Source: Sporomusa termitida (GTDB lineage: Bacteria > Bacillota > Negativicutes > Sporomusales > Sporomusaceae). From it: a stretch of 64,000 bases of DNA. The stretch is from contig NZ_CP036259.1 in NCBI RefSeq assembly GCF_007641255.1, positions 310,001 to 374,000 on the forward strand. Direction: 5' to 3'. Shown here one piece after another: positions 1-64,000 of this stretch. Made by a program: the position numbers and the translations under genes. Positions within the stretch are counted from its first letter, which is position 1; the number at the start of each line of letters is the position of its first letter. The notes under the pieces are model-generated. The model did no database searches. It was not told the origin of the DNA and saw nothing but the letters and a program-made list of their open reading frames with translations.

Positions 1-72
1 CGGGCATGGCTGAACAAAGGCTGGCTGTACAATATTTTTATGGTAATGGTCAATAAATTAGGCAGGAATTGA
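1..72 (+). CDS. C-terminal tail of an upstream gene (partial)
   Basis: Frame 1 is open from the first base and ends at TGA 70-72, encoding 23 residues rich in Trp, aromatic and aliphatic residues and ending KLGRN. The composition resembles the last helix and tail of a membrane protein, but too little is visible to name a family. It could also be a chance open stretch at the window edge. Confidence 0.35.
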   Translation, partial: RAWLNKGWLYNIFMVMVNKLGRN

Positions 73-152
73 TAGACAATTTAAAAAACTAATACTAATA
101 TGAAAGTTAGGAAAAGGATGGCGGTGCTGCCCCCAGTTATGGAGCCGTCTGC

Positions 153-174
153 GCGGGCAGCTGCCGGTGCCCGC
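153..174 (+). other. short hairpin before first larA homologue
   Basis: A 7-bp GC-rich stem (GCGGGCA/TGCCCGC) with an 8-nt loop, followed by an A-rich rather than T-rich run. It lies about 60 nt upstream of the GTG start at 236. It may terminate the upstream gene weakly or structure the leader; no function can be assigned. Confidence 0.3.
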
Positions 175-235
175 AAGTAAAAAAGTATAGGCAGCACATT
201 ATGTCTGTGTCTATGACGAGAAAGGATGGGAGTTT

Positions 236-1516
236 GTGCAAGGTACAGTAGTTGAATTGCCTTATGGCCAGGAAACGGTACAAGTAACTGTTCCCCCCAA
301 TAATCTGATCGGTGTATTTTCGCCGCAGGCTGTGGCGGTCGTAACTGATATCAGGCAGGAAATTATTCGGGCTCTCAACAACCCGATCGGCACTAAAAAG
401 CTGCCGGAATTGGTTAAAGGTGCGAAAAAAGTGGTCATTGTTGCGGATGACAATACCCGTTTAACACCGACGGCGGCGATTATCCCGGTATTGCTTGATG
501 AAATGAACGCGGCCGGCATTGCCGATGAGCAGATAACGATTATTATTGCGCTGGGCACCCACCGGTTTATGACTGAGGAAGAAATACTCGTTAAATTTGG
601 TGAGGCAGTTGTTAAGCGGGTTACAATTAAAAATCACGATTTCAAGAATCCGGCCGCCCTTGTCGATCTGGGCCAGACACCGAACGGGACAAGTGTCTGG
701 GTGAACCGCGAGGCTTATGAGGCTGATTTTAAAATCGGGATTGGCAGTATCGTGCCACATCATATTCCCGGGTTTGCCGGCGGGGCCAAAATTGTTCAGC
801 CCGGTATTTCCGGGGAACACACTACGGCCGCGACCCATTTGCTCAGTGTCCGGGCACCGCGTTCGTATTTAGGCGTGGCAGATAATCCGGTACGGCGGGA
901 GTTAAATATGATAGCAGGCAAAATTGGCCTGCATACAATTTTTAATACGGTGTTAAACCGGCACGGTCAGGTAGTGGGGGCCTTTTTCGGCGATGTGGAG
1001 GCGGCTTTCAGGCAGGGAGTGGCTTTGTCCAGAGAGGTATATGCGGCAGAAATTCCGGAAGCGGCCGACATCGTGATCGCCGGCTCCCATCCCTGTGATA
1101 TTGAATTCTGGCAGGCCCATAAAACGCTATATCCTGCCGACCTTGCCGTAAAAGCGGGGGGGACCATTATTCTGGTTACGCCCTGTTATGAGGGCGTGGC
1201 CGTTACCCATGGCGATATGCTGGATATTACCTGCCATACGGCTGATTGTTTAAAGAAAATGGTAACCGATAAGCAGGTGCCGGATGAAGTGGCCGCGGCC
1301 TTAGCCATTGCCTGGGCCCAGGTGAAAGAACGGGAGGCAGTATTTATCGTTTCTGACGGTATTGTAGCTGACGCTGCCAGGCGCCTGGGGTTTACCCCGT
1401 TTGCCACCGTGCAAAACGCCTTGGCGGCCGCTGTCGCCAAACATGGCCGGAATGCCAGGGTAACAGTGCTGACCCATGCGCCGGATATGCTGCCGATTAT
1501 TAAGCCAGGGCGTTGA
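236..1516 (+). CDS. LarA-family nickel-dependent hydroxyacid racemase/epimerase homologue 1
   Basis: 426 aa, the usual length of LarA (DUF2088) proteins, which use a nickel pincer nucleotide to invert the alpha carbon of 2-hydroxyacids such as lactate, malate or gluconate. Visible family signatures are the GTHR segment (residues 106-109) and the PHHIPGFAGGAK segment, which carry the His and Lys residues that in LarA bind the cofactor and substrate. The GTG start at 236 follows a good purine-rich site (AAAGGATGGG). It is followed 34 nt later by a second LarA homologue, and the downstream sugar-acid genes suggest a carboxylate epimerase role. The cofactor genes larB, larC and larE are not in the window. 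The substrate is unknown, so lactate racemase should not be assumed. Confidence 0.85.
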   Translation: MQGTVVELPYGQETVQVTVPPNNLIGVFSPQAVAVVTDIRQEIIRALNNPIGTKKLPELVKGAKKVVIVADDNTRLTPTAAIIPVLLDEMNAAGIADEQITIIIALGTHRFMTEEEILVKFGEAVVKRVTIKNHDFKNPAALVDLGQTPNGTSVWVNREAYEADFKIGIGSIVPHHIPGFAGGAKIVQPGISGEHTTAATHLLSVRAPRSYLGVADNPVRRELNMIAGKIGLHTIFNTVLNRHGQVVGAFFGDVEAAFRQGVALSREVYAAEIPEAADIVIAGSHPCDIEFWQAHKTLYPADLAVKAGGTIILVTPCYEGVAVTHGDMLDITCHTADCLKKMVTDKQVPDEVAAALAIAWAQVKEREAVFIVSDGIVADAARRLGFTPFATVQNALAAAVAKHGRNARVTVLTHAPDMLPIIKPGR

Positions 1517-1550
1517 GTACAGTAATTTTTTCGAGAAAGGGTGTTTAACG

Positions 1551-2846
1551 GTGAGAGAATTTAATCTGAAATACGGTACCGGAGAACTAAGCTTTTCCAT
1601 CCCTAAAAAGCAGGTCGTGCATGAGATTATTGGCAATGAATATCCGCCTGTAGCGGATATCCCTCAGGCTGTCCGGGCCGCGCTGGCAGCGGCTATTGAT
1701 TCACCACCCCTGGGCGAGATTGTAAAGCCAGGCGAAAAAGTAGTAATTTCTGTCAGTGATATTACCCGCTCCTGGCAGCAAATGCCGCTGGTATTGCCTG
1801 AGATTATTGAGATGCTGAATAAAGCCGGTGTGCCTGATGAAAATATTACTATTATTATTGCGGTAGGCGGCCACCGGCAAAACACCGAGCAGGAGTTTAT
1901 CCAGCTGTGCGGCCGGGAAACCTGCCATCGCATCAGAGTAATCAATCATGATGCCTGGGATACCGACAATATGGTCTATCTGGGAAAAACCAGCCGGGGC
2001 ACCGAGGTTGCCATCAATAAGCTGGCCCATGAGGCCGACCGGCTTATTTTGACAGGCGGCATCGTTTATCATTATATGGCAGGCTACGGCGGCGGGCGCA
2101 AGAGTGTGGTGCCCGGGATCAGCTCTATCAGAACAATCAGACAAAATCATCTCTGGGGGCTGGGCCCCGCAGAAGGGGCCGGCTCCAACCCGAATGCCGC
2201 CTCCCGTAAAACAAAAGGCAATGAATTGCATGAGGACATGATGGAGATCGCCGGTTTTGTGCAGCCCGATTTTATTATCAATATGGTGCCCACACCGGAC
2301 GGACAGTTCGGCGGGATTTTTGCCGGCAACTGGGTGTCGGCCTGGACCGAGGGCTGTAAATTGGTGGATAAGCTGTACGGGGTTGAGATTGATGAATTAG
2401 CCGATATTGTGATTGCTACTGCCGGCGGGTTCCCGAAAGATATTAATCTCTATCAGACCGGTAAAACCATGGACAATGCATACTATGCGGTTAAAAAAGG
2501 CGGGGCCGTAATCATTTTAAGCGAGTGTTCGGATATTTATGAGCCGCAGGAGTTCTCCCGCTGGTTCCAGTTTGACGACAAACTGGCGATGGAGAAGGCG
2601 CTGCGCAAATCCTTCGGCATACCCGGCTGGGTGGCGTTAAAAGAGGTAGAATGCAGCGACTATGCCACCTATATCCTGGTAACCAGGGCCGAAAATGCCG
2701 GGTTTCTGGCCAAAACCAGCATGATTCCGGCAACTACCATGGAGGCGGCCCTGCAGATTGCCCGGGAAAAATGCGGAGCAGGCCAGCCGACCTATACGGT
2801 GATGCCACAAGGGGCCAATACCCTGCCGATTTTACGGCAAGGTTGA
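1551..2846 (+). CDS. LarA-family nickel-dependent hydroxyacid racemase/epimerase homologue 2
   Basis: 431 aa if started at GTG 1551, which has GAGAAAGGG just upstream; an in-frame ATG at 1476 would overlap the previous gene and has no ribosome site. The protein has the same DUF2088/LarA layout as its neighbour: a GGHR motif near residue 105 and a YHYMAGYGGGRKSVVPG segment supplying the conserved His and Lys. It is clearly diverged from the upstream copy, with an extra segment near residues 200-225 (GAGSNPNAASR). This suggests a different hydroxyacid substrate or two cooperating subunits rather than a recent duplication. Family assignment is firm; substrate is inference from the sugar-acid context. 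Confidence 0.85.
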   Translation: MREFNLKYGTGELSFSIPKKQVVHEIIGNEYPPVADIPQAVRAALAAAIDSPPLGEIVKPGEKVVISVSDITRSWQQMPLVLPEIIEMLNKAGVPDENITIIIAVGGHRQNTEQEFIQLCGRETCHRIRVINHDAWDTDNMVYLGKTSRGTEVAINKLAHEADRLILTGGIVYHYMAGYGGGRKSVVPGISSIRTIRQNHLWGLGPAEGAGSNPNAASRKTKGNELHEDMMEIAGFVQPDFIINMVPTPDGQFGGIFAGNWVSAWTEGCKLVDKLYGVEIDELADIVIATAGGFPKDINLYQTGKTMDNAYYAVKKGGAVIILSECSDIYEPQEFSRWFQFDDKLAMEKALRKSFGIPGWVALKEVECSDYATYILVTRAENAGFLAKTSMIPATTMEAALQIAREKCGAGQPTYTVMPQGANTLPILRQG

Positions 2847-2928
2847 TTAGCTAAATTAAGCCAGTATTGCATTTTCATAGGCTTGATAAAAAAATCCCGG
2901 GAAAACAATGGGAGTGAGCTATAATATA

Positions 2929-2967
2929 GCCTAAAAGACTGGAGGGAGACCTCACCGCCTTTTAGGC
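2929..2967 (+). terminator. hairpin downstream of larA pair
   Basis: A 9-bp outer stem (GCCTAAAAG/CTTTTAGGC) encloses a second short stem (GAGG-GAGA-CCTC). It lies 80 nt after the second larA stop. No U-run follows, so it may be a transcript-end structure or a structured element rather than a classical intrinsic terminator. Confidence 0.4.
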
Positions 2968-3000
2968 TAAAGCACCTAATCAGTGAATACTGACGGTCTA

Positions 3001-3067
3001 TTTTCGCAAACCTTCGTTGTCGTCAGCCCGCATACGTACGTCCGGTATGCTGGCTGGCGCGAAAAAA
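3001..3067. repeat. dispersed palindromic repeat, copy A
   Basis: The element is bounded by TTTTCGC (3001-3007) and GCGCGAAAAAA (3057-3067) and has a strong internal hairpin around GCATAC/GTATGC. It contains CTTCGTTGTCGTC (3012-3024), the reverse complement of a 13-mer in a related element at 48209-48286. No transposase is nearby. It looks like a REP/MITE-type intergenic repeat. The rest of the gap 2847-3296 holds a CACAAG/CTTGTG hairpin near 3107-3125 and otherwise no gene. Confidence 0.55.
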
Positions 3068-3296
3068 CAGCCTCGCCATTGTTCTACCGTTTTAGAGCTG
3101 ACAAGGCACAAGACACTAGCTTGTGAAATTTATTACTTGACAAATAAAGTCAGACAAATTTTACAGAATAGTTGAAGGATTTTTACGACAGGATGAATAA
3201 GTATAGGAGTAATTATATACCCTTTTAGATAACGTTCTGCAGCTGGCTGGATATTTTTCAGTTTTTATACTGGCAGTAAGGTATGAGGGATTTATA

Positions 3297-4865
3297 ATGA
3301 CAATAGATGTGATTAATAACATAAGAGATTTATTTCAACTGGATATTATTGGCGACCAGTATTATGACTGGGGTGAACAGCACTGGCTGCAATTAGACCC
3401 TGACAACCCGGAGATTCAGCCGATTGTATCAGTGGCGACCGTATATCCCGGCGAAGAGCAGCTGCCCCACGTGCATTCAGGGTATATTGAAATTATTATC
3501 GGTCTGGAGGGGCTAACAACCCATTGGTGCAATGACCGGGAAATTAAGCTGAGCAAAGGCAAGCTCGGGTATATCAGCGAGGGGGGCAAGCACCGGCATA
3601 TTAACACCTCGGATAAACCGGCCTCTTTTATCAGCATCGTCTATTCGACGATCCCCAAGACATTGAAGGAATTATCCACCGGTGCGGACATTGAGCTTAT
3701 GGAAATGGCCAAGGTGATTAACCTTGATGCCATTGCCGAAAAATTTTCGCAAACTGTCAATATGACGGTGACCCTGATTGATGTAGCCGGCAATTTCCTG
3801 ACAGAAAAGAAGAACCTGCCGGACCTATGCCTGCTTTGTATCATGGAAAAATGCGGCAATTGTGTTCTGCATTGCGCCTCGCCGCAGTGGCCCTATTCCG
3901 AGAAAAAAGTATTTCGCTGTAAATTCGGCGTATCGGCAATCCAAAGCCCTGTTGTTGTTAATGACCGGATATTAGGCTATCTCGGCTGCGGCTATGGGCG
4001 AATATCGATTGTTATTCCCCAGACTGAGTTAACGGCTCTGGATAAACGCAAGGCTCAGGCTGCTTACCTGAATCTTAATTTTATGACCCGGAACCAACTG
4101 ATTACTGTGGCGGAAACGCTGTCGCTGGTTAGTGCTTCGCTTGTGCAGCTAATGGATAATTCGCTGAAGGAAAAAGAATTAAGCAGTTACCGGGTCAGTT
4201 TGTCGCAAGAGCGGGAAATGCAGGCCAGGCTGCATAATTCCCTGAGTCAGGCCAAACTTAAATTTCTGGAATCGCAGGTTAATCCTCATTTTTTATTTAA
4301 TACGCTCAATACAATTGCCCAGCAGGCCGAGATGGACGGGGCGGCCACACTGGCGTCACTGACGTATTCACTCTCCAATTTACTGCGTTTAAGCCTGGGC
4401 AAGGCGGAGTCGCTTGTGACCCTGGAAGAGGAATTAAGCTATATTAAAGATTATTTGTTTATACAAAAGACCCGCTTCCCCGGCAAATTTGCGGTCGACA
4501 TCGGGATGGACCCTGATACGCTGCAGCTTAAGCTACCGTTCATGACCGTCATGGTGCTAATAGAAAACTCAATTCTCCATGGCTTCCGGGATATTCGCCA
4601 GCAGGGCCGGCTGCATGTCAGCAGTTATAAGCAGGGCAAGTCGGGGGTTATCGAAGTACGTGACAATGGCTGTGGTATACCTGAACCCATTGCCGCGGCC
4701 GTGAGGGAATTACCTCATGCTGATTATGATCCACCCAGTCTGAAGGGAATTGGCATCAGAAACATTTTTCTGAGATTAAAGCATTATTACGGCGACCTAT
4801 TTTCCCTAACACTTACCCGTCTGGAGGAGGGCGGGACTTTGGCCCGGATTACCCTGCCGCTGTAG
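3297..4865 (+). CDS. cupin-PocR-LytS-like sensor histidine kinase
   Basis: 522 aa with no obvious membrane helix, so probably cytoplasmic. Residues about 45-105 form a cupin-like fold (HVHSGYIEII, then a HRHI segment). Residues about 130-275 match the PocR ligand-binding domain, a Cys-rich sensor of small organic ligands (LCLLCIMEKCGNC). A short helical linker leads to the HisKA_7TM/LytS-type phosphoacceptor QVNPHFLFNTLN (about 325-337), and the ATPase domain follows with N box ENSILHG (about 420), G1 box DNGCGIP (about 457) and G2 box GIGIRN (about 484). It sits two bases before a YesN-type regulator, its obvious partner. The likely role is sensing the hydroxy or sugar acid metabolised by neighbouring genes; ligand identity is inference. 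Confidence 0.85.
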   Translation: MTIDVINNIRDLFQLDIIGDQYYDWGEQHWLQLDPDNPEIQPIVSVATVYPGEEQLPHVHSGYIEIIIGLEGLTTHWCNDREIKLSKGKLGYISEGGKHRHINTSDKPASFISIVYSTIPKTLKELSTGADIELMEMAKVINLDAIAEKFSQTVNMTVTLIDVAGNFLTEKKNLPDLCLLCIMEKCGNCVLHCASPQWPYSEKKVFRCKFGVSAIQSPVVVNDRILGYLGCGYGRISIVIPQTELTALDKRKAQAAYLNLNFMTRNQLITVAETLSLVSASLVQLMDNSLKEKELSSYRVSLSQEREMQARLHNSLSQAKLKFLESQVNPHFLFNTLNTIAQQAEMDGAATLASLTYSLSNLLRLSLGKAESLVTLEEELSYIKDYLFIQKTRFPGKFAVDIGMDPDTLQLKLPFMTVMVLIENSILHGFRDIRQQGRLHVSSYKQGKSGVIEVRDNGCGIPEPIAAAVRELPHADYDPPSLKGIGIRNIFLRLKHYYGDLFSLTLTRLEEGGTLARITLPL

Positions 4866-4903
4866 CTTTGTTTTCGACTCTAAATGAAGAGGGGGAGAAC
4901 AAA

Positions 4904-6469
4904 ATGTATAAAATGATTATTGCCGATGATGAACCTGCGGTGCGACAATACCTTCGCTATATTGTCAAGCAGTATCATCTGCCGTTTCATATCTGCGGGG
5001 AGGCCGAGGACGGTGAGCAGGCTGTCCGGCTGACCGAGCTGCATAAGCCGGAATTTGTCATTTTGGATATTAACATGCCATTTCTAAACGGCCTCGATGC
5101 TGCCAAACAGATTAGGGAAAAGTATCGTGACACCGTCATCTATATCCTGACGGCCTACAGTCACTTTGACTATGCCCATCAGGCGGTCCAGACCCAGGTA
5201 GCCGGTTATTTGCTTAAGCCGATAAAGCCGGCTGAACTGGCCGAGACACTCAAGAAAGGTATTGCCAATGTTCTCAGTCAGCGGATAGCGTCCCAGCGGC
5301 TGCAGCGTATGGAGCGGCAAATAGCGAAAGACCGGCCTGTTGTTACCAAGCAAAAATTATTTGAGTTGTTAAAAAACGATAAAGATAATCCCACGGCATT
5401 AAATCTGCTGCAGAGTATAGCCAAACAGGAAAACTTTTATCCGGCCGCAATCATTTCTGCTTCGTACTGGCCGATAGCAGCAACACCGGTAATTGACGGG
5501 CTGGAAGAGCGCCTGACCTGGGAATGTGCCGGACGGTTTGGCGATTATGCAATTGTGGCGGCCTTTAGCCAGGAATTAGTGATCATTTTCGGCCGGTGGG
5601 GTAATGAGCTGCGGTGTGAACTGCAGGCTCAGCTGGAAGAATGGGAACATTTGTATAACATCACCTTTTGCGCCGGTATAAGCCTGGTTGCCAGTCCGGC
5701 GCGCATCGGCCGGGATTACCGTAATGCTGCTAAAAAACGCGAAGTAGGCCTTTTTTGGCAGCAGCAGGGGCTTTTGGTTTCAGATAGTTCTATAGCAGGC
5801 CGTACCGATATTGAATGCGCGGCTGTGCAAAAACAGATTCAGGATTGTCTGCTGGAACGCCGGGCCGACCAGGCGAAAGTAATTTTACGGCAGTTTTTAG
5901 GTGAGTCAATGCACAATGTCTGCCAGCCCGAATATATTTATGCTGCCATTATTAAGATCGCCAATACTATGATTGCGAAATATGCGGAGTATCTTATTTC
6001 CACCGAGGAAGCCGGCCGGTACCGGCAGATTTTTATCAGTCAGTTAAATAAAACAGCTTCCGCCGGTGAACTGGAACAATGTTTGTATGACCTGATTGAT
6101 AAGCTGGAAAGCAATACCTGCACTTGTGAACAGAATCAGGCTGAACAGTCAGTAAAATGGGCCATTGAGTATATTAATAATAATTATCATAAAGATCTAA
6201 CGCTGGAGCAATTTGCCGAAAAGCTGTTTATGAGTACAGGCTACTTCTGCCGGAGTTTCAAAAAATATGCCGGCGAAGGGTATGCTGCTTATTTGACTAA
6301 AATCAGATTAAAAAAAGCCAGGGAAAGACTAATGAGCGGTAAGTATACAGTGGCCGAGGTAGCCCGGATGGTAGGCTTTCGCGATGCCAGTTATTTCAGC
6401 AGTGTTTTTAAGAAACATTACCAGCAATCCCCCAGTAATCTGGCGGCGGCAACGCGGCAAAGCTGCTGA
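4904..6469 (+). CDS. YesN-type response regulator with AraC HTH
   Basis: 521 aa from ATG 4904, chosen over the in-frame ATG 4868 because GAGGGGGAG lies just before 4904. Residues 1-120 form a receiver domain with the acidic pair DDE near the N-terminus, phosphoacceptor Asp55 (ILDINMP), a Thr in ILTAYS and the LLKP lysine. A middle region of about 250 residues has no clear fold assignment. The C-terminus (about 420-515) is an AraC-type double helix-turn-helix ending in KKHYQQSP. It is almost certainly phosphorylated by the kinase immediately upstream. The targets are probably the flanking larA and aldolase genes; no binding site was identified. Confidence 0.88.
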   Translation: MYKMIIADDEPAVRQYLRYIVKQYHLPFHICGEAEDGEQAVRLTELHKPEFVILDINMPFLNGLDAAKQIREKYRDTVIYILTAYSHFDYAHQAVQTQVAGYLLKPIKPAELAETLKKGIANVLSQRIASQRLQRMERQIAKDRPVVTKQKLFELLKNDKDNPTALNLLQSIAKQENFYPAAIISASYWPIAATPVIDGLEERLTWECAGRFGDYAIVAAFSQELVIIFGRWGNELRCELQAQLEEWEHLYNITFCAGISLVASPARIGRDYRNAAKKREVGLFWQQQGLLVSDSSIAGRTDIECAAVQKQIQDCLLERRADQAKVILRQFLGESMHNVCQPEYIYAAIIKIANTMIAKYAEYLISTEEAGRYRQIFISQLNKTASAGELEQCLYDLIDKLESNTCTCEQNQAEQSVKWAIEYINNNYHKDLTLEQFAEKLFMSTGYFCRSFKKYAGEGYAAYLTKIRLKKARERLMSGKYTVAEVARMVGFRDASYFSSVFKKHYQQSPSNLAAATRQSC

Positions 6470-6508
6470 CCCAGTGTGAGTTAGCAGAAAAATAGATGGA
6501 GGCACAAC

Positions 6509-7402
6509 ATGTTCAAAGGAATACTTTCGCCTGTGGTTACGATTCTTGATGAAAACGGAAATTTAGACTTACCTGGCAATGAAATGGTCATTAACCGGTT
6601 AATTAGCCAGGGGATTAACGGGCTGCTTTTTATGGGCAGTATTGGTGAGTTCTTTGCTCTCTCAACCGCCGAAAAACAGGAATTTATCAGCTTTGCGGTC
6701 AAAACAGTGGCTAAAAGGGTCCCTGTGCTTATTGGTACAGGGGGAACCGTACAGGCTGAGGTTATTGCGCTTACCCGGTTTGCCGAACAGGCCGGCGCTG
6801 ATGGCGTGGTAGTTATTTCGCCTTATTATTTTAAGCTTGATCCTGAGACCATTTACCGTTATTACGCAAGTCTGGCCCAGACTACGACATTGCCGATTAT
6901 GCTGTACAACTACCCCGATCGGACTGCTGTTGATTTAGGGCCGGAGCTGGTTCTGCGTTTAGCCAGAGAATTTAAACATATTGTCGCGATCAAAGATACG
7001 GTTGATAATATCAGTCATACCAGGCGGCTGATCCAGGCAGTAAAGGCCGAACGGCCTGATTTTTGTGTGTTATCCGGTTTTGATGAATATCTGATACCCA
7101 ATTTAATGGCCGGCGGCGATGGCATTCTTGGCGGCTTAACCAATGTTATCCCCCATGTTTTCTTTAGCCTGATGACCGCCTATGAGGCCAAGGATCTTAC
7201 CGGCGTTGCGGCAGCGCAGGCCAAAATATCGGTGCTGATGAACCTGTATGATGTATCTCAGCCCTTTGTGGCCGCAATTAAAGGCGCTGTTGTTCAGATG
7301 GGGCTGCCGGTTATTCCCAAGGTCAAGGAGCCGGCCGCAGATGTAACAAGCCAGCAGATGCAGCGGATTCAGCAACTATTAATACAAGCGGAGGTTCTCT
7401 AG
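6509..7402 (+). CDS. DapA/NanA-superfamily aldolase (2-keto-3-deoxy acid type)
   Basis: 297 aa class I TIM-barrel lyase. The Schiff-base lysine is in AIKDTVDN (about residue 163) and the conserved tyrosine in YNYPDR (about 135); the GTGG segment near 75 matches the family's GGT loop. Members cleave or form pyruvate-containing 2-keto acids: dihydrodipicolinate, N-acetylneuraminate, 2-keto-3-deoxygluconate and others. A catabolic 2-keto-3-deoxy sugar-acid aldolase fits better than lysine biosynthesis because the neighbours are dehydratases, a carboxylate transporter and epimerases. The ATG follows GATGGAGG. Exact substrate is not determinable from sequence. Confidence 0.82.
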   Translation: MFKGILSPVVTILDENGNLDLPGNEMVINRLISQGINGLLFMGSIGEFFALSTAEKQEFISFAVKTVAKRVPVLIGTGGTVQAEVIALTRFAEQAGADGVVVISPYYFKLDPETIYRYYASLAQTTTLPIMLYNYPDRTAVDLGPELVLRLAREFKHIVAIKDTVDNISHTRRLIQAVKAERPDFCVLSGFDEYLIPNLMAGGDGILGGLTNVIPHVFFSLMTAYEAKDLTGVAAAQAKISVLMNLYDVSQPFVAAIKGAVVQMGLPVIPKVKEPAADVTSQQMQRIQQLLIQAEVL

Positions 7403-7493
7403 AAAACACCAAGCCCCGAAAACGAGTAATATATTTGAATAGTGCAGGAATAGCCACGGCCAGAAGAAAATTGTCGCAATAAACAAGAATGGT

Positions 7494-7512
7494 GTTTGAC
7501 AATATAAAACAA
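7494..7512 (+). promoter_or_regulatory. candidate IclR operator, copy 1
   Basis: GTTTGACAATATAAAACAA lies 12 nt before the iclR start. It matches 18 of 19 bases with a site before mhpF (8352-8370). The A/T-rich core with partial dyad symmetry and its position before both the regulator and its likely target suggest the IclR protein binds here; this is inference. Confidence 0.5.
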
Positions 7513-7523
7513 GGGGTGATGCT

Positions 7524-8309
7524 ATGACCGGACAAGCTGGCGGTGACAGTGAGAGAATGATTCAATCAGTATTCCGTGCTGTTAAAATATTGGAATATAT
7601 TGCCCTCCACCGGGGTATTGCCGGCCTGACGGAGATCAGCAAAGGGATTGGCATCCATAAAAGCACTGCCCATGGTCTGATTGCCACCCTGGAGAAATGC
7701 GGTTACCTGCAGCAGGACCCGCAAACCGGGAAATACGCGCTGGGGATCAGGGTTTTTGAAATGGGGCAGGCCTATATTGCCAATCTTGATTTGCGTGAGA
7801 CGGCATTAGCCTATCTTAAAGAGCTGTCCCTGACCTATCAGGAAACAGCTCATCTGGCCGTACTTTCCGCTGAAGAGATAGTCTATATTGATAAAGTGGA
7901 TGGTTCCCGCTCTATTGGCATCCGGTCTCAGGTCGGCGGCCGCAACCCGGCTTACTGTACCGGCGTTGGCAAGGCGCTGCTGGCGGGGCTTGACGAGCAA
8001 CTGATTCAAAAGATGTATGCCGGTAAAACCTGGCGGCAATATACCCGAAATACAGTGGCAGACCTGGCAGAACTGCTGGCTCAGATCCGGCAGGTGCGTG
8101 GGCAGGGATATGCGCTCGACCTGGAAGAGTTTGAACTTGATCTGCGCTGTGTTGCCGCTCCGGTAAAAGACAGTACAGGCGCTATTATTGCTGCGATTAG
8201 TCTTTCAGGCCCGGCCCATCGCCTATTGGACACGGATATACCGGCTATCGCCGCCAATGTAATGGAAACTGCAAGGAAGATCTCTGTTCGTTTAGGCTAT
8301 AAGCAGTAA
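7524..8309 (+). CDS. IclR-family transcriptional regulator
   Basis: 261 aa. Residues 10-70 are the IclR winged helix-turn-helix (SVFRAVKILEYIA, then GLTEISKGIGIHKSTAHGLIATLEKCGYL); residues 80-255 are the IclR effector domain (YCTGVGKALLAG, GYALDLEEFELDLRCVAAPV). Such proteins bind small carboxylates or aromatic metabolites and repress or activate adjacent catabolic genes. The start has AAGGGGTGA upstream. A repeated 19-nt motif lies in front of this gene and of mhpF, suggesting autoregulation and control of the mhpF-mhpE-ilvD unit. Confidence 0.92.
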   Translation: MTGQAGGDSERMIQSVFRAVKILEYIALHRGIAGLTEISKGIGIHKSTAHGLIATLEKCGYLQQDPQTGKYALGIRVFEMGQAYIANLDLRETALAYLKELSLTYQETAHLAVLSAEEIVYIDKVDGSRSIGIRSQVGGRNPAYCTGVGKALLAGLDEQLIQKMYAGKTWRQYTRNTVADLAELLAQIRQVRGQGYALDLEEFELDLRCVAAPVKDSTGAIIAAISLSGPAHRLLDTDIPAIAANVMETARKISVRLGYKQ

Positions 8310-8351
8310 TGGGGCTGTCATGGCCTAAACATGCCTATATATGCAAACGCG

Positions 8352-8370
8352 GTTTGATAATATAAAACAA
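8352..8370 (+). promoter_or_regulatory. candidate IclR operator, copy 2
   Basis: GTTTGATAATATAAAACAA differs from the copy at 7494-7512 at one base only. It lies 33 nt before the mhpF start in the 93-nt gap after iclR. Conservation between two otherwise unlike leaders argues for a protein-binding site. Confidence 0.5.
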
Positions 8371-8402
8371 AATAAAATTAACGATAGGAAGGATGATGAC
8401 GG

Positions 8403-9284
8403 TTGGCGCAAAAAAAACTGCGGTCCGCAATTATTGGCCCAGGCAATATTGGTATTGACCTAATGCTGAAATTAAGGAAGAGTAAGGTGCTGGCGCTGGT
8501 GCTGATGGCTGGCATTGTTCCGGATTCCCAGGGCTTGAAAATGGCGGCTGAGGCCGGTATTGCCACGACCACAGCCGGGATTGAAGGGGTACTGAAATTT
8601 GGCGGCCTGGATATTGTTTTTGACGCCACCGGAGCCACGCCTCATCTGCGCCATGCGCCGCTGCTTAACCAGGCTGGTATTTTTACGGTCGATATGACGC
8701 CGGCGGCTGTTGGGCCGTATATCGTGCCGGCGGTGGGGATGGATGCCCAGCTTCTGCAAGAATCCAATGTCAACATGGTGACCTGCGGCGGCCAGGCAAC
8801 AGTACCGATTGTCTATGCGATTAATCAGGTTACGCCGGTAAGGTACGCAGAAATTGTGGCTACCATCAGCAGCCGCAGTGCCGGGCCCGGTACACGGCAA
8901 AATATTGACGAGTTTACGCAGACTACCCGCAATGCCCTGATTAAGGTAGGCGGAGCCCAGGCCGGCAAAGCGCTGATCATTTTGAACCCTGCCGACCCGC
9001 CGATTTTAATGCGTAACACGATTTATACGAAATGTGACTCAACCCGGATTGAAGCGATTATTCATTCAGTCAACAATATGGTGGGCAGGCTGCAGCAATA
9101 TGTGCCGGGGTACCGGCTTAAGGTTTCTCCCTATGCGGACGGGGAAAGTGTTGTAACGATGGTTGAAGTGGAAGGCGCCGGGGATTATCTGCCAAGGTAT
9201 TCGGGCAATCTGGATATTATTACGGCGGCGGCGGTGGCTGTGGGCGAACGTTATGCCGCACTAAAGCCGGAGGGGGCGAGCTAA
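8403..9284 (+). CDS. mhpF: acetaldehyde dehydrogenase (acetylating)
   Basis: 293 aa, matching the MhpF/DmpF/BphJ family (about 300-315 aa), which oxidises acetaldehyde with CoA and NAD to acetyl-CoA. Visible features are the N-terminal nucleotide fold ([13 protein letters not shown]), the catalytic cysteine in [16 protein letters not shown] (about residue 127) and the family segment [20 protein letters not shown]. The start is TTG 8403, positioned by AGGAAGGA at 8386-8393. Its last base overlaps the ATG of the aldolase gene (TAATG), as expected for the two subunits of this channelling complex. The usual aromatic-degradation partners are absent, so the acetaldehyde here probably derives from a sugar acid. 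Confidence 0.92.
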
Positions 9285-10297
9285 TGAAGTCAATCCGCAT
9301 TTTAGACAGTACGTTACGGGACGGGATGCATGCCGTAAGCCATCAGTTAACGCCTGCGCAGATGGCAATTGTGGCCGCGAAGCTGGATGAAGCGGGCGTG
9401 GACAGTATTGAGGTCGGCCATGGCGACGGTCTGGGCGGCTCATCCTGCCAATATGGTTTTTCCCGGGCCCCGGAGGCTGAGTATTATCAGGCTGTTGCCC
9501 AGGTGTTGACAAAGACCCGGCTGGCTGTTTTATTAATCCCGGGCATCGGCACAGTGGAAGATCTGGAAATGGCCATGGCTCATGGGGTAAAAACTGTGCG
9601 GGTTGCCACTCATGTCACTGAGGCTGATACGGGTGAACAACATATTAAATTTGCCAAGGCCCATGGCCTGGAGGCAATCGGCTTTTTAATGATGTCGCAC
9701 AAGGCGCCGCCGGCAAAGGTGCTGGAACAGGCCAAACTGTTCGCAAGCTATGGCGCTGATATCGTTTATGTCACTGACTCGGCCGGGGCAATGCTGCCCG
9801 CCGATGTAGCCGCCAGAATCAGTCTTGTCGCCGGGGCGCTGTCGATACCGGTCGGCTTTCATGCTCATAATAATCTGGGTTTGGCAGTCGGCAATACGCT
9901 GGCAGCCATTGCGGCCGGCGCGACAATTGTCGATGCTTCCGTTTGCGGGCTGGGAGCCGGAGCCGGCAACACCCAGCTGGAGGTGCTGACAGCCGTGTTA
10001 GACAAAGCCGGTTATCACACCGGTGTTGATTTATATAAAGTAATGGATTTGGCGAAGGATGTCGTGGAGAAGCTGATGCACCGGCCTCAAACGGTAAATA
10101 CCGATGCTCTGGCCATTGGTTATGCGGGCGCCTATGGCAGCTTTCTGCTCCACAGCCGCCGCGCGGCGGAAAGGTTTGGCGTTGATTCCCGGGATATTCT
10201 GCTGGAGCTGGGACGGCGCCAAACAGTCGGCGGCCAAGAGGATTTAATTATTGATGTTGCCATTGAACTGGCTAAACAAAGAAATAGTTCATTATAA
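9284..10297 (+). CDS. mhpE: 4-hydroxy-2-oxovalerate aldolase
   Basis: 337 aa DRE-TIM metallolyase of the MhpE/DmpG family: ILDSTLRDGMHA at residues 5-16, metal ligands in GFHAHNNLGLAVGN (about 195-208) and the C-terminal DmpG-type domain. It splits 4-hydroxy-2-oxovalerate into pyruvate and acetaldehyde and passes the aldehyde to MhpF. Translational coupling to mhpF (TAATG) supports the bifunctional complex. The next gene encodes an IlvD-family dehydratase that could make the 2-oxo-3-deoxy substrate. Family call is firm; whether the physiological substrate is exactly 4-hydroxy-2-oxovalerate is inferred. Confidence 0.92.
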   Translation: MKSIRILDSTLRDGMHAVSHQLTPAQMAIVAAKLDEAGVDSIEVGHGDGLGGSSCQYGFSRAPEAEYYQAVAQVLTKTRLAVLLIPGIGTVEDLEMAMAHGVKTVRVATHVTEADTGEQHIKFAKAHGLEAIGFLMMSHKAPPAKVLEQAKLFASYGADIVYVTDSAGAMLPADVAARISLVAGALSIPVGFHAHNNLGLAVGNTLAAIAAGATIVDASVCGLGAGAGNTQLEVLTAVLDKAGYHTGVDLYKVMDLAKDVVEKLMHRPQTVNTDALAIGYAGAYGSFLLHSRRAAERFGVDSRDILLELGRRQTVGGQEDLIIDVAIELAKQRNSSL

Positions 10298-10319
10298 AAG
10301 CAGTGAAAGGGGATTTAGC

Positions 10320-11999
10320 ATGGAACAACGGAGCAGTACAATTTTAAGCAAGCCTGACTGGAGCTTTAACCGGAGTGTTTTTAAATCGGTGGGCTATTCT
10401 GACGATGATCTTAACCGGCCGGTTATTGGCATTGCCAACTCCTGGAACGAGCTGGTGCCCGGTCATGCCAACCTGCGGCAGGTTGCCGAGCATGTCCGTA
10501 AAGGGATTTACCGGGCCGGCGGCGCTGTCGCCGAATTTGGTGTGATTGCCGCCTGCGACGGCACTGCCCAGGGGCATGCCGGCATGCACTATATCCTGCC
10601 ATCGCGGGACCTCATCGCCAACGATATTGAAGTGATGGTGGAGGCCCACCGGCTGGACGGCATTGTTCTGCTTGGCTCGTGCGACAAGATTGTGCCGGGG
10701 ATGCTGATGGCGGCAGCCAGGCTGAAAATTCCGGCAATCTTCCTGCCCGGCGGGCCGATGCTGGGCGGCGTAACCTTTGACGGCCGCAAGTCGGATTTAA
10801 CGACAATGTCGGAAGCATTAGGGATGCTCAAAAGTGATAAGATTGATGCAACGTCTTATGAGCAGCTGGAAGAGCTTTGTGGTCCAACCTGCGGTTCCTG
10901 TGCTTTTTACGGCACCGCCAATACGATGTGTTGCCTGGCGGAGGCGCTGGGGATGTCCCTGCCGGGAGCGGCGCTGGTGCCGGCGGTCTATGCCGACAGG
11001 CTGCGGCTGGGGGAAGAAACCGGCAGGGCGATCGTGGCCTTGGTAAACAGCCGGATAAGCGCCGAAAAAATTATAACCTATCAGTCTCTGGAAAATGCTA
11101 TCCGGGTGTTAATGGCTACCGGTGGTTCGACCAATGCGGTATTGCACCTGTCGGCGGTCGCCGCCGAGCTGGATATAGCGGCGGCAACGATGATGGCTGC
11201 TTATGACAGCCTCAGCCGGTCAACCCCGCAGATTGCCAAAGTAAATCCCGCCTCCCGCTACGATATGGAAGACTTTCACCGGGCGGGAGGAATTCCCCGG
11301 GTGCTGCAGGAGATCAGCTCGCTGCTGCATGAGGACTGTATTACTGTGACCGGGAAAACGGTCGGGCAGAATATTGAGACCTACCGGTTTAAGTATCCGC
11401 CCGATACCAATGTCATTACCAGCCTGGACAAGCCGTTCAGCAAACAAAAGGGATTAGCCATCCTGCGGGGCAATCTGGCGCCCGCTACGGCAGTAACCAA
11501 GCCGGCGGCGATTGCGCCGGAGATGCATGTATTTACAGGCAGTGCCAGGGTCTTTGACTGTGAGGAGGCAGCCGAGGCGGCAATACTGAAGGGTGGTATC
11601 AAAGCCGGCGATGTTGTCGTTATCCGCTATGAAGGTCCTAAAGGCGGTCCCGGCATGCGCGAAATGTATAAGGCGATGAAATATCTGTATGGCATGGGGC
11701 TGGCGAAAAAGACGGCGCTGATTACGGACGGGCGTTTTTCCGGTACCAACAACGGTTGTTTTGTCGGGCATATTTCACCGGAGGCCGCTGAAGGCGGGCC
11801 CCTGGCTGTTGTCCGGGACGGGGACCGGATCACGATCGATATTCCCGGGGGGAACCTGCAACTGCACCTGTCTGACCAGGAGATCAGTACAAGGCTGGAA
11901 TTATGGCACAGACCGGAGCCGAAGTTTACCCGCGGTTACTTGGGGATATACTCCAAGCTGGCAAGTTCCGCTGCCGAAGGGGCGGTCATAAAGCTATAG
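10320..11999 (+). CDS. IlvD/Edd-family dehydratase 1
   Basis: 559 aa from ATG 10320, preceded by GAAAGGGG; an in-frame ATG at 10251 would lie inside mhpE. It shows the iron-sulfur dehydratase motifs [36 protein letters not shown] and [11 protein letters not shown]. It is very close to dihydroxy-acid dehydratase in layout (about 550-615 aa), which eliminates water from 2,3-dihydroxy acids to give 2-oxo acids. Placement straight after mhpF-mhpE, without other branched-chain amino-acid genes, suggests a catabolic sugar-acid dehydratase rather than IlvD proper. A biosynthetic role cannot be excluded from sequence alone. Confidence 0.85.
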
Positions 12000-12078
12000 C
12001 CGGGCCGGGTTTCGTTGCAGAAAGCAGTGGAGCTGCTATAAAGCAGAAATAAAGGTAAAGATGTTAGGGGGATTACTA

Positions 12079-13809
12079 ATGAGCTGTGGTTGCAGTCGCA
12101 GTCAGTATTTACGGACAGTGAATTACCAGGGAGACGGTCTCAGGGCCGGTATGCAATGGGATGACGCGGATCTTGGCAAGATGCAGATTCTGATTGATAC
12201 CGTTCATGGTGACAGTCATCCGGGCAGTAGTCATTTAGGCGGGCTTGCGGAGGAAGCCAAGATTGGTGTATATGAATCGCAGGGCAAACCGGCAGTGTAT
12301 GCCGTTACCGATATTTGTGACGGTATTGCCATGGCCCATGACGGCATGAACTACTCGCTGGCCAGCCGGGAGATTATGTCCTTTATGTTTGAGATTCATG
12401 CCCTGGCATCACCTTATGACGGCAGTATATTTATGTCCTCCTGCGATAAATCGGTACCGGCCCAATTGATGACCATGCTCCGTCTGGACATGCCGACACT
12501 GCATGTCTGTGGCGGTTCAATGCTCAGCGGCCCGAATTATATGTCATCAGAGATTCTGTATGGGGCCGGGGATAAATATGCCCAAGGCGAGCTTAGCGAA
12601 CAGGAGCTGCTGTATTATTCCCGGAACTGCTGTCCCAGTGCCGGGGCCTGCCAGTTTATCGGCACGGCCAGCACCATGCAGTGTATGTCGGAGGCGCTGG
12701 GCCGGGCATTGCCAGGCAATGCCCTGGCGGCGGCCTATACCACCCATCTGACCCGGTTTGCCCGCCGGGCGGGACGGCAGATTACGGAAAACGTGAACAA
12801 GGCCGTGATTCCCCGGCAGTTTATCAGCAAAAAGAATTTTGTCAATGCCTTAATGGTCCATGCCGCTTTGGGGGGATCAACCAACGCGCTGCTGCACTTG
12901 CCGGCGATTGCCCGTGAGGTCGGGATTGCCATTGAGCAGCAGGAATTTGACGCAATCAACCGGGAAATCCCGGTGCTGGTCAGCCTGAAAACAGGCGGGC
13001 ACTGGCCGACTGACCTGTTCTGGTATGCCGGCGGCGTGCCGGCCATCATGCGGGAGCTCAAAGATTTGCTGTATCTTGATGCCATGACGGTGACCGGCAG
13101 GACGGTCGGGGAAAACCTTGAGCAGCTGGAAGCGACAGGCTGGTTTGGGGAAGTGAACAGCTATCTGACTAACTATAAATTGTCGGCCGGCGATATTGTA
13201 AAAACCCGGCAAGACCCGGTGAAACCGCAGGGAAATATTAAAGTCCTCAAAGGCAATCTGGCGTCGGCAGGAGCTGTAATCAAGCTGTCCGGGGTTGACG
13301 AGGCCATCCACAACTTTACCGGCACAGCGCGCGTCTACGATTCCGAAGAAGCGGCGGTTGCCGACCTGCTGGGCGGGAAAATTGGCCCTCAAACCGCTGT
13401 TTTTATCCGGTTTGAAGGCCCTAAGGGCTCTGGTATGCCGGAGATGTTAAGAACAACAGAGGCCTTGTGGAATATGCCGGAGCTGTCCGGCAGTGTGGCG
13501 CTGTTCACTGACGGCCGCTTTTCCGGGGCCACCCGGGGACCGGCAGTAGGCCATATTGCGCCTGAAGGCATGGAAGGCGGTCCGATTGCTTACCTTGAAG
13601 ATAATGACATAATAAAAATGGATGTGGCGGCCCGGACGCTTGATATTGTCGGTCTGAACGGTAAACCCGCAACCCCGGCCGAGGTGTCGGCCGCTCTCGC
13701 AGCCCGTAAGCAGACCAAGGTCTTCCCGGTTAAAGAGGCCACGCCTTTGCTTAAATTATATAAAAAATTGGCCCGTACCTGTACCGAGGGAGCAGGTTTG
13801 GATATCTAA
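12079..13809 (+). CDS. IlvD/Edd-family dehydratase 2
   Basis: 576 aa from ATG 12079, chosen for AGGGGGA at 12066-12072; ATG 12061 is a less likely alternative. Cluster and active-site motifs are [42 protein letters not shown] and [15 protein letters not shown]. The segment where IlvD has NSxxxxVPGHxHL reads [11 protein letters not shown], so the protein belongs to a different subgroup from the upstream copy, nearer the sugar-acid dehydratases. It also has a Cys-containing N-terminus (MSCGCSRSQ). The pair probably handles two substrates or two steps of the same route. The substrate is not identifiable by eye. Confidence 0.82.
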
Positions 13810-13837
13810 GCTGCATAAAGCATTAATTAGCGGATTA

Positions 13838-13865
13838 GGCAAGGCCCTTGTCCTGGCGCCTTGCC
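13838..13865 (+). terminator. hairpin after second dehydratase
   Basis: An 8-bp stem GGCAAGGC/GCCTTGCC with a 12-nt loop, 28 nt after the stop codon. No U-tract follows, so termination is uncertain. The rest of 13810-14113 holds no gene I can support; it ends in GGAGGT at 14100-14105, the ribosome site of the transporter. Confidence 0.45.
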
Positions 13866-14113
13866 CTCAGCGTACTCAACCTGTCAGCGTTGGCCGTAGC
13901 TATGCCGGTTAGTTATGTGCAATATATTTATGATGGATGTAAATAAAATCCGGAGGGAATAAGCAAAATTGATAGAATTGATAGAATTGTTGAAGAAATT
14001 GCAGAAGGAGGTTGATGACTAAAAGATTCGCAGAATTGAAAAAACGGAATATTTAAGCGCACTATCTGCAGAAGTAATCGAATGTTAGGCAAATTAAATG
14101 GAGGTGTAGTTGA

Positions 14114-15442
14114 TTGACAACCGTAAAATTTTCTGAAGAACGCGAAAATCAGCTCATGAGCAAAATACGGTGGCAGCTTGTCCCTTATGTTATGCTGCTG
14201 TATATTGTGGCCATGCTGGACCGGGTTAATATCGGTTTTGCCGCCCTGCAAATGAACAAGGACCTGGGGATCAGTGCCAGTATGTTTGGTATGCTGGCAG
14301 GCATTTTCTTCATAACGTATTTCTTTTTTGAGGTTCCCAGTAATGTTATTATGCACAAAGTCGGCGCCCGGAAATGGATTGCCAGGATTCTTGTCAGCTG
14401 GGGCCTGGTGACTGTTTTCATGGCTTGGGCCCAGAATGCAACCCATGTTGCTATTCTCCGGGGGCTGCTTGGCGCCGCGGAAGCCGGGTTTTATCCTTGT
14501 ATTATCCTGTATTTTACCTTCTGGTTTCCGACGAAACATTTTGCCAAAACCATGTCGATGTTTATGTGCGGGATGGCGCTGGCCAATATCATCGTTGGTC
14601 CCATATCGTCCTGGATCATGGAAAATGTAACCTGGATGGGGATGGCCGGCTGGCGCTGGATGTTCATCCTGGAAGGCCTGCCGGCAGTCATCCTTGGTGT
14701 TGTCACCCTGTTTGTCATGGTGGACCGGCCTGATCAGGCCAAGTTCCTGACGGCGGAGGAAAAGCAATGGCTGCTGGCCGAGCTGGAGCGCGAGCATGTG
14801 GCCAAGCAATTGAAAGTTAAGGTCGCCAATAAGTGGGAAGTATTTAAAAACAGCCGCGTATGGCATCTGTCCTTCTGCTATCTTTGTTATGTGCTGGCGC
14901 TCTATGGCCTGGGCATGTGGATGCCGCAGATCCTGAAAGGTCTGGCGCAGGCTATGAGTCTGTCAAGTATTGGGCTGATCTCCACAATCCCTTATATGTG
15001 CGCTATTATCGCGATGGTGTATGTTGCCAGACGTTCTGATGCCGCCCAGGAACGCCGGTATCATACGGCTTTGCCGATCGGGCTGGCATTTTTCGGGCTA
15101 ATCGGTTTAACCCTGACCAATAATCTGATTTTTTCCATGCTGCTGTTATGTGTAAGTCAGGCTGCCATTTACTCGTTTGTCGGTACCTTCTGGTCGCTGC
15201 CGAATATGTATTTGTCGGAAGCTACGGCCGCAGTCGGCATCGCTATTATCAACTCGGTCGGCAACCTGGGTGGTTTCTTCGGCCCCTATATGGTCGGGTT
15301 CCTGAAAGACATGTCCGGTTCCAACGACTTTGGCATGTACTTCTTAGCCTCTTTTGCCCTCCTGGGTACGATCTCCGTGCTGTTAATCCCCAAAAAAGAA
15401 GCAGCGGCGGAATCTCTGAAATCACCTGGAATCAAGGCTTAA
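14114..15442 (+). CDS. MFS transporter, anion:cation symporter (ACS) type
   Basis: 442 aa with about 12 hydrophobic helices. The N-terminal sequence (VPYVMLLYIVAMLDRVNIGFAALQMNKDLGIS) and the FFITYFFFEVPSNVIMHKVGARKWIARI segment are typical of the ACS family of hexuronate, galactonate, tartrate and phthalate importers. A TTG start at 14114 is set by GGAGGT 8 nt upstream. It lies at the end of the dehydratase/aldolase cluster and is the likely uptake system for the carboxylate or sugar acid used there. Substrate is inferred from context. Confidence 0.88.
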   Translation: MTTVKFSEERENQLMSKIRWQLVPYVMLLYIVAMLDRVNIGFAALQMNKDLGISASMFGMLAGIFFITYFFFEVPSNVIMHKVGARKWIARILVSWGLVTVFMAWAQNATHVAILRGLLGAAEAGFYPCIILYFTFWFPTKHFAKTMSMFMCGMALANIIVGPISSWIMENVTWMGMAGWRWMFILEGLPAVILGVVTLFVMVDRPDQAKFLTAEEKQWLLAELEREHVAKQLKVKVANKWEVFKNSRVWHLSFCYLCYVLALYGLGMWMPQILKGLAQAMSLSSIGLISTIPYMCAIIAMVYVARRSDAAQERRYHTALPIGLAFFGLIGLTLTNNLIFSMLLLCVSQAAIYSFVGTFWSLPNMYLSEATAAVGIAIINSVGNLGGFFGPYMVGFLKDMSGSNDFGMYFLASFALLGTISVLLIPKKEAAAESLKSPGIKA

Positions 15443-15446
15443 ATCC

Positions 15447-15480
15447 GGAAAGGGCTGTGGGGAATCTCACAGCCTTTTCC
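15447..15480 (+). terminator. intrinsic terminator after MFS gene
   Basis: An inverted repeat of GGAAAGGGCTGTG with CACAGCCTTTTCC (one bulge) begins 5 nt after the transporter stop. It lies only 39 nt before the SDR start, so it probably attenuates rather than fully isolates the next gene. Confidence 0.6.
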
Positions 15481-15518
15481 ATTATGAAGCGACAGACTAA
15501 AAGTGGAGGTTTGGGAGT

Positions 15519-16291
15519 ATGGACTTGAACCTGGCAGGAAAAGTAGCGGTCATCACAGGCGGGACGGCGGGGATTGGTGAAGCCTGTGTCCTGGCCTTTT
15601 TGCGGGAAAACTGTAAAGTGGCGGTCTGTGGCCGCAGCCGGGACAAACTGGACCAGCTTAAAAATAATATGGCTGCCAGGGGCTATGAGATTTATATTCA
15701 GCAGGCTGATGTTTCCCGGCAGCAGGAGATCAGAGACTTTGCGCAGGCAGTCTATGAACATTACGGTAAAATTGACATATGGGTCAATAATGCCGGGATT
15801 GCCGCCAGGGCCAGGCTGATTGAGATGTCCGAGGAAGACTGGGATCTGGTGCTGAATACTAATCTTAAATCAGTTTTTCTTGGTTCCCAGGTGGCCGCTC
15901 AGTATATGGTTAAGGGCGGTGGCGGGGTCATTTTAAATGCTTCCTCCTATGCTGCTGTCATTCCTCAGCCGGCAGTGGCGCCTACGGAGCCGCCAAGGCC
16001 GCTGTTTCTAATCTGACGCGGACCCTGGCCGCCGAGCTGGCACCCTGCCATATCCGGGTCAACGGCTATATCCCCGGGGTAATCGACACGCAGATGAACA
16101 CCAGGCGTCTGGCTGAACAGGGCGAGGAAACAATCGGCCAGATCGCCCTCCGGCGGGCCGGGGCTGCGAAAGAGGTTGCCGCCGGTATTGTTTTCCTGGC
16201 CTCTGCTGCCGCCAGTTATGTTACCGGGACAGAGCTGGAGATCAGCGGCGGGAAATTTGCCGTTCAGATGCCTGGCGATTGCTGGGAGTAA
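15519..16291 (+). pseudogene. short-chain dehydrogenase/reductase interrupted by a frameshift
   Basis: The first frame (15519-16016) encodes the SDR cofactor fold: GGTAGIGEACVLAF (TGxxxGIG-like), NNAGIAARARLIEM and the catalytic Ser in ILNASSYAAVIPQ. It then runs into PAVAPTEPPRPL and a stop. Near 15967 the coding signal moves to another frame, where AGSGAYGAAKAAVSNLTRTLAAELAPCHIRVNGYIPGVIDTQMN supplies the missing YxxxK catalytic pair and continues to the natural end at 16291. One missing base at about 15967-15968 explains it: a G inserted there restores a 257-residue SDR. This is either a real mutation or a sequence error. SDRs beside sugar-acid genes usually oxidise or reduce a sugar-acid hydroxyl. 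Confidence 0.85.
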
Positions 16292-16505
16292 TTACTAAGT
16301 GGAGAAGGTGAAGGCCTGATATTTGGTAATTTGCTGACTACGCCATTTCCCGGAATGATTACAGTGCGGCAAAAAATTGCCGCCTTGCAGATGCAGGACC
16401 GGCCTATCCCCTGCAAATTGATACTGACGGCAGCCTCGGCCCGTTAGCCCCGCATTACCGTGGCCTAGCCGGCCGGCAGCCATAATTTCAAAATAATGGT
16501 CCATG

Positions 16506-16542
16506 AAAACAAAGCACTTGCCGGGAGCAAGTGTTTTGTTTT
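16506..16542 (+). terminator. strong intrinsic terminator closing the sugar-acid locus
   Basis: A 16-bp stem (AAAACAAAGCACTTGC with GCAAGTGTTTTGTTTT, one G-U) around a CGGGA loop, followed by T-rich sequence. It separates the SDR from the efflux operon. Elsewhere in the gap 16292-16797 no coding region is supported; AGGAGG at 16782-16787 serves the next gene. Confidence 0.85.
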
Positions 16543-16797
16543 ATATTTATGTTTATTTAATGAGAGCTAAAAGTTATAATGCTTAGTAGGACTTTTTTTG
16601 TTTTAGCCTGTGTCCCCTGGCTTAGACGAATGAAATCTAAGGAAATTCAAAAAAAAAATGATTAGAATAATATTTAAAGTTTATTCTGGCAGGATTCAGC
16701 AACATCCTTTGCCGACTGCTTGGCTTTGCGGATTCATTGCCTGGAATCTTTACTGCCGGTTTGCAACGATTAAATATACTTAGGAGGCAATAATATT

Positions 16798-18066
16798 ATG
16801 CCATGCTTTAAAAATAAGGCTGCATTGATTACCGCTGGTTTACTTTTTTTGCAGAACACTTTCGTCTTGGCTGCTCCTGTCGAACTTTCTTTAGAACAAA
16901 GTGTTGAAATTGCCCTGAAAAATAACCCGTCAATCCAGATTGCCGCCGAAGACAGGGCGCGTTCCGTGTGGGAGGTTGATGCGGCTAAAGCCGGTAAAAA
17001 ACCAAGTGTTTCCCTGGGCAGTCGCTATAGTTATCAGGATCAGGGCCAAAGCCAGGATAAAGATAGTTTTAGCAACAGCATAAACATGAACTGGCAGCTG
17101 TATAGCGGCGGTCAGACAGAGGCCCAGATTGATCAGGCCAAGCTTGGCGTTATGACCGCCGATTTGGATGTGATCAAAGCGAGACAGCAATTAAAACAAG
17201 AGGCAACAACCGGTTACTACAGTGTCCTGGAAACGAAGAATATGGTGGCTGTTAATGATGAGAGTGTAAGTAATTTACAAACTCACCTGACCATCGTGCA
17301 GGCCAAATACGAAGCCGGGGTTGTAGCCAAGTCGGAGGTGCTGCGGTCGGAAGTGGAGCTTGCCAACGCTGAACAAAATCTGATAAAAGCGCAAAATCAA
17401 TATGCTTTGGCCATATCAAGTTTACTTAATACCATGAATATGGATGCTGCTACGGAAATCCAGCTGGCAGGTGAACTTAAGTATGAGGCTGACACCAGGA
17501 CATTGGCGGATGCGATTGCCCTGGCCAGGGAGAACCGTCCCGAGATTGCCCAGGCTAAGGTAAGTGTTGAAAGTGCTGCCAAAGGCATAAAAATTGCTGA
17601 AAGCAATAAGCGGCCGTCTGTTTCTGTGTCGGCTTCCACCGGCTGGGATGATACGCTGCTGCCTAATGATGATCAGAACTGGTCGGTTGGGGCTTCGGCC
17701 AGCTGGAATATTTTTGATGCCGGTGTGACCAAGTCGAAGATTAATCAGGCCCAGTCTTCCTTAAATAAAGCCAAATTGCAGTCTGAGCAAACCCAGGTTG
17801 CTGTCGAGCAGGAAGTGCGTCAAAGCTACCTTAATATGAAAGAAGCGGAAAAACGTCTGCAAACTACCGAAGTGGCTGCCAATAAAGCCAACGAGGATTT
17901 GTATATTGCCCAAGAAACCTATCGGGCTGGTGTTGGCACCAATCTGGATGTTCTTGATGCGCAGCTGGCACTTACTCAGGCTAAGACGAATCATGTCCAG
18001 GCCCTTTATGATTACAACGTAAATAGAGCCAGTCTTGATACAGCGATAGGCTTGGAGGCCGAGTAG
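16798..18066 (+). CDS. TolC-family outer-membrane efflux protein
   Basis: 422 aa. Residues 1-26 form a Sec signal peptide (KNKAALITAGLLFLQNTFVLAAPVE). The mature part has two repeated alpha-helical OEP domains with the typical LSLEQSVEIALKNNPSIQIA start and later DAIALARENRPEIAQAK and the long amphipathic YxAGVxxxLDVLDAQLALTQA helices. It forms a trimeric channel-tunnel across the outer membrane, so the cell is diderm. It is first in an operon with an adaptor and a MacB-type ABC exporter, spaced 21, 33 and -8 nt. Substrate unknown: antibiotic, peptide or siderophore-like are all possible. Confidence 0.9.
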   Translation: MPCFKNKAALITAGLLFLQNTFVLAAPVELSLEQSVEIALKNNPSIQIAAEDRARSVWEVDAAKAGKKPSVSLGSRYSYQDQGQSQDKDSFSNSINMNWQLYSGGQTEAQIDQAKLGVMTADLDVIKARQQLKQEATTGYYSVLETKNMVAVNDESVSNLQTHLTIVQAKYEAGVVAKSEVLRSEVELANAEQNLIKAQNQYALAISSLLNTMNMDAATEIQLAGELKYEADTRTLADAIALARENRPEIAQAKVSVESAAKGIKIAESNKRPSVSVSASTGWDDTLLPNDDQNWSVGASASWNIFDAGVTKSKINQAQSSLNKAKLQSEQTQVAVEQEVRQSYLNMKEAEKRLQTTEVAANKANEDLYIAQETYRAGVGTNLDVLDAQLALTQAKTNHVQALYDYNVNRASLDTAIGLEAE

Positions 18067-18087
18067 ATAAGTGGTGGAGGTAGAAGA

Positions 18088-19191
18088 ATGCAGAACCTGT
18101 GGTGGAAAGCAAATAAGAAACGCTTGTTGATTGGTATTTTTGTTCTGGCGGCTGCCGGGGCCGGCGGTTATTACTTTTATAGCAAAAGTATGGCAACATC
18201 TGCCGAGCCGCAGCCGTCTGTCCAGGTGGAACGGCGTGATATCAGCTCCGTTGTCGCCGCAACAGGCACAATTCAACCAGTAAATATGGTGGATATCAGC
18301 TCGAAAATTACTGCCCAGATCAAAGAGGTTAAGGTTAAAGAAAATGAACGGGTAACGACCGGGCAGGTGCTGGTGGTTTTAGAGGATACGGGTCTGCAGG
18401 CTCAGGTTACCCAGGCTAAAGAAAAACTGGATAATGCTGCTGTTAAATATCAAAGAACAGTCAGACTCAATGCGATTGGCGGCTCGTCCAACGAAGCGCT
18501 TGATAATGCCAGCATGGATTATAATATTGCCAAGGCCAATTATACTGAAGTCATATCTAAATTAAATGATACAGTCATCGCTGCGCCCATTGACGGCATT
18601 GTTATCGGTAAACCGCTTTCCGCCGGTGAGCTGGTGGCCCAGGGGGTTAATAACCCCACTGTTATCCTGACTGTGGCCGATATGTCCACAATGCAGATTG
18701 CAGCAGATGTTGATCAAACAGACATCGGGAAGATCCAGCTTGACCAACAGGTTGTTTTTACGGTTGACGCTTACCCGGGCAAAGAGTTTACCGGTACGGT
18801 GACTACAATTTCCAGGAAACCTACCGTGTCCCAGAATGTTACTTATTATCCGGTAACAATCGATGTTAATAATGCGGAAAACCTGCTCAACCCGGGGATG
18901 GTGGCCAGGGTATCTGTCACTATCAGCCAAAGCCAGAATGTGCTGACTCTGCCGCTTGCGGCCATACGGACAGATAAAACAGGTAAATATGTTGTTGTTA
19001 TCGGTGCTAACGGGCAAACCGGCAATGTTGCTATCACTACCGGTAATACCGGCGATGACCGGGTTGAGATTACCAGCGGGCTTAATGAGGGCGATAAAGT
19101 TGTAGTTGCCCAGCCTAAAACACAGAGCCAGGCAGGCGGCGCTCAACAGGGATCACGCCAGGGCGTCGGCGGCGGCCGGCGGATGTTCTAA
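18088..19191 (+). CDS. MacA-like periplasmic adaptor (HlyD/RND membrane-fusion family)
   Basis: 367 aa with an N-terminal membrane anchor (LLIGIFVLAAAGAGGYYF, residues 12-29). It has biotinyl-lipoyl-like halves (ISSKITAQIKEVKVKENERVTTGQVLVVLED and NDTVIAAPIDGIVIGKPLSAGELVAQG) around a short hairpin, then beta-barrel and membrane-proximal domains. The Gly/Gln/Arg-rich tail (AGGAQQGSRQGVGGGRRMF) is typical of MacA-like proteins. It bridges the TolC channel encoded upstream and the ABC pump encoded downstream. Confidence 0.9.
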   Translation: MQNLWWKANKKRLLIGIFVLAAAGAGGYYFYSKSMATSAEPQPSVQVERRDISSVVAATGTIQPVNMVDISSKITAQIKEVKVKENERVTTGQVLVVLEDTGLQAQVTQAKEKLDNAAVKYQRTVRLNAIGGSSNEALDNASMDYNIAKANYTEVISKLNDTVIAAPIDGIVIGKPLSAGELVAQGVNNPTVILTVADMSTMQIAADVDQTDIGKIQLDQQVVFTVDAYPGKEFTGTVTTISRKPTVSQNVTYYPVTIDVNNAENLLNPGMVARVSVTISQSQNVLTLPLAAIRTDKTGKYVVVIGANGQTGNVAITTGNTGDDRVEITSGLNEGDKVVVAQPKTQSQAGGAQQGSRQGVGGGRRMF

Positions 19192-19224
19192 TATGGATGC
19201 GGGGTTGCACAAGGGGGCGAATAC

Positions 19225-19908
19225 ATGACAATAGCATTGTCTGATGTAAAAAAGATCTATCAGATGGGTGATACACCGGTCGCGGCCCTGGCGGGGGTAA
19301 CGCTTACGATTGGCGCCGGCGAATTTACGGCTATTATGGGTCCTTCGGGCTCTGGTAAATCAACCTTAATGAATATTCTGGGCTGTCTTGACCGCCCAAG
19401 CAGTGGTTCCTATATGCTTGACGGTCAGGAAGTGTCGACCTTAACGGACGACGAACTGGCCTTGACACGCAATAAAAAAATCGGGTTCGTTTTTCAAAAC
19501 TTTAATCTGCTGCCACGGATTACAGCCCTCGATAATGTTGCCTTGCCGCTTGTTTATGCCGGTGTTGAGGTAAAAGAACGCAAACGGCGTGCAGCCGAAG
19601 CACTGGCGTCCGTGGGGTTGGAGAATAGAATGGATCATGTGCCTAACGAATTGTCAGGGGGGCAGCGCCAACGGGTTGCCATCGCCAGGGCACTGGTTAA
19701 TGAACCAACGATTATTATGGCTGATGAACCGACCGGCGCCTTAGATACTAAGTCCGGCACTGAGGTAATGGAAATATTTAAAAAACTTAACAACACCGGC
19801 CGGACAATTATCCTCGTAACCCACGAACCTGATATTGCCGCCCATGCCAAAAGGGTGATCCATGTCCGCGACGGGCTTATTGTCCGGGACACAGAAAGGG
19901 ATGAGTAA
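19225..19908 (+). CDS. MacB-type ABC exporter ATP-binding subunit
   Basis: 227 aa. Walker [10 protein letters not shown] at about 36-44, Q-loop [11 protein letters not shown], signature [15 protein letters not shown] at about 140-154, Walker [13 protein letters not shown] and switch His in LVTHEPD. The length and the GALD D-loop fit the LolD/MacB branch of exporters. It overlaps the permease start, so the two are translationally coupled; here the ATPase and permease are separate chains, unlike E. coli MacB. Confidence 0.92.
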
Positions 19909-21127
19909 TGTGTTTTGGGAAAGCGTAAAGATTGCCTTAGATGCATTAGTCTCCAATAAACTCCGTTCAATCCTTACCATGCTCGGTATTATTATCGGGG
20001 TTGGTGCGGTTATCGCCATGGTTTCCATTGGCATGGGCGTTCGGGATCAAGTGCAAAACTCAATCGCGAGTCTGGGCAGTAATCTGATCATTGTTACGCC
20101 GGGGGCAGCTTCCACTTCCGGCGTAAGGCAGGCAGCCGGGACCAATACCACCCTGACGCTGAAAGATGCCCAGGCCATGTCCCGGGAGATTGCCGGCATC
20201 GGGGCTGTAGCTCCCAGTGTGGGCAAGCAGTATCAGCTTGTTGCCGGCAATATGAACTGGACGACGAGTATACAAGGTACAACCCCGGAGTTTCTGGAGG
20301 TACGTAATTTAAGTGTGCAAAGCGGCAGTTTTATTACTAATGACGATATTGAGACCAGAAACCGGGTTGCCGTCATTGGCTCGACGGTAGCCGAAAGCCT
20401 GTTTGTGAACAGCATAAACCCGGTGGGGCAGCAGGTGCGTATTGGCAATGCTCCTTTCACCGTCATTGGGATACTGGCAAGCAAAGGCCAGTCTGCAGGG
20501 GGGCAGGACCAGGATGACATGGTGATTATTCCCATAACCACAGCCCAGGAACGCATGATGGGGATTGATTATGTTCAGACAATTAGTGTGCAGGCCGCCA
20601 GTTCCGAGGTTGTCGATGACGTTCAGGAGGGGATAACCACTTTATTGCGGTCACGCCACGGCATTACCGGTGACAAAGCCGATGATTTCACGGTGCGCAA
20701 TCTTGCCAGTGTAATGGCGACAGCCCAGGAAACAACGGCCACCATCACTATGCTGCTTGGCAGCATTGCCGCCATTTCCCTGCTGGTTGGCGGTATCGGC
20801 ATTATGAATATTATGCTTGTATCGGTGACTGAGCGGACGCGTGAGATTGGCATCCGCAAAGCGCTGGGAGCCAGATATGCCAATATTCTGATGCAATTCC
20901 TGATAGAAGCAGTTGTTATCGGGGTAATTGGCGGTGTCATCGGTATCGTCGTGGGTATAAGCAGTTCCTATATAATCTCTTCTTTTGCCGGCTGGAATAC
21001 CGTAATTACATCCATGCCCATTCTGGTTTCATTCGGCTTTTCCGTAGGTATCGGTCTGTTCTTTGGCTTGTATCCGGCGCGCAAAGCAGCGCTGTTAAAT
21101 CCGATTGATGCCCTGCGCTATGAATAA
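19901..21127 (+). CDS. MacB-type ABC exporter permease
   Basis: 408 aa from ATG 19901, overlapping the ATPase stop; GTG 19910 is a possible start with better spacing from AGAAAGGG. The N-terminal helix ([25 protein letters not shown]) is followed by a large MacB periplasmic core domain (about 45-235) and a C-terminal FtsX domain with three helices (about 285-400). It ends with the [17 protein letters not shown] signature of this family. With the upstream genes it forms a complete tripartite efflux system. Confidence 0.9.
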
Positions 21128-21185
21128 GCAGTAACCCCGAAATCAGTCTGTAAAATTTGGTAGCAAGTCCTGAAAATTGATGGAT

Positions 21186-21230
21186 AAAGGCCGCCTTGAG
21201 GTAACCTGTAAAGGTCTCAAGGCGGCCTTT
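21186..21230 (+). terminator. terminator after MacAB-TolC-like operon
   Basis: A 15-bp perfect stem (AAAGGCCGCCTTGAG with CTCAAGGCGGCCTTT) with a 15-nt loop, 59 nt after the permease stop. Its A/T-rich ends make it usable in both directions. Confidence 0.85.
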
Positions 21231-21239
21231 GTGTGTGTG

Positions 21240-21404
21240 CTAAGGTCTACTCACGGTCCGGAGGAGTAAATCGCTGGCGTTCATGGCTAAATACTCAGTG
21301 CCCGCTGGTATTTCCTCAATATCTCCCTGAAGTTCACCGAGGACACCAAGGGTAAACTTGACGTCTGTCTTTAGTTCGGTATAATTTGCTGTTGAGGCTA
21401 CCAT
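21240..21404 (-). CDS. possible small protein, 54 aa
   Basis: An uninterrupted minus-strand reading frame from ATG (21404-21402) to TAG (21242-21240). The product begins MVASTANYTELKTDVKFTLG and is acidic and hydrophilic without membrane or signal segments. Codon choice and composition look coding, and it points toward the strong terminator at 21186-21230. No good Shine-Dalgarno site is seen before the ATG, so it may be a remnant or spurious. No family recognised. The rest of 21128-21587 shows no other feature. Confidence 0.35.
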   Translation of the reverse strand: MVASTANYTELKTDVKFTLGVLGELQGDIEEIPAGTEYLAMNASDLLLRTVSRP

Positions 21405-21587
21405 TAGGATTAATTTCTATTGGTGGTTTATTTAGAGGAAAGCGGCAGCAGGAATCGAAATAGAGATATAATCAGGTAAGCGCTATGCATGCCCTGGTCA
21501 TAATAGGGAAAATTAAAATGCTTCCGGTATTGGTATAATGCATAACCGCCCAGCCGGGTTATTTAGAAACAGCAGGAGAATGGTTAC

Positions 21588-23456
21588 ATGTCAGATATAG
21601 TATTTATTTCCCCCAGCCGGGAGGCGGCCGCTTTGGCTGTGAGGATGACTGCCGGGCAGAATGATATTACTATTGTTGCCGCCCGCCTTCAGGAAGGGGT
21701 TAAGGCGGCCCGGGCGGCCGTGGAAAATGGCGCGCGGGTGCTCGTTAGCCGGGGGTTTACCCATTATATGATTTCGGAAAAAATGCCGCATATCCCGCTG
21801 GTTGAGGTTGAGTTTAGCGGCTATGATATTCTGCGGGCTTACCTTGAGGCCCGGCAAACTGGCAAACCGATAGCCATAGTTGATTCCAGTGCTATTGTTG
21901 AGGGTGCTGCCAGTATTGAGGATATTCTTGGTATCGCGGAGCAAAGCGTGAAGGTGATTATTGATAATTATCAGGACTATACCCTGGGGATTGAACGGGC
22001 TGCCGCCGCCGGGGCGGTGTGTATTGTCGGCAATCAGGCCGTAGGGCAGCAGGCCACCGCCCGGGGGCTGTGCGGTATTGTTATCAGTTCAGGGCAGGAA
22101 GCCCTGAACCGTGCTTTTATGACGGCCCGACACCTATTGGCGGTGGAACGCTTGCGGGATGCCAATGTACAGCAGATTGAGACGATTATTAATTCCGTTG
22201 ATTACGGCATTTTAGCGATAAATAAAGAAGCCGGCATTACCGCCGTAAACAGCGAGGCCGAACGGATACTCAGCCTGGCCCGCGCCGACAGTGCCGCCAA
22301 GGAAAATCTGATTGCCAGGCTGCGCCAGTGTATGGCCGCCGGAGACAGGCAATTTGGCGTTATCGAAAAATTTGCCCCCGGGGTGGAGGTGGTAGCCAAT
22401 TACCAGTCGATTATTTCCAATGGCGAAGTCATTGGCGGTGTGGCCACCCTCCAGGAATTGCGGCATTTTCAAGCGGTGGAGCGAAAAACAAGAGAAGAAC
22501 TGGCGCGCCGGGGCCGGGTAGCCAAATACAATTTTTTTGATATTAAGTCTGCCTCACCGGCGATGCTTACTGCCATTGCCGATGCCAAACATTTTGCCAA
22601 GTATGACGCGACTGTACTTGTTTTAGGCGAGACCGGGGTCGGCAAAGAATATTTTGCTCATGCCATTCATCTGGCCAGCAGCCGGAAAAACGGTCCGTTT
22701 GTGGTTGTTAATTGTGCTGCTATCCCGGAAAATATTTTGGAAAGCGAGCTGTTCGGTTATACCGAGGGCGCTTTTACCGGCGCTAAGAAAGGCGGGAAAA
22801 CCGGTTTGTTTGAACAGGCTCACGGCGGCACGATTTTTTTAGATGAAATTGGGGAGATGTCGGAAAACCTGCAGGCCAGGCTGCTCCGGGTATTACAGGA
22901 ACACGAAGTCTACCGGCTGGGAGACGAACGGGTCACACCGATTGATATCCGCGTGATTGCAGCTACCAACCGGGATTTGCATGAGATGGTGCAGAAGGGG
23001 CGGTTCCGGGAAGACCTGTATTACCGGCTGGATGTCCTGACGGTCGAGATTCCGGCGCTGCGGGAGCGCAAAGAGGATATCCAAGCGTTTGTGCAGCTTT
23101 TTATTGCTGAGTTTAATGCCCAATACCGTACCTCAGTCGAGGGAATTGCCCCCGCGGGCTTGCAGCAGCTGCAGCAGTATGACTGGCCGGGAAATATTCG
23201 TGAATTACATAATATTATTGGCAGGCTGTCGGCTCAAACTGCCGATGCCACTATTTCCGAAAGTGACGTCAAAAGGGTTTTAAAATACCGCTTGCGCCAG
23301 CCGCCGGCTCAGGCAGTAAGCCCAGCCGCGCGTTCTGTTGATGCGGCCGCTATCAGGGAGGCTTTAGTTAAAACCGGAGGCAATAAACAAAAGGCCGCTG
23401 AATTGCTCGGTATCGGCAGGGCGACCTTATGGCGCAAGCTTAAGAATATGGATTAA
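21588..23456 (+). CDS. sigma-54-dependent activator with PrpR-type sensor and PAS domain
   Basis: 622 aa. Residues about 1-170 match the PrpR N-terminal domain (FISPSREAAALAVRM, HIPLVEVEFSGYDILRAYLEA), which senses small carboxylic-acid metabolites. About 190-300 is a PAS domain. The AAA+ core has Walker A GETGVGKE (about 347-354), the sigma-54 contact loop GAFTGA (about 393), Walker B GGTIFLDEIGE and arginine-finger region. The last 45 residues form a Fis-type HTH (AAIREALVKTGGNKQKAAELLGIGRATLWRKLKN). It has no receiver domain, so control is by ligand. The operon downstream has a classic -24/-12 promoter, its evident target. Confidence 0.92.
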   Translation: MSDIVFISPSREAAALAVRMTAGQNDITIVAARLQEGVKAARAAVENGARVLVSRGFTHYMISEKMPHIPLVEVEFSGYDILRAYLEARQTGKPIAIVDSSAIVEGAASIEDILGIAEQSVKVIIDNYQDYTLGIERAAAAGAVCIVGNQAVGQQATARGLCGIVISSGQEALNRAFMTARHLLAVERLRDANVQQIETIINSVDYGILAINKEAGITAVNSEAERILSLARADSAAKENLIARLRQCMAAGDRQFGVIEKFAPGVEVVANYQSIISNGEVIGGVATLQELRHFQAVERKTREELARRGRVAKYNFFDIKSASPAMLTAIADAKHFAKYDATVLVLGETGVGKEYFAHAIHLASSRKNGPFVVVNCAAIPENILESELFGYTEGAFTGAKKGGKTGLFEQAHGGTIFLDEIGEMSENLQARLLRVLQEHEVYRLGDERVTPIDIRVIAATNRDLHEMVQKGRFREDLYYRLDVLTVEIPALRERKEDIQAFVQLFIAEFNAQYRTSVEGIAPAGLQQLQQYDWPGNIRELHNIIGRLSAQTADATISESDVKRVLKYRLRQPPAQAVSPAARSVDAAAIREALVKTGGNKQKAAELLGIGRATLWRKLKNMD

Positions 23457-23470
23457 TGTATCACTTGGTG

Positions 23471-23508
23471 AAAAGGGAAACTGTTTCATTTGAAACAGTT
23501 TCCCTTTT
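23471..23508 (+). terminator. perfect 18-bp hairpin terminator
   Basis: AAAAGGGAAACTGTTTCA and its exact reverse complement are separated by TT, 14 nt after the activator stop. The T-rich 3' arm supplies the U-tract. It isolates the activator gene from the sigma-54 operon. Confidence 0.92.
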
Positions 23509-23602
23509 GATTACCTGCGTTTGCCGGGAGCCCAGCAGTGTATGTTCAGAATTTATCATAGTTTTACGGTGTAACTGAGCGTAGTTGCTGCCCAACAAAT
23601 AG

Positions 23603-23619
23603 TTGGCATGAGATTTGCG
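23603..23619 (+). promoter_or_regulatory. sigma-54 (-24/-12) promoter
   Basis: TTGGCATGAGATTTGCG has the invariant GG and GC dinucleotides with exactly 10 nt between them, matching TGGCAC-N5-TTGC. It lies 50 nt before the GlcD-like start and just after a sigma-54 activator gene, so the assignment is well supported. Confidence 0.88.
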
Positions 23620-23668
23620 TAATAAGCATAAAGAAAGACTTTTCTAACTATAACGGGAGGTAACTGCT

Positions 23669-25072
23669 TTGAACCAAAGTCATATTCAGCAACTAATAAA
23701 AATTGCCGGGCAGGACAGAATCTGTACCGAACAGGCTGACCTGATGTGTTACGCCTATGATTCCTCTTTGGATTCCCAATTGCATAGGTATATGCCTGCT
23801 GCTGTCTTTACACCTAAAAACGCAGCCGATGTTTCTCCGGTATTAAAGTATTGCCATGAGCATACTATCGCTGTTACTGCCAGAGGGGCAGGCACCGGGC
23901 AATGTGGCGGTTCGGTCGCTCCGGGCGGGGGTCTGGTGATTGACCTGTCGGCCCTTAACCGTATTGTTGAGATCGATACCGACAACCTGCAGGTGATTGT
24001 CGAGACCGGTGTTGTTCACGCCGAGCTTAATCAGAAACTGGCAGCACTGGGGTTTTCCTTCCCCCCTGATCCCGGCAGCACCAAGATGGCAACAATCGGC
24101 GGCATGATTTCCTACAATGCCAGCGGGATGCGGGCCATGAAGTATGGCACGACCCGTGAGTACGTTCTGGGGCTGGAAGTGGTGATGGCGGACGGTCAGG
24201 TGATTACTACCGGTGGTATGAATTGCCGGTCGCTCAAAACTGCCTCCGGCTATGAACTGACCAAATTGTTTGTCGGTGCCGAAGGCACCCTGGGGCTTAT
24301 TACCAAGGCCCGTTTGAAAATTATGCCGTTGCCGGAGAAAAAGGGGATTGCCGTGGCCTCTTTTGCTAAGCTGGGCGATGCCGGTAAGGCGGTTGTCGAG
24401 GTATTCCGCCATAAAATTGTCCCCTCGGCCATTGAAATTCTTGATAAGTCGGCGATTAAGGCCGCTACTTTATACAAACCGTCCATTAAGTTGCCGACAG
24501 ACGCTGCAGCTGTACTGTTCTTTGAGGTCGATGGTCCGCCGCCGGGGGTTACGTATCAGGCCCAGAAAATTGCCGAGGTATGTAAATCCATTGCTATCGA
24601 AGTAAACTGGACGGATGAGCCGTCGCAGGTAAAAACCCTGTGGGAAGCCCGCAGTGTTGTCGGCGCCGCCAGCGGCCGGGTGCGGCCGGGTGCTACCAGG
24701 GTATATATCGGTGAAGACATTTGTGTGCCGATAACCAATGTTGGCGCAGCGCTGGAAGGCATTCAGGAAATTGGTGAAAAGTATAATACGATTATTGTAA
24801 CCTATGGTCATGTGGCTGATGGCAATTTCCACTCCGCGCCGGTTATCGATCTGGACAGCCCGGAAGAGATTGAACGGGTGCAACAGGTCGGTGATGAAAT
24901 CCATGAGATGGCCTTACGCCTGAATGGCACAGTAACCGGCGAGCACGGCGTCGGTATTGTCAGAGCCAAATACATGGAGCGGGAACATGGTCCGGCCCTT
25001 GCTGTCATGCGGACAATCAAAAAGGCGCTTGATCCCCGGAATATTTTAAATCCCGGTAAAATGGGGCTGTAG
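23669..25072 (+). CDS. GlcD/D-lactate dehydrogenase-like FAD oxidase
   Basis: 467 aa, the usual length of the GlcD group. An FAD-binding PCMH domain (about 40-215) contains VTARGAGTGQCGGSVAPGGGLVIDLSALNRI and the DPGSTKMATIGGMISYNASGMRAMKYGTT flavin segment. The C-terminal FAD-oxidase domain ends GTVTGEHGVGIVRAKYMEREHG and LDPRNILNPGKMGL, with HVADGNFH as substrate and metal-site histidines. It oxidises a 2-hydroxyacid (glycolate, D-lactate or similar) and passes electrons to the iron-sulfur partner encoded next. TTG start 23669 with GGGAGG upstream. Expression is expected from the sigma-54 promoter at 23603. Confidence 0.92.
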   Translation: MNQSHIQQLIKIAGQDRICTEQADLMCYAYDSSLDSQLHRYMPAAVFTPKNAADVSPVLKYCHEHTIAVTARGAGTGQCGGSVAPGGGLVIDLSALNRIVEIDTDNLQVIVETGVVHAELNQKLAALGFSFPPDPGSTKMATIGGMISYNASGMRAMKYGTTREYVLGLEVVMADGQVITTGGMNCRSLKTASGYELTKLFVGAEGTLGLITKARLKIMPLPEKKGIAVASFAKLGDAGKAVVEVFRHKIVPSAIEILDKSAIKAATLYKPSIKLPTDAAAVLFFEVDGPPPGVTYQAQKIAEVCKSIAIEVNWTDEPSQVKTLWEARSVVGAASGRVRPGATRVYIGEDICVPITNVGAALEGIQEIGEKYNTIIVTYGHVADGNFHSAPVIDLDSPEEIERVQQVGDEIHEMALRLNGTVTGEHGVGIVRAKYMEREHGPALAVMRTIKKALDPRNILNPGKMGL

Positions 25073-25087
25073 AAGGAGGTGAAACAT

Positions 25088-26392
25088 ATGAACGCGGATG
25101 CCTTACGCAAGCTTGTCAACCAATGTGTGCGCTGCGGCCAATGCCGGTCGGTGTGTCCTGTATTCCAGGAAATCAGCATAGAATCGGGCGTTGCCCGAGG
25201 TAAACTGGCACTGCTGCGGAGTTTCCTTGAAGGCCAGGAAGTGCCGGCGGAAGAACTGCAGGGGCTGCTGAATAAGTGTTTATTGTGCAAGACCTGTGGC
25301 TCCCAGTGTCCCAGCGGGGTAGCTGCCGATGAGCTGATTCTGGCAGGACGTGAACTTATGGCGCAAAAGAGAGGTCTTTCCCCTGTGAAGAAGGCCGTGT
25401 TTTCCGTGCTGAAAAACCGGAAAGTCTTTGATTTTTGCCTGAGTATGGCTTCGCTTGGCCAGGATTTTGGCATCAAACGCCTGCCGGGAAAACGGCTTGG
25501 CGCTATTTCCCGGTTTCCGATGCCGGGACTGGCCAGACGCCGGGTTATTCCGCCTTTTGCCGGTAAATCACTCCGCAAACAATATCCGGAGGTTATTAAG
25601 GTCAATCAGCCCCAGGCAAGGGTGGCCTTTTTCACAGGCTGTATGGCTAATTATATCTATACCGGCTCAGGTAAAGCGGCGATTGATGTATTGGTTGCCA
25701 ATCACATTGAGGTTGTCCTGCCGAAGAAGCAGCATTGTTGCGGCTATCCGGTCTTTACCGCCGGGGACGCTGAGGACGGCCGCCTGCTGGCCAGGCATAA
25801 TATTGATATCTTCTCCGAGGTAACAGTAGATGCCGTTATTACGGTCTGCGGTTCCTGCGGCAGCGCCTGGCGCCATGAATATCAGCGGCTGTTAACCGAT
25901 GATCCGGTATATCTGAAAAAACTGGCGGTTATTGCCAGGAAAACCTATGATATTGCCGAGTATCTGACTGAGGTCAAGCCGATCAACAAAAATGATTTAG
26001 GGGAAGTTAACGCCCATATCACCATCCATGATCCCTGTCATCTGGGGGCCAGAGGTATGGGGGTAACCAAGCAGGTCCGCCAGTTGCTGTCGGCGATTCC
26101 CGGTGTTAAGATTTCTGAGATGAAGGAACCGGGACGCTGTTGTGGATCAGGGGGAAGTTTCAATCTTGGCTACTATGATATAGCCCGGGGAATCAATGAT
26201 AATAAAGTAGCCGACATCGCCCAAACCGGTGCCGATATGGTTGTTACCGGCTGTGGTTCCTGCCGGATGCATCTGATTGACGGCCTGGTACAAAATAGGC
26301 AGGAGCACAATGTAATGCACACCATTGAACTGCTGGCCCAGTCTTATGCCGCTAAGCAGGCCGGCGGCAAAACCCAAAAAAGTATCTCCTGA
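25088..26392 (+). CDS. GlcF-like (Fe-S)-binding oxidoreductase subunit
   Basis: 434 aa from ATG 25088; the GTG at 25079 abuts AAGGAGG and is too close to it. Two N-terminal [4Fe-4S] motifs are visible (CVRCGQCRSVCP and CLLCKTCGSQCP), followed by two CCG domains with HCCGYPV and GRCCGSGGSF that bind an additional cluster or quinone-linked centre. It accepts electrons from the GlcD-like subunit and passes them to the quinone pool or another carrier. The 16-nt spacing indicates an operon. Confidence 0.92.
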   Translation: MNADALRKLVNQCVRCGQCRSVCPVFQEISIESGVARGKLALLRSFLEGQEVPAEELQGLLNKCLLCKTCGSQCPSGVAADELILAGRELMAQKRGLSPVKKAVFSVLKNRKVFDFCLSMASLGQDFGIKRLPGKRLGAISRFPMPGLARRRVIPPFAGKSLRKQYPEVIKVNQPQARVAFFTGCMANYIYTGSGKAAIDVLVANHIEVVLPKKQHCCGYPVFTAGDAEDGRLLARHNIDIFSEVTVDAVITVCGSCGSAWRHEYQRLLTDDPVYLKKLAVIARKTYDIAEYLTEVKPINKNDLGEVNAHITIHDPCHLGARGMGVTKQVRQLLSAIPGVKISEMKEPGRCCGSGGSFNLGYYDIARGINDNKVADIAQTGADMVVTGCGSCRMHLIDGLVQNRQEHNVMHTIELLAQSYAAKQAGGKTQKSIS

Positions 26393-26427
26393 GGATTGTA
26401 GCAATATAAATAATGGAGGGTTAAATA

Positions 26428-27693
26428 GTGGATGTATCTGTATTGTCATTAGTAGCATTGCTCATTGCTATCATCGTTAGCTGCATTTCACCCAAGAACA
26501 TCGGTATTATGGCCATTGGTCTGGCGTTTATTGTCGGTCATGTTATGGGCGGTATTAAGCCGGATAAGATTATTGCCGGCTTTCCGCTCGGCCTGTTTAT
26601 GACGTTGGCCGGGGTGACCTATTTGTTTGGTATTGCCCAGGTCAACGGCACCATTGATAAAATTACCAAGTATGCTGTTAAAGCAGTGCGTGGAAATGTC
26701 GCCCTTCTGCCTATTGTTTTATTTTTTGTGGCCTTTGCCTTGTCGGCGATCGGCCCGGGCCATATTTCCATCATTGCTCTTATGGCGCCGGCAGCCATGC
26801 TGCTGGCTGAAGAAGTTGGCATATCGCCTTTCCTTATGGCGCTTATGGTTGGTAACGGCGGTCAGGCCGGTGCGCTGTCGCCCATTGCGCCGGCCGGTGT
26901 CATTGCCAACGGCCTGTCAGCTGACCTGGGTTTTACCGGTATCGCTTTCCCGGTGTTTTTTAATACCTTCCTGGGCCATTTTGCCGTAGCTATGCTGGCT
27001 TATGTAATGTTTGGCGGTCTTAAGCTGTGGAAACAAGGGGCTGCAGGTCATGGCAATGCAAGTGCCCTTGCTAATATCAGGGTTGACGCTTTCACCAAAC
27101 AACAGCTCATGACCCTTACCGGTATTGGTGTGCTCATGGTATTGGCTTTAGGGTTCAAATTTGATGTTGGTCTCACCGGCTTCACGATTGGCGCGATTTT
27201 GACACTGCTTAATGCCGGAGATGAGAATCAGGCCGTAAAAAGCATGCCCTGGAATACAATCCTGATGGTCTGCGGGGTAACCGTACTTGTTGGCCTGATG
27301 AAAAATGTTGGCGGCATGGCGTTGTTCTCCAACATTATTGCTGAATTTTCTACCCCGAACACCGCAACCCTGGTGGTTGGTTTTGTTGCCGCCGTTATTT
27401 CGGCCTATGCCAGCACCTCCGGTGTTATTATGCCGGCTTTTATTCCCCTGGTGCCTGATCTTGTCGCCAAAATGGGCGGCGGCGATCCCTTGGCCATTAT
27501 TTACAGTATCATATTGGCCGGTCACCTGGTTGACGTCAGCCCGCTGTCCACAACCGGTGCCCTGCTTATTGGCGCTGCCGGTCCGAAAGCGGATAAACAG
27601 AAACTATTCCGCAGCATGCTCATCTGGGGCTTTGCGATGGCTGTTGTCGGGTCGATATTAAGCTGGCTGTTCTTCACGGTACTGAAGGTCTAA
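26428..27693 (+). CDS. MatC/SLC13-like carboxylate permease
   Basis: 421 aa, about 11-12 hydrophobic helices with an N-terminal MatC-type dicarboxylate-carrier segment (NIGIMAIGLAFIVGHVMGG). Two pseudo-symmetric hairpin motifs are present (NGGQAGALSPIAPAGV near 145-160 and SAYASTSGVIMPAFIPL near 325-340), typical of ion-transporter superfamily carriers. GTG start at 26428 with GGAGGG upstream. It probably imports the 2-hydroxyacid or dicarboxylate oxidised by the two preceding gene products. Confidence 0.82.
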   Translation: MDVSVLSLVALLIAIIVSCISPKNIGIMAIGLAFIVGHVMGGIKPDKIIAGFPLGLFMTLAGVTYLFGIAQVNGTIDKITKYAVKAVRGNVALLPIVLFFVAFALSAIGPGHISIIALMAPAAMLLAEEVGISPFLMALMVGNGGQAGALSPIAPAGVIANGLSADLGFTGIAFPVFFNTFLGHFAVAMLAYVMFGGLKLWKQGAAGHGNASALANIRVDAFTKQQLMTLTGIGVLMVLALGFKFDVGLTGFTIGAILTLLNAGDENQAVKSMPWNTILMVCGVTVLVGLMKNVGGMALFSNIIAEFSTPNTATLVVGFVAAVISAYASTSGVIMPAFIPLVPDLVAKMGGGDPLAIIYSIILAGHLVDVSPLSTTGALLIGAAGPKADKQKLFRSMLIWGFAMAVVGSILSWLFFTVLKV

Positions 27694-27722
27694 TTTGCGA
27701 ATCACTGACGGAGGTAATATAA

Positions 27723-28490
27723 ATGACGCTTATTATTAGCGCTGCAACCTGGGATAAAGAACTAAAAGCCGGCATGCGTCAGGCAGAATTAATCTTGTTA
27801 GCTCAGGAGGCCGGTTGTGCAGGTGTTGAATTCCGCCCATACTGGCAAAACAGCGAGGAAGAAATTCCGTTAATCAGGGAAGTTTTACGGCAGTATGATA
27901 TGGTGTGTGCCTATGCTTCGAATGAAGCATTACTGGCCGGGTCACAAGCAGAAACGCTGCAGGCAATCGACTCCCTGCAGGCTGGCCTCCAGCTGGCTGA
28001 CCGCCTTGGCGCCAAGGTTTTGCGGTTTAATGTTGCCAGTGGGGCCTATGATGCCAGCTTTGTGCATACCACCTGGTGGGCGGAAGCAATGAAACCGGTG
28101 CTTGCGTCAGCTAAATCGCTGGGGCTTGTACTTGCTGTTGAAAACGGGCCTGATGCCGCCAAAGGCAATCCCCGGATATTTAAAGAACTCTTTGCTGTAC
28201 TGCCTGAACTGGCCTTGACCTATGATACCGGTAACTGGCTTTATGCCAACACCAAGCCGGAAGAGGCCTTAGACTGGTTTCTGCCCCGGGTGGGTTATGT
28301 TCATCTGAAGGATATCATCTGCGAGAATGCGGCTTTGCAACACGGGCATCCAGGCACAGGCCTTGTTGATGTGAAGGGTTTGAAAGCGCGGATTCAGGCC
28401 AGCGGCTATACCGGCATTTTTGCCCTGGAATTTCCTGGCGGTGATAAACCAATGGAACGTATTTTTCAAAGCTTAACCTATTTGGGTTAG
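27723..28490 (+). CDS. TIM-barrel sugar isomerase/epimerase-like protein
   Basis: 255 aa of the AP-endonuclease-2/xylose-isomerase-like superfamily. Metal-site residues are visible in AVENGPD (Glu, about 140), TYDTGNW (Asp, about 166), VHLKD (His/Asp, about 193) and FALEFPGG (Glu, about 240). Members isomerise sugars, inosose or hydroxypyruvate. As the last gene of the GlcD-GlcF-permease unit it may act as a hydroxypyruvate or tartronate-semialdehyde isomerase; this is a guess from context. Confidence 0.8.
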   Translation: MTLIISAATWDKELKAGMRQAELILLAQEAGCAGVEFRPYWQNSEEEIPLIREVLRQYDMVCAYASNEALLAGSQAETLQAIDSLQAGLQLADRLGAKVLRFNVASGAYDASFVHTTWWAEAMKPVLASAKSLGLVLAVENGPDAAKGNPRIFKELFAVLPELALTYDTGNWLYANTKPEEALDWFLPRVGYVHLKDIICENAALQHGHPGTGLVDVKGLKARIQASGYTGIFALEFPGGDKPMERIFQSLTYLG

Positions 28491-28495
28491 GGTCT

Positions 28496-28529
28496 GAACC
28501 CCTGAATACCTTAGGGTATCCGGGGGTTC
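28496..28529 (+). terminator. intrinsic terminator ending sigma-54 operon
   Basis: A 15-nt arm GAACCCCTGAATACC pairs with GGTATCCGGGGGTTC around a TTAG loop, 5 nt after the stop, followed by TTAAATAA. One internal mismatch. Confidence 0.85.
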
Positions 28530-28544
28530 TTAAATAAATAATAG

Positions 28545-28573
28545 TTGACAAAAAAGACCAATTAAAATAAAAT
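28545..28573 (+). promoter_or_regulatory. sigma-70-type promoter of the iron/c-di-GMP operon
   Basis: TTGACA (28545-28550), a 17-nt spacer and TAAAAT (28568-28573) form a near-consensus promoter. A Fur box starts at the next base, so repression by Fur would block polymerase directly. Confidence 0.85.
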
Positions 28574-28592
28574 GATAATGAAAACCATTATT
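28574..28592 (+). promoter_or_regulatory. Fur box
   Basis: GATAATGAAAACCATTATT matches the classical 19-bp Fur consensus (GATAATGATAATCATTATC) at 16 positions. It covers the expected transcription start of the operon that ends in feoB, which fits iron-dependent repression. Confidence 0.82.
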
Positions 28593-28596
28593 AAAT

Positions 28597-28624
28597 GTAC
28601 TGGCTTGGGGCCGGTACTTTTTTT
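28597..28624 (+). terminator. early leader terminator (attenuator-like)
   Basis: An 8-bp stem GTACTGGC/GCCGGTAC (one G-U) with a 5-nt loop is followed by seven Ts. It lies only about 15-25 nt after the predicted start of transcription and before the GGDEF gene, so transcripts would have to pass it. An anti-terminating structure or factor is implied but not seen. Confidence 0.65.
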
Positions 28625-28635
28625 AGAATTTAAAT

Positions 28636-28650
28636 TGATAACCATTCTCA
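28636..28650 (+). promoter_or_regulatory. second, weaker Fur-box-like site
   Basis: TGATAACCATTCTCA matches 13 of 15 positions of the 7-1-7 Fur consensus TGATAATNATTATCA. It lies 28 nt before the GGDEF start codon, downstream of the leader hairpin. Confidence 0.5.
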
Positions 28651-28677
28651 AAATATTTAAAGTTTGGAGGTTATCGG

Positions 28678-29667
28678 GTGAAAATAACTACAAAGCTGCA
28701 AATTCTGATGACTGTGGCGGCAGAAGTGCCTGTTATAGTCATTATCTTTATGGATCAGGCGGTTGCTGCCGGGGCTGGCGTAGCCGCACTGGTTGGTTTA
28801 CTGGGCCCGTTTATGACCGCCCGCTGGCTGGTAACCAAGGATTTAGGTGCTATCAGGGCGTTATGCAAGCTGGTTAAGGAAGGGAAATACCGGGTTCATA
28901 CGGCATTGCCCAATGAAGCAGCAGATAACGGGGAAGAGAATGAGTTTGTTTCCGTGATGCGGGATATGAACTGGATGGCCCGCGAAATTATGCTGCGGGA
29001 AGGGCAATTGAACGAGGCCATTAATGAACTGGACGGGGCTCAGCAGGAATTGATCGAACAGAAACAAGCACTGGAAGTGGCCAATAAGCGTTTAAATGAG
29101 ATGGCTATGACGGATCCGTTAACAGGATTATCCAACAGGCGGCATTTTTTCGACCATCTGGAACAGGAGATCTGCCGGGCAAATCGTAATGAGCAGCCGC
29201 TGTCGCTATTTATCCTGGATATCGATTATTTTAAACAGGTAAACGACACCTATGGACATCAGGCCGGTGATGTTGTCCTGAAAGCCATTGCCTATATTCT
29301 GCGCAACCGGTTGCGACGCAGTGATATGGTAGCCCGGATTGGCGGTGAAGAGTTTGCCGTTTTGCTCTCAGATACTAATCTGTCGCAAACACTGGAACTG
29401 GCGGAACAAATACGCCATTGTATCAAAGAATATGTGTTTCAATCCTGCGATGGCAAAAGTATAAATATTACCTGCTCTATCGGCGCCTTCAGCGGTGACC
29501 GGCCCGATTATACCAAGGCGGAATTATTGTACAAATATGCTGATAAGGCTCTCTATGTGGCGAAGAATTCCGGGCGGGACAAGGTCGCTTATTTTGACTG
29601 TGCCCAACAAGGACAAGACAACGATGAATTGTTTGCGCAACTAGGGCCAAGAGGAGTGACTCATTAA
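28678..29667 (+). CDS. membrane-associated GGDEF diguanylate cyclase
   Basis: 329 aa from GTG 28678 with GGAGG upstream. Residues 8-50 form two hydrophobic helices (ILMTVAAEVPVIVIIFMD and GAGVAALVGLLGPFMTARWLV). Residues 95-140 are a coiled linker, and 145-310 a GGDEF domain with the DPLTGLSNRR entry motif, active loop IGGEEF, and an RRSD inhibitory I-site five residues upstream of it. It should make cyclic-di-GMP with product inhibition. Its stop overlaps the ATG of the HD-GYP-FeoA gene, which is followed by feoB, so it is co-expressed with iron transport under a Fur-box promoter. How iron alters its activity is unknown. Confidence 0.9.
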   Translation: MKITTKLQILMTVAAEVPVIVIIFMDQAVAAGAGVAALVGLLGPFMTARWLVTKDLGAIRALCKLVKEGKYRVHTALPNEAADNGEENEFVSVMRDMNWMAREIMLREGQLNEAINELDGAQQELIEQKQALEVANKRLNEMAMTDPLTGLSNRRHFFDHLEQEICRANRNEQPLSLFILDIDYFKQVNDTYGHQAGDVVLKAIAYILRNRLRRSDMVARIGGEEFAVLLSDTNLSQTLELAEQIRHCIKEYVFQSCDGKSINITCSIGAFSGDRPDYTKAELLYKYADKALYVAKNSGRDKVAYFDCAQQGQDNDELFAQLGPRGVTH

Positions 29668-30494
29668 TGGAAGCATTGCTCCAGAGTGCCGGGGTGCACG
29701 AGTTTGTCGAGGCGTTTACGGCTGCACTTGATGCTAAGAATACATATACGCGGGGACATTCTGACCGTGTGGCCGAGATCGCAGCCGCTGTTGCCAGACA
29801 GTTGGGTATGAGCCGGTCCAATCAGGATACGATTCATGTGGCCGCCCATCTGCACGATATCGGCAAGATTGGCATACCGGATCATATCCTGCTAAAACCT
29901 GACAAGCTGTCTACCGAAGAGTTTGAGGTAATTAAAAGTCATTCCCAGGTGGGTTATGATATCCTTAACAAGGTAACGATGCTAAGGCCAATTGCCAAGC
30001 TTGTCCGTTACCATCATGAACGGTGGGATGGTCTGGGCTATCCGGCGGGGCTTGCCGGGACAGCCATTCCGTTAGGGGCCAGGATCATTGCCCTTGCCGA
30101 TGCATTTGATGCGATGACCAGTGAACGCTCATACCGCCCCTGTAGATCGCAGGAGGAAGCAGTGCAGGAGGTGCTGCGCTGCCGGGGGACGCAATTTGAT
30201 CCGGAAATTGCCGACGCTTTTGTCCGGCTTTGTCAGGAGGGGAAACTGCCTGGAGACACCGAGGCTGTGAAATGGCTGAGTGAAATGCTGCCCGGCGAGC
30301 AGGGACGAGTAACCAAAGTAACCGGCCGGGGTTCGATTAAACAGCGTCTGGTCGATATGGGCATCATCACCGGCACGCGCGTAGCCGTACAAAAATTTGC
30401 TCCCCTGGGAGACCCCATGGAGATTAAAGTTAAGGGGTTTAATCTATCCTTACGAAAAAAAGAAGCCCGATTAATTGAGGTGGCGATAGGGTGA
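29667..30494 (+). CDS. HD-GYP phosphodiesterase fused to a FeoA domain
   Basis: 275 aa. Residues about 8-185 are an HD-GYP domain with H-HD metal motif (HDIGKIGIPD, about 63-72), downstream HH (HHERWDGLGYPAGL, about 116-129) and the ALADAFDAMTS helix. These proteins hydrolyse cyclic-di-GMP at a di- or tri-iron centre. Residues about 205-275 are a FeoA/SH3-like domain (LPGEQGRVTKVTGRGSIKQRLVDMGIITGTRVAV, then GDPMEIKVKGFNLSLRKKEARLIEV). FeoA is normally a separate small protein that assists FeoB, whose gene follows with a GTGA overlap. No separate feoA is present, so this fusion probably supplies it. The domain order is directly visible; regulation of FeoB by cyclic-di-GMP is inference. Confidence 0.92.
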   Translation: MEALLQSAGVHEFVEAFTAALDAKNTYTRGHSDRVAEIAAAVARQLGMSRSNQDTIHVAAHLHDIGKIGIPDHILLKPDKLSTEEFEVIKSHSQVGYDILNKVTMLRPIAKLVRYHHERWDGLGYPAGLAGTAIPLGARIIALADAFDAMTSERSYRPCRSQEEAVQEVLRCRGTQFDPEIADAFVRLCQEGKLPGDTEAVKWLSEMLPGEQGRVTKVTGRGSIKQRLVDMGIITGTRVAVQKFAPLGDPMEIKVKGFNLSLRKKEARLIEVAIG

Positions 30495-32512
30495 CGAATT
30501 CGCAGCTAACCCTCGCTCTCGCCGGTAATCCCAATTCTGGCAAGACCACAATCTTTAATAACCTCACAGGCTCTAAACAGCATGTGGGCAATTATCCCGG
30601 TGTTACGGTAGAGAAGCGGGAGGGGTTCAGAAAATACCAGGACAAAGAGTTCATTGTCGTGGATTTGCCGGGCACCTATGGGTTAATGGCGCATTCAACC
30701 GATGAATTGGTAGCCCGTAGTTTTATTGTTCACGATAAACCTGATATCATCGTAAATGTCGTCGATGCGGCCAACCTGGAGCGTAACCTGTATCTGACCC
30801 TGCAGCTATTAGAACTGCAAAGGCCGGTGGTTATAGCCCTGAATATGGTTGATGCGGCGGCCGGCAAGGGGATACAGATTGATGACAAGCGGCTGGCGCA
30901 GGTTCTGCATACGCCGGTTGTGCGTTGTATTGGCAGGCAGAATCAGGGAACCGAAGATATTCTGACATTGGCGGCGGCAACTGCCGAATATGGGCAACCG
31001 GGCGGGGTTACTCTTCTTTATGACAGCAAAATTGAAGAAGCGATCGACGAGATCAGCCAGTTACTGGCTCAGATCAAAGGCGGAGTTCGTTTTCCCCGGC
31101 GCTGGCTGGCCTTAAAGCTCCTGGAAGGCGACAGTGAAGCAAGCCGGTATTTAACCGGTATTGCCGGCAGTGAACCGGTGGCTAAGGCTGCGAGGCTGCG
31201 CCGGCAGGCTTTGTTTGAGCAAGTAGGGGACCCGGCCTTCCTTATTGCTGAACAGCGACACCGGTTTGTTGCTGCCGTATATACCCATGCCGTGACAATC
31301 AGGGCCGATGACGGCATGACCACTTCGGATAAACTGGATGTCGTCTTAACCGGAAAGTTCTCCGGCTTGCCGATTTTTCTGGGCCTGATGTGGCTGCTGT
31401 TTAATCTGGTATTTACTATTGGTGCCTATCCACAGGCCTGGATTGAGGCTGGCTTTAGCAGTTTGTCACAATTAGCCGGTGACTATCTGGCTGACGGTGA
31501 ATTACAGTCTTTTATCATTGATGGCCTTTTAGGCGGTGTTGGCAGTGTCATTGTTTTTTTACCAAATATCCTTATTTTATTTCTTGGTATTTCCTTTATG
31601 GAGGATACCGGCTATATGGCGCGGGCGGCTTTTATTATGGACAGGATTATGCGGGCTGTTGGTCTGCACGGCAAATCCTTTATCCCGCTCTTATTAGGGT
31701 TTGGCTGCAGTGTTCCTGCCATTATGGGAACCCGGACGCTGGAAAACCCCCGTGACCGGCTTGTCACAATTTTGGTGGCCCCTTTTATGAGCTGCAGCGC
31801 CAGGCTGCCTGTATATACGGTGCTGATTGGGGCCTTCTTTGCGGACAAGGTCGCCGGCACAGTCTTGTTTTCTATTTATTTCCTGGGTATTTTACTGGCG
31901 GTTCTGCTGGCCAGCGCTTTCCGCACGCTGCTCTTCAAGGGGGAGAGTGAGCCCTTCGTTATGGAGATGCCGCCTTACCGCTGGCCGACAATGAAAAGCA
32001 TGATTATCCATATGTGGGAACGGAGCCTGCTTTATTTGCGCAAAGCCGGAACGATTATCCTGTCTGTTTCGATTTTAATATGGTTTCTGGTAAACTATCC
32101 AACCACAGACAACATTGCGCTAAGTTATGCCGGTCAATTGGGCAAGCTGGTAGAGCCGTGGATTGCGCCCCTCGGCTTTGACTGGAAGATTGGTTTGGGA
32201 TTGGTATCGGCCTTTACCGCTAAAGAAGTGCTTATCAGTACCTTAGGGATGATTTACCATATTGATCAGACCGGAGAAACGGCAGTAGCCCTGCAGGCGG
32301 CTATCAGCAATGATCCGGCTTTCAGCCCGCTTGTCGCCTATTCTTTAATGGTCTTTGTTTTGGTTTACTCGCCCTGTCTGGCGGCAATTGCCGTCATCAA
32401 GCGGGAAACCAACTCCTGGCAGTGGGCATTATTCAGCCCTGTTTATACAACCGGATTAGCCTGGATTTTGTCTTTTATTATATTCCAGGGGGGAACCTTG
32501 CTGGGCTATTAG
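30491..32512 (+). CDS. feoB: FeoB ferrous iron transporter
   Basis: 673 aa polytopic inner-membrane protein. The N-terminal G domain has G1 GNPNSGKTT (12-20), the switch segment VGNYPGVTVEKREG, G3 DLPGTYG (about 59-65) and G4 NMVD (about 117-120), followed by a helical GDI-like domain. The membrane part has two Gate regions with the conserved Cys (LLGFGCSVPAIMGTRTLENPRDRL and FSPLVAYSLMVFVLVYSPCLAAIAVIKRE) and ends shortly after, so it lacks a long FeoC-like tail. GTG start overlaps the preceding stop. It imports Fe(II), essential for an anaerobe; the promoter carries a Fur box. Confidence 0.96.
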   Translation: MTNSQLTLALAGNPNSGKTTIFNNLTGSKQHVGNYPGVTVEKREGFRKYQDKEFIVVDLPGTYGLMAHSTDELVARSFIVHDKPDIIVNVVDAANLERNLYLTLQLLELQRPVVIALNMVDAAAGKGIQIDDKRLAQVLHTPVVRCIGRQNQGTEDILTLAAATAEYGQPGGVTLLYDSKIEEAIDEISQLLAQIKGGVRFPRRWLALKLLEGDSEASRYLTGIAGSEPVAKAARLRRQALFEQVGDPAFLIAEQRHRFVAAVYTHAVTIRADDGMTTSDKLDVVLTGKFSGLPIFLGLMWLLFNLVFTIGAYPQAWIEAGFSSLSQLAGDYLADGELQSFIIDGLLGGVGSVIVFLPNILILFLGISFMEDTGYMARAAFIMDRIMRAVGLHGKSFIPLLLGFGCSVPAIMGTRTLENPRDRLVTILVAPFMSCSARLPVYTVLIGAFFADKVAGTVLFSIYFLGILLAVLLASAFRTLLFKGESEPFVMEMPPYRWPTMKSMIIHMWERSLLYLRKAGTIILSVSILIWFLVNYPTTDNIALSYAGQLGKLVEPWIAPLGFDWKIGLGLVSAFTAKEVLISTLGMIYHIDQTGETAVALQAAISNDPAFSPLVAYSLMVFVLVYSPCLAAIAVIKRETNSWQWALFSPVYTTGLAWILSFIIFQGGTLLGY

Positions 32513-32671
32513 CTGCATGCCGGCGAATAGAGTTTTATCCACATTAGAAAAATAATACGCTATCTCACTTGGAAGTCAGCTGGGTGTATAATTATAGACC
32601 GCTGGCTTGACATTGGCCGTAGCTTTGTTTATTATATAACTTATATTACAAATAAATATTGTTGGTGTTTT

Positions 32672-32711
32672 TAAGGAGGAGCCTGTCACCAGGGTTCCTC
32701 CTGTCTATTTT
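32672..32711 (+). terminator. probable terminator downstream of feoB
   Basis: AGGAGGAGCC and its imperfect complement GGGTTCCTCCT flank a short loop and are followed by a T-rich stretch (TGTCTATTTTT). It lies 160 nt after feoB and 40 nt before the antiporter start. Confidence 0.55.
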
Positions 32712-32750
32712 TAAGAGACGATCAATGTAATTTTAAAAAGGAGAATGCCG

Positions 32751-33905
32751 ATGTTCCTGTTCCTACAGATGTTGATTATTTTGCTGACAACCAAGCTCGC
32801 CGGGGAACTAAGTATCAGATTAGGGCAGCCCGCCGTACTGGGAAAGCTAATAAGTGGGATTCTGATCGGACCGGCCGTGCTGGGCTGGATTGATAAATCA
32901 GAGACGATTATGCAAATCAGTGAAATCGGCGTATTACTGTTAATGTTTCTGGCCGGTCTGGAAACTGATATTCAAGCTCTTAATCAAAACTGTAACTCAT
33001 GTATTGCAGTAGCCGTAGGCGGGGTTATCCTGCCGTTGACTTTTGGTTATTTTGCTGGCTTAGGCATCGGGCTGGAGCCGTCTCATTCGTTGTTTTTAGG
33101 GCTGATACTTTCAGCTACGTCAGTAAGCATTTCGGCCCAGACTCTCAAAGAGTTAGGCCAGTTAAAAAGCCGTGAGTGTACAACCATATTGGGAGCAGCA
33201 GTGCTGGATGATGTTTTGGTTGTAATCATACTGGCCATCATGATGAGTTTTCTTACGGGGGAGCAAGTCAGCCTTAGTCTGCTCATTGGCAAGAAAATCC
33301 TGTTTTTTGCGGTAATTGGATTCTTAGGCTGGAAGGCTGTACCATGGCTATTGAAAAAATTTGCGCCTTTGCGTGTTTCCGAGCCGGTAACAAGCGCAGC
33401 AGTATTAATTTGTTTCTTTTTTGCCTATTTGGCGGAATCACTGGGCGTAGCAGGAATCATTGGCGCCTTTGCCGCCGGGCTCGCTATTGCTCAAACGAAG
33501 TTTAAACACCAGGTGGAGCGCAAAATTGAGCCTATGGCCTATGCTTTTTTTGTGCCGGTATTCTTTGTTAGTATTGGCCTGTCGGTTTCGTTTGCCGGGA
33601 CTGGCAGTCAAATAGGGATCATAATAGGGCTTACCCTGATTGCCATATTAACCAAACTGTTTGGCTCTGGGATTGGCGCCAGACTAACCGGCTGTAATAA
33701 TAAATCTTCCCTGCGGATCGGGGCCGGGATGATATCACGGGGCGAGGTTGCGTTAATTATTGCGGCTATTGGACTGGAAGCGAATTTACTGGAAGCAGAG
33801 CTTTTTACGGCTGTCATTATTGTCGTGATTCTCACGACCTTAGTGACCCCTCCCTTGTTGAAAACACTATTTGCGGGTCAAAAATGTGAGAACCAAGAGT
33901 TATAG
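32751..33905 (+). CDS. CPA2-family cation/proton antiporter
   Basis: 384 aa, about 12 hydrophobic helices, with the CPA2 features LAGELSIRLGQPAVLGKLISGILIGPAVLG at the N-terminus and SATSVSISAQTLKELG and AAVLDDVLVVIIL (the essential ion-binding DD) in the middle. There is no C-terminal TrkA-N domain, so regulation differs from KefB/KefC. ATG 32751 is preferred over 32745 because AAGGAG at 32738-32743 is then well spaced. It probably exchanges Na+ or K+ for protons. It appears monocistronic between two terminators. Confidence 0.88.
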   Translation: MFLFLQMLIILLTTKLAGELSIRLGQPAVLGKLISGILIGPAVLGWIDKSETIMQISEIGVLLLMFLAGLETDIQALNQNCNSCIAVAVGGVILPLTFGYFAGLGIGLEPSHSLFLGLILSATSVSISAQTLKELGQLKSRECTTILGAAVLDDVLVVIILAIMMSFLTGEQVSLSLLIGKKILFFAVIGFLGWKAVPWLLKKFAPLRVSEPVTSAAVLICFFFAYLAESLGVAGIIGAFAAGLAIAQTKFKHQVERKIEPMAYAFFVPVFFVSIGLSVSFAGTGSQIGIIIGLTLIAILTKLFGSGIGARLTGCNNKSSLRIGAGMISRGEVALIIAAIGLEANLLEAELFTAVIIVVILTTLVTPPLLKTLFAGQKCENQEL

Positions 33906-33915
33906 CTGTATTGAA

Positions 33916-33952
33916 GAACCCGCCAAAACCTTGTGCAGGTTTTGGCGGGTTC
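33916..33952. terminator. bidirectional terminator between convergent genes
   Basis: A perfect 16-bp stem (GAACCCGCCAAAACCT / AGGTTTTGGCGGGTTC) with a 5-nt loop lies between the antiporter stop and the stop of the minus-strand FAD protein gene. It can serve both transcripts. Confidence 0.85.
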
Positions 33953-33953
33953 A

Positions 33954-35339
33954 CTAGTTGTGTTTCATCCGGGCATTAATAATTCTGGCGGCATGCACGC
34001 CGCTGGCACTGGCCTGGGATAAACCGCGGGTAATGCCGGCCCCGTCGCCAATGGCAAACATGTTCTCAATCTCTGTTTCCAGCTCCCCGGTCAGTTTCAG
34101 GCGTGAGCTGTAGAACTTGACTTCAACCCCATACAGCAGGGTGTCATCATTGGTCATACCGGGAGCAATATTATTAAGGGCGTAGATCATTTCAATGATG
34201 TTATCCAGGTGGCGTTTGGGCAATACCAGGCTTAAATCACCCGGGGTTGCTTTGAGGGTTGGCTGCGTGAAGCTTTGGGACAGACGGTGCTCATTGGTAC
34301 GGCGGCCTTTTAACAGGTCTCCAAAGCGCTGCACCAGGACGCCGCCGCCCAGCATATTGGAAAAGGAAGCGATACGTTTACCGTATTGATGGGGTTCGGT
34401 GAAGGGCTCGGTAAACTTGTTGCTGACCAGGAGGGCAAAGTTGGTATTTTTGCTGTGCAGCTTTTCATCCCGGTAGCTGTGGCCGTTGACGGTAACAATC
34501 CCGTCGGTATTTTCAGCAACGACATAGCCTTTGGGGTTCATGCAGAATGTCCGGACCAAGTCGCCGTACTGCTTTGTCCGGTATACCAGCTTGGCTTCAT
34601 ATACCTCATCGGTAATGTGCTGAAATACCTCGGCCGGGATTTCCACGCGAACACCGACATCGACCTGATTATTGGTCAGCGGCAGGTCCAGTTCGCGGCA
34701 CTGGTTGGCAAACCATTCCGAGCCGGCCCGTCCCGGCGCGGCAATCAGGTAGTCGCATTCAATCCGGCCGCTGCTGGCTGTTTCCAGAACAAAGGTGTTA
34801 TTATGTTTTTGGATTGTGGTTACCATTACGCCAAACAGCATGGTTATCTTTTCTTGTAAATGATCATAGACGGCCTCAAGAATTTTTAAATTGTTTTCCG
34901 TGCCCAGGTGCCGGACCCGGGCGTCCAGCAGATGCAGGTCATGCTGTAAAGCCACTTTGCCCAGACCGCTGTTTTGAGTGCTGAAGTATTCAGCCGGGGC
35001 GCCGTATTTTATATTGATTTGGTCAACATAATCAATCAGGTCCAATACCTGCTGGTCTGACAGGTATTCATTCAGCCAGCCGCCAAATTTGGTGGTAAAG
35101 TTATATTTGCCGTCAGAGAAAGCCCCGGCGCCGCCGAAACCGCGCATAATGGCACAGGGATTGCATTTAATGCAGGAGGGAACTTTTTTATCCGAGATGG
35201 GGCAGTGCCGCGAATAAATGTCGTGTCCGGCCTCTAATAAAGCAACCTTGATGTCCGGATTGCTGCTGACAAGTTCATAGGCGGCAAATACACCAGCCGG
35301 GCCGCCGCCTATGATGCCGATGTCAAATTTTTCAGCCAT
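33954..35339 (-). CDS. uncharacterised FAD-dependent dehydrogenase (COG2509-like)
   Basis: 461 aa from the ATG at 35339, set by AGAGGTGG on the minus strand; an upstream in-frame start would lack a ribosome site. N-terminal Rossmann motif DIGIIGGGPAGVFAAYEL, a Cys-containing segment CPISDKKVPSCIKCNPCAIMRGFGGAGAFSDGKYN, and a C-terminal flavin-closing segment EIENMFAIGDGAGITRGLSQASASGVHAA. This domain set marks the large group of FAD-utilising dehydrogenases related to HI0933 and AidA-like proteins. No function is established for the group. It is transcribed alone. Confidence 0.82.
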   Translation of the reverse strand: MAEKFDIGIIGGGPAGVFAAYELVSSNPDIKVALLEAGHDIYSRHCPISDKKVPSCIKCNPCAIMRGFGGAGAFSDGKYNFTTKFGGWLNEYLSDQQVLDLIDYVDQINIKYGAPAEYFSTQNSGLGKVALQHDLHLLDARVRHLGTENNLKILEAVYDHLQEKITMLFGVMVTTIQKHNNTFVLETASSGRIECDYLIAAPGRAGSEWFANQCRELDLPLTNNQVDVGVRVEIPAEVFQHITDEVYEAKLVYRTKQYGDLVRTFCMNPKGYVVAENTDGIVTVNGHSYRDEKLHSKNTNFALLVSNKFTEPFTEPHQYGKRIASFSNMLGGGVLVQRFGDLLKGRRTNEHRLSQSFTQPTLKATPGDLSLVLPKRHLDNIIEMIYALNNIAPGMTNDDTLLYGVEVKFYSSRLKLTGELETEIENMFAIGDGAGITRGLSQASASGVHAARIINARMKHN

Positions 35340-35678
35340 GAAAAAAAACCACCTCTCGATATGATTGTGGCACGAACCGTAACACATTATACTTTACCAA
35401 ATAATGTTTGTAAATAGGAAATCGGTTGAAACAGAGAGATTAAAACTGTAAAATAATAGATATGCAGTGTTCAAATCACTAGACAGTGTTTGTTGTATAT
35501 GATAGAATTTTGTCAAAAGACTTAATTTCCTACTTCACACCAGTATTCTTAGCCAGGCTCTCTACAGCGTGGTTTTTTCTGTTATCAGGAAAGCCATGGC
35601 AGCTGACTAACATGGCGGTTATGCATATCAGGCAGGGAAAGAATTAAAAGCTGTATTGTAAAGGATGGGAATATTGCC
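35340..35678. other. intergenic region between divergent genes
   Basis: A/T-rich gap carrying the divergent start regions of the FAD dehydrogenase (minus) and the RsbW-like gene (plus). AGGATGGG near 35663-35670 is the ribosome site of the latter. No clear promoter pair, repeat or small gene could be supported. Confidence 0.5.
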
Positions 35679-36092
35679 GTGAGTATTGAGGTTATGACAC
35701 AGGAAGTCAATGGAGCTGAGGCTCTCACGGAACTCAGGCCGCGGATGCGGCAGCTGTTTACTGTGCTTGCCGGTGAGGACACTGGCAAGGTTGAGGTTAT
35801 TTTTAATGAAGCCGTTAATAACGCCTTTCGCCAGGGGAGTAAGGTGCGTGTTAAGATTAGCCGCATTGGCGGAAAACTGATCCTGCGGGTCAAAGACTCA
35901 GGCCAAGGCTTTGCCGGTAATCTATTGTTACACTCCTTGTGCAGCCAGGACCTGGCTGAGTTGTTTGATGAGAAGCTGATTGATGAAAGCGGCCGGGGGC
36001 TGTTAATCATGAAAGCTATGGCTGATGAGGTTTGTTTTAACCACCAGGGCAATGAGATTATGCTGGTAATCAAGCTTGGGTATAATAATTAA
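35679..36092 (+). CDS. RsbW/SpoIIAB-like ATP-binding anti-sigma-type protein
   Basis: 137 aa GHKL-type ATPase domain with N box FNEAVNNAFRQG (about 48-59), G1 box VKDSGQGF (about 71-78) and G2 box SGRGLLIMKAMAD (about 105-117). This is the compact HATPase_c_2 type found in anti-sigma kinases RsbW/SpoIIAB. No sigma or anti-anti-sigma gene flanks it. Alternatively it is a stand-alone regulator of a phosphatase-controlled switch. GTG start at 35679. Confidence 0.78.
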   Translation: MSIEVMTQEVNGAEALTELRPRMRQLFTVLAGEDTGKVEVIFNEAVNNAFRQGSKVRVKISRIGGKLILRVKDSGQGFAGNLLLHSLCSQDLAELFDEKLIDESGRGLLIMKAMADEVCFNHQGNEIMLVIKLGYNN

Positions 36093-36121
36093 GCAGAGCA
36101 GTGTTTAAGCGGTATCATTGT

Positions 36122-36235
36122 GTGATTATTACTACGCCCCCGGTTTTTGCGGAAGGGTTTGAGGTTAACGAATACCTGGGCATGGTGACCGGTGAGGTTG
36201 TCATGGGGACGGCGGTAAAAATCCGAAAGAAGTAA
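36122..36235 (+). pseudogene. truncated YbjQ-family remnant
   Basis: GTG 36122 to TAA 36235 encodes 37 residues (MIITTPPVFAEGFEVNEYLG, then MVTGEVVMGTAVKIRKK). This matches the start of YbjQ (DUF74) proteins, which continue to about 105 residues; here the frame stops after the first third. No matching continuation is visible in the downstream 400 nt. It is probably a decayed gene. A weak ribosome site supports loss of function. Confidence 0.55.
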
Positions 36236-36466
36236 TAAACGCATGTTAGTCATTGATCAATGCTGTATTTCCTAAGCAGGAATAGTGAGTTTAAATCAAC
36301 ATCGTAAACTATGGCTATGAAGGTTATAACGGTTATGAATTTTGACGTTACCTTTATGGTCTTTATTTTTGGGCTATCTCTACACTAAAGAAAATTCATA
36401 CAAACAGTATCTGGATAAGTTGTGGACTGAGACTGCATAGTTCACCACCGCCGCTTACAGATAAAA

Positions 36467-36497
36467 TCCCGGTTATCACAGGGCTGTGAAACCGGGA
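36467..36497 (+). other. two-part hairpin in intergenic gap
   Basis: Outer stem TCCCGGTT/AACCGGGA and inner stem CACAG/CTGTG form a nested hairpin without a U-run. It lies in the 36236-36650 gap, which otherwise shows no gene. It may be a transcript-processing structure or part of the leader of the following methyltransferase. Confidence 0.4.
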
Positions 36498-36650
36498 GAG
36501 GGCAGAAGTTATAAGGTGGGGGCCGAACAAAAGGCCGTTCCTGTTATATCAGTCTGGCTCAAAACAGTAAGGTATAGTCAGGCTGGAAGAGGAATTGCGG
36601 TTAATGAAAACTTCGGGTTAAGTAGTACCCTGTGAGGCAGGTGAAAAGCA

Positions 36651-37238
36651 ATGGGGGATGAACTTTTTTTCGACCGCATTGCCGGTCAGTGGGATGCAAC
36701 ACGGGCAGCCGATGCCGGTAAGATCGGCAAACTGGTGGAGCTGATCGGGATAGCGCCGGGATCCAGAGTGCTTGATGCCGGCAGCGGGACTGGTGTATTG
36801 TTGCCGTATATTCACAAGGTTGTTGGCAATGAGGGGCAAATTACAGCTGTCGATTTTTCTGCCAATATGCTGCAGCAGGCCAAAACTAAATATGCGGCCC
36901 TGAGGAATATTGAGTTTGTTGTTGCCGATATCATGAATTTTTCAACGGCGCCTGGATTTGATCATGTGATTTGTTTTAATTTTTTTCCGCATGTTAAAAA
37001 CAAGTCCCTGTTTTTGCAGCATATTCGTAATGCACTTAACAGCGGGGGTATGCTGACGATCATGCATGATCTGTCGCGCCAGCAGGTAAATGCCGTTCAT
37101 CAGGCCAGCGCCGCGGTAAAAGAAGACCGTCTGGCCTGCGGGGAGACGGTAAGCCAATGGCTGACCGGGGCTGGGTACGAGGTAATATGCAGGATTGATG
37201 ACAGTGATTGCTATTTTATCAAGGCCCGGAAAACATAG
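36651..37238 (+). CDS. class I SAM-dependent methyltransferase
   Basis: 195 aa UbiE/COQ5-like fold. Motif I is VLDAGSGTGVLLPYI (residues 40-54), the acidic residue after beta2 lies in ITAVDFSANMLQQA, and motif post-I in VVADIMNF. The N-terminus FFDRIAGQWDA is typical of corrinoid and quinone-type methyltransferases of anaerobes. Substrate not identifiable. It faces a minus-strand unit of further methyltransferase and FmdE genes. Confidence 0.82.
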   Translation: MGDELFFDRIAGQWDATRAADAGKIGKLVELIGIAPGSRVLDAGSGTGVLLPYIHKVVGNEGQITAVDFSANMLQQAKTKYAALRNIEFVVADIMNFSTAPGFDHVICFNFFPHVKNKSLFLQHIRNALNSGGMLTIMHDLSRQQVNAVHQASAAVKEDRLACGETVSQWLTGAGYEVICRIDDSDCYFIKARKT

Positions 37239-37292
37239 AGGTTTCTTGCGATATGCTTTTGATAGCCTAAGCATATAGCGAATGATTTTGTA

Positions 37293-37320
37293 AACGGCAA
37301 AATAAGCTCATTTTGCCGTT
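37293..37320. terminator. terminator after methyltransferase gene
   Basis: Perfect 11-bp stem AACGGCAAAAT/ATTTTGCCGTT with a 6-nt loop, followed by GTATCTTT. It lies 54 nt after the stop codon, in the gap before the convergent minus-strand gene. Confidence 0.8.
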
Positions 37321-37411
37321 GTATCTTTACGAGGAAAATTAGCACATTATCAACTGTGGTTACTGCAATAGCCGCATTTGTGAATAGGACTGGCGATTAA
37401 TCACAGCTTTT

Positions 37412-37473
37412 GCTGGCATTGTTCCGGAGGAAAAGGGAGGTAAGCTGAGAAGTATCTGTAGAATAATGCCAGC
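37412..37473. other. long-range inverted repeat with purine-rich centre
   Basis: GCTGGCATT (37412-37420) and AATGCCAGC (37465-37473) are exact complements 44 nt apart. The interior is purine-rich (CCGGAGGAAAAGGGAGG). It lies between convergent genes where no leader is expected. It could be a small structured RNA or chance; no known RNA family recognised. Confidence 0.3.
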
Positions 37474-37589
37474 CCTTATCCGTATTTAGCTGCGAAAAGT
37501 ATTTTGACCAGAATAAGAGTAAGTCTTACGGTCGATTAATGTCATTTCCCGGGAAATGTAGCAACAAGAGTCCAATAAATGTGCAGAGC

Positions 37590-38453
37590 TTATACCTGCC
37601 ACCACATAATACCAACAGTTGTTTCCGATGTTTCGGCACAATAACCATCAATAGCGATGCTTGCAAGGATAGTGCGAATCGTGTTTTCGGTCTCAGCGCC
37701 GGTAACGCCCAGTACGCTAAAATAACTGATATAGTGATCAATCAGATAGGGAAGCGGTTCCTGCGTGGTTTGACCGTAAGTGGTGAAGGTCAGGTTGGGG
37801 CGGTAGCCTTCCTGATACAGGATGTTAAGCGGATAGATGATATCAAAGGATGGCCCCGGTGCCGGCTCCTGCAAGAGTTTTTCCCATAAGAGACGGCGTA
37901 AGCTAATATCATGTTTACCGGCAAAGCCGATCAGGCAGCAGACTCTGCGGGCTACTTTCGTCATTTTCATCAGGCTGTCATAGTTATTAATAGCCGGGCT
38001 CTTAGCGGCAAAGGTTATGTCATAGGCCGGACTCGGGGCAATGTCCTGCCAGTCGGCCAGCAAAGGAGTGATGTTTTTCTCCAGACCGGCTTTTCCTGCC
38101 TGGCCGGACAAGGCTGCCAGCATACCCGGGGAGGTATCAAGGCCGGTGACTTTAACATCATATGCTGCCAGCGGCAGGGCGTAGGTGCCGGGACCACAGC
38201 CAATATCCAACAGTGTATCGCCTGGTTTAATTGTCCCGTGGGCAACCAACCTGGCAATGATGTCTTGGTGGACTGTTTTGCTGGTTTCATTATGTTCGGC
38301 ATAGCGGCTGGAAAAGCTGTTCCAATATTCCTGCCACAGCTTAGGGTCAGGCGGGCGCCGACCAGCCTTTTTATTGGCGTTTTGCCAGGCTCTATCCCAA
38401 AACCGGACATTATTTAACGGCTCGTCCGCAAGCTGACTGTCCAAATTTACCAT
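37590..38453 (-). CDS. class I SAM-dependent methyltransferase, paralogue A
   Basis: 287 aa from ATG 38453, which overlaps the FmdE gene stop by seven bases. Motif I is LLDIGCGPGTYALPLAA, post-I TGLDTSPGM, then a family-specific C-terminal region (PAINNYDSLMKM, CCLIGFAGKHD, LLWEKLLQ, YPLNILYQEGYRPNL). The same C-terminal blocks recur in the protein at 40060-40917, so the two are paralogues of one methyltransferase subfamily. Coupling with an FmdE-type protein suggests a shared metal or cofactor-related task. Substrate unknown. Confidence 0.85.
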   Translation of the reverse strand: MVNLDSQLADEPLNNVRFWDRAWQNANKKAGRRPPDPKLWQEYWNSFSSRYAEHNETSKTVHQDIIARLVAHGTIKPGDTLLDIGCGPGTYALPLAAYDVKVTGLDTSPGMLAALSGQAGKAGLEKNITPLLADWQDIAPSPAYDITFAAKSPAINNYDSLMKMTKVARRVCCLIGFAGKHDISLRRLLWEKLLQEPAPGPSFDIIYPLNILYQEGYRPNLTFTTYGQTTQEPLPYLIDHYISYFSVLGVTGAETENTIRTILASIAIDGYCAETSETTVGIMWWQV

Positions 38454-39055
38454 CCCCGGCTGTATTCTTCGGTACAGGCTAAACAAGCGATTTTACCGTT
38501 TTTTAAACGGGCCCGGGCTTCCATAACTTTTTCACCACAATACGCACAGATGACAGAGTTAAAGATTTTGGCCTCTGGCGGCAGTGTAAGCTCAACATCC
38601 GTAATCTTAAACAGGTCTGCCAAGGGGGTAACCAACAGCTGAGCAATTCGTTTTTCCTGGATTTTTTGCCAGGCAGTCTCCTGCTCGATTGTGGCCTGGC
38701 CACTAAACACTGTGTTTTTAAGGCTTTCCTGCTCCGGGGACAGGGGGCTGCTTTCACCGGTCACCGCAACCCGTACGGCTTTACCTGTCTGGCGGTTGCC
38801 GATCGTATAGGCCTGTTTGCCATGGTCTTTGTAAATAAGGTTGCCTTTGCCAATGGTGCAGCCCAGCAGCACTTGAACAGCATCAATGCCGCAGCCGTCA
38901 GACTCAACAATTGCGACAAGCTCCTCGTCATTGGCCCGGGTTACATTAAGGCGCTCAAGGGCGGCTTTGGCAGCCAGATAGCCAATGGTAAGTCCTGGGC
39001 AGCAATGGCCGTGGAATTCAACAGCCTTCTGGTAGTCGGCAGCTCGGTTAGTCAT
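38447..39055 (-). CDS. FmdE-family protein with C-terminal zinc ribbon
   Basis: 202 aa from ATG 39055, preceded on the minus strand by GAGGAGGAAGAG. The FmdE domain starts with VEFHGHCCPGLTIGYLAAKAAL and has the Cys-containing ESDGCGIDAVQVLLGCTIGKGNLIYKDHGKQAYTI segment. A C-terminal zinc ribbon (CAYCGEKVMEA...CLACTEEY) follows. FmdE proteins were first linked to tungsten formylmethanofuran dehydrogenase but occur widely without it, probably in molybdenum/tungsten or metal handling. No such dehydrogenase is in the window. Overlap with the downstream methyltransferase indicates a two-gene operon. Confidence 0.88.
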   Translation of the reverse strand: MTNRAADYQKAVEFHGHCCPGLTIGYLAAKAALERLNVTRANDEELVAIVESDGCGIDAVQVLLGCTIGKGNLIYKDHGKQAYTIGNRQTGKAVRVAVTGESSPLSPEQESLKNTVFSGQATIEQETAWQKIQEKRIAQLLVTPLADLFKITDVELTLPPEAKIFNSVICAYCGEKVMEARARLKNGKIACLACTEEYSRGW

Positions 39056-39250
39056 TTTCTCTTCCTCCTCGGCAATGTTCTGGATCCAGAGTAAGGATTG
39101 GCCCGGTAATTTACCGGGCACGATAAGATTTGTACCTTACTTTAAATTTTTTAGTGCAAATTAACTATATTATCAGTTATTTGTCCAATACTGTCAAATG
39201 CGGAGCTGTTTTTTATAACCAAATATTTTGCAGATTTTTTGCATAATTAA

Positions 39251-39279
39251 TTGACACAATTAGTGAAATTTGGTACAAT
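39251..39279 (+). promoter_or_regulatory. promoter upstream of DUF3842 gene
   Basis: TTGACA (39251-39256), 17-nt spacer, TACAAT (39274-39279). It would give a leader of about 250 nt before the ATG at 39535. The leader begins with two hairpins (AAACGATA/TATCGTTT at 39290-39313 and GCCG/CGGC just after), and the gap 39056-39534 holds no gene. Confidence 0.65.
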
Positions 39280-39534
39280 TCAAGATATTAAACGATAGTT
39301 GAAATTATCGTTTGCCGTAGAATGCGGCAGTTTATCTGGGCTCGGCAATACTTTTATCTTCTATAGATTTTTTAAACAGCCATGAAGGCTCTGCTTGTTG
39401 CAGTTGTCTTGATGGTTAATTTACTTTGAGGGGTATAATAGCGGTAGTGGTTCCCGGTAATAACGAAGGAATTTTCAATTTATTGCCGAATTAATAATCA
39501 ATCGTCCATTTTTGTGGAAGGTGGTAGGGTCTGT

Positions 39535-39957
39535 ATGGTAATTGCAGTTATTGATGGTATGGGCGGGGGGCTTGGTGTGCAGTTGGTGACCCAGCTTACG
39601 TCACAGCTGGGTCAAAAAGCAGATATTATTGCTTTGGGGACAAATGCACTGGCGACCAATAATATGGTACGGGCCGGAGCGATGCGTGGCGCTACCGGTG
39701 AAAATGCCGTGGTCGTTTCAATCCGCAAGGCAAATATTGTAGTAGGTCCGATTGGTATTATAATTCCTAATTCCTTAATGGGGGAGATCACCCCCAAAAT
39801 TGCCGAAGTAATTGCCTCTTGTGATGCGCATAAGGTATTGGTGCCGGTAAATCAAAGCCATTTCGATATCGTTGGCCTTGAAAGCCGGCCGCTGGTGGTT
39901 TCTATTAAAGAGGCAATTGCCAGGGTAACCGAGCTTGTTCTAGGCAAGACCTGGTAG
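39535..39957 (+). CDS. DUF3842 family protein
   Basis: 140 aa from ATG 39535; GGTGGTAGGG lies upstream. It begins with a Gly-rich nucleotide-fold-like strand (MVIAVIDGMGGGLGVQLVTQL) and contains ALGTNALATNNMVRAGA and GPIGIIIPNSLMGEITPKIAEVI. These are the hallmarks of DUF3842, a conserved cytoplasmic protein of Firmicute anaerobes with no assigned role. It stands alone behind a well-formed promoter with a long leader. Confidence 0.82.
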   Translation: MVIAVIDGMGGGLGVQLVTQLTSQLGQKADIIALGTNALATNNMVRAGAMRGATGENAVVVSIRKANIVVGPIGIIIPNSLMGEITPKIAEVIASCDAHKVLVPVNQSHFDIVGLESRPLVVSIKEAIARVTELVLGKTW

Positions 39958-39996
39958 CCTTGTAACGCCAACTTAGTAACTAATCATGTAAAGAAG

Positions 39997-40023
39997 AACA
40001 ACCCGGTTGTGTGCCGGGTTGTT
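39997..40023. terminator. terminator between convergent genes
   Basis: Perfect 10-bp stem AACAACCCGG/CCGGGTTGTT with a 7-nt loop, then TGTGTGTTT. It ends the DUF3842 transcript and can also stop the opposing methyltransferase transcript. Confidence 0.8.
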
Positions 40024-40059
40024 TGTGTGTTTGGAGCTGCTGCCATTCAGCTGAGCCTG

Positions 40060-40917
40060 TTATTCCAGTACTGTGGTCTTGCGGTCAGCCCGCCACCACA
40101 GCACGCCGATAGTCGAGTTAATCAGTTCGGTGCAGTAATCTTCCACTGACCGGTTAGCCAGGAATTCAGTAATTTTAGCTGACGTCTCCGGGCTGTCCAG
40201 ACCAAACAGCTTGAAATAACTGGTGTAATATTCAATCATAAAAGCCAGTGTCTCCCGGTAGCGCTGGCGGTAGCTGTAAAATTTAATATTAGGCAGATAC
40301 CGGTCCTGATACAGGATATTAAACGGGTATTGGATATCAAACGCCGTTTGCTCAGGCGGTGTGCCGATCAGGTGCTCCCATAACAGTGTCCGCACTTTGA
40401 TGTGATAGGTGCCGGCAAAGCCGATCAGGCAGCAGGTACCGCGGGACAGTTCATTCATTTTCATTAAGCTGTCATAATCGTTAATAGCGGTAGTGTTGGC
40501 GGCAAACACCACATCATAAGCAGGTTCGGCCGGCAGGTCCAGCCAGTCGGCCTGGAGGGCCGTAATCCGGTCGGAAATCCTGTCGTGAGCGGCCTCGGAC
40601 TGCAGGACAGACAGCATTTGTGCAGCTGTATCCAACCCTGTTGCCTGTTTGGCCCTGGCGGCCAGCGGCAAGGTAAAGGTACCGGCTCCGCAGCCTATGT
40701 CCAGTACTGTGCTGGCCGGGGTTATTACACCGTCGGCAACTAAGCCGTCAATAATTGCATTATATATCGGCCGGCTTTGGCGGTTGCGCAGGGCGTACTG
40801 CTCGGCAAAATCATTCCAAAACTGCTGCCAGCCTTGTTTGTTGCCATAACTTGGGGCCTGATGGGAACTCTCACGCGCTTCCTGCCAGGCCTCAGTCCAA
40901 AACTTGGTATTGCACAT
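40060..40917 (-). CDS. class I SAM-dependent methyltransferase, paralogue B
   Basis: 285 aa. Motif I VLDIGCGAGTFTLPLAA, post-I TGLDTAAQML, and the same C-terminal blocks as the protein at 37590-38453 (TTAINDYDSLMKMNEL, CCLIGFAGTYHIK, LLWEHLIG, YPFNILYQDRYLPN, and a terminal STIGVLWWRADRK). On the plus strand the next signal upstream is a B12 riboswitch facing away. Duplication within 3 kb plus an FmdE partner on one copy suggests specialised variants. Substrate unknown. Confidence 0.85.
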   Translation of the reverse strand: MCNTKFWTEAWQEARESSHQAPSYGNKQGWQQFWNDFAEQYALRNRQSRPIYNAIIDGLVADGVITPASTVLDIGCGAGTFTLPLAARAKQATGLDTAAQMLSVLQSEAAHDRISDRITALQADWLDLPAEPAYDVVFAANTTAINDYDSLMKMNELSRGTCCLIGFAGTYHIKVRTLLWEHLIGTPPEQTAFDIQYPFNILYQDRYLPNIKFYSYRQRYRETLAFMIEYYTSYFKLFGLDSPETSAKITEFLANRSVEDYCTELINSTIGVLWWRADRKTTVLE

Positions 40918-41215
40918 GGCTTGTCATCCTTCCTGCTATGTAAATTAATAAAGTCCTTTAGGCGCCGGCAGAAGCCTTAGGCTCTGAATATTATCAGACA
41001 GGGGATAAACTTTCTGATAATGTAAAAAAAGCATGAAGTCCAAGGAATTATCCCTTAGGTTTCATACCGGAGTGTTTGAATCTTCATGATTCAAGCTACT
41101 AGTTTAAATATAAATTGTTTTGCAGTAATTGTCAATTAGCAATAGCATTGCTTGTATGCTGAAAACAATAAAATAAAACAGTAAATTACCAGCAATTACG
41201 CAATAGGCTAAGTTG

Positions 41216-41244
41216 TTGACACTATTTACAATAAAGCTTATACT
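41216..41244 (+). promoter_or_regulatory. promoter of riboswitch 1 transcript
   Basis: TTGACA (41216-41221), 17-nt spacer, TATACT (41239-41244), placed about 30 nt before the cobalamin riboswitch. The preceding 40918-41215 stretch is the divergent A/T-rich region shared with the minus-strand methyltransferase gene. Confidence 0.85.
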
Positions 41245-41274
41245 AAAATTGTCATCAACTTAATTACATACGGC

Positions 41275-41485
41275 GAGTTGGGTGCCCTGCGGGGCTTAAT
41301 AGGGAAGTCCGGTTAGAAACCGGCGCGGTCCCGCCACTGTAACGGGGAGCAAGCTTAAGATATACCACTGGGATAATTGGTCTTGGGAAGGTTTAAGCAA
41401 GCTATGATCCGGAGCCAGGAGAACTGCCTAGCTGACAATCACCGTTTTTACCCACGAGGTATGGGGAGGGGATTACAGTAGGCGC
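41275..41485 (+). promoter_or_regulatory. cobalamin riboswitch 1
   Basis: It contains the conserved core in order: GGTGCC with its hairpin, TTAATAGGGAAGTCCGG, GGCGCGGTCCCGCCACTGTAA, the CCACTG/GGGAAGG segment, and the B12 box AGCCAGGAGAACTGCC. The structure ends with ATGGGGAGGGGATTACAG. The architecture equals the AdoCbl-I class. It precedes a cyclic-di-GMP-type signalling gene rather than a B12 synthesis or transport gene. Confidence 0.95.
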
Positions 41486-41517
41486 TTGGTTACAGACTCA
41501 TTGCGTCGCTTGAATTC

Positions 41518-41605
41518 ACTCCTGGTATAATGAGGTACCAGGAGTTTTGTTTTGGCAAACTGTTATTACTATTCCCGGCTTAAGCAGCGGGAGTTTTTTG
41601 TTTGG
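41518..41605 (+). terminator. tandem terminators of riboswitch 1
   Basis: ACTCCTGGTA/TACCAGGAGT (41518-41545) followed by TTTGTTTT is the expression platform. A second, weaker hairpin (TCCCG/CGGGA, about 41573-41592) followed by TTTTTTGTTT comes right after. Riboswitch 2 has the same double arrangement. Confidence 0.8.
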
Positions 41606-41728
41606 GAAAATACAAGCTGCCAGCTTGATTCATCAGTTGTGCTGCCTGTTTATCAATGTACCGAAGCGGGAAAAACATCCGGTATGCTTTGTAAATACAG
41701 CTAACATAATAAGGCGGTGTGTGCGAAG

Positions 41729-43720
41729 ATGAGTTTTACCACACAGGACAACGGACTATTAAAGTGCGTTTATCAAGAGTGGGGACAACGGGAAGATTTT
41801 AATTTCTATCTGTCCATCTTATCCCATCAGTTTAATTTTGTATTTAACCACTCGCAAAGGGTGGCATATTATGCGGTTAGGCTGGCCCAAGCGACCGGCT
41901 GCCGTGATACTGAGATTGTGAATATTGGTGCAATGGCGTTGCTGCATGATATTGGTAAAATAAATGTACCGATCAAGGTTTTATATAAACAGGGTACTTA
42001 TGATCCGTATGACCGGAATGAAATGGAGCGCCATCCGGTCTATGGCAGCCAGATGCTGCTGCGATCCAAAGAGCTGCGGGAGCTTATTGCCGGGGTACTG
42101 CACCATCACGAGCGTTATGATGGCAATGGCTACCCCAATAAACTCAAAGCCTTGGAAATCCCCTTGCCAGCCAGGATCATTCATATTGCCGAAGCCGTTG
42201 ATGTTATGACGACAATCCAGAATTATCAGCAGGTAAGAAGCTGGCATGAAGCTATGGGTGAGCTGGAACGGGCGGCTGACAGTCAGTTCGACCGGGCTCT
42301 GGTAAAAGCCTTTTTGGCATTAGAACCGGCTATGTTTGCTGCCGGCAGGATGGGCGCCGGCCAGGCAGCGAGACAGGAAAAGCAGCAGCTGGTTTTATCT
42401 GCCGGCAGTGTTGGGCATTACCTGGAGAATATAGCAAATTTAGGGGTCATTTGTTTGGATAAAAACAATACAGTTGTATTTTGTAATGCCTGTGCAGAGC
42501 AGATACGGCAATTGCCTGAAGGTACTTTATTAGGTAAAAACTTTTTAGACAGTTATCCCCAGCACCGGCGAAAAATTCTCGAGGACAAGCTGGGGCAGCT
42601 GCGGGCTGGTAAAAAAAAGGCATGGTATCGCCTAATGGGCCGTAATGGGCGGTTTATTGAGAACCGGTATTCACGGGTAACGGATGCCAGTGGTAAGTTT
42701 ATCGGCACTGTTTTGGTCACAATTGATGTGACCGAGCGGGAGAAAGTGGCCCGCAGTCTGAATGCCGCCCTGGAAAGGCAGGCCGCCTTGTATCAGGCAG
42801 CCCAGATCATCACCTCCTCGTTAAGTATTGCCGAGATCATTGACGGCATCCTGAGGATTATAAGAAAGACGATGGTGGTTAACAAGGCCGAAATTTATTT
42901 ATCAAGTGAAACCAACGACGGTATCCCGGCTATGCATACGCATGAGTACAGCCGCAGTGAGCCGATTGAAGGCCAGGAGGGTTACCGTGAGGCGGCAAAC
43001 CAGGTTTACAGTACTTTGCGGACAGTCATGGCTGCTGATGAACAGGGCAAGCTGGCAAAATATTATGTCCCGCTTATCTACCGGCGTGATTTACTGGGGA
43101 TATTATATATTGAAAGAACCAGTCCGGGTGAGGAGTCGCAGGAACGGCTGGAGCTTCTGGAAGCACTGGCCAGCCAGACTGCGATTGCGATTAGGAATGC
43201 CCGCCTGCACGAGGAAGTCCAGTACCTGGCCGAGTATGATAAATTGACAGGCTTACTGAACCGCCATTCCTTTGACCGGTTTTTTGCAGAGCAGTGCCGG
43301 CAGGCCGCAGAGCAGCCGGCGCCGGTTACACTGCTGATGATTGACATTAATGGCCTAAAGCTTGTCAATGACCAATATGGGCATGTGGCCGGTGATATGT
43401 TAATTAAGGCTGCTGCTCAGGTTGTGAAAAATAGTATCAGCAGTGACGACCGCGCTTTTCGCTATGGTGGTGATGAGATTGTTGTGCTGCTGCCGGGGGT
43501 TTCTCTCCCGGAAGCACAGATTATTATTAAGCGGATACAACGCAATAGCAAATGGTGGCAACCGGGCATTGTTGCTAATGTGTATGCTGATTTGACTCTC
43601 AGTGTCAGCATTGGCGCCGCCGCGAGCAGCGAAGTCAGTCTGGAATGCCTGATTCAGGAGGCTGATAAACGCATGTATGAAAGTAAGCGTCTTTATTATA
43701 AGTCGCTGGATGTAAAATGA
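41729..43720 (+). CDS. HD-GYP / PAS / GAF / GGDEF cyclic-dinucleotide signalling protein
   Basis: 663 aa from ATG 41729, with AAGGCGG upstream; GTG 41717 is an alternative. Residues about 20-200 are an HD-GYP domain (LLHDIGKINVP, then HHHERYDGNGYPNKLKALEIPLPARIIHIAEAVDVMTT); 225-340 a PAS domain (GVICLDKNNTVVFCNACAEQI); 355-495 a GAF domain; and 500-655 a GGDEF domain with YDKLTGLLNRHSFDRF and active loop YGGDEI. The Asp/Glu pair is intact, but no RxxD inhibitory site precedes it. No membrane helix, so probably cytoplasmic. It may both make and break cyclic-di-GMP. The only upstream control is cobalamin riboswitch 1, so the gene should be off when B12 is plentiful; that link is inferred from position. 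Confidence 0.9.
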   Translation: MSFTTQDNGLLKCVYQEWGQREDFNFYLSILSHQFNFVFNHSQRVAYYAVRLAQATGCRDTEIVNIGAMALLHDIGKINVPIKVLYKQGTYDPYDRNEMERHPVYGSQMLLRSKELRELIAGVLHHHERYDGNGYPNKLKALEIPLPARIIHIAEAVDVMTTIQNYQQVRSWHEAMGELERAADSQFDRALVKAFLALEPAMFAAGRMGAGQAARQEKQQLVLSAGSVGHYLENIANLGVICLDKNNTVVFCNACAEQIRQLPEGTLLGKNFLDSYPQHRRKILEDKLGQLRAGKKKAWYRLMGRNGRFIENRYSRVTDASGKFIGTVLVTIDVTEREKVARSLNAALERQAALYQAAQIITSSLSIAEIIDGILRIIRKTMVVNKAEIYLSSETNDGIPAMHTHEYSRSEPIEGQEGYREAANQVYSTLRTVMAADEQGKLAKYYVPLIYRRDLLGILYIERTSPGEESQERLELLEALASQTAIAIRNARLHEEVQYLAEYDKLTGLLNRHSFDRFFAEQCRQAAEQPAPVTLLMIDINGLKLVNDQYGHVAGDMLIKAAAQVVKNSISSDDRAFRYGGDEIVVLLPGVSLPEAQIIIKRIQRNSKWWQPGIVANVYADLTLSVSIGAAASSEVSLECLIQEADKRMYESKRLYYKSLDVK

Positions 43721-43815
43721 TGGATCGATTTGGCATAACAGGCCTTTAGTGGCGGATGCTGCCGCATGATAAATTTAGAATAGAGTGATAATTGCAGACA
43801 ATCATTTTTTAAGGA

Positions 43816-43844
43816 TTGACAATCATTTCTTGAGGTGTTATGCT
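43816..43844 (+). promoter_or_regulatory. promoter of riboswitch 2 transcript
   Basis: TTGACA (43816-43821), 17-nt spacer, TATGCT (43839-43844), about 35 nt before the second cobalamin riboswitch. Confidence 0.8.
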
Positions 43845-43877
43845 AATTTCACAGAGGACAACTTAATATGTTTGAAA

Positions 43878-44085
43878 TAGGTGCCTAAAGGCTTAATAGG
43901 GAAGTCCGGTTTAATGCCGGCGCGGTCCCGCCACTGTAACGGGGAGCTAGCTTAAGATATACCACTGAGCATTTGTCTTGGGAAGGTTTAAGTGAGCCAT
44001 GAGCCGGAGTCAGGAGAACTGCCTATTTGACAATCGCCGTTTATTACCCACGAGGCATGGGGAGGGGATTACAGTAGACGCTGGC
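43878..44085 (+). promoter_or_regulatory. cobalamin riboswitch 2
   Basis: Same ordered core as riboswitch 1: GGTGCC, TTAATAGGGAAGTCCGG, GGCGCGGTCCCGCCACTGTAA, B12 box AGTCAGGAGAACTGCC and the closing GGGGAGGGGATTACAG. It controls the CbiK gene 300 nt downstream. Confidence 0.95.
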
Positions 44086-44111
44086 ATAAAATAGCGTATC
44101 TGGCTTAATTC

Positions 44112-44140
44112 ACTCCTGGTTAACAGCCAGGAGTTTTTTT
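44112..44140 (+). terminator. riboswitch 2 terminator, first of two
   Basis: ACTCCTGG/CCAGGAGT stem followed by seven Ts; expression platform of riboswitch 2. Confidence 0.85.
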
Positions 44141-44158
44141 ATAAGACTACTGTTTATT

Positions 44159-44191
44159 ACTCCCAACTTTAACGGTTGGGAGTTTTAATTT
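44159..44191 (+). terminator. riboswitch 2 terminator, second of two
   Basis: ACTCCCAAC/GTTGGGAGT stem followed by TTTTAATTT, only 19 nt after the first terminator. A third possible hairpin (GGTCT/AGACC then TTTCTTTTT, 44237-44260) lies further on. No gene is present in 44192-44389. Confidence 0.75.
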
Positions 44192-44389
44192 AATGACATT
44201 CTTCTCAACGCTCCTTTTGAATTGCGCATTGGCGCGGGTCTCTAGCAGACCTTTCTTTTTACAGTTTTACTATCATATAAATATTTTATTGCAGTGAGGA
44301 GGCTGCCTATGAGGTAATCAGCAGGTGAAGAATTGCGGGGATTTTCTCCAGGCATTCGTTATGTAAAATTTAAAGGAGTTGTTTTATTT

Positions 44390-45322
44390 ATGAAAAAAAT
44401 TTTTTCCTTACTTACCACGATCTGTATGCTGGCCGTATTTGGTTGCGTCAGCCTGATCCCGTCGCTGGCTGCGGCTGCACCGGCTGCGGCTGGTAAAAAG
44501 GCTATTTTGGTTGTGAGTTTTGGTACAACCTACCACGACACACTGAAAGCAACTATTGAAGCAGTTGAAAATAAAATACAGGCTGAATTCCCTGATTATG
44601 AAGTGCGCCGGGCATTTAGCTCCCGGATTATCATTAAAAGATTAGCCGAACGTGACGGTATCAAGATTGATACTGAGAAACAAGCGCTTGACCGCCTCAA
44701 AGCCGAAGGCTTTACTGAAGTTATTGTACAACCTATGCAAATTACCGCCGGTGAAGAATATGAGCTGATTAAAAGTGCGGTGGCCCATGCGCAAGCGGCT
44801 AAAACCTTTGAAAAGCTTACAATTGGCAGACCCCTGCTTTACTATATGGGCCAGGAAGACACCACCGATGATTATCAGGCAGTAGTCGAAGCATTAGCAA
44901 CCCAATACCCGAAACTTAAGAAGAATGAAGCTGTCCTGCTGCTGGGCCACGGCGGGCTCCACCCTGCCACTGCTACCTATCCTGCCCTGCAGGAAAAACT
45001 ACAGGATGCAGGCTATAAAAATGTATATGTTTATACTGTAGAAGGCTATCCTACCCTGGAAGGTACGATTGACAAGCTGAAAGCCAATAAAGTCAAAAAA
45101 GTAACCCTGATGCCGTTAATGCTGGTAGCCGGCGATCATGCCGTCAATGATATGGCCGGTGACGAAAGTGATTCCCACAAAACTCAGCTTATTGCCGCCG
45201 GTATTAAAGTTGACACCTATATCCATGGCTTAGGCGAAAATGAAAAAATCCAGGATATCTATGTTCAACATATAAAAGATGCGATTGATGAACTTAATAA
45301 TCCTGAAGCTAAAAACCATTAA
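44390..45322 (+). CDS. cbiK: exported sirohydrochlorin cobaltochelatase
   Basis: 310 aa from ATG 44390, with AAAGGAGTT upstream. Residues 1-33 form a signal peptide ending in an Ala-rich region (SLIPSLAAAAPAAAG), so the enzyme should be exported. The CbiK domain follows: ILVVSFGTTYHDT, VRRAFSSRIIIKRLAER, the metal-site histidine in LLLGHGGLHPAT, and the second in VAGDHAVNDMAGDESDS. CbiK inserts Co(II) into sirohydrochlorin in the anaerobic B12 pathway, normally in the cytoplasm; exported versions are known from Desulfovibrio, where the role is debated. Cobalamin riboswitch 2 directly upstream supports a cobalt or B12 function. Confidence 0.92.
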   Translation: MKKIFSLLTTICMLAVFGCVSLIPSLAAAAPAAAGKKAILVVSFGTTYHDTLKATIEAVENKIQAEFPDYEVRRAFSSRIIIKRLAERDGIKIDTEKQALDRLKAEGFTEVIVQPMQITAGEEYELIKSAVAHAQAAKTFEKLTIGRPLLYYMGQEDTTDDYQAVVEALATQYPKLKKNEAVLLLGHGGLHPATATYPALQEKLQDAGYKNVYVYTVEGYPTLEGTIDKLKANKVKKVTLMPLMLVAGDHAVNDMAGDESDSHKTQLIAAGIKVDTYIHGLGENEKIQDIYVQHIKDAIDELNNPEAKNH

Positions 45323-45338
45323 AAACAGGCAAACTGTA

Positions 45339-45374
45339 AAAACACATCTCCAATGTTTTTTGGAGATGTGTTTT
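45339..45374 (+). terminator. terminator after cbiK
   Basis: Perfect 15-bp stem AAAACACATCTCCAA/TTGGAGATGTGTTTT with a 6-nt loop, 16 nt after the cbiK stop. Confidence 0.9.
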
Positions 45375-45500
45375 GCTTTGCATATAAAAAGCAGCATAAA
45401 TAATACAAGCAGGTTATTGTCTTCCTGATGCAAGCAAAAAAGAAAAAAATATCTGAAAATTACGGATTGTTGGAATATATGCAAAATCCCGCGGAAACTA

Positions 45501-45529
45501 TTGACAAGCTTCTTACTGTTCGATAAACT
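45501..45529 (+). promoter_or_regulatory. promoter of riboswitch 3 transcript
   Basis: TTGACA (45501-45506), 17-nt spacer, TAAACT (45524-45529), about 35 nt before riboswitch 3. Confidence 0.8.
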
Positions 45530-45562
45530 AAAATCGAACCTGTTTTGTAATTTAATACTGTT

Positions 45563-45775
45563 GAGTTGGGTGCCCAATGGGCTTAATAGGGAAGACCGGT
45601 GAGAAACCGGCGCGGTCCCGCCACTGTAACGGGGAGCAAGCTTAAGATATGCCACTGGGGATAAGATTCCCGGGAAGGTTTAAGCAAGCGATGAGCCGGA
45701 GCCAGGAGAACTGCCTAGCTGACAATCGCCGTTAGAGACCCACGAGGTATGGGGAGGGGATTACAGTTAAGCGCG
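45563..45775 (+). promoter_or_regulatory. cobalamin riboswitch 3
   Basis: GGTGCCC, TTAATAGGGAAGACCGG, GGCGCGGTCCCGCCACTGTAA, AAGCTTAAGATATGCCACTGG, B12 box AGCCAGGAGAACTGCC and GGGGAGGGGATTACAG appear in order. It is nearly identical to riboswitch 1 in the AAGCTTAAGATA region, suggesting duplication. It heads the long operon containing CobN, CbiZ and TonB. Confidence 0.95.
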
Positions 45776-45821
45776 TATCTTCTCGGGTATACTCAAGAAG
45801 TTAGCGATCTGCTGAATTCAC

Positions 45822-45849
45822 TCCTGGTATTAAGTACCAGGATTTTTTT
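45822..45849 (+). terminator. riboswitch 3 terminator
   Basis: TCCTGGTA/TACCAGGA stem with a TTAAG loop followed by seven Ts; expression platform of riboswitch 3. Confidence 0.88.
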
Positions 45850-45918
45850 ATTGCCATATTGTAGCTATACCCCCGTAGGCCCTGACCATGCGGGGGACGG
45901 TTTAAGGAGGGAAATGAA

Positions 45919-46104
45919 GTGTCACAATATGTTCCAGCTAATTGGCCGGTTGACAAACTTAATTGGTCAGCGCGAGGTTGTTACAGGTTATCGGACTGTG
46001 TACCTAGTGGTAATACTTCCATCCTGAAAACATATGAAACATTGACGTTAAACAGAGCGCAGAGCAAAAGTGTGCGGTTGCCCTTATCAGCGGGTAAGGG
46101 CTGA
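45919..46104 (+). CDS. small protein of unknown function, 61 aa
   Basis: GTG 45919 is preceded by a strong ribosome site (AAGGAGGG, 7-nt spacing) and lies 70 nt after the riboswitch 3 terminator, as the first frame of the operon. The product begins MSQYVPANWPVDKLNWSARG, has two cysteines (GCYRLSDC) and a basic C-terminal half ending LPLSAGKG. No signal peptide, membrane helix or known family. It could be a leader peptide, a small structural protein or a substrate of a peptide-modifying enzyme; a radical SAM/SPASM gene lies in the same operon. A chance open frame remains possible. Confidence 0.5.
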   Translation: MSQYVPANWPVDKLNWSARGCYRLSDCVPSGNTSILKTYETLTLNRAQSKSVRLPLSAGKG

Positions 46105-46167
46105 GTCTAAGTCATATGCTTACCGGCTTACGCCATCGAGTAGCTAAAAAATAAAAGCTTTAGAGGC

Positions 46168-46194
46168 AGATGCCAACCTTTCGCAGGCGGCATC
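46168..46194 (+). terminator. weak hairpin between small ORF and TIM-barrel gene
   Basis: AGATGCC/GGCATCT stem with a 13-nt loop followed by TTCTTCTTCC. It may attenuate transcription into the following gene. Confidence 0.45.
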
Positions 46195-46226
46195 TTTCTT
46201 CTTCCGGCACAGTAAAGGATGTACAT

Positions 46227-47201
46227 ATGCTACAGCTTGTAAATTTGTCAAACTATACGACTGATAATGATCTCATCAACAATAATGGGGAATGTCTGCA
46301 GAGATTTTTGCATTGTCACCATTTAGACGGCATTGAGATGATGTTTTGCGGGCCGTTGGATGAAACTCTCCATAAAAAAGAATGGATCCATGGCGTTCAT
46401 CTCCGCTTCTGGCCCTGGTGGCTCGATTTTTGGCGTGGCGATCAGTGTGCATTATTAAAGCAGTTTGGCAATGAGGCTGCTATCAGGGACTGTTATGGCG
46501 GTATAACCAGGGAAGAGTGGCTTACTGTTTACCGGGAGAACATTATGGCCGCCAAGCAGGCGGGAGCTAAGTATGTTGTGTTCCATGTCAGTCATGCCCG
46601 CATCTCCGAATTGTTTACCTGGAAATTTCATGCCTCCGACCGGGAGGTAATTGAAGCAACGGTAGAGGTTATTAACGCACTCCACAGCTCGATACCTGCA
46701 GATATGACCCTGTTGTTTGAAAATCTGTGGTGGCCGGGGCTAACCTTGCAGAGCAAGGAACTGACAGCGTATCTGCTGGAGGGCGTAGCTCACCGGAATG
46801 TTGGCATTATGCTGGATACGGGGCACCTGATGAATACCAATCCGGCCTTACGAACCCAGGCCGAGGGCATTGACTACATTCTTAGAACAATATCCCGGCT
46901 CGGCAGCTACAGCCAGTATATTAAGGGGATTCATCTGCATCACTCCTTGTCGGGCGAATATATCAGGGAAAGTCAAAACAGGCGGCAGCACCAGGAGCAA
47001 TATTCAATGACTGAACTTATGCATCATGTACTTAAGATTGATGAGCATCTACCGTTTAGTGTGCCCGAAGCAGGGCGCATTGTGGATTATATACAGCCTG
47101 ACTACCTGGTACATGAGTTTATGAAAAATACAATGAGTGAATGGATTGAGAAAATTAACTGCCAGCAACAGGCATTAAGCAGGGTGAGGTCAGATATATG
47201 A
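46227..47201 (+). CDS. TIM-barrel (xylose isomerase-like) protein of B12 operon
   Basis: 324 aa from ATG 46227, with TAAAGGATG upstream. Residues show the AP-endonuclease-2-like barrel metal sites: YVVFHVSHARI, LLFENLWWPG (Glu), GIMLDTGHLMNTNP (Asp/His) and KGIHLHHSLSG (His). The stop overlaps the ATG of the BtuF-like gene. Similar barrels are sugar or cofactor isomerases or hydrolases. Position between a cobalamin riboswitch and corrinoid genes points to a corrinoid or nucleotide-loop related job, but no activity is established. Confidence 0.75.
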   Translation: MLQLVNLSNYTTDNDLINNNGECLQRFLHCHHLDGIEMMFCGPLDETLHKKEWIHGVHLRFWPWWLDFWRGDQCALLKQFGNEAAIRDCYGGITREEWLTVYRENIMAAKQAGAKYVVFHVSHARISELFTWKFHASDREVIEATVEVINALHSSIPADMTLLFENLWWPGLTLQSKELTAYLLEGVAHRNVGIMLDTGHLMNTNPALRTQAEGIDYILRTISRLGSYSQYIKGIHLHHSLSGEYIRESQNRRQHQEQYSMTELMHHVLKIDEHLPFSVPEAGRIVDYIQPDYLVHEFMKNTMSEWIEKINCQQQALSRVRSDI

Positions 47202-48163
47202 GATATTTTCAGATAATCAAACCGATCGTATTTTTACTCTGCCTATTGCTTTTGTGCGCAGGCTGTGCTAATCAGCAGAGACCCCAGGCCGAGCCGTCGG
47301 CGGCCGGCTATGAGGTAAGAGACGGCCAGGGAAATGTACTGAAATTGCGGGGGAAACCCCAGCGGATTATATCTTTGTCGGTCAGTACCGATGAAATTCT
47401 GCTGGGCCTGGTACCGTCAGGGCGGATTGCCGCCCTGACTTATCTGGCAGATGACGGCGGCCTGTCCAATATTACCGAACAGGCTAAGGCCGTACCGGCG
47501 AGAATACGGGCTAACCCGGAAGTTGTCATTGCCCTGCAGCCTGATCTCGTGATTGTGCCGGACTGGCAGCCGCTAGAGTTTGTGCAGACAGTCCGGGATG
47601 CAGGTTTTCCCGTCTATATTTATCAATGGCCTAATTCCATTGAAGAAATCAAAAACGTAATTTTGGAGATTGCCCGGGCGGTCGGCGAACCGGAGGCGGG
47701 AGCGAAGCTGGTTGCCGATATGGACAATACGCTGGCCGAGGTTGTTGACAGGGTCAGGCCGATACCTGACAGCCAAAGGCCGGTGGTGGTCCGTTTTTCC
47801 CTGATGGGTGGCAGTGACGGTAAAGGCACGACTTTTGACGATATCTGCCAGTATGCCGGCGTGAAAAACGGGGCCGCCCTTGCCGGGCTGGGGATGAATG
47901 ATATATTGTCCAAGGAACAGCTGGTCAAGGTGAATCCTGACATACTGTTAATGCCAACCTGGGATTACACCGGCAAAACCGATATGGCGCAATTTGCCGC
48001 CGATATCCAGAATGATCCGGCCCTGCAGTCGGTTAAGGCCATTCGCCGGCAGCAGCTTGTCTCAATACCTGAACGGTATTTGGTTTGTACATCGCAGTAC
48101 ATAGTTTGGGGTGTAAAAAACCTGGCCAGCTATGCCTATCCTCAATATTTCCCTGAGAAGTAA
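47198..48163 (+). CDS. btuF: BtuF-like corrinoid-binding lipoprotein 1
   Basis: 321 aa. Residues 1-24 are a lipoprotein signal (FLLCLLLLCAGC) with the lipobox Cys at about 24. The remainder is a type III periplasmic binding fold (Peripla_BP_2): KPQRIISLSVSTDEILLGL, ANPEVVIALQPDLVIVPDW and the long alpha backbone around residue 150-185. It would capture B12 or another corrinoid (or heme/siderophore) for an ABC importer. Its position in a riboswitch-controlled operon favours a corrinoid. No permease gene sits in this operon; the BtuC-type permease is 13 kb downstream after riboswitch 4. Confidence 0.85.
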   Translation: MRYFQIIKPIVFLLCLLLLCAGCANQQRPQAEPSAAGYEVRDGQGNVLKLRGKPQRIISLSVSTDEILLGLVPSGRIAALTYLADDGGLSNITEQAKAVPARIRANPEVVIALQPDLVIVPDWQPLEFVQTVRDAGFPVYIYQWPNSIEEIKNVILEIARAVGEPEAGAKLVADMDNTLAEVVDRVRPIPDSQRPVVVRFSLMGGSDGKGTTFDDICQYAGVKNGAALAGLGMNDILSKEQLVKVNPDILLMPTWDYTGKTDMAQFAADIQNDPALQSVKAIRRQQLVSIPERYLVCTSQYIVWGVKNLASYAYPQYFPEK

Positions 48164-48169
48164 CGTAGT

Positions 48170-48324
48170 GGTCCGCCTACATTGAAAGCGTAAAATAATT
48201 CACGGGAATTTTTTCGCAAGACGAGGCGGAGGAGGCGCACATATCGGACATATGTAAGCCGACGACAACGAAGTATGGCGGAAAAAGGCCCATGAAGTAA
48301 TTATGATTTCAGTGTAGGCGGACC
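48170..48324. repeat. long imperfect palindrome containing repeat copy B
   Basis: GGTCCGCCTACATTGAAA (48170-48187) and TTTCAGTGTAGGCGGACC (48307-48324) are inverted repeats matching at 17 of 18 bases. The interior element (48209-48286) runs from TTTTTTCGC to GGCGGAAAAA and contains GACGACAACGAAG, shared in reverse orientation with 3012-3024. The inner part folds further (ACATAT/ATATGT). No coding gene or transposase. It is a mobile-looking dispersed element located inside an operon, between btuF and cobN. Confidence 0.7.
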
Positions 48325-48371
48325 AGTAGTGCCGACAAGGGAAAATGCAAGCAGCAGTGGGGGAAAACCAT

Positions 48372-51300
48372 ATGGGAAACATAATATTTTTAACGAATAT
48401 TGACCGCCAACACAGCATGCTGGTAAAGGCAAGCCGCCGGCTGCAAGAAGCAGGCCGGCTAGCCAGCAACATCGACATTGTTTTTCTTAACGACAGTATG
48501 GTATGGGGACCGGAATGGCAGCAGCGCTTCCGTGTCTGTGACGTCGTGCTGTTTTCCTGGATGGGGATGGGGCGGGATACGCACTTTTTGCAAAAGGCCG
48601 GCGATTTCCTGCGGCAAAAAGGGATAACCCATACTATGCTGGCAACTGAACCTCAGCCCGAAGACACTCTTTACGGCGTAACAGCGGCGGAACGGGAACA
48701 GCTGCGCCGGTATTTAGTCTATAGCGGCCTCGATAATTATTGTAATTTCTGTTTGTACCTGAGCAGCCGCTATGGCCGGGATACCTGCGAATTCCAACAG
48801 CCGCAGCCACTGGTATGGAACGGTATTTTTCATCCCCGGGCCGCCGGCATATATACGGATGTTGCCGAATACCGGCAGCACCATTGCCAGGCAGGCCGCC
48901 CGACGATAGGCCTGTTGTTTCCGCGGGATGAATGGATATGGGCCGATCTGGCGTACCCAACAGCGCTTATTGATGAGATTGAGGCCCGGGGCATGAATGT
49001 AATCGCCGCGTTCAGCCACTGGGCGCGCAGTGCTGAGTTTGGCGCTCAGGGGATCGATGACGCTTTCAAAAGCTATTTTTATGATGATGGGTTGCCCGGC
49101 ATTGATGTGCTGATTAATACATTTAAGTTTTCCTTGACGGTCGGCCGGCCGGTGGAGCCGGATTTTTTACAACAGCTGGGAGTGCCGGTTTTGCAGGCCT
49201 ATGCCCTATTGCGCTCCCCGGCAGAGTGGGACCGGAGTAGTGAGGGTCTGACCCCCATGGAGATATCCTGCAGTATTGCCTTGCCGGAATTCGACGGGGT
49301 TATTCACTCTCTGCCTGTGGCCGGTAAAACACAGGCAGCCGATGGAATGACCAGCTACGAAACTATGCCTGAACGCATCAGTCAGGTTGTGCGTAAAGCC
49401 GGCAAGTGGGCTAACCTGCGCCGCAAGCCCAATCGGGAGAAAAAAATTGCCGTTATTTTTCATAATTACCCGGCTACTAATGCCAATATCGGCAGTGCGC
49501 AAGGCCTGGACTCACCTGCCAGTATCCGGCTGCTGCTGGAACGGATGGCCCAGCAGGGATACAAGGTGGATCATATTCCCGACGACAGCAGGGCGCTTAT
49601 GGAGGAATTGCTGGCGGTGGCCACCAATGACCGGCGCTTTCTGACGGATAGCCGGATTGCCCGGGCGGCGGGCAAGGTAACCACCGGGCAATACCGGGAA
49701 TGGTTTCAGGGCTTGGAGCCTGGGACCCGGACGCAGCTAACCGAAGACTGGGGCCAGGCTCCGGGCGATGTTTTCCATTATGAAGGCCAGCTGCTTGTTC
49801 CGGGCCTGCTTAACGGCAATATTTTTATTACCGTACAGCCGCCGCGCGGCTTCAGTGAGGACCCGGGCAAGCTGTATCATTCGCCGGACTGTGCGCCCAC
49901 CCATCACTATTTGGCGTATTATTACTGGCTGCGGGATATCTGGCAGGCCGACGCGGTTGTCCATGTCGGCACCCATGGCACCCTCGAGTGGCTGCCCGGC
50001 AAAGCGGCCGGGCTTGCGCGGACCTGTTACCCGGATCTGGCTATCGGCGATTTACCGAATATTTATCCTTTCCTCATTACTATCGTCGGTGAAGGTATCC
50101 AGGCTAAACGGCGCGGCGCCGCCTGCCTGATTGGTCACCTGACGCCGCCGGTGAGTCAGGCCGGCACTTATGATGAACTGGCTGAGCTGGAGAAGCTGCT
50201 TGATGAATATTGCCACTTTCAGCAGAACCAGCCGGCCAATGCGGAAGTGGTTGCCGGCCAGATCAGGGAGCAGGTTATTGCCGCCAATCTGGCAGCAGAT
50301 GTCAGTCAACAGCCGGATGAGGCTTTCGGCAAATACAGCCAGCGTCTGCATGTCTATCTCACCGACCTCAAAAATATGCAGATCAGGGTAGGCTTGCATG
50401 TTCTGGGCTGTCCGCCCCAGTCGGATTCACTGCCGGAATACCTGCTGGCTCTTACCCGGCTGGCCAACGGGACCGTACCATCCCTAACGGAAACCGTGGC
50501 GGCGATTCACGGCTATGACTATTACGAGCTGCTTGCGCATAGCGGCAAACTGGTGTCTGACGGCAGCAAAACCTATGGCGCGCTGGCCGCTGAGATTTGG
50601 CAGCAGTGCCGCGAGGCTGTCGGCCGGCTGGAGGAGCATGATTTTGAACCCGCTGCGGCCGAGGCGGTAGTAAACCTTGCCTGGGCTGCCGGGGCCGGAC
50701 CAGAGGCTAAAGACCGGCTGCGGCAGATAGCCCGGTATATCTGCACGGTATTAATACCAAACCTCTATAAGACAGAACAGGAGCTTACTAACCTGCTGGC
50801 GGCGCTGGGGGATCGTTTCGTCGAGCCGGGGCCGGCCGGGGCGCCCACAAGCGGAATGGCCGATATTTTGCCGACTGGGCGCAATTTCTTCGGGGTCGAC
50901 CCGCGAACCCTGCCCACGGCGGCAGCCTGGGAACTGGGAAAAATGCTGGGAGACAGTGTTATTGAGCGGTTTATTGCCGAGGAAGGCCGTTATCCGGAGA
51001 ATATTGGCATGGTCTTTTGGAGTGGGGCCAATATGCGCAGCCATGGCCAGTGTATTGCCGAATTCCTGTATTTGCTGGGGGTGCGGCCGGTATGGCAGCG
51101 AGGCAGCCGGCGGGTTGCCGGGCTGGAAGCCATCCCCCTGGACGAGCTAAAGCGGCCGCGGCTTGACGTTACGGCCCGGATCGGCGGTTTATTCCGCGAT
51201 TCCATGCCGATGGCGGTTAAATGGATGGATAAGGCGGTTAGTCTGGTCGCCGGCCTGGAAGAAAGCAGCGAACTGAATTTTGTCCGTAAGCATGTATTGG

Positions 51301-52088
51301 CCGATGCCCGGCTGATCAGTGAACAGGGTCTTGACAGCCAGACGGCCTGGGAACAGGCCTGTTACCGGCTGTTTGGCTGTCCGCCGGGCAGTTATGGCGC
51401 CGGTGTCAGTCATTTGTTAGAGGAAAAGAACTGGGAAACTGTCGATGACCTGGCAAGGGTGTATGTACGCTGGGGCGCGCATGCTTACGGTGCCAAAGCC
51501 GGCGGCGTTTTCGTGCCTGAACTTTTCAGCCGGCGGCTGGGCTCACTTGATGTTACGGTCAAAAATGAAGATAACCGGGAAGTCCATATGCTTAATTCCG
51601 ATGATTTTAATTCCTATCATGGCGGCATGATTGCGGCTGTCCGCAGCCTGAAAGGGAAGGCTCCCCGCTCGTACTGCGGCGACAGTTCCAACCGGCAGCA
51701 GGTGATGCTGCGGAGCCTTGATGAGGAATTCAAGCGTCTGTTTCGCGGCGAGGTTATGAATCCCAAATATATTGAAGGTATGAAACAGCACGGCTATAAA
51801 GGGGCTGCCGATCTGGCCGGGGTTGTGGCCCATTGCTATGAATGGGATGCTACCAGTGGGGTTATGGCCGACTGGATGTACCAGGGACTGGCGCAAAAAT
51901 ATGCGCTTGACGCACCGATGCGCGCGTGGATGCGCTCTGTCAATCCCTGGGCTTTGCAGCGGATTGCGGAAAAATTGCTGGAAGCGGCGCAGCGTGGTTT
52001 GTGGCAGGCTGACGAACAGACAAAACGTCAGCTGCAGCAAATTTATCTGGAGATTGACGGTGAACTGGAAGAACGGGGTGACAACTAG
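48372..52088 (+). CDS. cobN: CobN-like cobaltochelatase large subunit 1
   Basis: 1238 aa, the size range of CobN (1100-1300). ATG 48372 has GTGGGGGA upstream. CobN/Mg-chelatase H motifs are visible throughout: NYPATNANIGSAQGLDSPASIRLLLERM, ADAVVHVGTHGTLEWLPGKAAGL, IGDLPNIYPFLITIVGEGIQAKRRGAACLIGHL, FGVDPRTLPTAAAWELGK and WGAHAYGAKAGG. In aerobic B12 synthesis CobN with CobS and CobT puts Co(II) into hydrogenobyrinate diamide. Here the partner ATPase genes are ChlI/ChlD-like and lie in the same operon. The organism also has CbiK, so this complex may act on salvaged or damaged corrinoids, on another tetrapyrrole, or in transport; this is inference. Confidence 0.9.
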   Translation: MGNIIFLTNIDRQHSMLVKASRRLQEAGRLASNIDIVFLNDSMVWGPEWQQRFRVCDVVLFSWMGMGRDTHFLQKAGDFLRQKGITHTMLATEPQPEDTLYGVTAAEREQLRRYLVYSGLDNYCNFCLYLSSRYGRDTCEFQQPQPLVWNGIFHPRAAGIYTDVAEYRQHHCQAGRPTIGLLFPRDEWIWADLAYPTALIDEIEARGMNVIAAFSHWARSAEFGAQGIDDAFKSYFYDDGLPGIDVLINTFKFSLTVGRPVEPDFLQQLGVPVLQAYALLRSPAEWDRSSEGLTPMEISCSIALPEFDGVIHSLPVAGKTQAADGMTSYETMPERISQVVRKAGKWANLRRKPNREKKIAVIFHNYPATNANIGSAQGLDSPASIRLLLERMAQQGYKVDHIPDDSRALMEELLAVATNDRRFLTDSRIARAAGKVTTGQYREWFQGLEPGTRTQLTEDWGQAPGDVFHYEGQLLVPGLLNGNIFITVQPPRGFSEDPGKLYHSPDCAPTHHYLAYYYWLRDIWQADAVVHVGTHGTLEWLPGKAAGLARTCYPDLAIGDLPNIYPFLITIVGEGIQAKRRGAACLIGHLTPPVSQAGTYDELAELEKLLDEYCHFQQNQPANAEVVAGQIREQVIAANLAADVSQQPDEAFGKYSQRLHVYLTDLKNMQIRVGLHVLGCPPQSDSLPEYLLALTRLANGTVPSLTETVAAIHGYDYYELLAHSGKLVSDGSKTYGALAAEIWQQCREAVGRLEEHDFEPAAAEAVVNLAWAAGAGPEAKDRLRQIARYICTVLIPNLYKTEQELTNLLAALGDRFVEPGPAGAPTSGMADILPTGRNFFGVDPRTLPTAAAWELGKMLGDSVIERFIAEEGRYPENIGMVFWSGANMRSHGQCIAEFLYLLGVRPVWQRGSRRVAGLEAIPLDELKRPRLDVTARIGGLFRDSMPMAVKWMDKAVSLVAGLEESSELNFVRKHVLADARLISEQGLDSQTAWEQACYRLFGCPPGSYGAGVSHLLEEKNWETVDDLARVYVRWGAHAYGAKAGGVFVPELFSRRLGSLDVTVKNEDNREVHMLNSDDFNSYHGGMIAAVRSLKGKAPRSYCGDSSNRQQVMLRSLDEEFKRLFRGEVMNPKYIEGMKQHGYKGAADLAGVVAHCYEWDATSGVMADWMYQGLAQKYALDAPMRAWMRSVNPWALQRIAEKLLEAAQRGLWQADEQTKRQLQQIYLEIDGELEERGDN

Positions 52089-52094
52089 ACAGCT

Positions 52095-53174
52095 ATGGTA
52101 AAAATGCTGATATTAGGTTTGACCGGACAATGTAATTTTGCCTGTACATATTGTTATGCCCATGAACATCCGGCCGAAACCATGACTGCCGGTACGGGCA
52201 TTGCGGCTGCCGAACTGGCGGCAGCCGGCGGACAGCCCTTTGTCCTGCAGTTCAGCGGCGGTGAACCGCTGCTGAACTTTCCGGCCATGCAGGCGATTAT
52301 CCGGCATGTACGGGAGCAGGGGCTGCCGGCCGTCATGCAGGTTCAGACCAATGCCTCTCTTATGACACGGGAAAAAGCGGCTGTCCTTAAAGCCGGGCAG
52401 GTAGGCATTGGTATCAGCCTGGATGGGCGGCCGGACATGAACGACAGGCAGCGCTGCCTGTCTGACGGCCGGGGCACCTGCCGGCAAATAGTGAAAGGCG
52501 CTGCTGAGCTGGCGGCAGTGGGGGTTGAGACCGGGATTACCTGTGTCGTAACCAATGAAAATGTCAGCAGTCTGGCCGGGATTGTGGAAATGGCCTATTA
52601 TCTGGGCAATGTGCGGCGGATTGGTTTTGACCTGCTCCGTACCCAGGGGCGGGGCGGCGAGGTTGCCCCGCCCCAGCCTGAGGCGGTGTGGCAGGGGGTG
52701 AAGGAAGCCTTCCAGCTGGCCCGGCGCTTAGGCCGGGAGACCGGCAACACCATATTGTTTTCTCAGCTTGAGCGGGTCGCTTTTCTGACCAGGGGGCAGA
52801 TGCCGGGGTTTGCCCACTGTCATGCCATGAAGGGGGAGGCTGCTTTTGTGGATGCCAGGGGCCAGCTGTATGCCTGCGCGTCCCTGGCTGGCAACCCTGA
52901 TTTTTATCTCGGCCATGTTACTACCGGGATTGAAGAAAGCCGGCGGCAACGAGTTGCCGCTTTGATTCAGGCCAGCATGGCCTTTTGCCTCAGATGTCCC
53001 TCCTTTGCCTTATGCGGCGGTGCTTGCTTTGCCCGGTGGTATGGAGCCGACTGCGGCGACCGGGGATATGACGCCGAGTGTGCGTTAAAACAGGTATCGA
53101 TAGAATGGTATCAGGAACTTCAGGGACAGGAGAGGAAAGAAAATGAGAGTTGCATTACTGCATGTAGATGTTAG
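52095..53174 (+). CDS. radical SAM protein with SPASM-like C-terminus
   Basis: 359 aa starting 6 nt after cobN. The radical SAM cluster motif is C13-NFA-C17-TY-C20 (CNFACTYC), followed by the GGE motif FSGGEPLLN and the TNASLMT strand. The C-terminus (about 300-335) has SPASM-like cysteines (FCLRCPSFALCGGACFARWY), typical of sulfatase-maturase and peptide-modifying enzymes that carry extra [4Fe-4S] clusters. The ATG of the nitrilase gene overlaps the 3' end. Its substrate is unknown; a small protein at 45919 in the same operon, or a corrinoid precursor, are possible targets. Confidence 0.85.
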   Translation: MVKMLILGLTGQCNFACTYCYAHEHPAETMTAGTGIAAAELAAAGGQPFVLQFSGGEPLLNFPAMQAIIRHVREQGLPAVMQVQTNASLMTREKAAVLKAGQVGIGISLDGRPDMNDRQRCLSDGRGTCRQIVKGAAELAAVGVETGITCVVTNENVSSLAGIVEMAYYLGNVRRIGFDLLRTQGRGGEVAPPQPEAVWQGVKEAFQLARRLGRETGNTILFSQLERVAFLTRGQMPGFAHCHAMKGEAAFVDARGQLYACASLAGNPDFYLGHVTTGIEESRRQRVAALIQASMAFCLRCPSFALCGGACFARWYGADCGDRGYDAECALKQVSIEWYQELQGQERKENESCITACRC

Positions 53175-53919
53175 CGGTGGTCCGGAAAGCCGTAATCTTG
53201 AAATTCTGACGCAAGCGGTACGGCTGGCGGCTGAACAGGGGGCCCAGTGGATTATTACTCCTGAGACCGCCGTACAGGGATATTTCTTTGCCTGCGAGCG
53301 GGAGCTAAAACCGGTGGTGATTCCGGTGCAGCCGGCGCCGGCGATTCAGCCGATCAGGCAGCTGGCGGCGGCGTATGCGGTTACGGTGTTTTTAGGCTGC
53401 GCCGAACAGGATGAGTATAATGGGCATTGTTACAACAGCTGTCTGGTGATTGGCCCTGATGGCAATATTATCGGCCGTCACCGGAAAAAACACGCCCATA
53501 GCGGCGTATCCGAGGGCTGGGCGAACCGGGGTGAGCAGCTGGAACCGGTCGTTTGCGGCGATATCCCGGCCGGTATTCTGATTTGTTCTGATACCTGGTA
53601 TGAGGAAAATGCTGTAACTATGGCCGATAAAGGGGCTCAGGTCATTATCGTGCCGGCTGCCTGGCCGCCGGGCGGCTGCGGCGGTCCGCCGGAAAATGCC
53701 TGGAAAAAAGCATCAGCGGTCAGCGGCTGTTCCCTCTGGGTTTGCAACCAGACCGGCAAACAGGAGCGGCTGGATTTTACCCAGGCCCAAAGTACGGTAA
53801 TTGCCAGGGGGGAGATGCAGTTGGCCTACAGCGGTCCCGAACCGGCGGCGCTGTTATTCGACTGGGATTTTAAACAACAGTGTGCCCTGACCGGTGAATT
53901 TACCGTGCTGCCGTTATAA
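53143..53919 (+). CDS. nitrilase/carbon-nitrogen hydrolase family protein
   Basis: 258 aa. The catalytic triad is visible as Glu in ITPETAVQG (about 43), Lys in GRHRKKHAHSG (about 113) and Cys in ILICSDTWYEEN (about 149). This superfamily hydrolyses or condenses amides and nitriles. It starts inside the radical SAM gene, 32 nt before that gene's stop, so the two are translationally coupled. Among corrinoid genes an amide-side-chain hydrolase or amidase acting on cobinamide or cobyric acid derivatives is plausible, but that is inference. Confidence 0.85.
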   Translation: MRVALLHVDVSGGPESRNLEILTQAVRLAAEQGAQWIITPETAVQGYFFACERELKPVVIPVQPAPAIQPIRQLAAAYAVTVFLGCAEQDEYNGHCYNSCLVIGPDGNIIGRHRKKHAHSGVSEGWANRGEQLEPVVCGDIPAGILICSDTWYEENAVTMADKGAQVIIVPAAWPPGGCGGPPENAWKKASAVSGCSLWVCNQTGKQERLDFTQAQSTVIARGEMQLAYSGPEPAALLFDWDFKQQCALTGEFTVLPL

Positions 53920-53995
53920 GCGCAAAGGCTGAGGTCAGGAGATAGTGAAACAGAAGCCAGAAATGAGCTTTAGGATAAAGGGGAGGGACCAGGCT

Positions 53996-55105
53996 GTGAA
54001 ACTTTGTACCCTGTCTACCGGCGATCATGTATACCGGTATTATAAAAGCATTGTCATACCTTTCGAACAGCCCCGGAAAGTGGCGAGTACCGCGATTGTC
54101 AACGGTGGCTACCGCGAGGACCTGACGGCAGTATTCAACAATGACTGTAACCCGGGAGCAGGGATGTCCAGCATTATGCGCGGGCCAACCTACCAGGAAC
54201 ACATGCGGATTATTACTGAGGAAATCGGGCTTGACCCCGCGACAACCGCCGGCATGGGAACAGCCGCTTCGATGCAGAATGTGGCAATTCATAGCCTGGC
54301 CTATGAAACGCTGACGGTAACCGCGATTGTAACCGGCGGGGTCGAGGTTAACGGCGGCCGGGTTGGTGATCCGGCCGACTATTTCCAGCCGCTTGATAAA
54401 AATACCCGGGAAAAACCGGGAACCATTAATATCATTCTGGTTATTGATGCTGATTTACCGCCAGGGATGCTGAACCGGGCCATGGTAACCTGTACCGAAG
54501 CCAAGACCGCAGCCCTGCAGGAGCTGATGGCCGGCAGCAACTACTCCAACGGGCTAGCGACCGGTTCCGGCACAGACCAGACGATTGTTGTGGCCAATCC
54601 GGCCTCGCCACTATATCTGGAAAGCGCCGGCAAACACTCGAAGCTCGGTGAATTGATTGGCCGCACCGTGCTGCCGGCTGTCAAGGAAGCGTTACTTAAA
54701 CAGACCGGTCTTTCGCCCCGGCACCAGCATAGCCTGCTGCGGCGGCTCAAACGGTTTGGCATTACAGAAGAATCGATATGGCAGGTTTACATCACGGGGG
54801 GCGAGCAGGTAATAAAGCTGAAGTTTCTGAGTCAGTTGTATCAGCTCGACAGTGACAGCCACCTGGTAACCTATACCACGTTATACATCCACCTTTTGGA
54901 TCAGCTCCAATGGGAACTGTTATCCGGGGATGAGGTGCGCGAGGCCGGCAATGAACTGCTTGCCGCCGCCGCCGCCAGGTTTGGCGTGGCCGCGCCGGCA
55001 ATAACAACCATTGGCCTGGACTCTTGCCTGCAAGCCTGGCAGACCCTGGTACTGGCTATTGTCAGAACTAACCTACAGACTACCTGTACTGATGACAGCA
55101 ATTGA
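53996..55105 (+). CDS. cbiZ: adenosylcobinamide amidohydrolase
   Basis: 369 aa from GTG 53996, placed by GGGGAGGG at about 53979-53987; an earlier GTG at 53945 has poorer spacing. The CbiZ domain (about 15-225) is clear: ASTAIVNGGYREDLTAVFNNDC, YETLTVTAIVTGGVEVNGGRVGDPADYF, GTINIILVIDADLPPGMLNRAMVTCTEAKTAALQELMAGS and GLATGSGTDQTIVVAN. A C-terminal extension of about 140 residues has no recognised fold. CbiZ cleaves the aminopropanol side chain of cobinamide or pseudo-B12 so that foreign corrinoids can be rebuilt. Riboswitch control and neighbouring BtuF fit corrinoid salvage. Confidence 0.9.
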   Translation: MKLCTLSTGDHVYRYYKSIVIPFEQPRKVASTAIVNGGYREDLTAVFNNDCNPGAGMSSIMRGPTYQEHMRIITEEIGLDPATTAGMGTAASMQNVAIHSLAYETLTVTAIVTGGVEVNGGRVGDPADYFQPLDKNTREKPGTINIILVIDADLPPGMLNRAMVTCTEAKTAALQELMAGSNYSNGLATGSGTDQTIVVANPASPLYLESAGKHSKLGELIGRTVLPAVKEALLKQTGLSPRHQHSLLRRLKRFGITEESIWQVYITGGEQVIKLKFLSQLYQLDSDSHLVTYTTLYIHLLDQLQWELLSGDEVREAGNELLAAAAARFGVAAPAITTIGLDSCLQAWQTLVLAIVRTNLQTTCTDDSN

Positions 55106-55121
55106 TAATCAATAATAGGAG

Positions 55122-56162
55122 ATGAACAGACATTTGAAGCATACTGCCGTATATCCATTTACAGCGATTGTCGGTCAGGACGATATGAAACTGGCGCTTG
55201 TCCTGAATGTAATTAATCCGCTGTTGGGCGGGGTACTGATCAAAGGGGAAAAAGGCACCGCCAAATCAACAGCAGTCCGCGCCATAGCCGATTTACTGCC
55301 GGCGATGGAGGCCATTACAAACTGTCCTTTCCACTGTGACCCGGGTGATGAAAACCGGTTATGCGATGATTGCCGGGAAAAAACCGGGGCCGATAAAGCC
55401 CTGCCGGTCCATTCAATTAAGATGCGGGTCGTTGAACTACCGGTCAGTGCCACCGAGGACCGGGTTGTCGGGACGCTGGACATTGAGCATGCCATTAAGC
55501 ATGGCGAGAAAAAATTTGACCCCGGTATTTTGGCCCAGGCCAACCGTAATATCCTGTATGTGGATGAAATTAACCTGTTGGATGATCATGTGGTTGATGT
55601 ACTGCTGGATGCAGCCGCTATGGGGGTAAATACAGTTGAGCGGGAGGGCGTTTCTTACTCTCACCCGGCCCGGTTTGTCCTGGTCGGTACGATGAATCCG
55701 GAAGAAGGGGATATCCGGCCTCAACTGCTGGACCGTTTTGGTTTATCGATCGAAGTGGTAGGTGAGAATCAGCCGGAACGGCGGGTGGAAGTGATCAAAC
55801 GCCGCTTAGCTTATGAGCAGGATACCGGCGAATTTGCCCAAATATTTCAGGAAGAACAGGGAAAACTGGCGGCAAGCATTTTGCAGGCCAGGCGTTTGCT
55901 GCCGGAGGCAGTTATTGACGACAGGCTGCTGTTATTAGTGGCGAATGTGGCTATTGCCCTGGATGTGGACGGTCACCGGGCCGATATTACCGTGATTAAG
56001 GCAGCCATGACCTTAGCGGCTTTTGCAGGGCGTGCTAACGTTGAACCCGATGATGTCCGGCGGGCGGCCAAGCTGGTTCTGCCGCACAGGATGCGGCGGC
56101 GGCCCTTTGAGGACGGGACACTGGACTGGGACAAAGTCGAGGCATTGTTTGCCGGGCTGTAA
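55122..56162 (+). CDS. ChlI/BchI-like AAA+ chelatase subunit
   Basis: 346 aa. Walker [10 protein letters not shown] (43-51), Walker [14 protein letters not shown] (about 146-158), sensor [21 protein letters not shown] and the MgChlI insert. A Cys cluster ([18 protein letters not shown], about 68-85) is inserted between Walker A and B, as in many Firmicute ChlI-like proteins. ATG 55122 is close to AGGAG; TTG 55134 is an alternative start. With the ChlD-like protein next door it would form the ATPase motor for CobN, in place of CobS/CobT. Confidence 0.9.
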
Positions 56163-56181
56163 GCGGCAGGAGGGAAGGAAG

Positions 56182-58050
56182 ATGGTACAACGAACGGTAT
56201 TTCCGTTTGCTGCGATAGTTGGCCAGGATTCTGTCAAACAGGCTCTCTTAATTGCCGTGGTCAACCCGAAAGCCGGCGGAGTTTTGGTAGCCGGGGAAAA
56301 AGGTACGGCTAAGTCGACCCTGGTGCGGGCTTTGGCAGAGATTACCGGCAAGGTACAGATCTTAGAATTGCCGCTAAGTGCCACCGAGGATATGGTGTTT
56401 GGCGGCCTGGACCTGCAGCAGGCGGTGGGGTGTGGTGAGCGCCGGTTTTTGCCGGGTATTCTGGCCAGGGCGCATCATCATGTTCTGTATATTGACGAGA
56501 TTAATTTGCTGCGCCGCGAGTTTGTCAATGCCCTGCAGGAGGCGGTTATAACCGGTGTTCACATGGTTGAACGGGAGGGTATTTCCTGCCGGCATGAGGC
56601 TGTGTGCAGCCTGATTGGCACAATGAACCCGGAAGAGGGAACCTTATCACCGCCAATAATAGACCGTTTTGGTTTGTATGCTGCTGTTAACCGGGAGCTG
56701 GATGCCCCGGCGCGGGCGGAGATTGTGCGGCGAATTCTGGCCTATGACCGGGACCCGGCCGGATTTCGGCTGCAGTATGCAGCACTAACTGAGGGAATCA
56801 GGCAGCAGGTGGCGGCCGCCAGGCAGCTGCTGCCGACAATTGTTATACCGGAGACGATGGTGTTATTGGCTGCCCAGATGTGTGCCAAAGCTCATTCTGC
56901 CGGCCACCGGGCCGAGCTGTTTTTGCTGGAGGCGGCTCGCACGATTGCGGCTTTGGCTGGCCGGGATTATCTGCTGCCTGCCGATATGGAAGCGGCAGCC
57001 TGCTATGTTTTGCCGCAGCGTATGCGCCAGGAGCAGGAGCCGCCGCCACCGGCGCCACCGGAACAAGCGGAAGGGGAACAAACTCAGGATCAGCCGCAGG
57101 AGCAGCAGCAAGAGCCGCCGCCGTTTGAACAGCCGGAGAATCAGCAGCCGGAGGATCAGTCTGATTCCTCAGCAGCGGAACAACCGCCGGGAGAAGGCCG
57201 TGATCAGGAGAAGGTGGCTGATATTGATACCCAGTTTCCCTTTGTCCGGATGGAGTTATCCTTGCCGCAGGACCGGCAGGAGCGACGCGGTAACGGGAAA
57301 CGCAGCCTGACGCGCACTGATACAAAGCAGGGGCGGTATGTACGGGCCGGAATACCCCGTGGGGCTGTGACCGACCTGGCTTTTGACGCCACCCTGCGGG
57401 CGGCAGCACCGCACCAGCGGTTCCGGGATAAAGGGAACTGCTGTATTGCGATTGAGCGGGCCGACCTGCGGCAAAAGATTCGGGAAAAGCGAATTGGCAA
57501 TACCTTTTTGTTTGTTGTCGATGCCAGCGGCTCCATGGGCGCGCGTGAGCGTATGCGGGCCGTGAAAGGCGCCGTGTGCGCCATGCTGCAGGATGCTTAC
57601 CAGCAACGCGATCAGGTCGGATTAATTGCTTTCCGGCGCCAGACCGCGGAGGTATTGCTGCCGGTCACCCGCAGTGTGGATTTGGCCCAAAAATGTTTGC
57701 GGCATTTGCCGACCGGGGGCAAAACCCCGCTGGCGGAAGGGCTGGCTGCCGCTCTGGCAGTACTGGCTGCGCGCCGGAAGAAAGAACAGGATATGCAGCC
57801 GGTGCTGGTGCTTGTTACCGATGGACGGGCCAATACGGCGGCAGACGGGGGCAACGGTATTGACGAGGCGCTGGCGATTGCCGCAAAGATTAAAAAGGCC
57901 GGTGTTCATAGTGTGGTCATTGATACCGAAAGCGATTTTGTCAAGTTAGGGCTGGCGCGGACTGTCGCCCGGGCAATGGGCTCCAGTTATTATAGCCTGG
58001 GTGAGCTTTCCGATAAAAATATTATGCATATTGTCAGGAATTTGCCTTAA
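56182..58050 (+). CDS. ChlD/BchD-like chelatase subunit (AAA + VWA)
   Basis: 622 aa from ATG 56182, with GGGAAGGA upstream; an in-frame earlier start would lie within the ChlI gene. Residues 1-270 are a AAA domain with intact Walker [10 protein letters not shown]; 275-345 a Pro/Gln/Glu-rich linker; and 440-620 a von Willebrand A domain with MIDAS FVVDASGSMG (about 442-451) and TDGRANTA. This is the ChlD layout. The intact Walker A is notable because ChlD ATP sites are often degraded. It pairs with the ChlI-like protein and CobN encoded in the same operon. Confidence 0.9.
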   Translation: MVQRTVFPFAAIVGQDSVKQALLIAVVNPKAGGVLVAGEKGTAKSTLVRALAEITGKVQILELPLSATEDMVFGGLDLQQAVGCGERRFLPGILARAHHHVLYIDEINLLRREFVNALQEAVITGVHMVEREGISCRHEAVCSLIGTMNPEEGTLSPPIIDRFGLYAAVNRELDAPARAEIVRRILAYDRDPAGFRLQYAALTEGIRQQVAAARQLLPTIVIPETMVLLAAQMCAKAHSAGHRAELFLLEAARTIAALAGRDYLLPADMEAAACYVLPQRMRQEQEPPPPAPPEQAEGEQTQDQPQEQQQEPPPFEQPENQQPEDQSDSSAAEQPPGEGRDQEKVADIDTQFPFVRMELSLPQDRQERRGNGKRSLTRTDTKQGRYVRAGIPRGAVTDLAFDATLRAAAPHQRFRDKGNCCIAIERADLRQKIREKRIGNTFLFVVDASGSMGARERMRAVKGAVCAMLQDAYQQRDQVGLIAFRRQTAEVLLPVTRSVDLAQKCLRHLPTGGKTPLAEGLAAALAVLAARRKKEQDMQPVLVLVTDGRANTAADGGNGIDEALAIAAKIKKAGVHSVVIDTESDFVKLGLARTVARAMGSSYYSLGELSDKNIMHIVRNLP

Positions 58051-58089
58051 ATAATACCGGCTTAGCCGGAAAAAAACGGAGGAGTAGTT

Positions 58090-58725
58090 ATGGAGTTTGT
58101 CGCCGAGAGCGTTAGTGTGTTTTATAAAGGCGGACCGGTTATGTATCTGATTCTGGCCTGTTCCTTGCTGGTAGCGGCCATTGGGGCCGAGCGTTTTCTC
58201 TATTACAAAAAAATGAACACCGACATGGAGGGGTTTACGGCCCGGCTTACACCGTTACTGGAACGGGGCGACTGGGAGACCGCTTATGAACTGTGCCGGG
58301 AAACCGATGGCATTGCTGCTGCCGTTGCCGGCAAAGGCATTCATTATTTACTGCGCGGCTGCGCCAACCTTGAGAGTGTGCTGGAGGGGGAAGCCGCCTT
58401 GGCGGTAGCCCGGTTACGGACAAATTTAAGCCATTTGGATACAGTGGTGACAATTGCCCCCTTGCTGGGCCTGTTAGGAACGGTAATCGGCATGATTAGC
58501 TCCTTCAGCGTGATGAACATCAAAGCCGGCCAGCCGCAGGCAATCACCGGCGGGGTGGGGGAAGCGCTGATTGCTACGGCTTCCGGTCTGTGTGTGGCTA
58601 CGCTGGCGATGATCATATACAGCTATTTTAATCACCGCCTGGATGGATTGATTACAGATATCGAGCGTGTCTGTGTTTTGTTGATGGGGCAGATGAAGCG
58701 GGAGAAGCGCCATGAAACTGCGTAA
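58090..58725 (+). CDS. exbB: ExbB/MotA/TolQ-family proton channel
   Basis: 211 aa with three hydrophobic segments: GPVMYLILACSLLVAAIGAERFLYY (about 18-42), VTIAPLLGLLGTVIGMISSF (about 122-141) and ALIATASGLCVATLAMIIYSYF (about 160-181). These are the ExbB signature helices. It uses the proton gradient to energise TonB. The ExbD gene overlaps its end (14 nt). Confidence 0.92.
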   Translation: MEFVAESVSVFYKGGPVMYLILACSLLVAAIGAERFLYYKKMNTDMEGFTARLTPLLERGDWETAYELCRETDGIAAAVAGKGIHYLLRGCANLESVLEGEAALAVARLRTNLSHLDTVVTIAPLLGLLGTVIGMISSFSVMNIKAGQPQAITGGVGEALIATASGLCVATLAMIIYSYFNHRLDGLITDIERVCVLLMGQMKREKRHETA

Positions 58726-59122
58726 TCTGCGGCAGGACCGCCAGCCTAAACTGATGATTATTCCCCTGATCGATATCATCTTCTTTCTGCTGGTGTTTTT
58801 CATTATGAGCACTCTGTACATGGTTGATCAGCAGACGATTGCGGTAAATTTGCCTCAGGCTGCCTCGGCTCAGTCGGACAGACCCCAGAGCGTGGCCGTT
58901 GCGGTCACCAAAGAAGGGCGGATTTTGTTTGAGCAGGAGGAAATACCGCTGGACTTGGTGAAAAGGCGTGTCCAGATAGAATTGGGCAAACAAAACGACG
59001 TGGTTTTTGTATTGCGGTCTGATAAACAGGCGGAATACGGGCAAGTCGTGGCGGTACTTGATGAAATGAAACTGGCCGGGGCCCACCGGGTAGCGATTGC
59101 AACAGAAAGGAAGGATAAATAA
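58712..59122 (+). CDS. exbD: ExbD/TolR-family protein
   Basis: 136 aa with one N-terminal helix containing the essential Asp: MIIPLIDIIFFLLVFFIMSTLYM (about 15-37). The periplasmic domain follows (VAVAVTKEGRILFEQEEI, VVFVLRSDKQAEYGQVVAVLDEMKLAG). It forms the stator with ExbB. TonB begins at its stop codon. Confidence 0.92.
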   Translation: MKLRNLRQDRQPKLMIIPLIDIIFFLLVFFIMSTLYMVDQQTIAVNLPQAASAQSDRPQSVAVAVTKEGRILFEQEEIPLDLVKRRVQIELGKQNDVVFVLRSDKQAEYGQVVAVLDEMKLAGAHRVAIATERKDK

Positions 59123-59847
59123 TGGAATGGGCGACAGGATTGCGCTGGCGCAAGGCGATAATTATTTCACTGGTCTTTCACGGTTTCGTCTTGCTGGGGG
59201 TTGGCTGGCTGGGTTTCAAGGCCCTCCTGCCGGTGGAAGTTCCTGAAACGATAATTGAACTGGAATTAGCCAGCGAGCCTGAAGGGGCGCCGATGGCGGC
59301 GGCTCCGGCCGCTGCGCCGGCACAAGCCAGCGAGCCGGTTGCCGAGCCGGTTGCCAAACCGGTTATCCGCCAGGTACAGCCTGAGGCGGTTGTAGCTGAC
59401 GAAATTATTCCTGAACCGGCAGTGGAAGCCAGCAATATGGCGGTTGTGGCTGCTGATACTGCCGCCGCCGGCAGTGGCGAGTCGTCAGCGACGGGTGGCA
59501 CCGGCACCGGCACTGGCACCGGTGCTGCCGGCAGCGGTACCGGGGCCGGGGGAACCGGTACCGACAAAGGCATTATCCCCCCCAACGTTTTAGCCGGCAA
59601 AGAACCGCCCTATCCGGAAAGCGCCCGGCGTAATGGTCTGGAGGGGACCGTGGTGTTACGGATTGAGATCAGGGAGAATGGGCGGGCCGGCGCGATCAGC
59701 ATTCAACAATCAAGCGGTTACGAATTGCTGGATAAAGCAGCAGCCAACTCAGTGCAGGGCTGGCGTTTTGTTCCAGCCAAAATCCGCAGCACCGGCAAGG
59801 CCATTGCCTGCTCTACTACCCTGCCGATCGTATTCAGACTGCGTTAA
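59122..59847 (+). CDS. tonB: TonB-like energy-transducing protein
   Basis: 241 aa. N-terminal anchor IIISLVFHGFVLLGVGWLGF (about 14-33), a Pro/Ala/Glu-rich and Gly/Thr-rich periplasmic linker (about 45-150, including TGGTGTGTGTGAAGSGTG), then a TonB C-terminal domain (YPESARRNGLEGTVVLRIEIRENGRAGAISIQQSSGYELLDKAAANSVQGWRF). It energises outer-membrane receptors such as BtuB for corrinoid uptake. No receptor gene is in the window. Placement last in the riboswitch 3 operon implies dedication to B12 import. Confidence 0.9.
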   Translation: MEWATGLRWRKAIIISLVFHGFVLLGVGWLGFKALLPVEVPETIIELELASEPEGAPMAAAPAAAPAQASEPVAEPVAKPVIRQVQPEAVVADEIIPEPAVEASNMAVVAADTAAAGSGESSATGGTGTGTGTGAAGSGTGAGGTGTDKGIIPPNVLAGKEPPYPESARRNGLEGTVVLRIEIRENGRAGAISIQQSSGYELLDKAAANSVQGWRFVPAKIRSTGKAIACSTTLPIVFRLR

Positions 59848-59973
59848 TAAACAATAGGTATCGCTATGGCAGGCCTACTGCTGCCGACCAGCTGTTTTCT
59901 TATGGGAATATCGGCTGTAACAGCGGTATAGTGAATAACGGCGGAGTTGTCAGCTAATTAAATATTATGGAGA

Positions 59974-60175
59974 CAGGTGCCCTTCGGGGCTTAATAGGGA
60001 AGTCCGGTGCAAAGCCGGCGCGGTCCCGCCACTGTAATGGCGAGCGAAACCAGGATATACCACTGAAACGGGGCGTTTTGGGAAGGTCTGGGGGAGTGAT
60101 GAGCCAAAGCCAGAAGCACTGCCTGTCTGACGGTCACCGGTTTACTCACGCGCGATGAGGAGGGGATTAGAAAGC
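59974..60175 (+). promoter_or_regulatory. cobalamin riboswitch 4
   Basis: GGTGCCC, TTAATAGGGAAGTCCGG, GGCGCGGTCCCGCCACTGTAA and GCCAGAAGCACTGCC appear in order, but the B12 box and central stems differ more from copies 1-3 (ATGGCGAGC, AAGCCAGAAGCACTGCC). It is therefore an older or independently acquired copy. It heads the second btuF-btuC-cobN unit. No clear -35/-10 pair could be placed before it, so it may also be read through from tonB. Confidence 0.93.
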
Positions 60176-60225
60176 ATGTATTTTGGCTGTTATTCCAGCC
60201 AGATAAGGTTTCTTTATGTTTGCAA

Positions 60226-60262
60226 AAACCCTCCCTGGTCCTGGCCGGGAGGGTTTATTTTT
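60226..60262 (+). terminator. riboswitch 4 terminator
   Basis: AAACCCTCCC/GGGAGGGTTT stem, 11-nt loop, followed by ATTTTT. Expression platform about 50 nt after the riboswitch core. Confidence 0.88.
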
Positions 60263-60337
60263 ACGGAATTCCGGGGGTCTTACGAACCTGAATATAGTTA
60301 GAGAGTTGCCGGCAATGACGGAAATAAGAGGGAAAAA

Positions 60338-61345
60338 ATGAAACAGCTGTTGTGTTTATTAATAAGTGGCCTGCTTTGTCTGCTCCTGTCAGGCTGCCCT
60401 GCCAGGCCGGTTGCTGATCAGAGCTTCGGCACCGGGCCGGGCTATACTGTAACCGACGATACCGGGTACACCATGGTGCTGCCGGCCAAGCCGCAACGTA
60501 TTGTATCACTGGCCTATAGTGTTGATGAACTGCTGGTAGACCTTGTTGCCACAGAGCGGATTCTGGCCTTTAGCCGCTGGGCTGATGACCGGGGCATTAC
60601 TTTTATTACCTCTGACCAGGCCGCCGCTGTTGCCAACCGGGCCGTTCCCTATGCCGAGTCCCTGATTGCGCTCAGGCCGGATTTAATCATAGCGGCAGCC
60701 GGCACTATGCGGCCGGAAGCGGTACAAACCCTGAGAGATACCGGCATTGCCGTATTTATATCCCAAAGCCCCAAAAACCTGCCGGCAGTAAAAACAAGAA
60801 TAAAAACGGTTGCCGCCGCGGTAGGCGAGGAAGACAAAGGGCAGATACTCATTGCGCAAATGGAACAACGTTTGCAGCGGCTGGAAGCAACGCTGGCCCC
60901 GGTGACCGCCGATAAGAGAAAATGTGCTATGGCTTTTGACTTTACCGGGGTTATCGGCAATCGCCACAATCTGCTGGCCGATATATTCAATTATGCCCAT
61001 GTGCGTAACGGTGCTGCCCGGGCAGGGGCCGGCAGTATTGAACAGGGCGAAAACCGCCTGTCCAAAGAGCAGATTATTGCCGTAAATCCCGACATATTCT
61101 TGTTACCCACCTGGAATTTTGACGGTCGCAGCGATATTGAGGCCTACCGACGGCAGATCATGACAGACCCGGCCTTGCAGCAGGTGGCCGCAGTCCGTAA
61201 TAACCAGGTGAAACTGATTCCTGACCGCTATCGTTATGTCGGTTCGCACCATGTTGTTGAAAGTGTCGTAATACTGGCCACAGCCGTCTATCCAGAGCTT
61301 TTTTACAAAGAAGGGCATCATGCTGAAGCTATGCAAACAAAATAA
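60338..61345 (+). CDS. btuF: BtuF-like corrinoid-binding lipoprotein 2
   Basis: 335 aa. Lipoprotein signal LLISGLLCLLLSGC (lipobox Cys at about 20), then a Peripla_BP_2 domain: GYTMVLPAKPQRIVSLAYSVDELLVDLVATERILAFSRW, ALRPDLIIAAAGTMRPEAVQTLRDTG and VNPDIFLLPTWNFDGRSD. It resembles the protein at 47198-48163 in both halves and is its paralogue. It overlaps the BtuC gene by 26 nt. It delivers a corrinoid to that permease. Confidence 0.87.
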   Translation: MKQLLCLLISGLLCLLLSGCPARPVADQSFGTGPGYTVTDDTGYTMVLPAKPQRIVSLAYSVDELLVDLVATERILAFSRWADDRGITFITSDQAAAVANRAVPYAESLIALRPDLIIAAAGTMRPEAVQTLRDTGIAVFISQSPKNLPAVKTRIKTVAAAVGEEDKGQILIAQMEQRLQRLEATLAPVTADKRKCAMAFDFTGVIGNRHNLLADIFNYAHVRNGAARAGAGSIEQGENRLSKEQIIAVNPDIFLLPTWNFDGRSDIEAYRRQIMTDPALQQVAAVRNNQVKLIPDRYRYVGSHHVVESVVILATAVYPELFYKEGHHAEAMQTK

Positions 61346-62351
61346 GAGTAAAATTCTGGTATTAATTATTTCTTTTTTGCTGGTGACATGTCTGTCGCTT
61401 ACATTTGGCCAGGTTGATATTCCCTTAACCGGGACGGCGGCGGTGCTGGCCTATCAACTATATATACCAGGCGTTAGTGCCGCTGATTTTACCTTTGAGC
61501 AGCAGGCGCTCCTTTGGTATATACGGATGCCGCGGACCCTGGTTGGTTTGCTGGTAGGGGCCGCCCTGGCCGTAGCCGGAGCTGTCCTGCAGGGGGTTTT
61601 TAGCAATCCCCTGGCAGATCCCGGCCTGCTTGGTGTCGCCAGTGGTGCGGCTACAGGTGCTGTTATTGCCATTGCGGCCGGTATTGGTTTTTGGCAGCTG
61701 TTCGCGCTGCCGGTTTCCGCCTTCGCCGGCGCGACTGCCGCTGTCAGCTTAACGGTTTTGCTATCTGTAAGGCCGGGGAAAATTCCGGTTATGCCGCTCC
61801 TGCTGGCAGGGATGGCAGTCAGTATCCTGGCCGGGGCACTGACTGCCGGTATTTTAACTTATATAAATGAACAGAAACTGCAGCAGTATCTGTTTTGGCT
61901 GGTGGGCAGCCTTGATTTCCGGCGCTGGGAGCATGTTTTTATAGCGTTCTGGCCGATTGGCGCCGGGATAACCGTCCTGTTTTTCCTGGCACGCCAGCTG
62001 AATGTCCTCGCCCTGGGCGAAACCGAGGCCCGGGCTGTCGGGATGGCGGTTGTGCCCTTCCGGCTGCTGATCCTGCTGATTGCTTCCCTGATTACGGCAG
62101 CGGCGGTCTGTGTCAGCGGCAATATCGGGTTTGTCGGCCTGATCATACCCCATATCGCCCGGCTGCTGGTGGGGCCGGACCACCGCCTCCTGCTCCCCGT
62201 TAGCGCCTTGGCCGGCGCCACCTTTTTAGTGCTGTGCGATACGCTGGGGCGGGTGCTGATCGGCCCGTCCGAGATACGCGCCGGTATTATGACCGCCCTG
62301 GTGGGAGTGCCTTACTTTTTATATCTGTTAAGAACAATACCGAGACAGTAG
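61320..62351 (+). CDS. btuC: BtuC-like ABC permease (FecCD family)
   Basis: 343 aa, about 9-10 helices, with the FecCD signatures RMPRTLVGLLVGAALAVAGAVLQGVFSNPLADPGLLGVASGAATGAV and LNVLALGETEARAVGM (the loop contacting the ATPase) followed by SGNIGFVGLIIPHIARLLVG. It forms the inner-membrane channel for corrinoid import. No BtuD ATPase gene is seen before the window ends; it may follow the second cobN. Confidence 0.92.
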   Translation: MLKLCKQNKSKILVLIISFLLVTCLSLTFGQVDIPLTGTAAVLAYQLYIPGVSAADFTFEQQALLWYIRMPRTLVGLLVGAALAVAGAVLQGVFSNPLADPGLLGVASGAATGAVIAIAAGIGFWQLFALPVSAFAGATAAVSLTVLLSVRPGKIPVMPLLLAGMAVSILAGALTAGILTYINEQKLQQYLFWLVGSLDFRRWEHVFIAFWPIGAGITVLFFLARQLNVLALGETEARAVGMAVVPFRLLILLIASLITAAAVCVSGNIGFVGLIIPHIARLLVGPDHRLLLPVSALAGATFLVLCDTLGRVLIGPSEIRAGIMTALVGVPYFLYLLRTIPRQ

Positions 62352-62385
62352 GCCCACGGCGACCGAAAATAAAGGAGTTGGGGTT

Positions 62386-63999
62386 ATGGTAATTATTTTT
62401 ACAAATGTCGAGCGGCAATGGACCATGCTGCAGCAGGCCGGCCGGTATCTCGCCGATCGTAACCTGCTGTTGGCAGAGATCCGGATTTTTTTCTTCAATG
62501 ACCATGTTGCCTGGTCGCAACACTATGCAGCCTTGCTGAAAAAAAGCGACACCGTTATTTTCCTGTGGCAGGGGCCGGTTTACGAATGTGAGCTGTCGGC
62601 AAAGGCCTTTCAATTGTTAGACAGTGAAAATAGGTGTTTATATGCCTTTATGTCGACTGCCGACAGTACCGCAGACCGCATTAATGGCTTTAGGGCTGAG
62701 GAAATAAAGCAAATCCGCGATTATATCCTGTTTAGCGGCAGCAGCAACTATCAAAACCTTTTATTATGGCTGAACCATAAAACCGGCCGGGAAGCGTGCG
62801 CCTATCAGCCGCCGCAGGCGCTTGCCTGGCAGGGGCTCTATCAGCCTCAGGCCAGGGAAAAAGATGGCCTGCTGTCCACAGCGGAGTATGTGAACGCATT
62901 TTGCCGCCAAAACCGCCCGCTTGTCGGCATTCTATTTTCCCGTGAGTCCTGGATATGGCAGGATACAGCCTATATTGACGCCATCATCAGCGAACTGGCC
63001 GGCCGGGGGCTGGCTGCGCTGCCTGTATTCGGGTTGTGGGAGGATAATCAGGAACTGGCGGCGGCGGGGATAAGCAGGGCAGTAGAGAAGTTTTTTTATC
63101 GGCAGCATGAGGTTATTATTGCCGCTGTAATCAATACCTTTAAGGTCAGCCTGACAACAAGCAGGCAGAACCAGACCGGCTTTTTAGCCAAGCTGAATGT
63201 GCCTGTTATCCAGGCCTATAATCTACTGCGCTCCCAGGCGGAGTGGCAGGCTGGTTTTGTCGGCCTGAACCCGGTTGAGCTGTCAGTCAATATTGTGCAG
63301 CCCGAATTTGACGGTATTATTCATGGCGGGGTGGTTTCCAGTAAAGAAGCCGGCAGCTATGGTGAGTCCCGGTATCTGCCTGTGCAGGAACGGGTAACGG
63401 CGCTGGCCGGCAAGGTGGAAAAATGGGCTAAACTGCGGTATTCGGATAATGCCCGCAAAAAGGTCGCCATCATTTTTCACAATTATCCACCGACCAATGC
63501 CAATATCGGCAATGCCCAGGGCCTCGATTCCCCGGCCAGCGTGGCTGCTTTACTACAGGCAATGGCGGCAAACGGGTATCGTATTGATACCCTGCCGGCC
63601 AGCGGCTGTGAGCTTATGGCAGACTTAGTGGCCGGAGTTACCAATGACCGGCGGTTTCTGACCGATGAACAACTACAGCGCGTGGCCGGCAAGGTGAGAC
63701 AGGATGATTATAGGAACTGGTTTGCCGGTCTGGCGCCGGCGACCAGGGATGAGTTGATCCGCGAGTGGGGATTGCCGCCCGGTGATGTGTTTTTTGCCAA
63801 GGACAGCCTGCTCGTGCCGGGAAAGATCAATGGCAATATTCTGATTACGGTGCAGCCGCCGCGGGGGTTTGGTGAGGATGCCGGCAAGATTCTGCACTCC
63901 CCGACCTGTCCGCCGCCGCATCATTATTTTGCTTTTTATACCTGGATACGGGACGTGTGGCAGGCCGATGCGGTTATCCATGTGGGGACGCATGGCTCG
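62386..63999 (+). CDS. cobN: CobN-like cobaltochelatase large subunit 2 (partial, 3' truncated by window)
   Basis: ATG 62386, with AAAGGAGTTGGGG upstream, opens a frame of 538 codons without a stop to the window edge. It begins MVIIFTNVERQWTMLQQAGR and contains the CobN blocks FHNYPPTNANIGNAQGLDSPASVAALLQAM, TNDRRFLTDEQLQRVAGKV, ITVQPPRGFGEDAGK and, at the edge, ADAVIHVGTHGS. It is clearly paralogous to the gene at 48372-52088 but diverged over its N-terminal 250 residues. Function as for the first copy. Confidence 0.9.
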   Translation, partial: MVIIFTNVERQWTMLQQAGRYLADRNLLLAEIRIFFFNDHVAWSQHYAALLKKSDTVIFLWQGPVYECELSAKAFQLLDSENRCLYAFMSTADSTADRINGFRAEEIKQIRDYILFSGSSNYQNLLLWLNHKTGREACAYQPPQALAWQGLYQPQAREKDGLLSTAEYVNAFCRQNRPLVGILFSRESWIWQDTAYIDAIISELAGRGLAALPVFGLWEDNQELAAAGISRAVEKFFYRQHEVIIAAVINTFKVSLTTSRQNQTGFLAKLNVPVIQAYNLLRSQAEWQAGFVGLNPVELSVNIVQPEFDGIIHGGVVSSKEAGSYGESRYLPVQERVTALAGKVEKWAKLRYSDNARKKVAIIFHNYPPTNANIGNAQGLDSPASVAALLQAMAANGYRIDTLPASGCELMADLVAGVTNDRRFLTDEQLQRVAGKVRQDDYRNWFAGLAPATRDELIREWGLPPGDVFFAKDSLLVPGKINGNILITVQPPRGFGEDAGKILHSPTCPPPHHYFAFYTWIRDVWQADAVIHVGTHGS

Positions 64000-64000
64000 C

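Follow-up and report, generated by a model that had tools for sequence, protein, structure and literature searches.

Sporomusa termitida is an anaerobic bacterium, and in the stretch of its genome analyzed here (64,000 nucleotides, referred to as the window) positions 28678-32512 hold three overlapping genes, which encode a diguanylate cyclase, a fusion of an HD-GYP domain with FeoA (HD-GYP:FeoA), and FeoB, the importer of ferrous iron to which FeoA is a small partner protein (Table 1). The cyclase stop codon overlaps the HD-GYP start codon in TAATG (29665-29669), and the FeoB start codon overlaps the stop codon of the fusion in GTGA (30491-30494), both as read from the sequence. This layout of a cyclase, a single HD-GYP-FeoA protein and feoB with overlapping junctions had been proposed in a sequence-only reading of the window, and was confirmed by the Pfam and TIGR00437 matches and by the bases at the junctions. 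The accompanying claim that a separate feoA is missing is correct for this operon but not for the genome as a whole, in which four further FeoA matches above the cut-off are spread over three other feo loci. A long cyclase-like match beside the second feo operon of the genome turned out to encode a kinase resembling CheA rather than a GGDEF protein.

Table 1. Features of the cyclase/HD-GYP:FeoA/FeoB operon and its leader (window coordinates).
Feature	Position	Strand	Evidence
Predicted sigma-70/A-type promoter of the operon, TTGACA-17-TAAAAT	28545..28573	+	Consensus scan, 11/12 matches
Fur-like box 1, overlapping the -10 end of the promoter	28573..28593	+	ATAATGN5CATTAT; 21-mer consensus
Terminator-like hairpin and T run in the leader	28597..28624	+	Folds at -14 kcal/mol, z -3.2
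Fur-like box 2, TGATAACCATTCTCA	28636..28650	+	7-1-7 consensus, 2 mismatches
Membrane-anchored diguanylate cyclase, GGDEF aa 143-301	28678..29667	+	Pfam GGDEF E 6.5e-49; motifs, hydropathy
HD-GYP:FeoA fusion protein, 275 aa	29667..30494	+	Pfam HD_5 3e-41 and FeoA 2.5e-20; same fusion in G006
HD-GYP domain, aa 19-181	29721..30209	+	HD_5 E 3e-41; two-metal ligands and GYP motif; AlphaFold2
FeoA domain, aa 204-273	30276..30485	+	Pfam FeoA E 2.5e-20; solved FeoA relatives such as 2k5l
FeoB, 673 aa	30491..32512	+	FeoB_N, Gate, FeoB_C; TIGR00437 636.6 bits

The cyclase carries two N-terminal transmembrane helices according to hydropathy, and both the signature (GGEEF) and the upstream RxxD are intact, which together with the Pfam match places it in the GGDEF family. 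Loss of the motif in several feo-linked cyclases was considered and ruled out, the motif reading GGEEY or GGDEY, a conservative change. FeoB scores far above the TIGR00437 equivalog cut-off of 315.65 bits and has the G domain, Gate and FeoB_C of the transporter; length comparison and the FeoB tree indicate that it lacks about 110 amino acids found in most Negativicutes FeoBs. As in the known Feo system (FeoA/FeoB, with FeoC in some), FeoB has its defining domains, a FeoA domain is encoded directly upstream and the genes overlap; the S. termitida operon departs from that system in starting with a diguanylate cyclase gene and in encoding FeoA as the C-terminal half of a protein with an HD-GYP domain. 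In the Feo(AB) fusions of Bacteroides and some Firmicutes (PMC8749426), FeoA is likewise joined to a larger product of its own operon, there the transporter, whereas the partner in S. termitida is a second-messenger enzyme.

The domain search of the 275-aa protein that the sequence-only reading had called for matched both HD-GYP and FeoA, separated by a linker of roughly 10 residues. The FeoA match (PF04023) scored 72.7 bits, with the cut-off at 23, and covered model positions 3-73 of 74, and the domain resembles stand-alone FeoA with up to 71% identity. A genome survey for the same fusion found a second case (G006), so that 2 of 380 Negativicutes genomes have it, both from this Sporomusa-like genus. 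In G006 the fused frame has the identical length of 275 aa at 94% identity, and the joined frame has been retained across genomes despite saturating synonymous divergence. All parts are under purifying selection (dN/dS 0.005-0.09), the FeoA domain being the most strongly constrained of all at 0.005. Because the frame is shared with G006 and under purifying selection, a frameshift, sequencing slip or assembly artefact was ruled out.

The HD-GYP domain, modeled by AlphaFold2 with pLDDT mostly above 90, contains the complete two-metal ligand set (equivalents of H189, H221, D222, H250, H276, H277 and D305), the GYP motif and the K225 equivalent. Confidence was low in the FeoA half of the model because FeoA-only rows, which were misplaced in the alignment, were omitted from its input. 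The domain shares its HD and GYP motifs and the full set of two-metal ligands with the stand-alone HD-GYP phosphodiesterases PmGH (4mcw) and V-cGAP3 (5z7c); it differs from them in having Tyr at the third-metal ligand position, Asn at the D183 position, and a FeoA domain at the C-terminus in place of a sensor at the N-terminus. The third-metal ligand of the tri-iron subtype (E185 in PmGH) is also Tyr in most other HD-GYPs, as is usual in the family. The position of the catalytic D183 (Asn25 here) is N, S or H in 27/27 members of the Negativicutes clade, versus Asp in 79/81 other HD-GYPs. Since D183 is essential in PmGH, the best-studied HD-GYP, and is replaced throughout this clade, phosphodiesterase activity is uncertain; inactivity does not follow from Asn25, because 5z7c carries Ser at the same position. 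Iron can be held by HD-GYP enzymes (PMC4159591).

The promoter of the operon is aligned and conserved in three relatives (G006, G004 and G011), in all of which Fur-like box 2 is conserved as well. The leader hairpin lies between the two boxes and keeps its position in the same relatives with a different stem sequence. ATAATGN5CATTAT occurs once in the 64 kb, against 0.01 expected (a statistic made after the pattern was seen), and box 1, a putative operator, has 3 mismatches to the 21-mer Fur consensus, with 0 expected. The genome encodes three Fur-family proteins, so that an operator-like box at the promoter and a candidate regulator are both present. PilZ proteins and c-di-GMP riboswitches are also found in the genome; no c-di-GMP riboswitch was detected in the operon leader at the gathering threshold. 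Fur-like boxes stand upstream of this operon and of 6/8 feo-less orthologues; therefore, the cyclase/HD-GYP pair is probably under iron control of its own. In G011, an HD-GYP protein with 81% identity lies behind a perfect Fur-like box, with no adjacent feoA and no FeoB of the window type in the genome (best match 33%), which favors flow from iron status to c-di-GMP as the older role.

The association extends well beyond the fusion. Across 12 Negativicutes families, feoAB is flanked, in several arrangements, by single-domain genes of the HD-GYP type, the GGDEF type or both types, and feo/GGDEF/HD-GYP operons recur in 24/60 relatives over these families, most of the clusters having unfused FeoA. 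Chance adjacency was ruled out: feo neighbors were found for 19/27 members of the HD-GYP clade and for 5/81 control HD-GYPs, the latter count including two weak links that were not used as support (L108, a multidomain HD-GYP, and L097, a distant FeoB fragment), and 12 of the 20 best HD-GYP loci examined in Clostridia were feo-associated. DUF2325 was pointed to as a further, uncharacterized partner. A FeoA:GGDEF fusion is encoded in eight Thermodesulfobacteriota genomes, next to HD-GYP and feoA genes and, in every complete locus, feoB. Caldimicrobium L051 was ruled out as an HD-GYP:FeoA fusion, since the tblastn match spans residues 10-272 and the ORFs are separate; it has the FeoA:GGDEF fusion with separate HD-GYP and FeoA.

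FeoA has been fused twice independently, to c-di-GMP enzymes of opposing action, which together with the recurrent operons argues for a functional and probably physical link between c-di-GMP enzymes and Feo. The c-di-GMP/Feo connection anticipated from the sequence is thus strongly supported by recurrent operons in three bacterial groups, the second FeoA fusion and the Fur-like boxes. The HD-GYP:FeoA protein is the extreme form of a conserved gene partnership, which suggests that iron import is coupled to c-di-GMP, a signal that controls lifestyle, in several bacterial groups. Literature searches, which did not extend to subscription papers or domain-architecture databases, yielded no account of either the feo/GGDEF/HD-GYP operon or the HD-GYP:FeoA fusion, and the partnership is apparently undescribed so far.

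The preferred reading, to which we assign a probability of roughly 0.45, is a Fur-controlled c-di-GMP module in a ferrous iron operon, whose FeoA-docked pair reports Fe(II) entry into c-di-GMP. Under scarce iron the operon would be induced, and FeoB, the membrane-bound cyclase and the opposing HD-GYP phosphodiesterase would be made together. The FeoA domain would hold HD-GYP at the cytoplasmic face of FeoB and double as FeoB's own FeoA. Fe(II) entering via FeoB may load the HD-GYP metal center and favor local c-di-GMP breakdown, while without iron the cyclase would win; iron supply would thereby be read into c-di-GMP and its lifestyle outputs, and feedback on FeoB is possible. Recurrent operons, clade enrichment, the independent FeoA:GGDEF fusion, the Fur-like boxes, FeoA constraint, the metal ligands and G011 are in its favor, and the Fur-family proteins, PilZ proteins and riboswitches of the genome were also counted for it, as were the membrane complex of FeoA with FeoB in H. 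pylori (PMC10353542) and the capacity of HD-GYP enzymes for iron (PMC4159591). Against the docked pair stand the clade-wide replacement of D183 and the limitation of the fusion to two genomes.

The direction could also be the reverse, as first proposed: binding or turnover of c-di-GMP by HD-GYP would alter the attached FeoA and open or close FeoB, so that Fe(II) import would be c-di-GMP-gated. FeoB function needs FeoA in studied systems (PMC10353542), which agrees with gating, as do the direct fusion to the enzyme, the extreme constraint on FeoA and the FeoA domain on the Thermodesulfobacteriota cyclase; however, Fur-like boxes also precede HD-GYP or cyclase genes without an adjacent feo gene, G011 entirely lacks the window-type FeoB and FeoA is unfused in most clusters, and we regard gating as rather unlikely. 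It is improbable that the SH3-like FeoA domain is a metal- or partner-sensing domain of its fused enzyme instead of a FeoB dock. Such a role would recall the DtxR-type repressors of related clusters (L147, L195), DNA-binding metal sensors, unlike the c-di-GMP enzyme here, in which a C-terminal FeoA/SH3-like domain likewise ends a regulatory protein beside feoB, and would suit the FeoA-GGDEF fusion in another phylum; yet no other feoA in the operon could serve its FeoB, and the domain closely matches stand-alone FeoA. Mere co-regulation within an iron-limitation regulon, the fusion arising from accidental stop-codon loss between neighbors with independent halves, fits the boxes of feo-less orthologues and the confinement of the fusion to two related genomes, but has little probability given the joined frame kept at saturating divergence and the second, independent FeoA fusion conserved in several Thermodesulfobacteriota genomes.

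An influence of iron on biofilm formation is widely recognized, and we know of no general molecular link from this effect to c-di-GMP. With FeoA fused to a c-di-GMP enzyme, a mirrored fusion in another phylum and unfused operons, the direction of control between Fe(II) and c-di-GMP becomes directly testable. The role of FeoA is, to our knowledge, a long-standing open question. As a tentative extension of the docked-pair reading, FeoB may carry a resident c-di-GMP complex, with FeoA as a general adaptor between Fe(II) transport and second-messenger turnover in Negativicutes, Clostridia and Thermodesulfobacteriota; if this is true, the role of FeoA would go beyond assisting FeoB.

The three genes of the operon were found at the positions proposed by the sequence-only reading, and the domain search of the 275-aa middle protein matched both HD-GYP and FeoA (see table). 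The genes overlap at TAATG and GTGA junctions. The cyclase has two transmembrane helices at its N-terminus, and its GGEEF and RxxD motifs are intact. The proposal that a separate feoA is lacking holds for the operon only, as the genome contains four more FeoA matches, located in three other feo loci. The other main feo operon (locus L143, G000:C1:4622000-4636000) is ordered feoA-feoA-feoB, and a CheA-like histidine kinase with a CheX-like domain and a response regulator are encoded upstream of it. The FeoB of the fused operon is about 110 aa shorter than most Negativicutes FeoBs (673 versus about 790 aa); a similar length, about 683 aa, occurs among FeoBs of Clostridia.

Features of the fused feo operon and of related loci (window positions unless a locus handle, L, is given)
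Feature	Position	Basis or remark
Predicted promoter, TTGACA-17-TAAAAT	28545-28573	overlapped by Fur-like box 1
Fur-like box 1	28573-28593
Terminator-like hairpin	28597-28624	between promoter and first gene, Fur-like box on either side
Fur-like box 2	28636-28650	ahead of cyclase start
GGDEF protein (cyclase)	28678-29667	Pfam, NCBIfam
HD-GYP:FeoA fusion	29667-30494	HD-GYP aa 19-181, then FeoA aa 204-273; Pfam, NCBIfam
Equivalent of PmGH D183	29739-29741	Asn, aa 25
FeoB	30491-32512	Pfam, NCBIfam
Cobalamin riboswitches	41263-41445, 43862-44040, 45551-45732, 59958-60140	four on + strand within 19 kb
Small DUF2325 gene	L129:6956-7264, L194:5670-5960, L224:6058-6381	about 20 more loci; repeatedly found next to feo/GGDEF/HD-GYP clusters of Negativicutes, Clostridia and Thermodesulfobacteriota
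DtxR-type repressor with C-terminal FeoA domain	L147:8894-9646, L195:2237-2923	adjoins feoB

The HD-GYP:FeoA fusion is real and rare. A matching fused frame (94% identity) is present in G006, a genome of the same genus. These two genomes alone carried FeoA in a frame of >200 aa among 28 genomes of the order, and they alone gave full-length matches among 380 genomes of the class; a phylum-level sample of 398 genomes yielded no such fusion. Within the operon, constraint between the two genomes is strongest on the FeoA domain, with dN/dS of 0.005, compared with 0.022 for HD-GYP, 0.048 for the cyclase and 0.089 for FeoB, ratios that are approximate because synonymous sites are near saturation. The closest named relatives belong to Sporomusa (S. 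acidovorans, locus L036), whose HD-GYP and FeoB are identical to those of G005, a member of the genus of the window genome.

The association of feo with genes of c-di-GMP enzymes is common. A tree of 108 HD-GYP domains placed the window protein with single-domain HD-GYPs of Negativicutes, in a clade of 27 rows (support 97/94). Of these rows, 19 had feo neighbours versus 5 of the 81 others (Fisher p 9e-11, indicative only because tree rows are related). The HD-GYP adjoins FeoB in 22 of 60 relatives (gene fragments only in G007 and G055); in two others the cyclase alone does so. Together they span 12 families. Gene orders in Negativicutes include feoA-feoB-cyclase-HD-GYP; cyclase, then feoA-feoB-HD-GYP; HD-GYP-feoA-feoB-cyclase; cyclase-HD-GYP-feoA-feoB, unfused in G019; and cyclase-feoA-feoB. 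That the genes stayed together through such repeated reshuffling points to selection on their association. Among the 20 best HD-GYP loci that were examined in Clostridia-type members of the phylum, 12 have feoB close by, mostly directly upstream.

FeoA is also fused to the opposing enzyme. In Caldimicrobium (Thermodesulfobacteriota, L051), FeoA (aa 12-83) is joined to GGDEF (aa 96-246); just upstream the contig breaks off, and the genome has its feoB at another locus. The module occurs in seven more genomes (L224-L230), generally as DUF2325 - FeoA - [FeoA:GGDEF] - HD-GYP - FeoA - FeoB. Each gene was confirmed by Pfam at L224, including an extra FeoA gene after HD-GYP. No DUF2325 gene was seen at L228, the GGDEF part is incomplete at L229, and the fusion gene consists of two overlapping frames at L230:6274-7031 (genome G475) and is intact in relatives. 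This is a second, independent FeoA fusion; FeoA has therefore been joined to both opposing c-di-GMP enzymes, in two phyla. Such fusions are among the stronger indications of physical or functional coupling that sequence alone can offer.

The fusion retains every two-metal ligand of HD-GYP enzymes, and its third-metal position is Tyr. In the best-studied HD-GYP phosphodiesterase, PmGH, which has a tri-iron centre, D183A abolishes activity (PMC4159591). The residue is nearly universal: 79 of 81 HD-GYPs outside the Negativicutes clade carry Asp here, whereas all 27 within it carry N, S or H. Phosphodiesterase activity is nevertheless possible, since the same position is Ser in V-cGAP3 (5z7c), which was deposited as a phosphodiesterase specific for 3'3'-cGAMP. 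In the favoured model the c-di-GMP enzymes of the operon would be catalytic.

The Fur-like box overlapping the promoter has no second match anywhere in the 64 kb, against an expectation of 0.01. The promoter/box/hairpin/box layout is common to the window genome, G006 and two feo-less relatives, G004 and G011, and the hairpin stem sequences differ among the four (leaders besides that of the window: L116, L118, L117). The hairpin could be an attenuator or the end of a short Fur-controlled transcript. Fusion orthologues end near residue 200 in G004 (78%) and G011 (81%), with no feo genes beside them. G004 and G006 have an upstream aminotransferase gene and two downstream transporter genes in common; what sets them apart at this locus is the FeoA part and feoB, which gives a clean with/without comparison. 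A Fur-like site with 12 or more of 14 positions matched precedes 6 of 8 feo-less orthologues by no more than 220 bases, against a background of 4.6%, which includes some feo genes; p-values are indicative only because the test followed sight of the pattern. The fused-operon FeoB groups with those of Negativicutes, and no sister of it is well supported. The genome also encodes Fur-family proteins, a PilZ protein and six c-di-GMP-I riboswitches.

The component families are already known, and Feo(AB) fusions were reported in a survey of Feo evolution (PMC8749426), where a term search of the text found neither GGDEF nor HD domain. No description of the operon, or of HD-GYP:FeoA or FeoA:GGDEF fusions, was found in the literature searched.

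Three rival readings are that c-di-GMP gates FeoB, that FeoA is a sensing domain, and that the genes are co-expressed and nothing more. The direction from iron status to c-di-GMP is favoured, mainly because G011 retains a Fur-boxed HD-GYP without a FeoB of the fused-operon type. By analogy with published H. pylori work (PMC10353542), FeoA would dock on FeoB. Iron limitation would induce the cyclase/phosphodiesterase pair, FeoA would position the HD-GYP arm at FeoB, and incoming Fe(II) would metallate that arm.

Follow-up and report, generated by a model that had tools for sequence, protein, structure and literature searches.

Few RNA regulators have been surveyed as well as cobalamin riboswitches. 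Their described targets comprise the synthesis and transport of B12, the transport of cobalt, and isozymes, as collected in a comparative survey of RNA-motif regulons (PMC3766115). A locus of Sporomusa termitida raises the question of whether such a riboswitch can also govern an enzyme of second-messenger turnover. The gene found behind it encodes a protein with HD-GYP, PAS, GAF and GGDEF domains and falls into none of the surveyed classes. The locus lies in a window of 64,000 nt, which is the whole stretch of DNA analysed (G000:C1:310001-374000, where G000 denotes the two-contig, 5.3 Mb genome of S. termitida), and bare coordinates below are positions of this window. An earlier note had described a promoter, a cobalamin riboswitch, terminators and the signalling gene following one another on the plus strand with no other gene between them. 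This arrangement was confirmed, with the following elements.

41216-41244, plus strand: sigma-70-type promoter TTGACA-17-TATACT, scoring 11/12, 18 nt 5' of the aptamer
41263-41445, plus strand: cobalamin riboswitch aptamer, RF00174 (covariance model, 107.3 bits, E 6.8e-26)
41412-41428, plus strand: B12 box GAGCCAGGAGAACTGCC, placed by sequence and by alignment to the Rfam consensus
41450-41466, plus strand: P13-like hairpin ACCCA-CGAGGTA-TGGGG, then AGGGG, read from the sequence
41518-41545, plus strand: terminator T1, ACTCCTGGTATA-ATGA-GGTACCAGGAGT, then TTTTGTTTT
41571-41594, plus strand: terminator T2, ATTCCCGG-loop-GCGGGAGT, then TTTTTTG
41711-41719, plus strand: probable ribosome binding site AAGGCGGTG, read from the sequence
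41729-43720, plus strand: HD-GYP/PAS/GAF/GGDEF gene, 663 aa

The aptamer is full length, covering positions 1-189 of 189 of the model, and its score compares with a gathering score of 31.5. The promoter is a member of a recurrent class in this genome: promoters scoring at least 10/12 occur within 65 nt 5' of the aptamer at 10 of 30 S. termitida riboswitches, against 2% of control segments. The hairpin at 41450-41466 presumably represents P13, and a similar motif is located 3' of the other three riboswitches in the window and of riboswitches in two further genomes of the genus, G004 and G005. Translation likely begins at ATG 41729, which lies 3' of AAGGCGGTG, rather than at the alternative GTG 41717. 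Terminator-like sites in the region are not enriched over shuffles (8 found, 5.7 expected). Hairpins with the 5' arm CTCCTGG and differing loops are present at similar places 3' of 7 of the 30 S. termitida riboswitches inspected, and tandem terminators behind single riboswitches also occur at 43862 in the window, and at C1:394776 and C1:396343. The RF00174 aptamer is followed in cis by an expression platform, T1 and T2, which recurs in its paralogues. In the tandem pairs (41518-41594 and 44112-44183 of the window, L006 and L018) the first arm is CTCCTGG and the second CTCCC or similar, the latter perhaps able to pair with GGGAGGGG, which follows the P13-like hairpin.

Corrinoid would have little effect on the gene if its main promoter were situated 3' of the terminators, used another sigma factor and were invisible to a consensus scan. 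Approximately 130 nt separate T2 from the start codon, which offers room for such a promoter, and the scan covered sigma-70 patterns only. However, no sigma-70-like promoter was found from T1 to the start codon, where the best site scores 7/12, equal to the control level. Furthermore, the corresponding leader of G005 extends only ca. 100 nt beyond T1 and contains no promoter. A main promoter at this position is considered very improbable, and transcription from the promoter at 41216-41244, through the riboswitch, is the reading pursued here.

Three more cobalamin riboswitches, which the earlier note does not mention, are present in the window at 43862, 45551 and 59958. The surroundings of the HD-GYP gene are as follows.

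40060-40917, minus strand: methyltransferase gene, reading away from the riboswitch
43816-43844, plus strand: promoter of the next riboswitch unit, TTGACA-17-TATGCT
43862-44040, plus strand: second cobalamin riboswitch, with T1 at 44112-44134 and T2 at 44159-44183
44333-45322, plus strand: CbiK-type cobalt chelatase (PF06180, 1.7e-100; likely start ATG 44390)
45551-45732, plus strand: third cobalamin riboswitch (RF00174)
46170-58050, plus strand: corrinoid cluster of TIM-barrel protein, periplasmic binding protein, CobN, radical SAM, CN-hydrolase, CbiZ and chelatase ATPases
59958-60140, plus strand: fourth cobalamin riboswitch, ahead of BtuF/BtuC-like genes (named from sequence)

Within the CobN/chelatase-ATPase cluster, the CN-hydrolase and CbiZ-type amidohydrolase at 53143-55105 form a pair that likely serves corrinoid salvage. 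On the minus strand, the methyltransferase gene has a leader of nearly 200 nt (40918-41107) behind a TTGACA-17-TATATT promoter, and no Rfam family fits this leader.

The direction in which corrinoid acts on the HD-GYP gene can be approached through the expression platform. A repressing corrinoid riboswitch in which terminator and P13 coexist has been described alongside an activating one in which they share bases, and the platforms of S. ovata use more than one mechanism (PMC10653944). In addition, B. subtilis reporter assays have shown repression by 12 corrinoid riboswitches, taken from S. ovata and V. parvula (PMC9600662). In the present leader T1 is placed ca. 50 nt past the P13-like hairpin, with no bases in common, and the CbiK switch located 2.6 kb further downstream has the same platform. 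From this separation, from the CbiK-like platform and from the repression exerted by the S. ovata and V. parvula elements, we infer an off-switch. The opposite sign, with corrinoid turning the HD-GYP gene on, has one known corrinoid-responsive precedent, the cobT riboswitch of A. halodurans (PMC10653944), but the P13 and terminator of that element overlap whereas those here do not, and a platform identical to that of the CbiK switch likewise argues against activation, which we regard as extremely improbable.

Under the off-switch, a plentiful corrinoid cofactor would hold the aptamer folded, T1 would form with T2 as a backup, and transcription would end. When corrinoid is scarce, the 5' arm of T1 (CUCCUGG) would pair with a freed upstream strand, the candidates being CCAGGAG in the B12 box and a strand GGGGAG located in the aptamer or the P13 region. 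The B12 box segment CCAGGAG (41415-41421) is complementary to this arm, 7 Watson-Crick pairs and one G-U being possible between box and arm. Ligand-free energy folding of three paralogues paired the arm with different upstream strands and gave no single consistent antiterminator. With the terminators failing in shortage, the HD-GYP gene would be transcribed alongside the CbiK, CobN/CbiZ and uptake units, which carry cobalamin riboswitches of their own.

What such a switch would produce depends on the 663-aa protein, whose domains are arranged as follows.

41816-42301, plus strand: HD-GYP domain (HD_5, 1.9e-29), with the HDIGK, H102, HHERYDGNGYP and D158 motifs intact
42443-42742, plus strand: PAS domain (PAS_4, 4.2e-12)
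42824-43198, plus strand: GAF domain (GAF_3, 6.9e-11)
43229-43690, plus strand: GGDEF domain, with GGDEI (GGDEF, 3.6e-36)

The HDxGK and HHExxDGxGYP signatures are present as LLHDIGK and HHHERYDGNGYP, and together with the downstream D motifs they align with those of the solved HD-GYP phosphodiesterases PmGH (4mcw), V-cGAP3 (5z7c) and 4r8z. The motifs are also kept in the G005 and G003 proteins. Four positions ahead of its first His, the window protein lacks the Glu that serves as a metal ligand in PmGH, and for this reason its site is probably a two-metal one. In the GGDEF domain the GG(D/E)E active site, with its D, ND and GD residues, is found as LLMIDINGLKLVNDQYGHVAGD and YGGDEI, with N in place of the second D in the usual DxD. 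The RxxD inhibitory site, which is missing from many active cyclases, is absent here, SSDD having S in place of R, while G002 contains RTAD.

The frequency with which riboswitches lead HD-GYP genes was considered across the genome. RF00174 has 37 matches above the cut-off and one below it in S. termitida, several of them in runs of two or three, and the number per genome in the genus ranges from 6 to 38 (31-33 in two other members, 6-7 in some others). The first genes behind them, their families profile-scanned for some and named from sequence for others, are mostly B12/corrinoid synthesis and uptake genes and those of outer-membrane proteins. Two riboswitch units lead HD-GYP genes, which belong to different subfamilies. 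The second, behind the riboswitch at C1:416305, encodes an HD-GYP-only protein of 191 aa (C1:416883-417437), and the gene after it is that of a CobA/CobO-type adenosyltransferase. Given 23 HD-family matches genome-wide, and with gene and unit numbers assumed, the chance of at least two HD-GYP first genes among 22-30 units is p about 0.004-0.01. A further HD gene, at C1:4571013, was rejected as a riboswitch target, as it is located upstream of the riboswitch and not behind it.

In G004, the gene of a small HD-GYP protein that shares 58% identity with the one at C1:416883 stands behind tandem riboswitches (C1:696009/696493) and ahead of a riboswitch and CbiK. The G004 protein contains HDIGR and HHERYDGTGYP, whereas the S. 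termitida protein (L072:2883-3458) has the degenerate motif HRDRYDGCGSP and may be a form that has no catalytic activity or acts as a receptor. A 232-aa protein without a match in Pfam or NCBIfam (L063:9560-10258) is encoded in G004 between the HD-GYP gene led by riboswitches and the riboswitch of CbiK. Near distant small HD-GYP homologues, no riboswitches were found at 20 loci across the class.

The degenerate motif of the small protein, the CobA/CobO-type enzyme after it and the CbiK, CobN and CbiZ neighbours of the window gene would all suit an HD protein that acts in corrinoid metabolism, for example as a nucleotide-loop phosphatase, and not in second-messenger turnover. The window protein, however, joins a full HD-GYP motif to GGDEF, PAS and GAF domains, and its closest HD-domain relatives of known structure carry the names of c-di-GMP or cGAMP phosphodiesterases. 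The need for a missing alpha-ribazole phosphatase was also rejected, given a CobC-type protein present above its cut-off in S. termitida. A corrinoid-processing role is thus held to be improbable, and that of a second-messenger phosphodiesterase is the predicted function retained.

A comparative search for riboswitch/HD-GYP synteny in related Negativicutes, as suggested in the earlier note, was carried out in nine genomes of the genus and 380 genomes of the class (E 1e-60). The arrangement recurs within the genus, but no orthologue of the 663-aa gene was found outside it among the 380 genomes, and several members lack it. Orthologues exist in four of the nine genus genomes, its own included: G000, G005, G002 and G003, of which G002 and G005 are draft assemblies. 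The full order of riboswitch, HD-GYP gene, riboswitch and CbiK is found in G000 and G005, and partly in G002. The G005 orthologue (L040:8632-10176), 64% identical, is accompanied by the promoter, the riboswitch, T1 with a CACTCCTGG arm, a GGAGGAGG ribosome site and the CbiK neighbour, and has lost nearly the whole GGDEF domain in frame, with YLAE joined to CLMQEADKRMY. In G002 the C-terminal part of the gene, with GGDEF, lies at the end of a contig, and two riboswitches and CbiK come after it, while in G003 the HD-GYP part alone stands beside CbiC, with neither riboswitch nor GGDEF domain. The loss in G005 indicates that no strong constraint acts on the architecture. The cyclase half appears to be dispensable, and the conserved output is likelier to be the degrading HD-GYP half, a predicted phosphodiesterase. 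The common denominator is a riboswitch with an HD-GYP gene near corrinoid genes, and this link is genus-restricted, patchy and absent from some members.

Patchy presence, together with the GGDEF deletion in G005, would also be expected of a gene captured between the copies of a CbiK riboswitch that had undergone duplication, its corrinoid response being incidental and of no selected benefit. In G001, G006 and G008 a single riboswitch with CbiK fills the place that riboswitch, HD-GYP gene, riboswitch and CbiK occupy in G000 and G005, and the aptamers of the HD-GYP and CbiK genes share one loose cluster. In a tree of 51 aptamers the copies were too alike to show whether riboswitch and HD-GYP gene had moved together. 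Passive capture nevertheless appears unlikely, as G005 maintains the gene order and the leader at 64% protein identity with the HD-GYP motif intact, and a non-orthologous HD-GYP gene is found behind riboswitches in two genomes. In G001, a 7TMR-DISM GGDEF gene (L065:11655-12767) lies between two CbiK copies, ca. 40 nt ahead of the second, with which it forms a further pair of adjacent c-di-GMP and cobalt chelatase genes and is perhaps cotranscribed; it was rejected as a further case of riboswitch control, a minus-strand gene separating it from the riboswitch.

The reading that we favour, and consider fairly probable, is that a corrinoid-responsive transcriptional off-switch governs an HD-GYP c-di-GMP phosphodiesterase. 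The HD-GYP domain would hydrolyse c-di-GMP once the gene is transcribed, tuned by PAS/GAF input, and the GGDEF domain would be the dispensable half, possibly cyclising or regulatory. The proposal of the earlier note, that B12 shortage raises a c-di-GMP protein, stands as the best-supported reading on the strength of the element order, the lack of a second consensus promoter, the conservation in a second species and the second HD-GYP gene wired likewise, but the bifunctional output that it envisaged needs refining. With GGDEF deleted in G005 and HD-GYP-only proteins behind riboswitches elsewhere, a fall in c-di-GMP when B12 is short is more likely than a bifunctional switch of neutral effect. 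On balance, a lack of corrinoid would likely lower c-di-GMP, which in turn may promote motility or dispersal. Since S. termitida possesses 6 c-di-GMP-I riboswitches (RF01051), the organism probably uses c-di-GMP.

Compared with the known off-switches of S. ovata and V. parvula (PMC9600662, PMC10653944), the element shares the full-length aptamer, B12 box, P13-like hairpin and intrinsic terminator and, probably, the bacterial class of its host, but it differs in having a second-messenger enzyme as its target and two terminators in series. The HD-GYP gene, for its part, differs from those of PmGH, V-cGAP3 and 4r8z in standing behind a cobalamin riboswitch. RNA switching and c-di-GMP signalling are also combined in the RF01051 riboswitches of the same genome, where c-di-GMP is the ligand, whereas here its turnover would be the output. 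A cobalamin riboswitch of Listeria, as cited in PMC11124144, similarly acts on a regulatory and not a metabolic gene, that of PocR, although PocR is a transcription factor and not a dinucleotide enzyme. In the literature searched, which lay outside most subscription journals, we found no earlier description of an HD-GYP or GGDEF gene under the control of a cobalamin riboswitch, and no paper joined the terms cobalamin riboswitch and HD-GYP. Papers that combine a cobalamin riboswitch with GGDEF or diguanylate cyclase, including PMC11124144 and PMC7998248, appear, as far as titles, abstracts and term frequencies show, not to report such control. The absence of precedent is provisional. Neither the RNA nor the protein is unusual within its known family; what is new is the wiring between them.

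Cobalamin riboswitches, in groups of two or three, also precede each gene of three proteins of ca. 1770 aa (L113:4433-9763, on G000:C2; L130:8543-13837; L128:13357-18663). In all three, an autotransporter beta-domain is followed later in the chain by a TonB plug and TonB-receptor barrel, the domain match of the L130 protein having been made through a 1578-aa reading (L078:546-5279). Across the class, many genera also have matches to the fused segment in single open frames of ca. 1400-1850 aa, and two outer-membrane barrels in one polypeptide are worth separate study.

It is conceivable, and put forward tentatively, that corrinoid shortage induces the two HD-GYP phosphodiesterase subfamilies and the riboswitch-led giant outer-membrane proteins as one B12-foraging lifestyle programme in the genus, with corrinoid supply setting c-di-GMP besides B12 metabolism. 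If the wiring described here holds true, control by a metabolite riboswitch can extend to the setting of a second messenger. Such wiring would provide a direct, protein-free link from a vitamin to a c-di-GMP enzyme, connecting nutrition and lifestyle in two steps, and members of the genus may in this manner couple vitamin supply to lifestyle.
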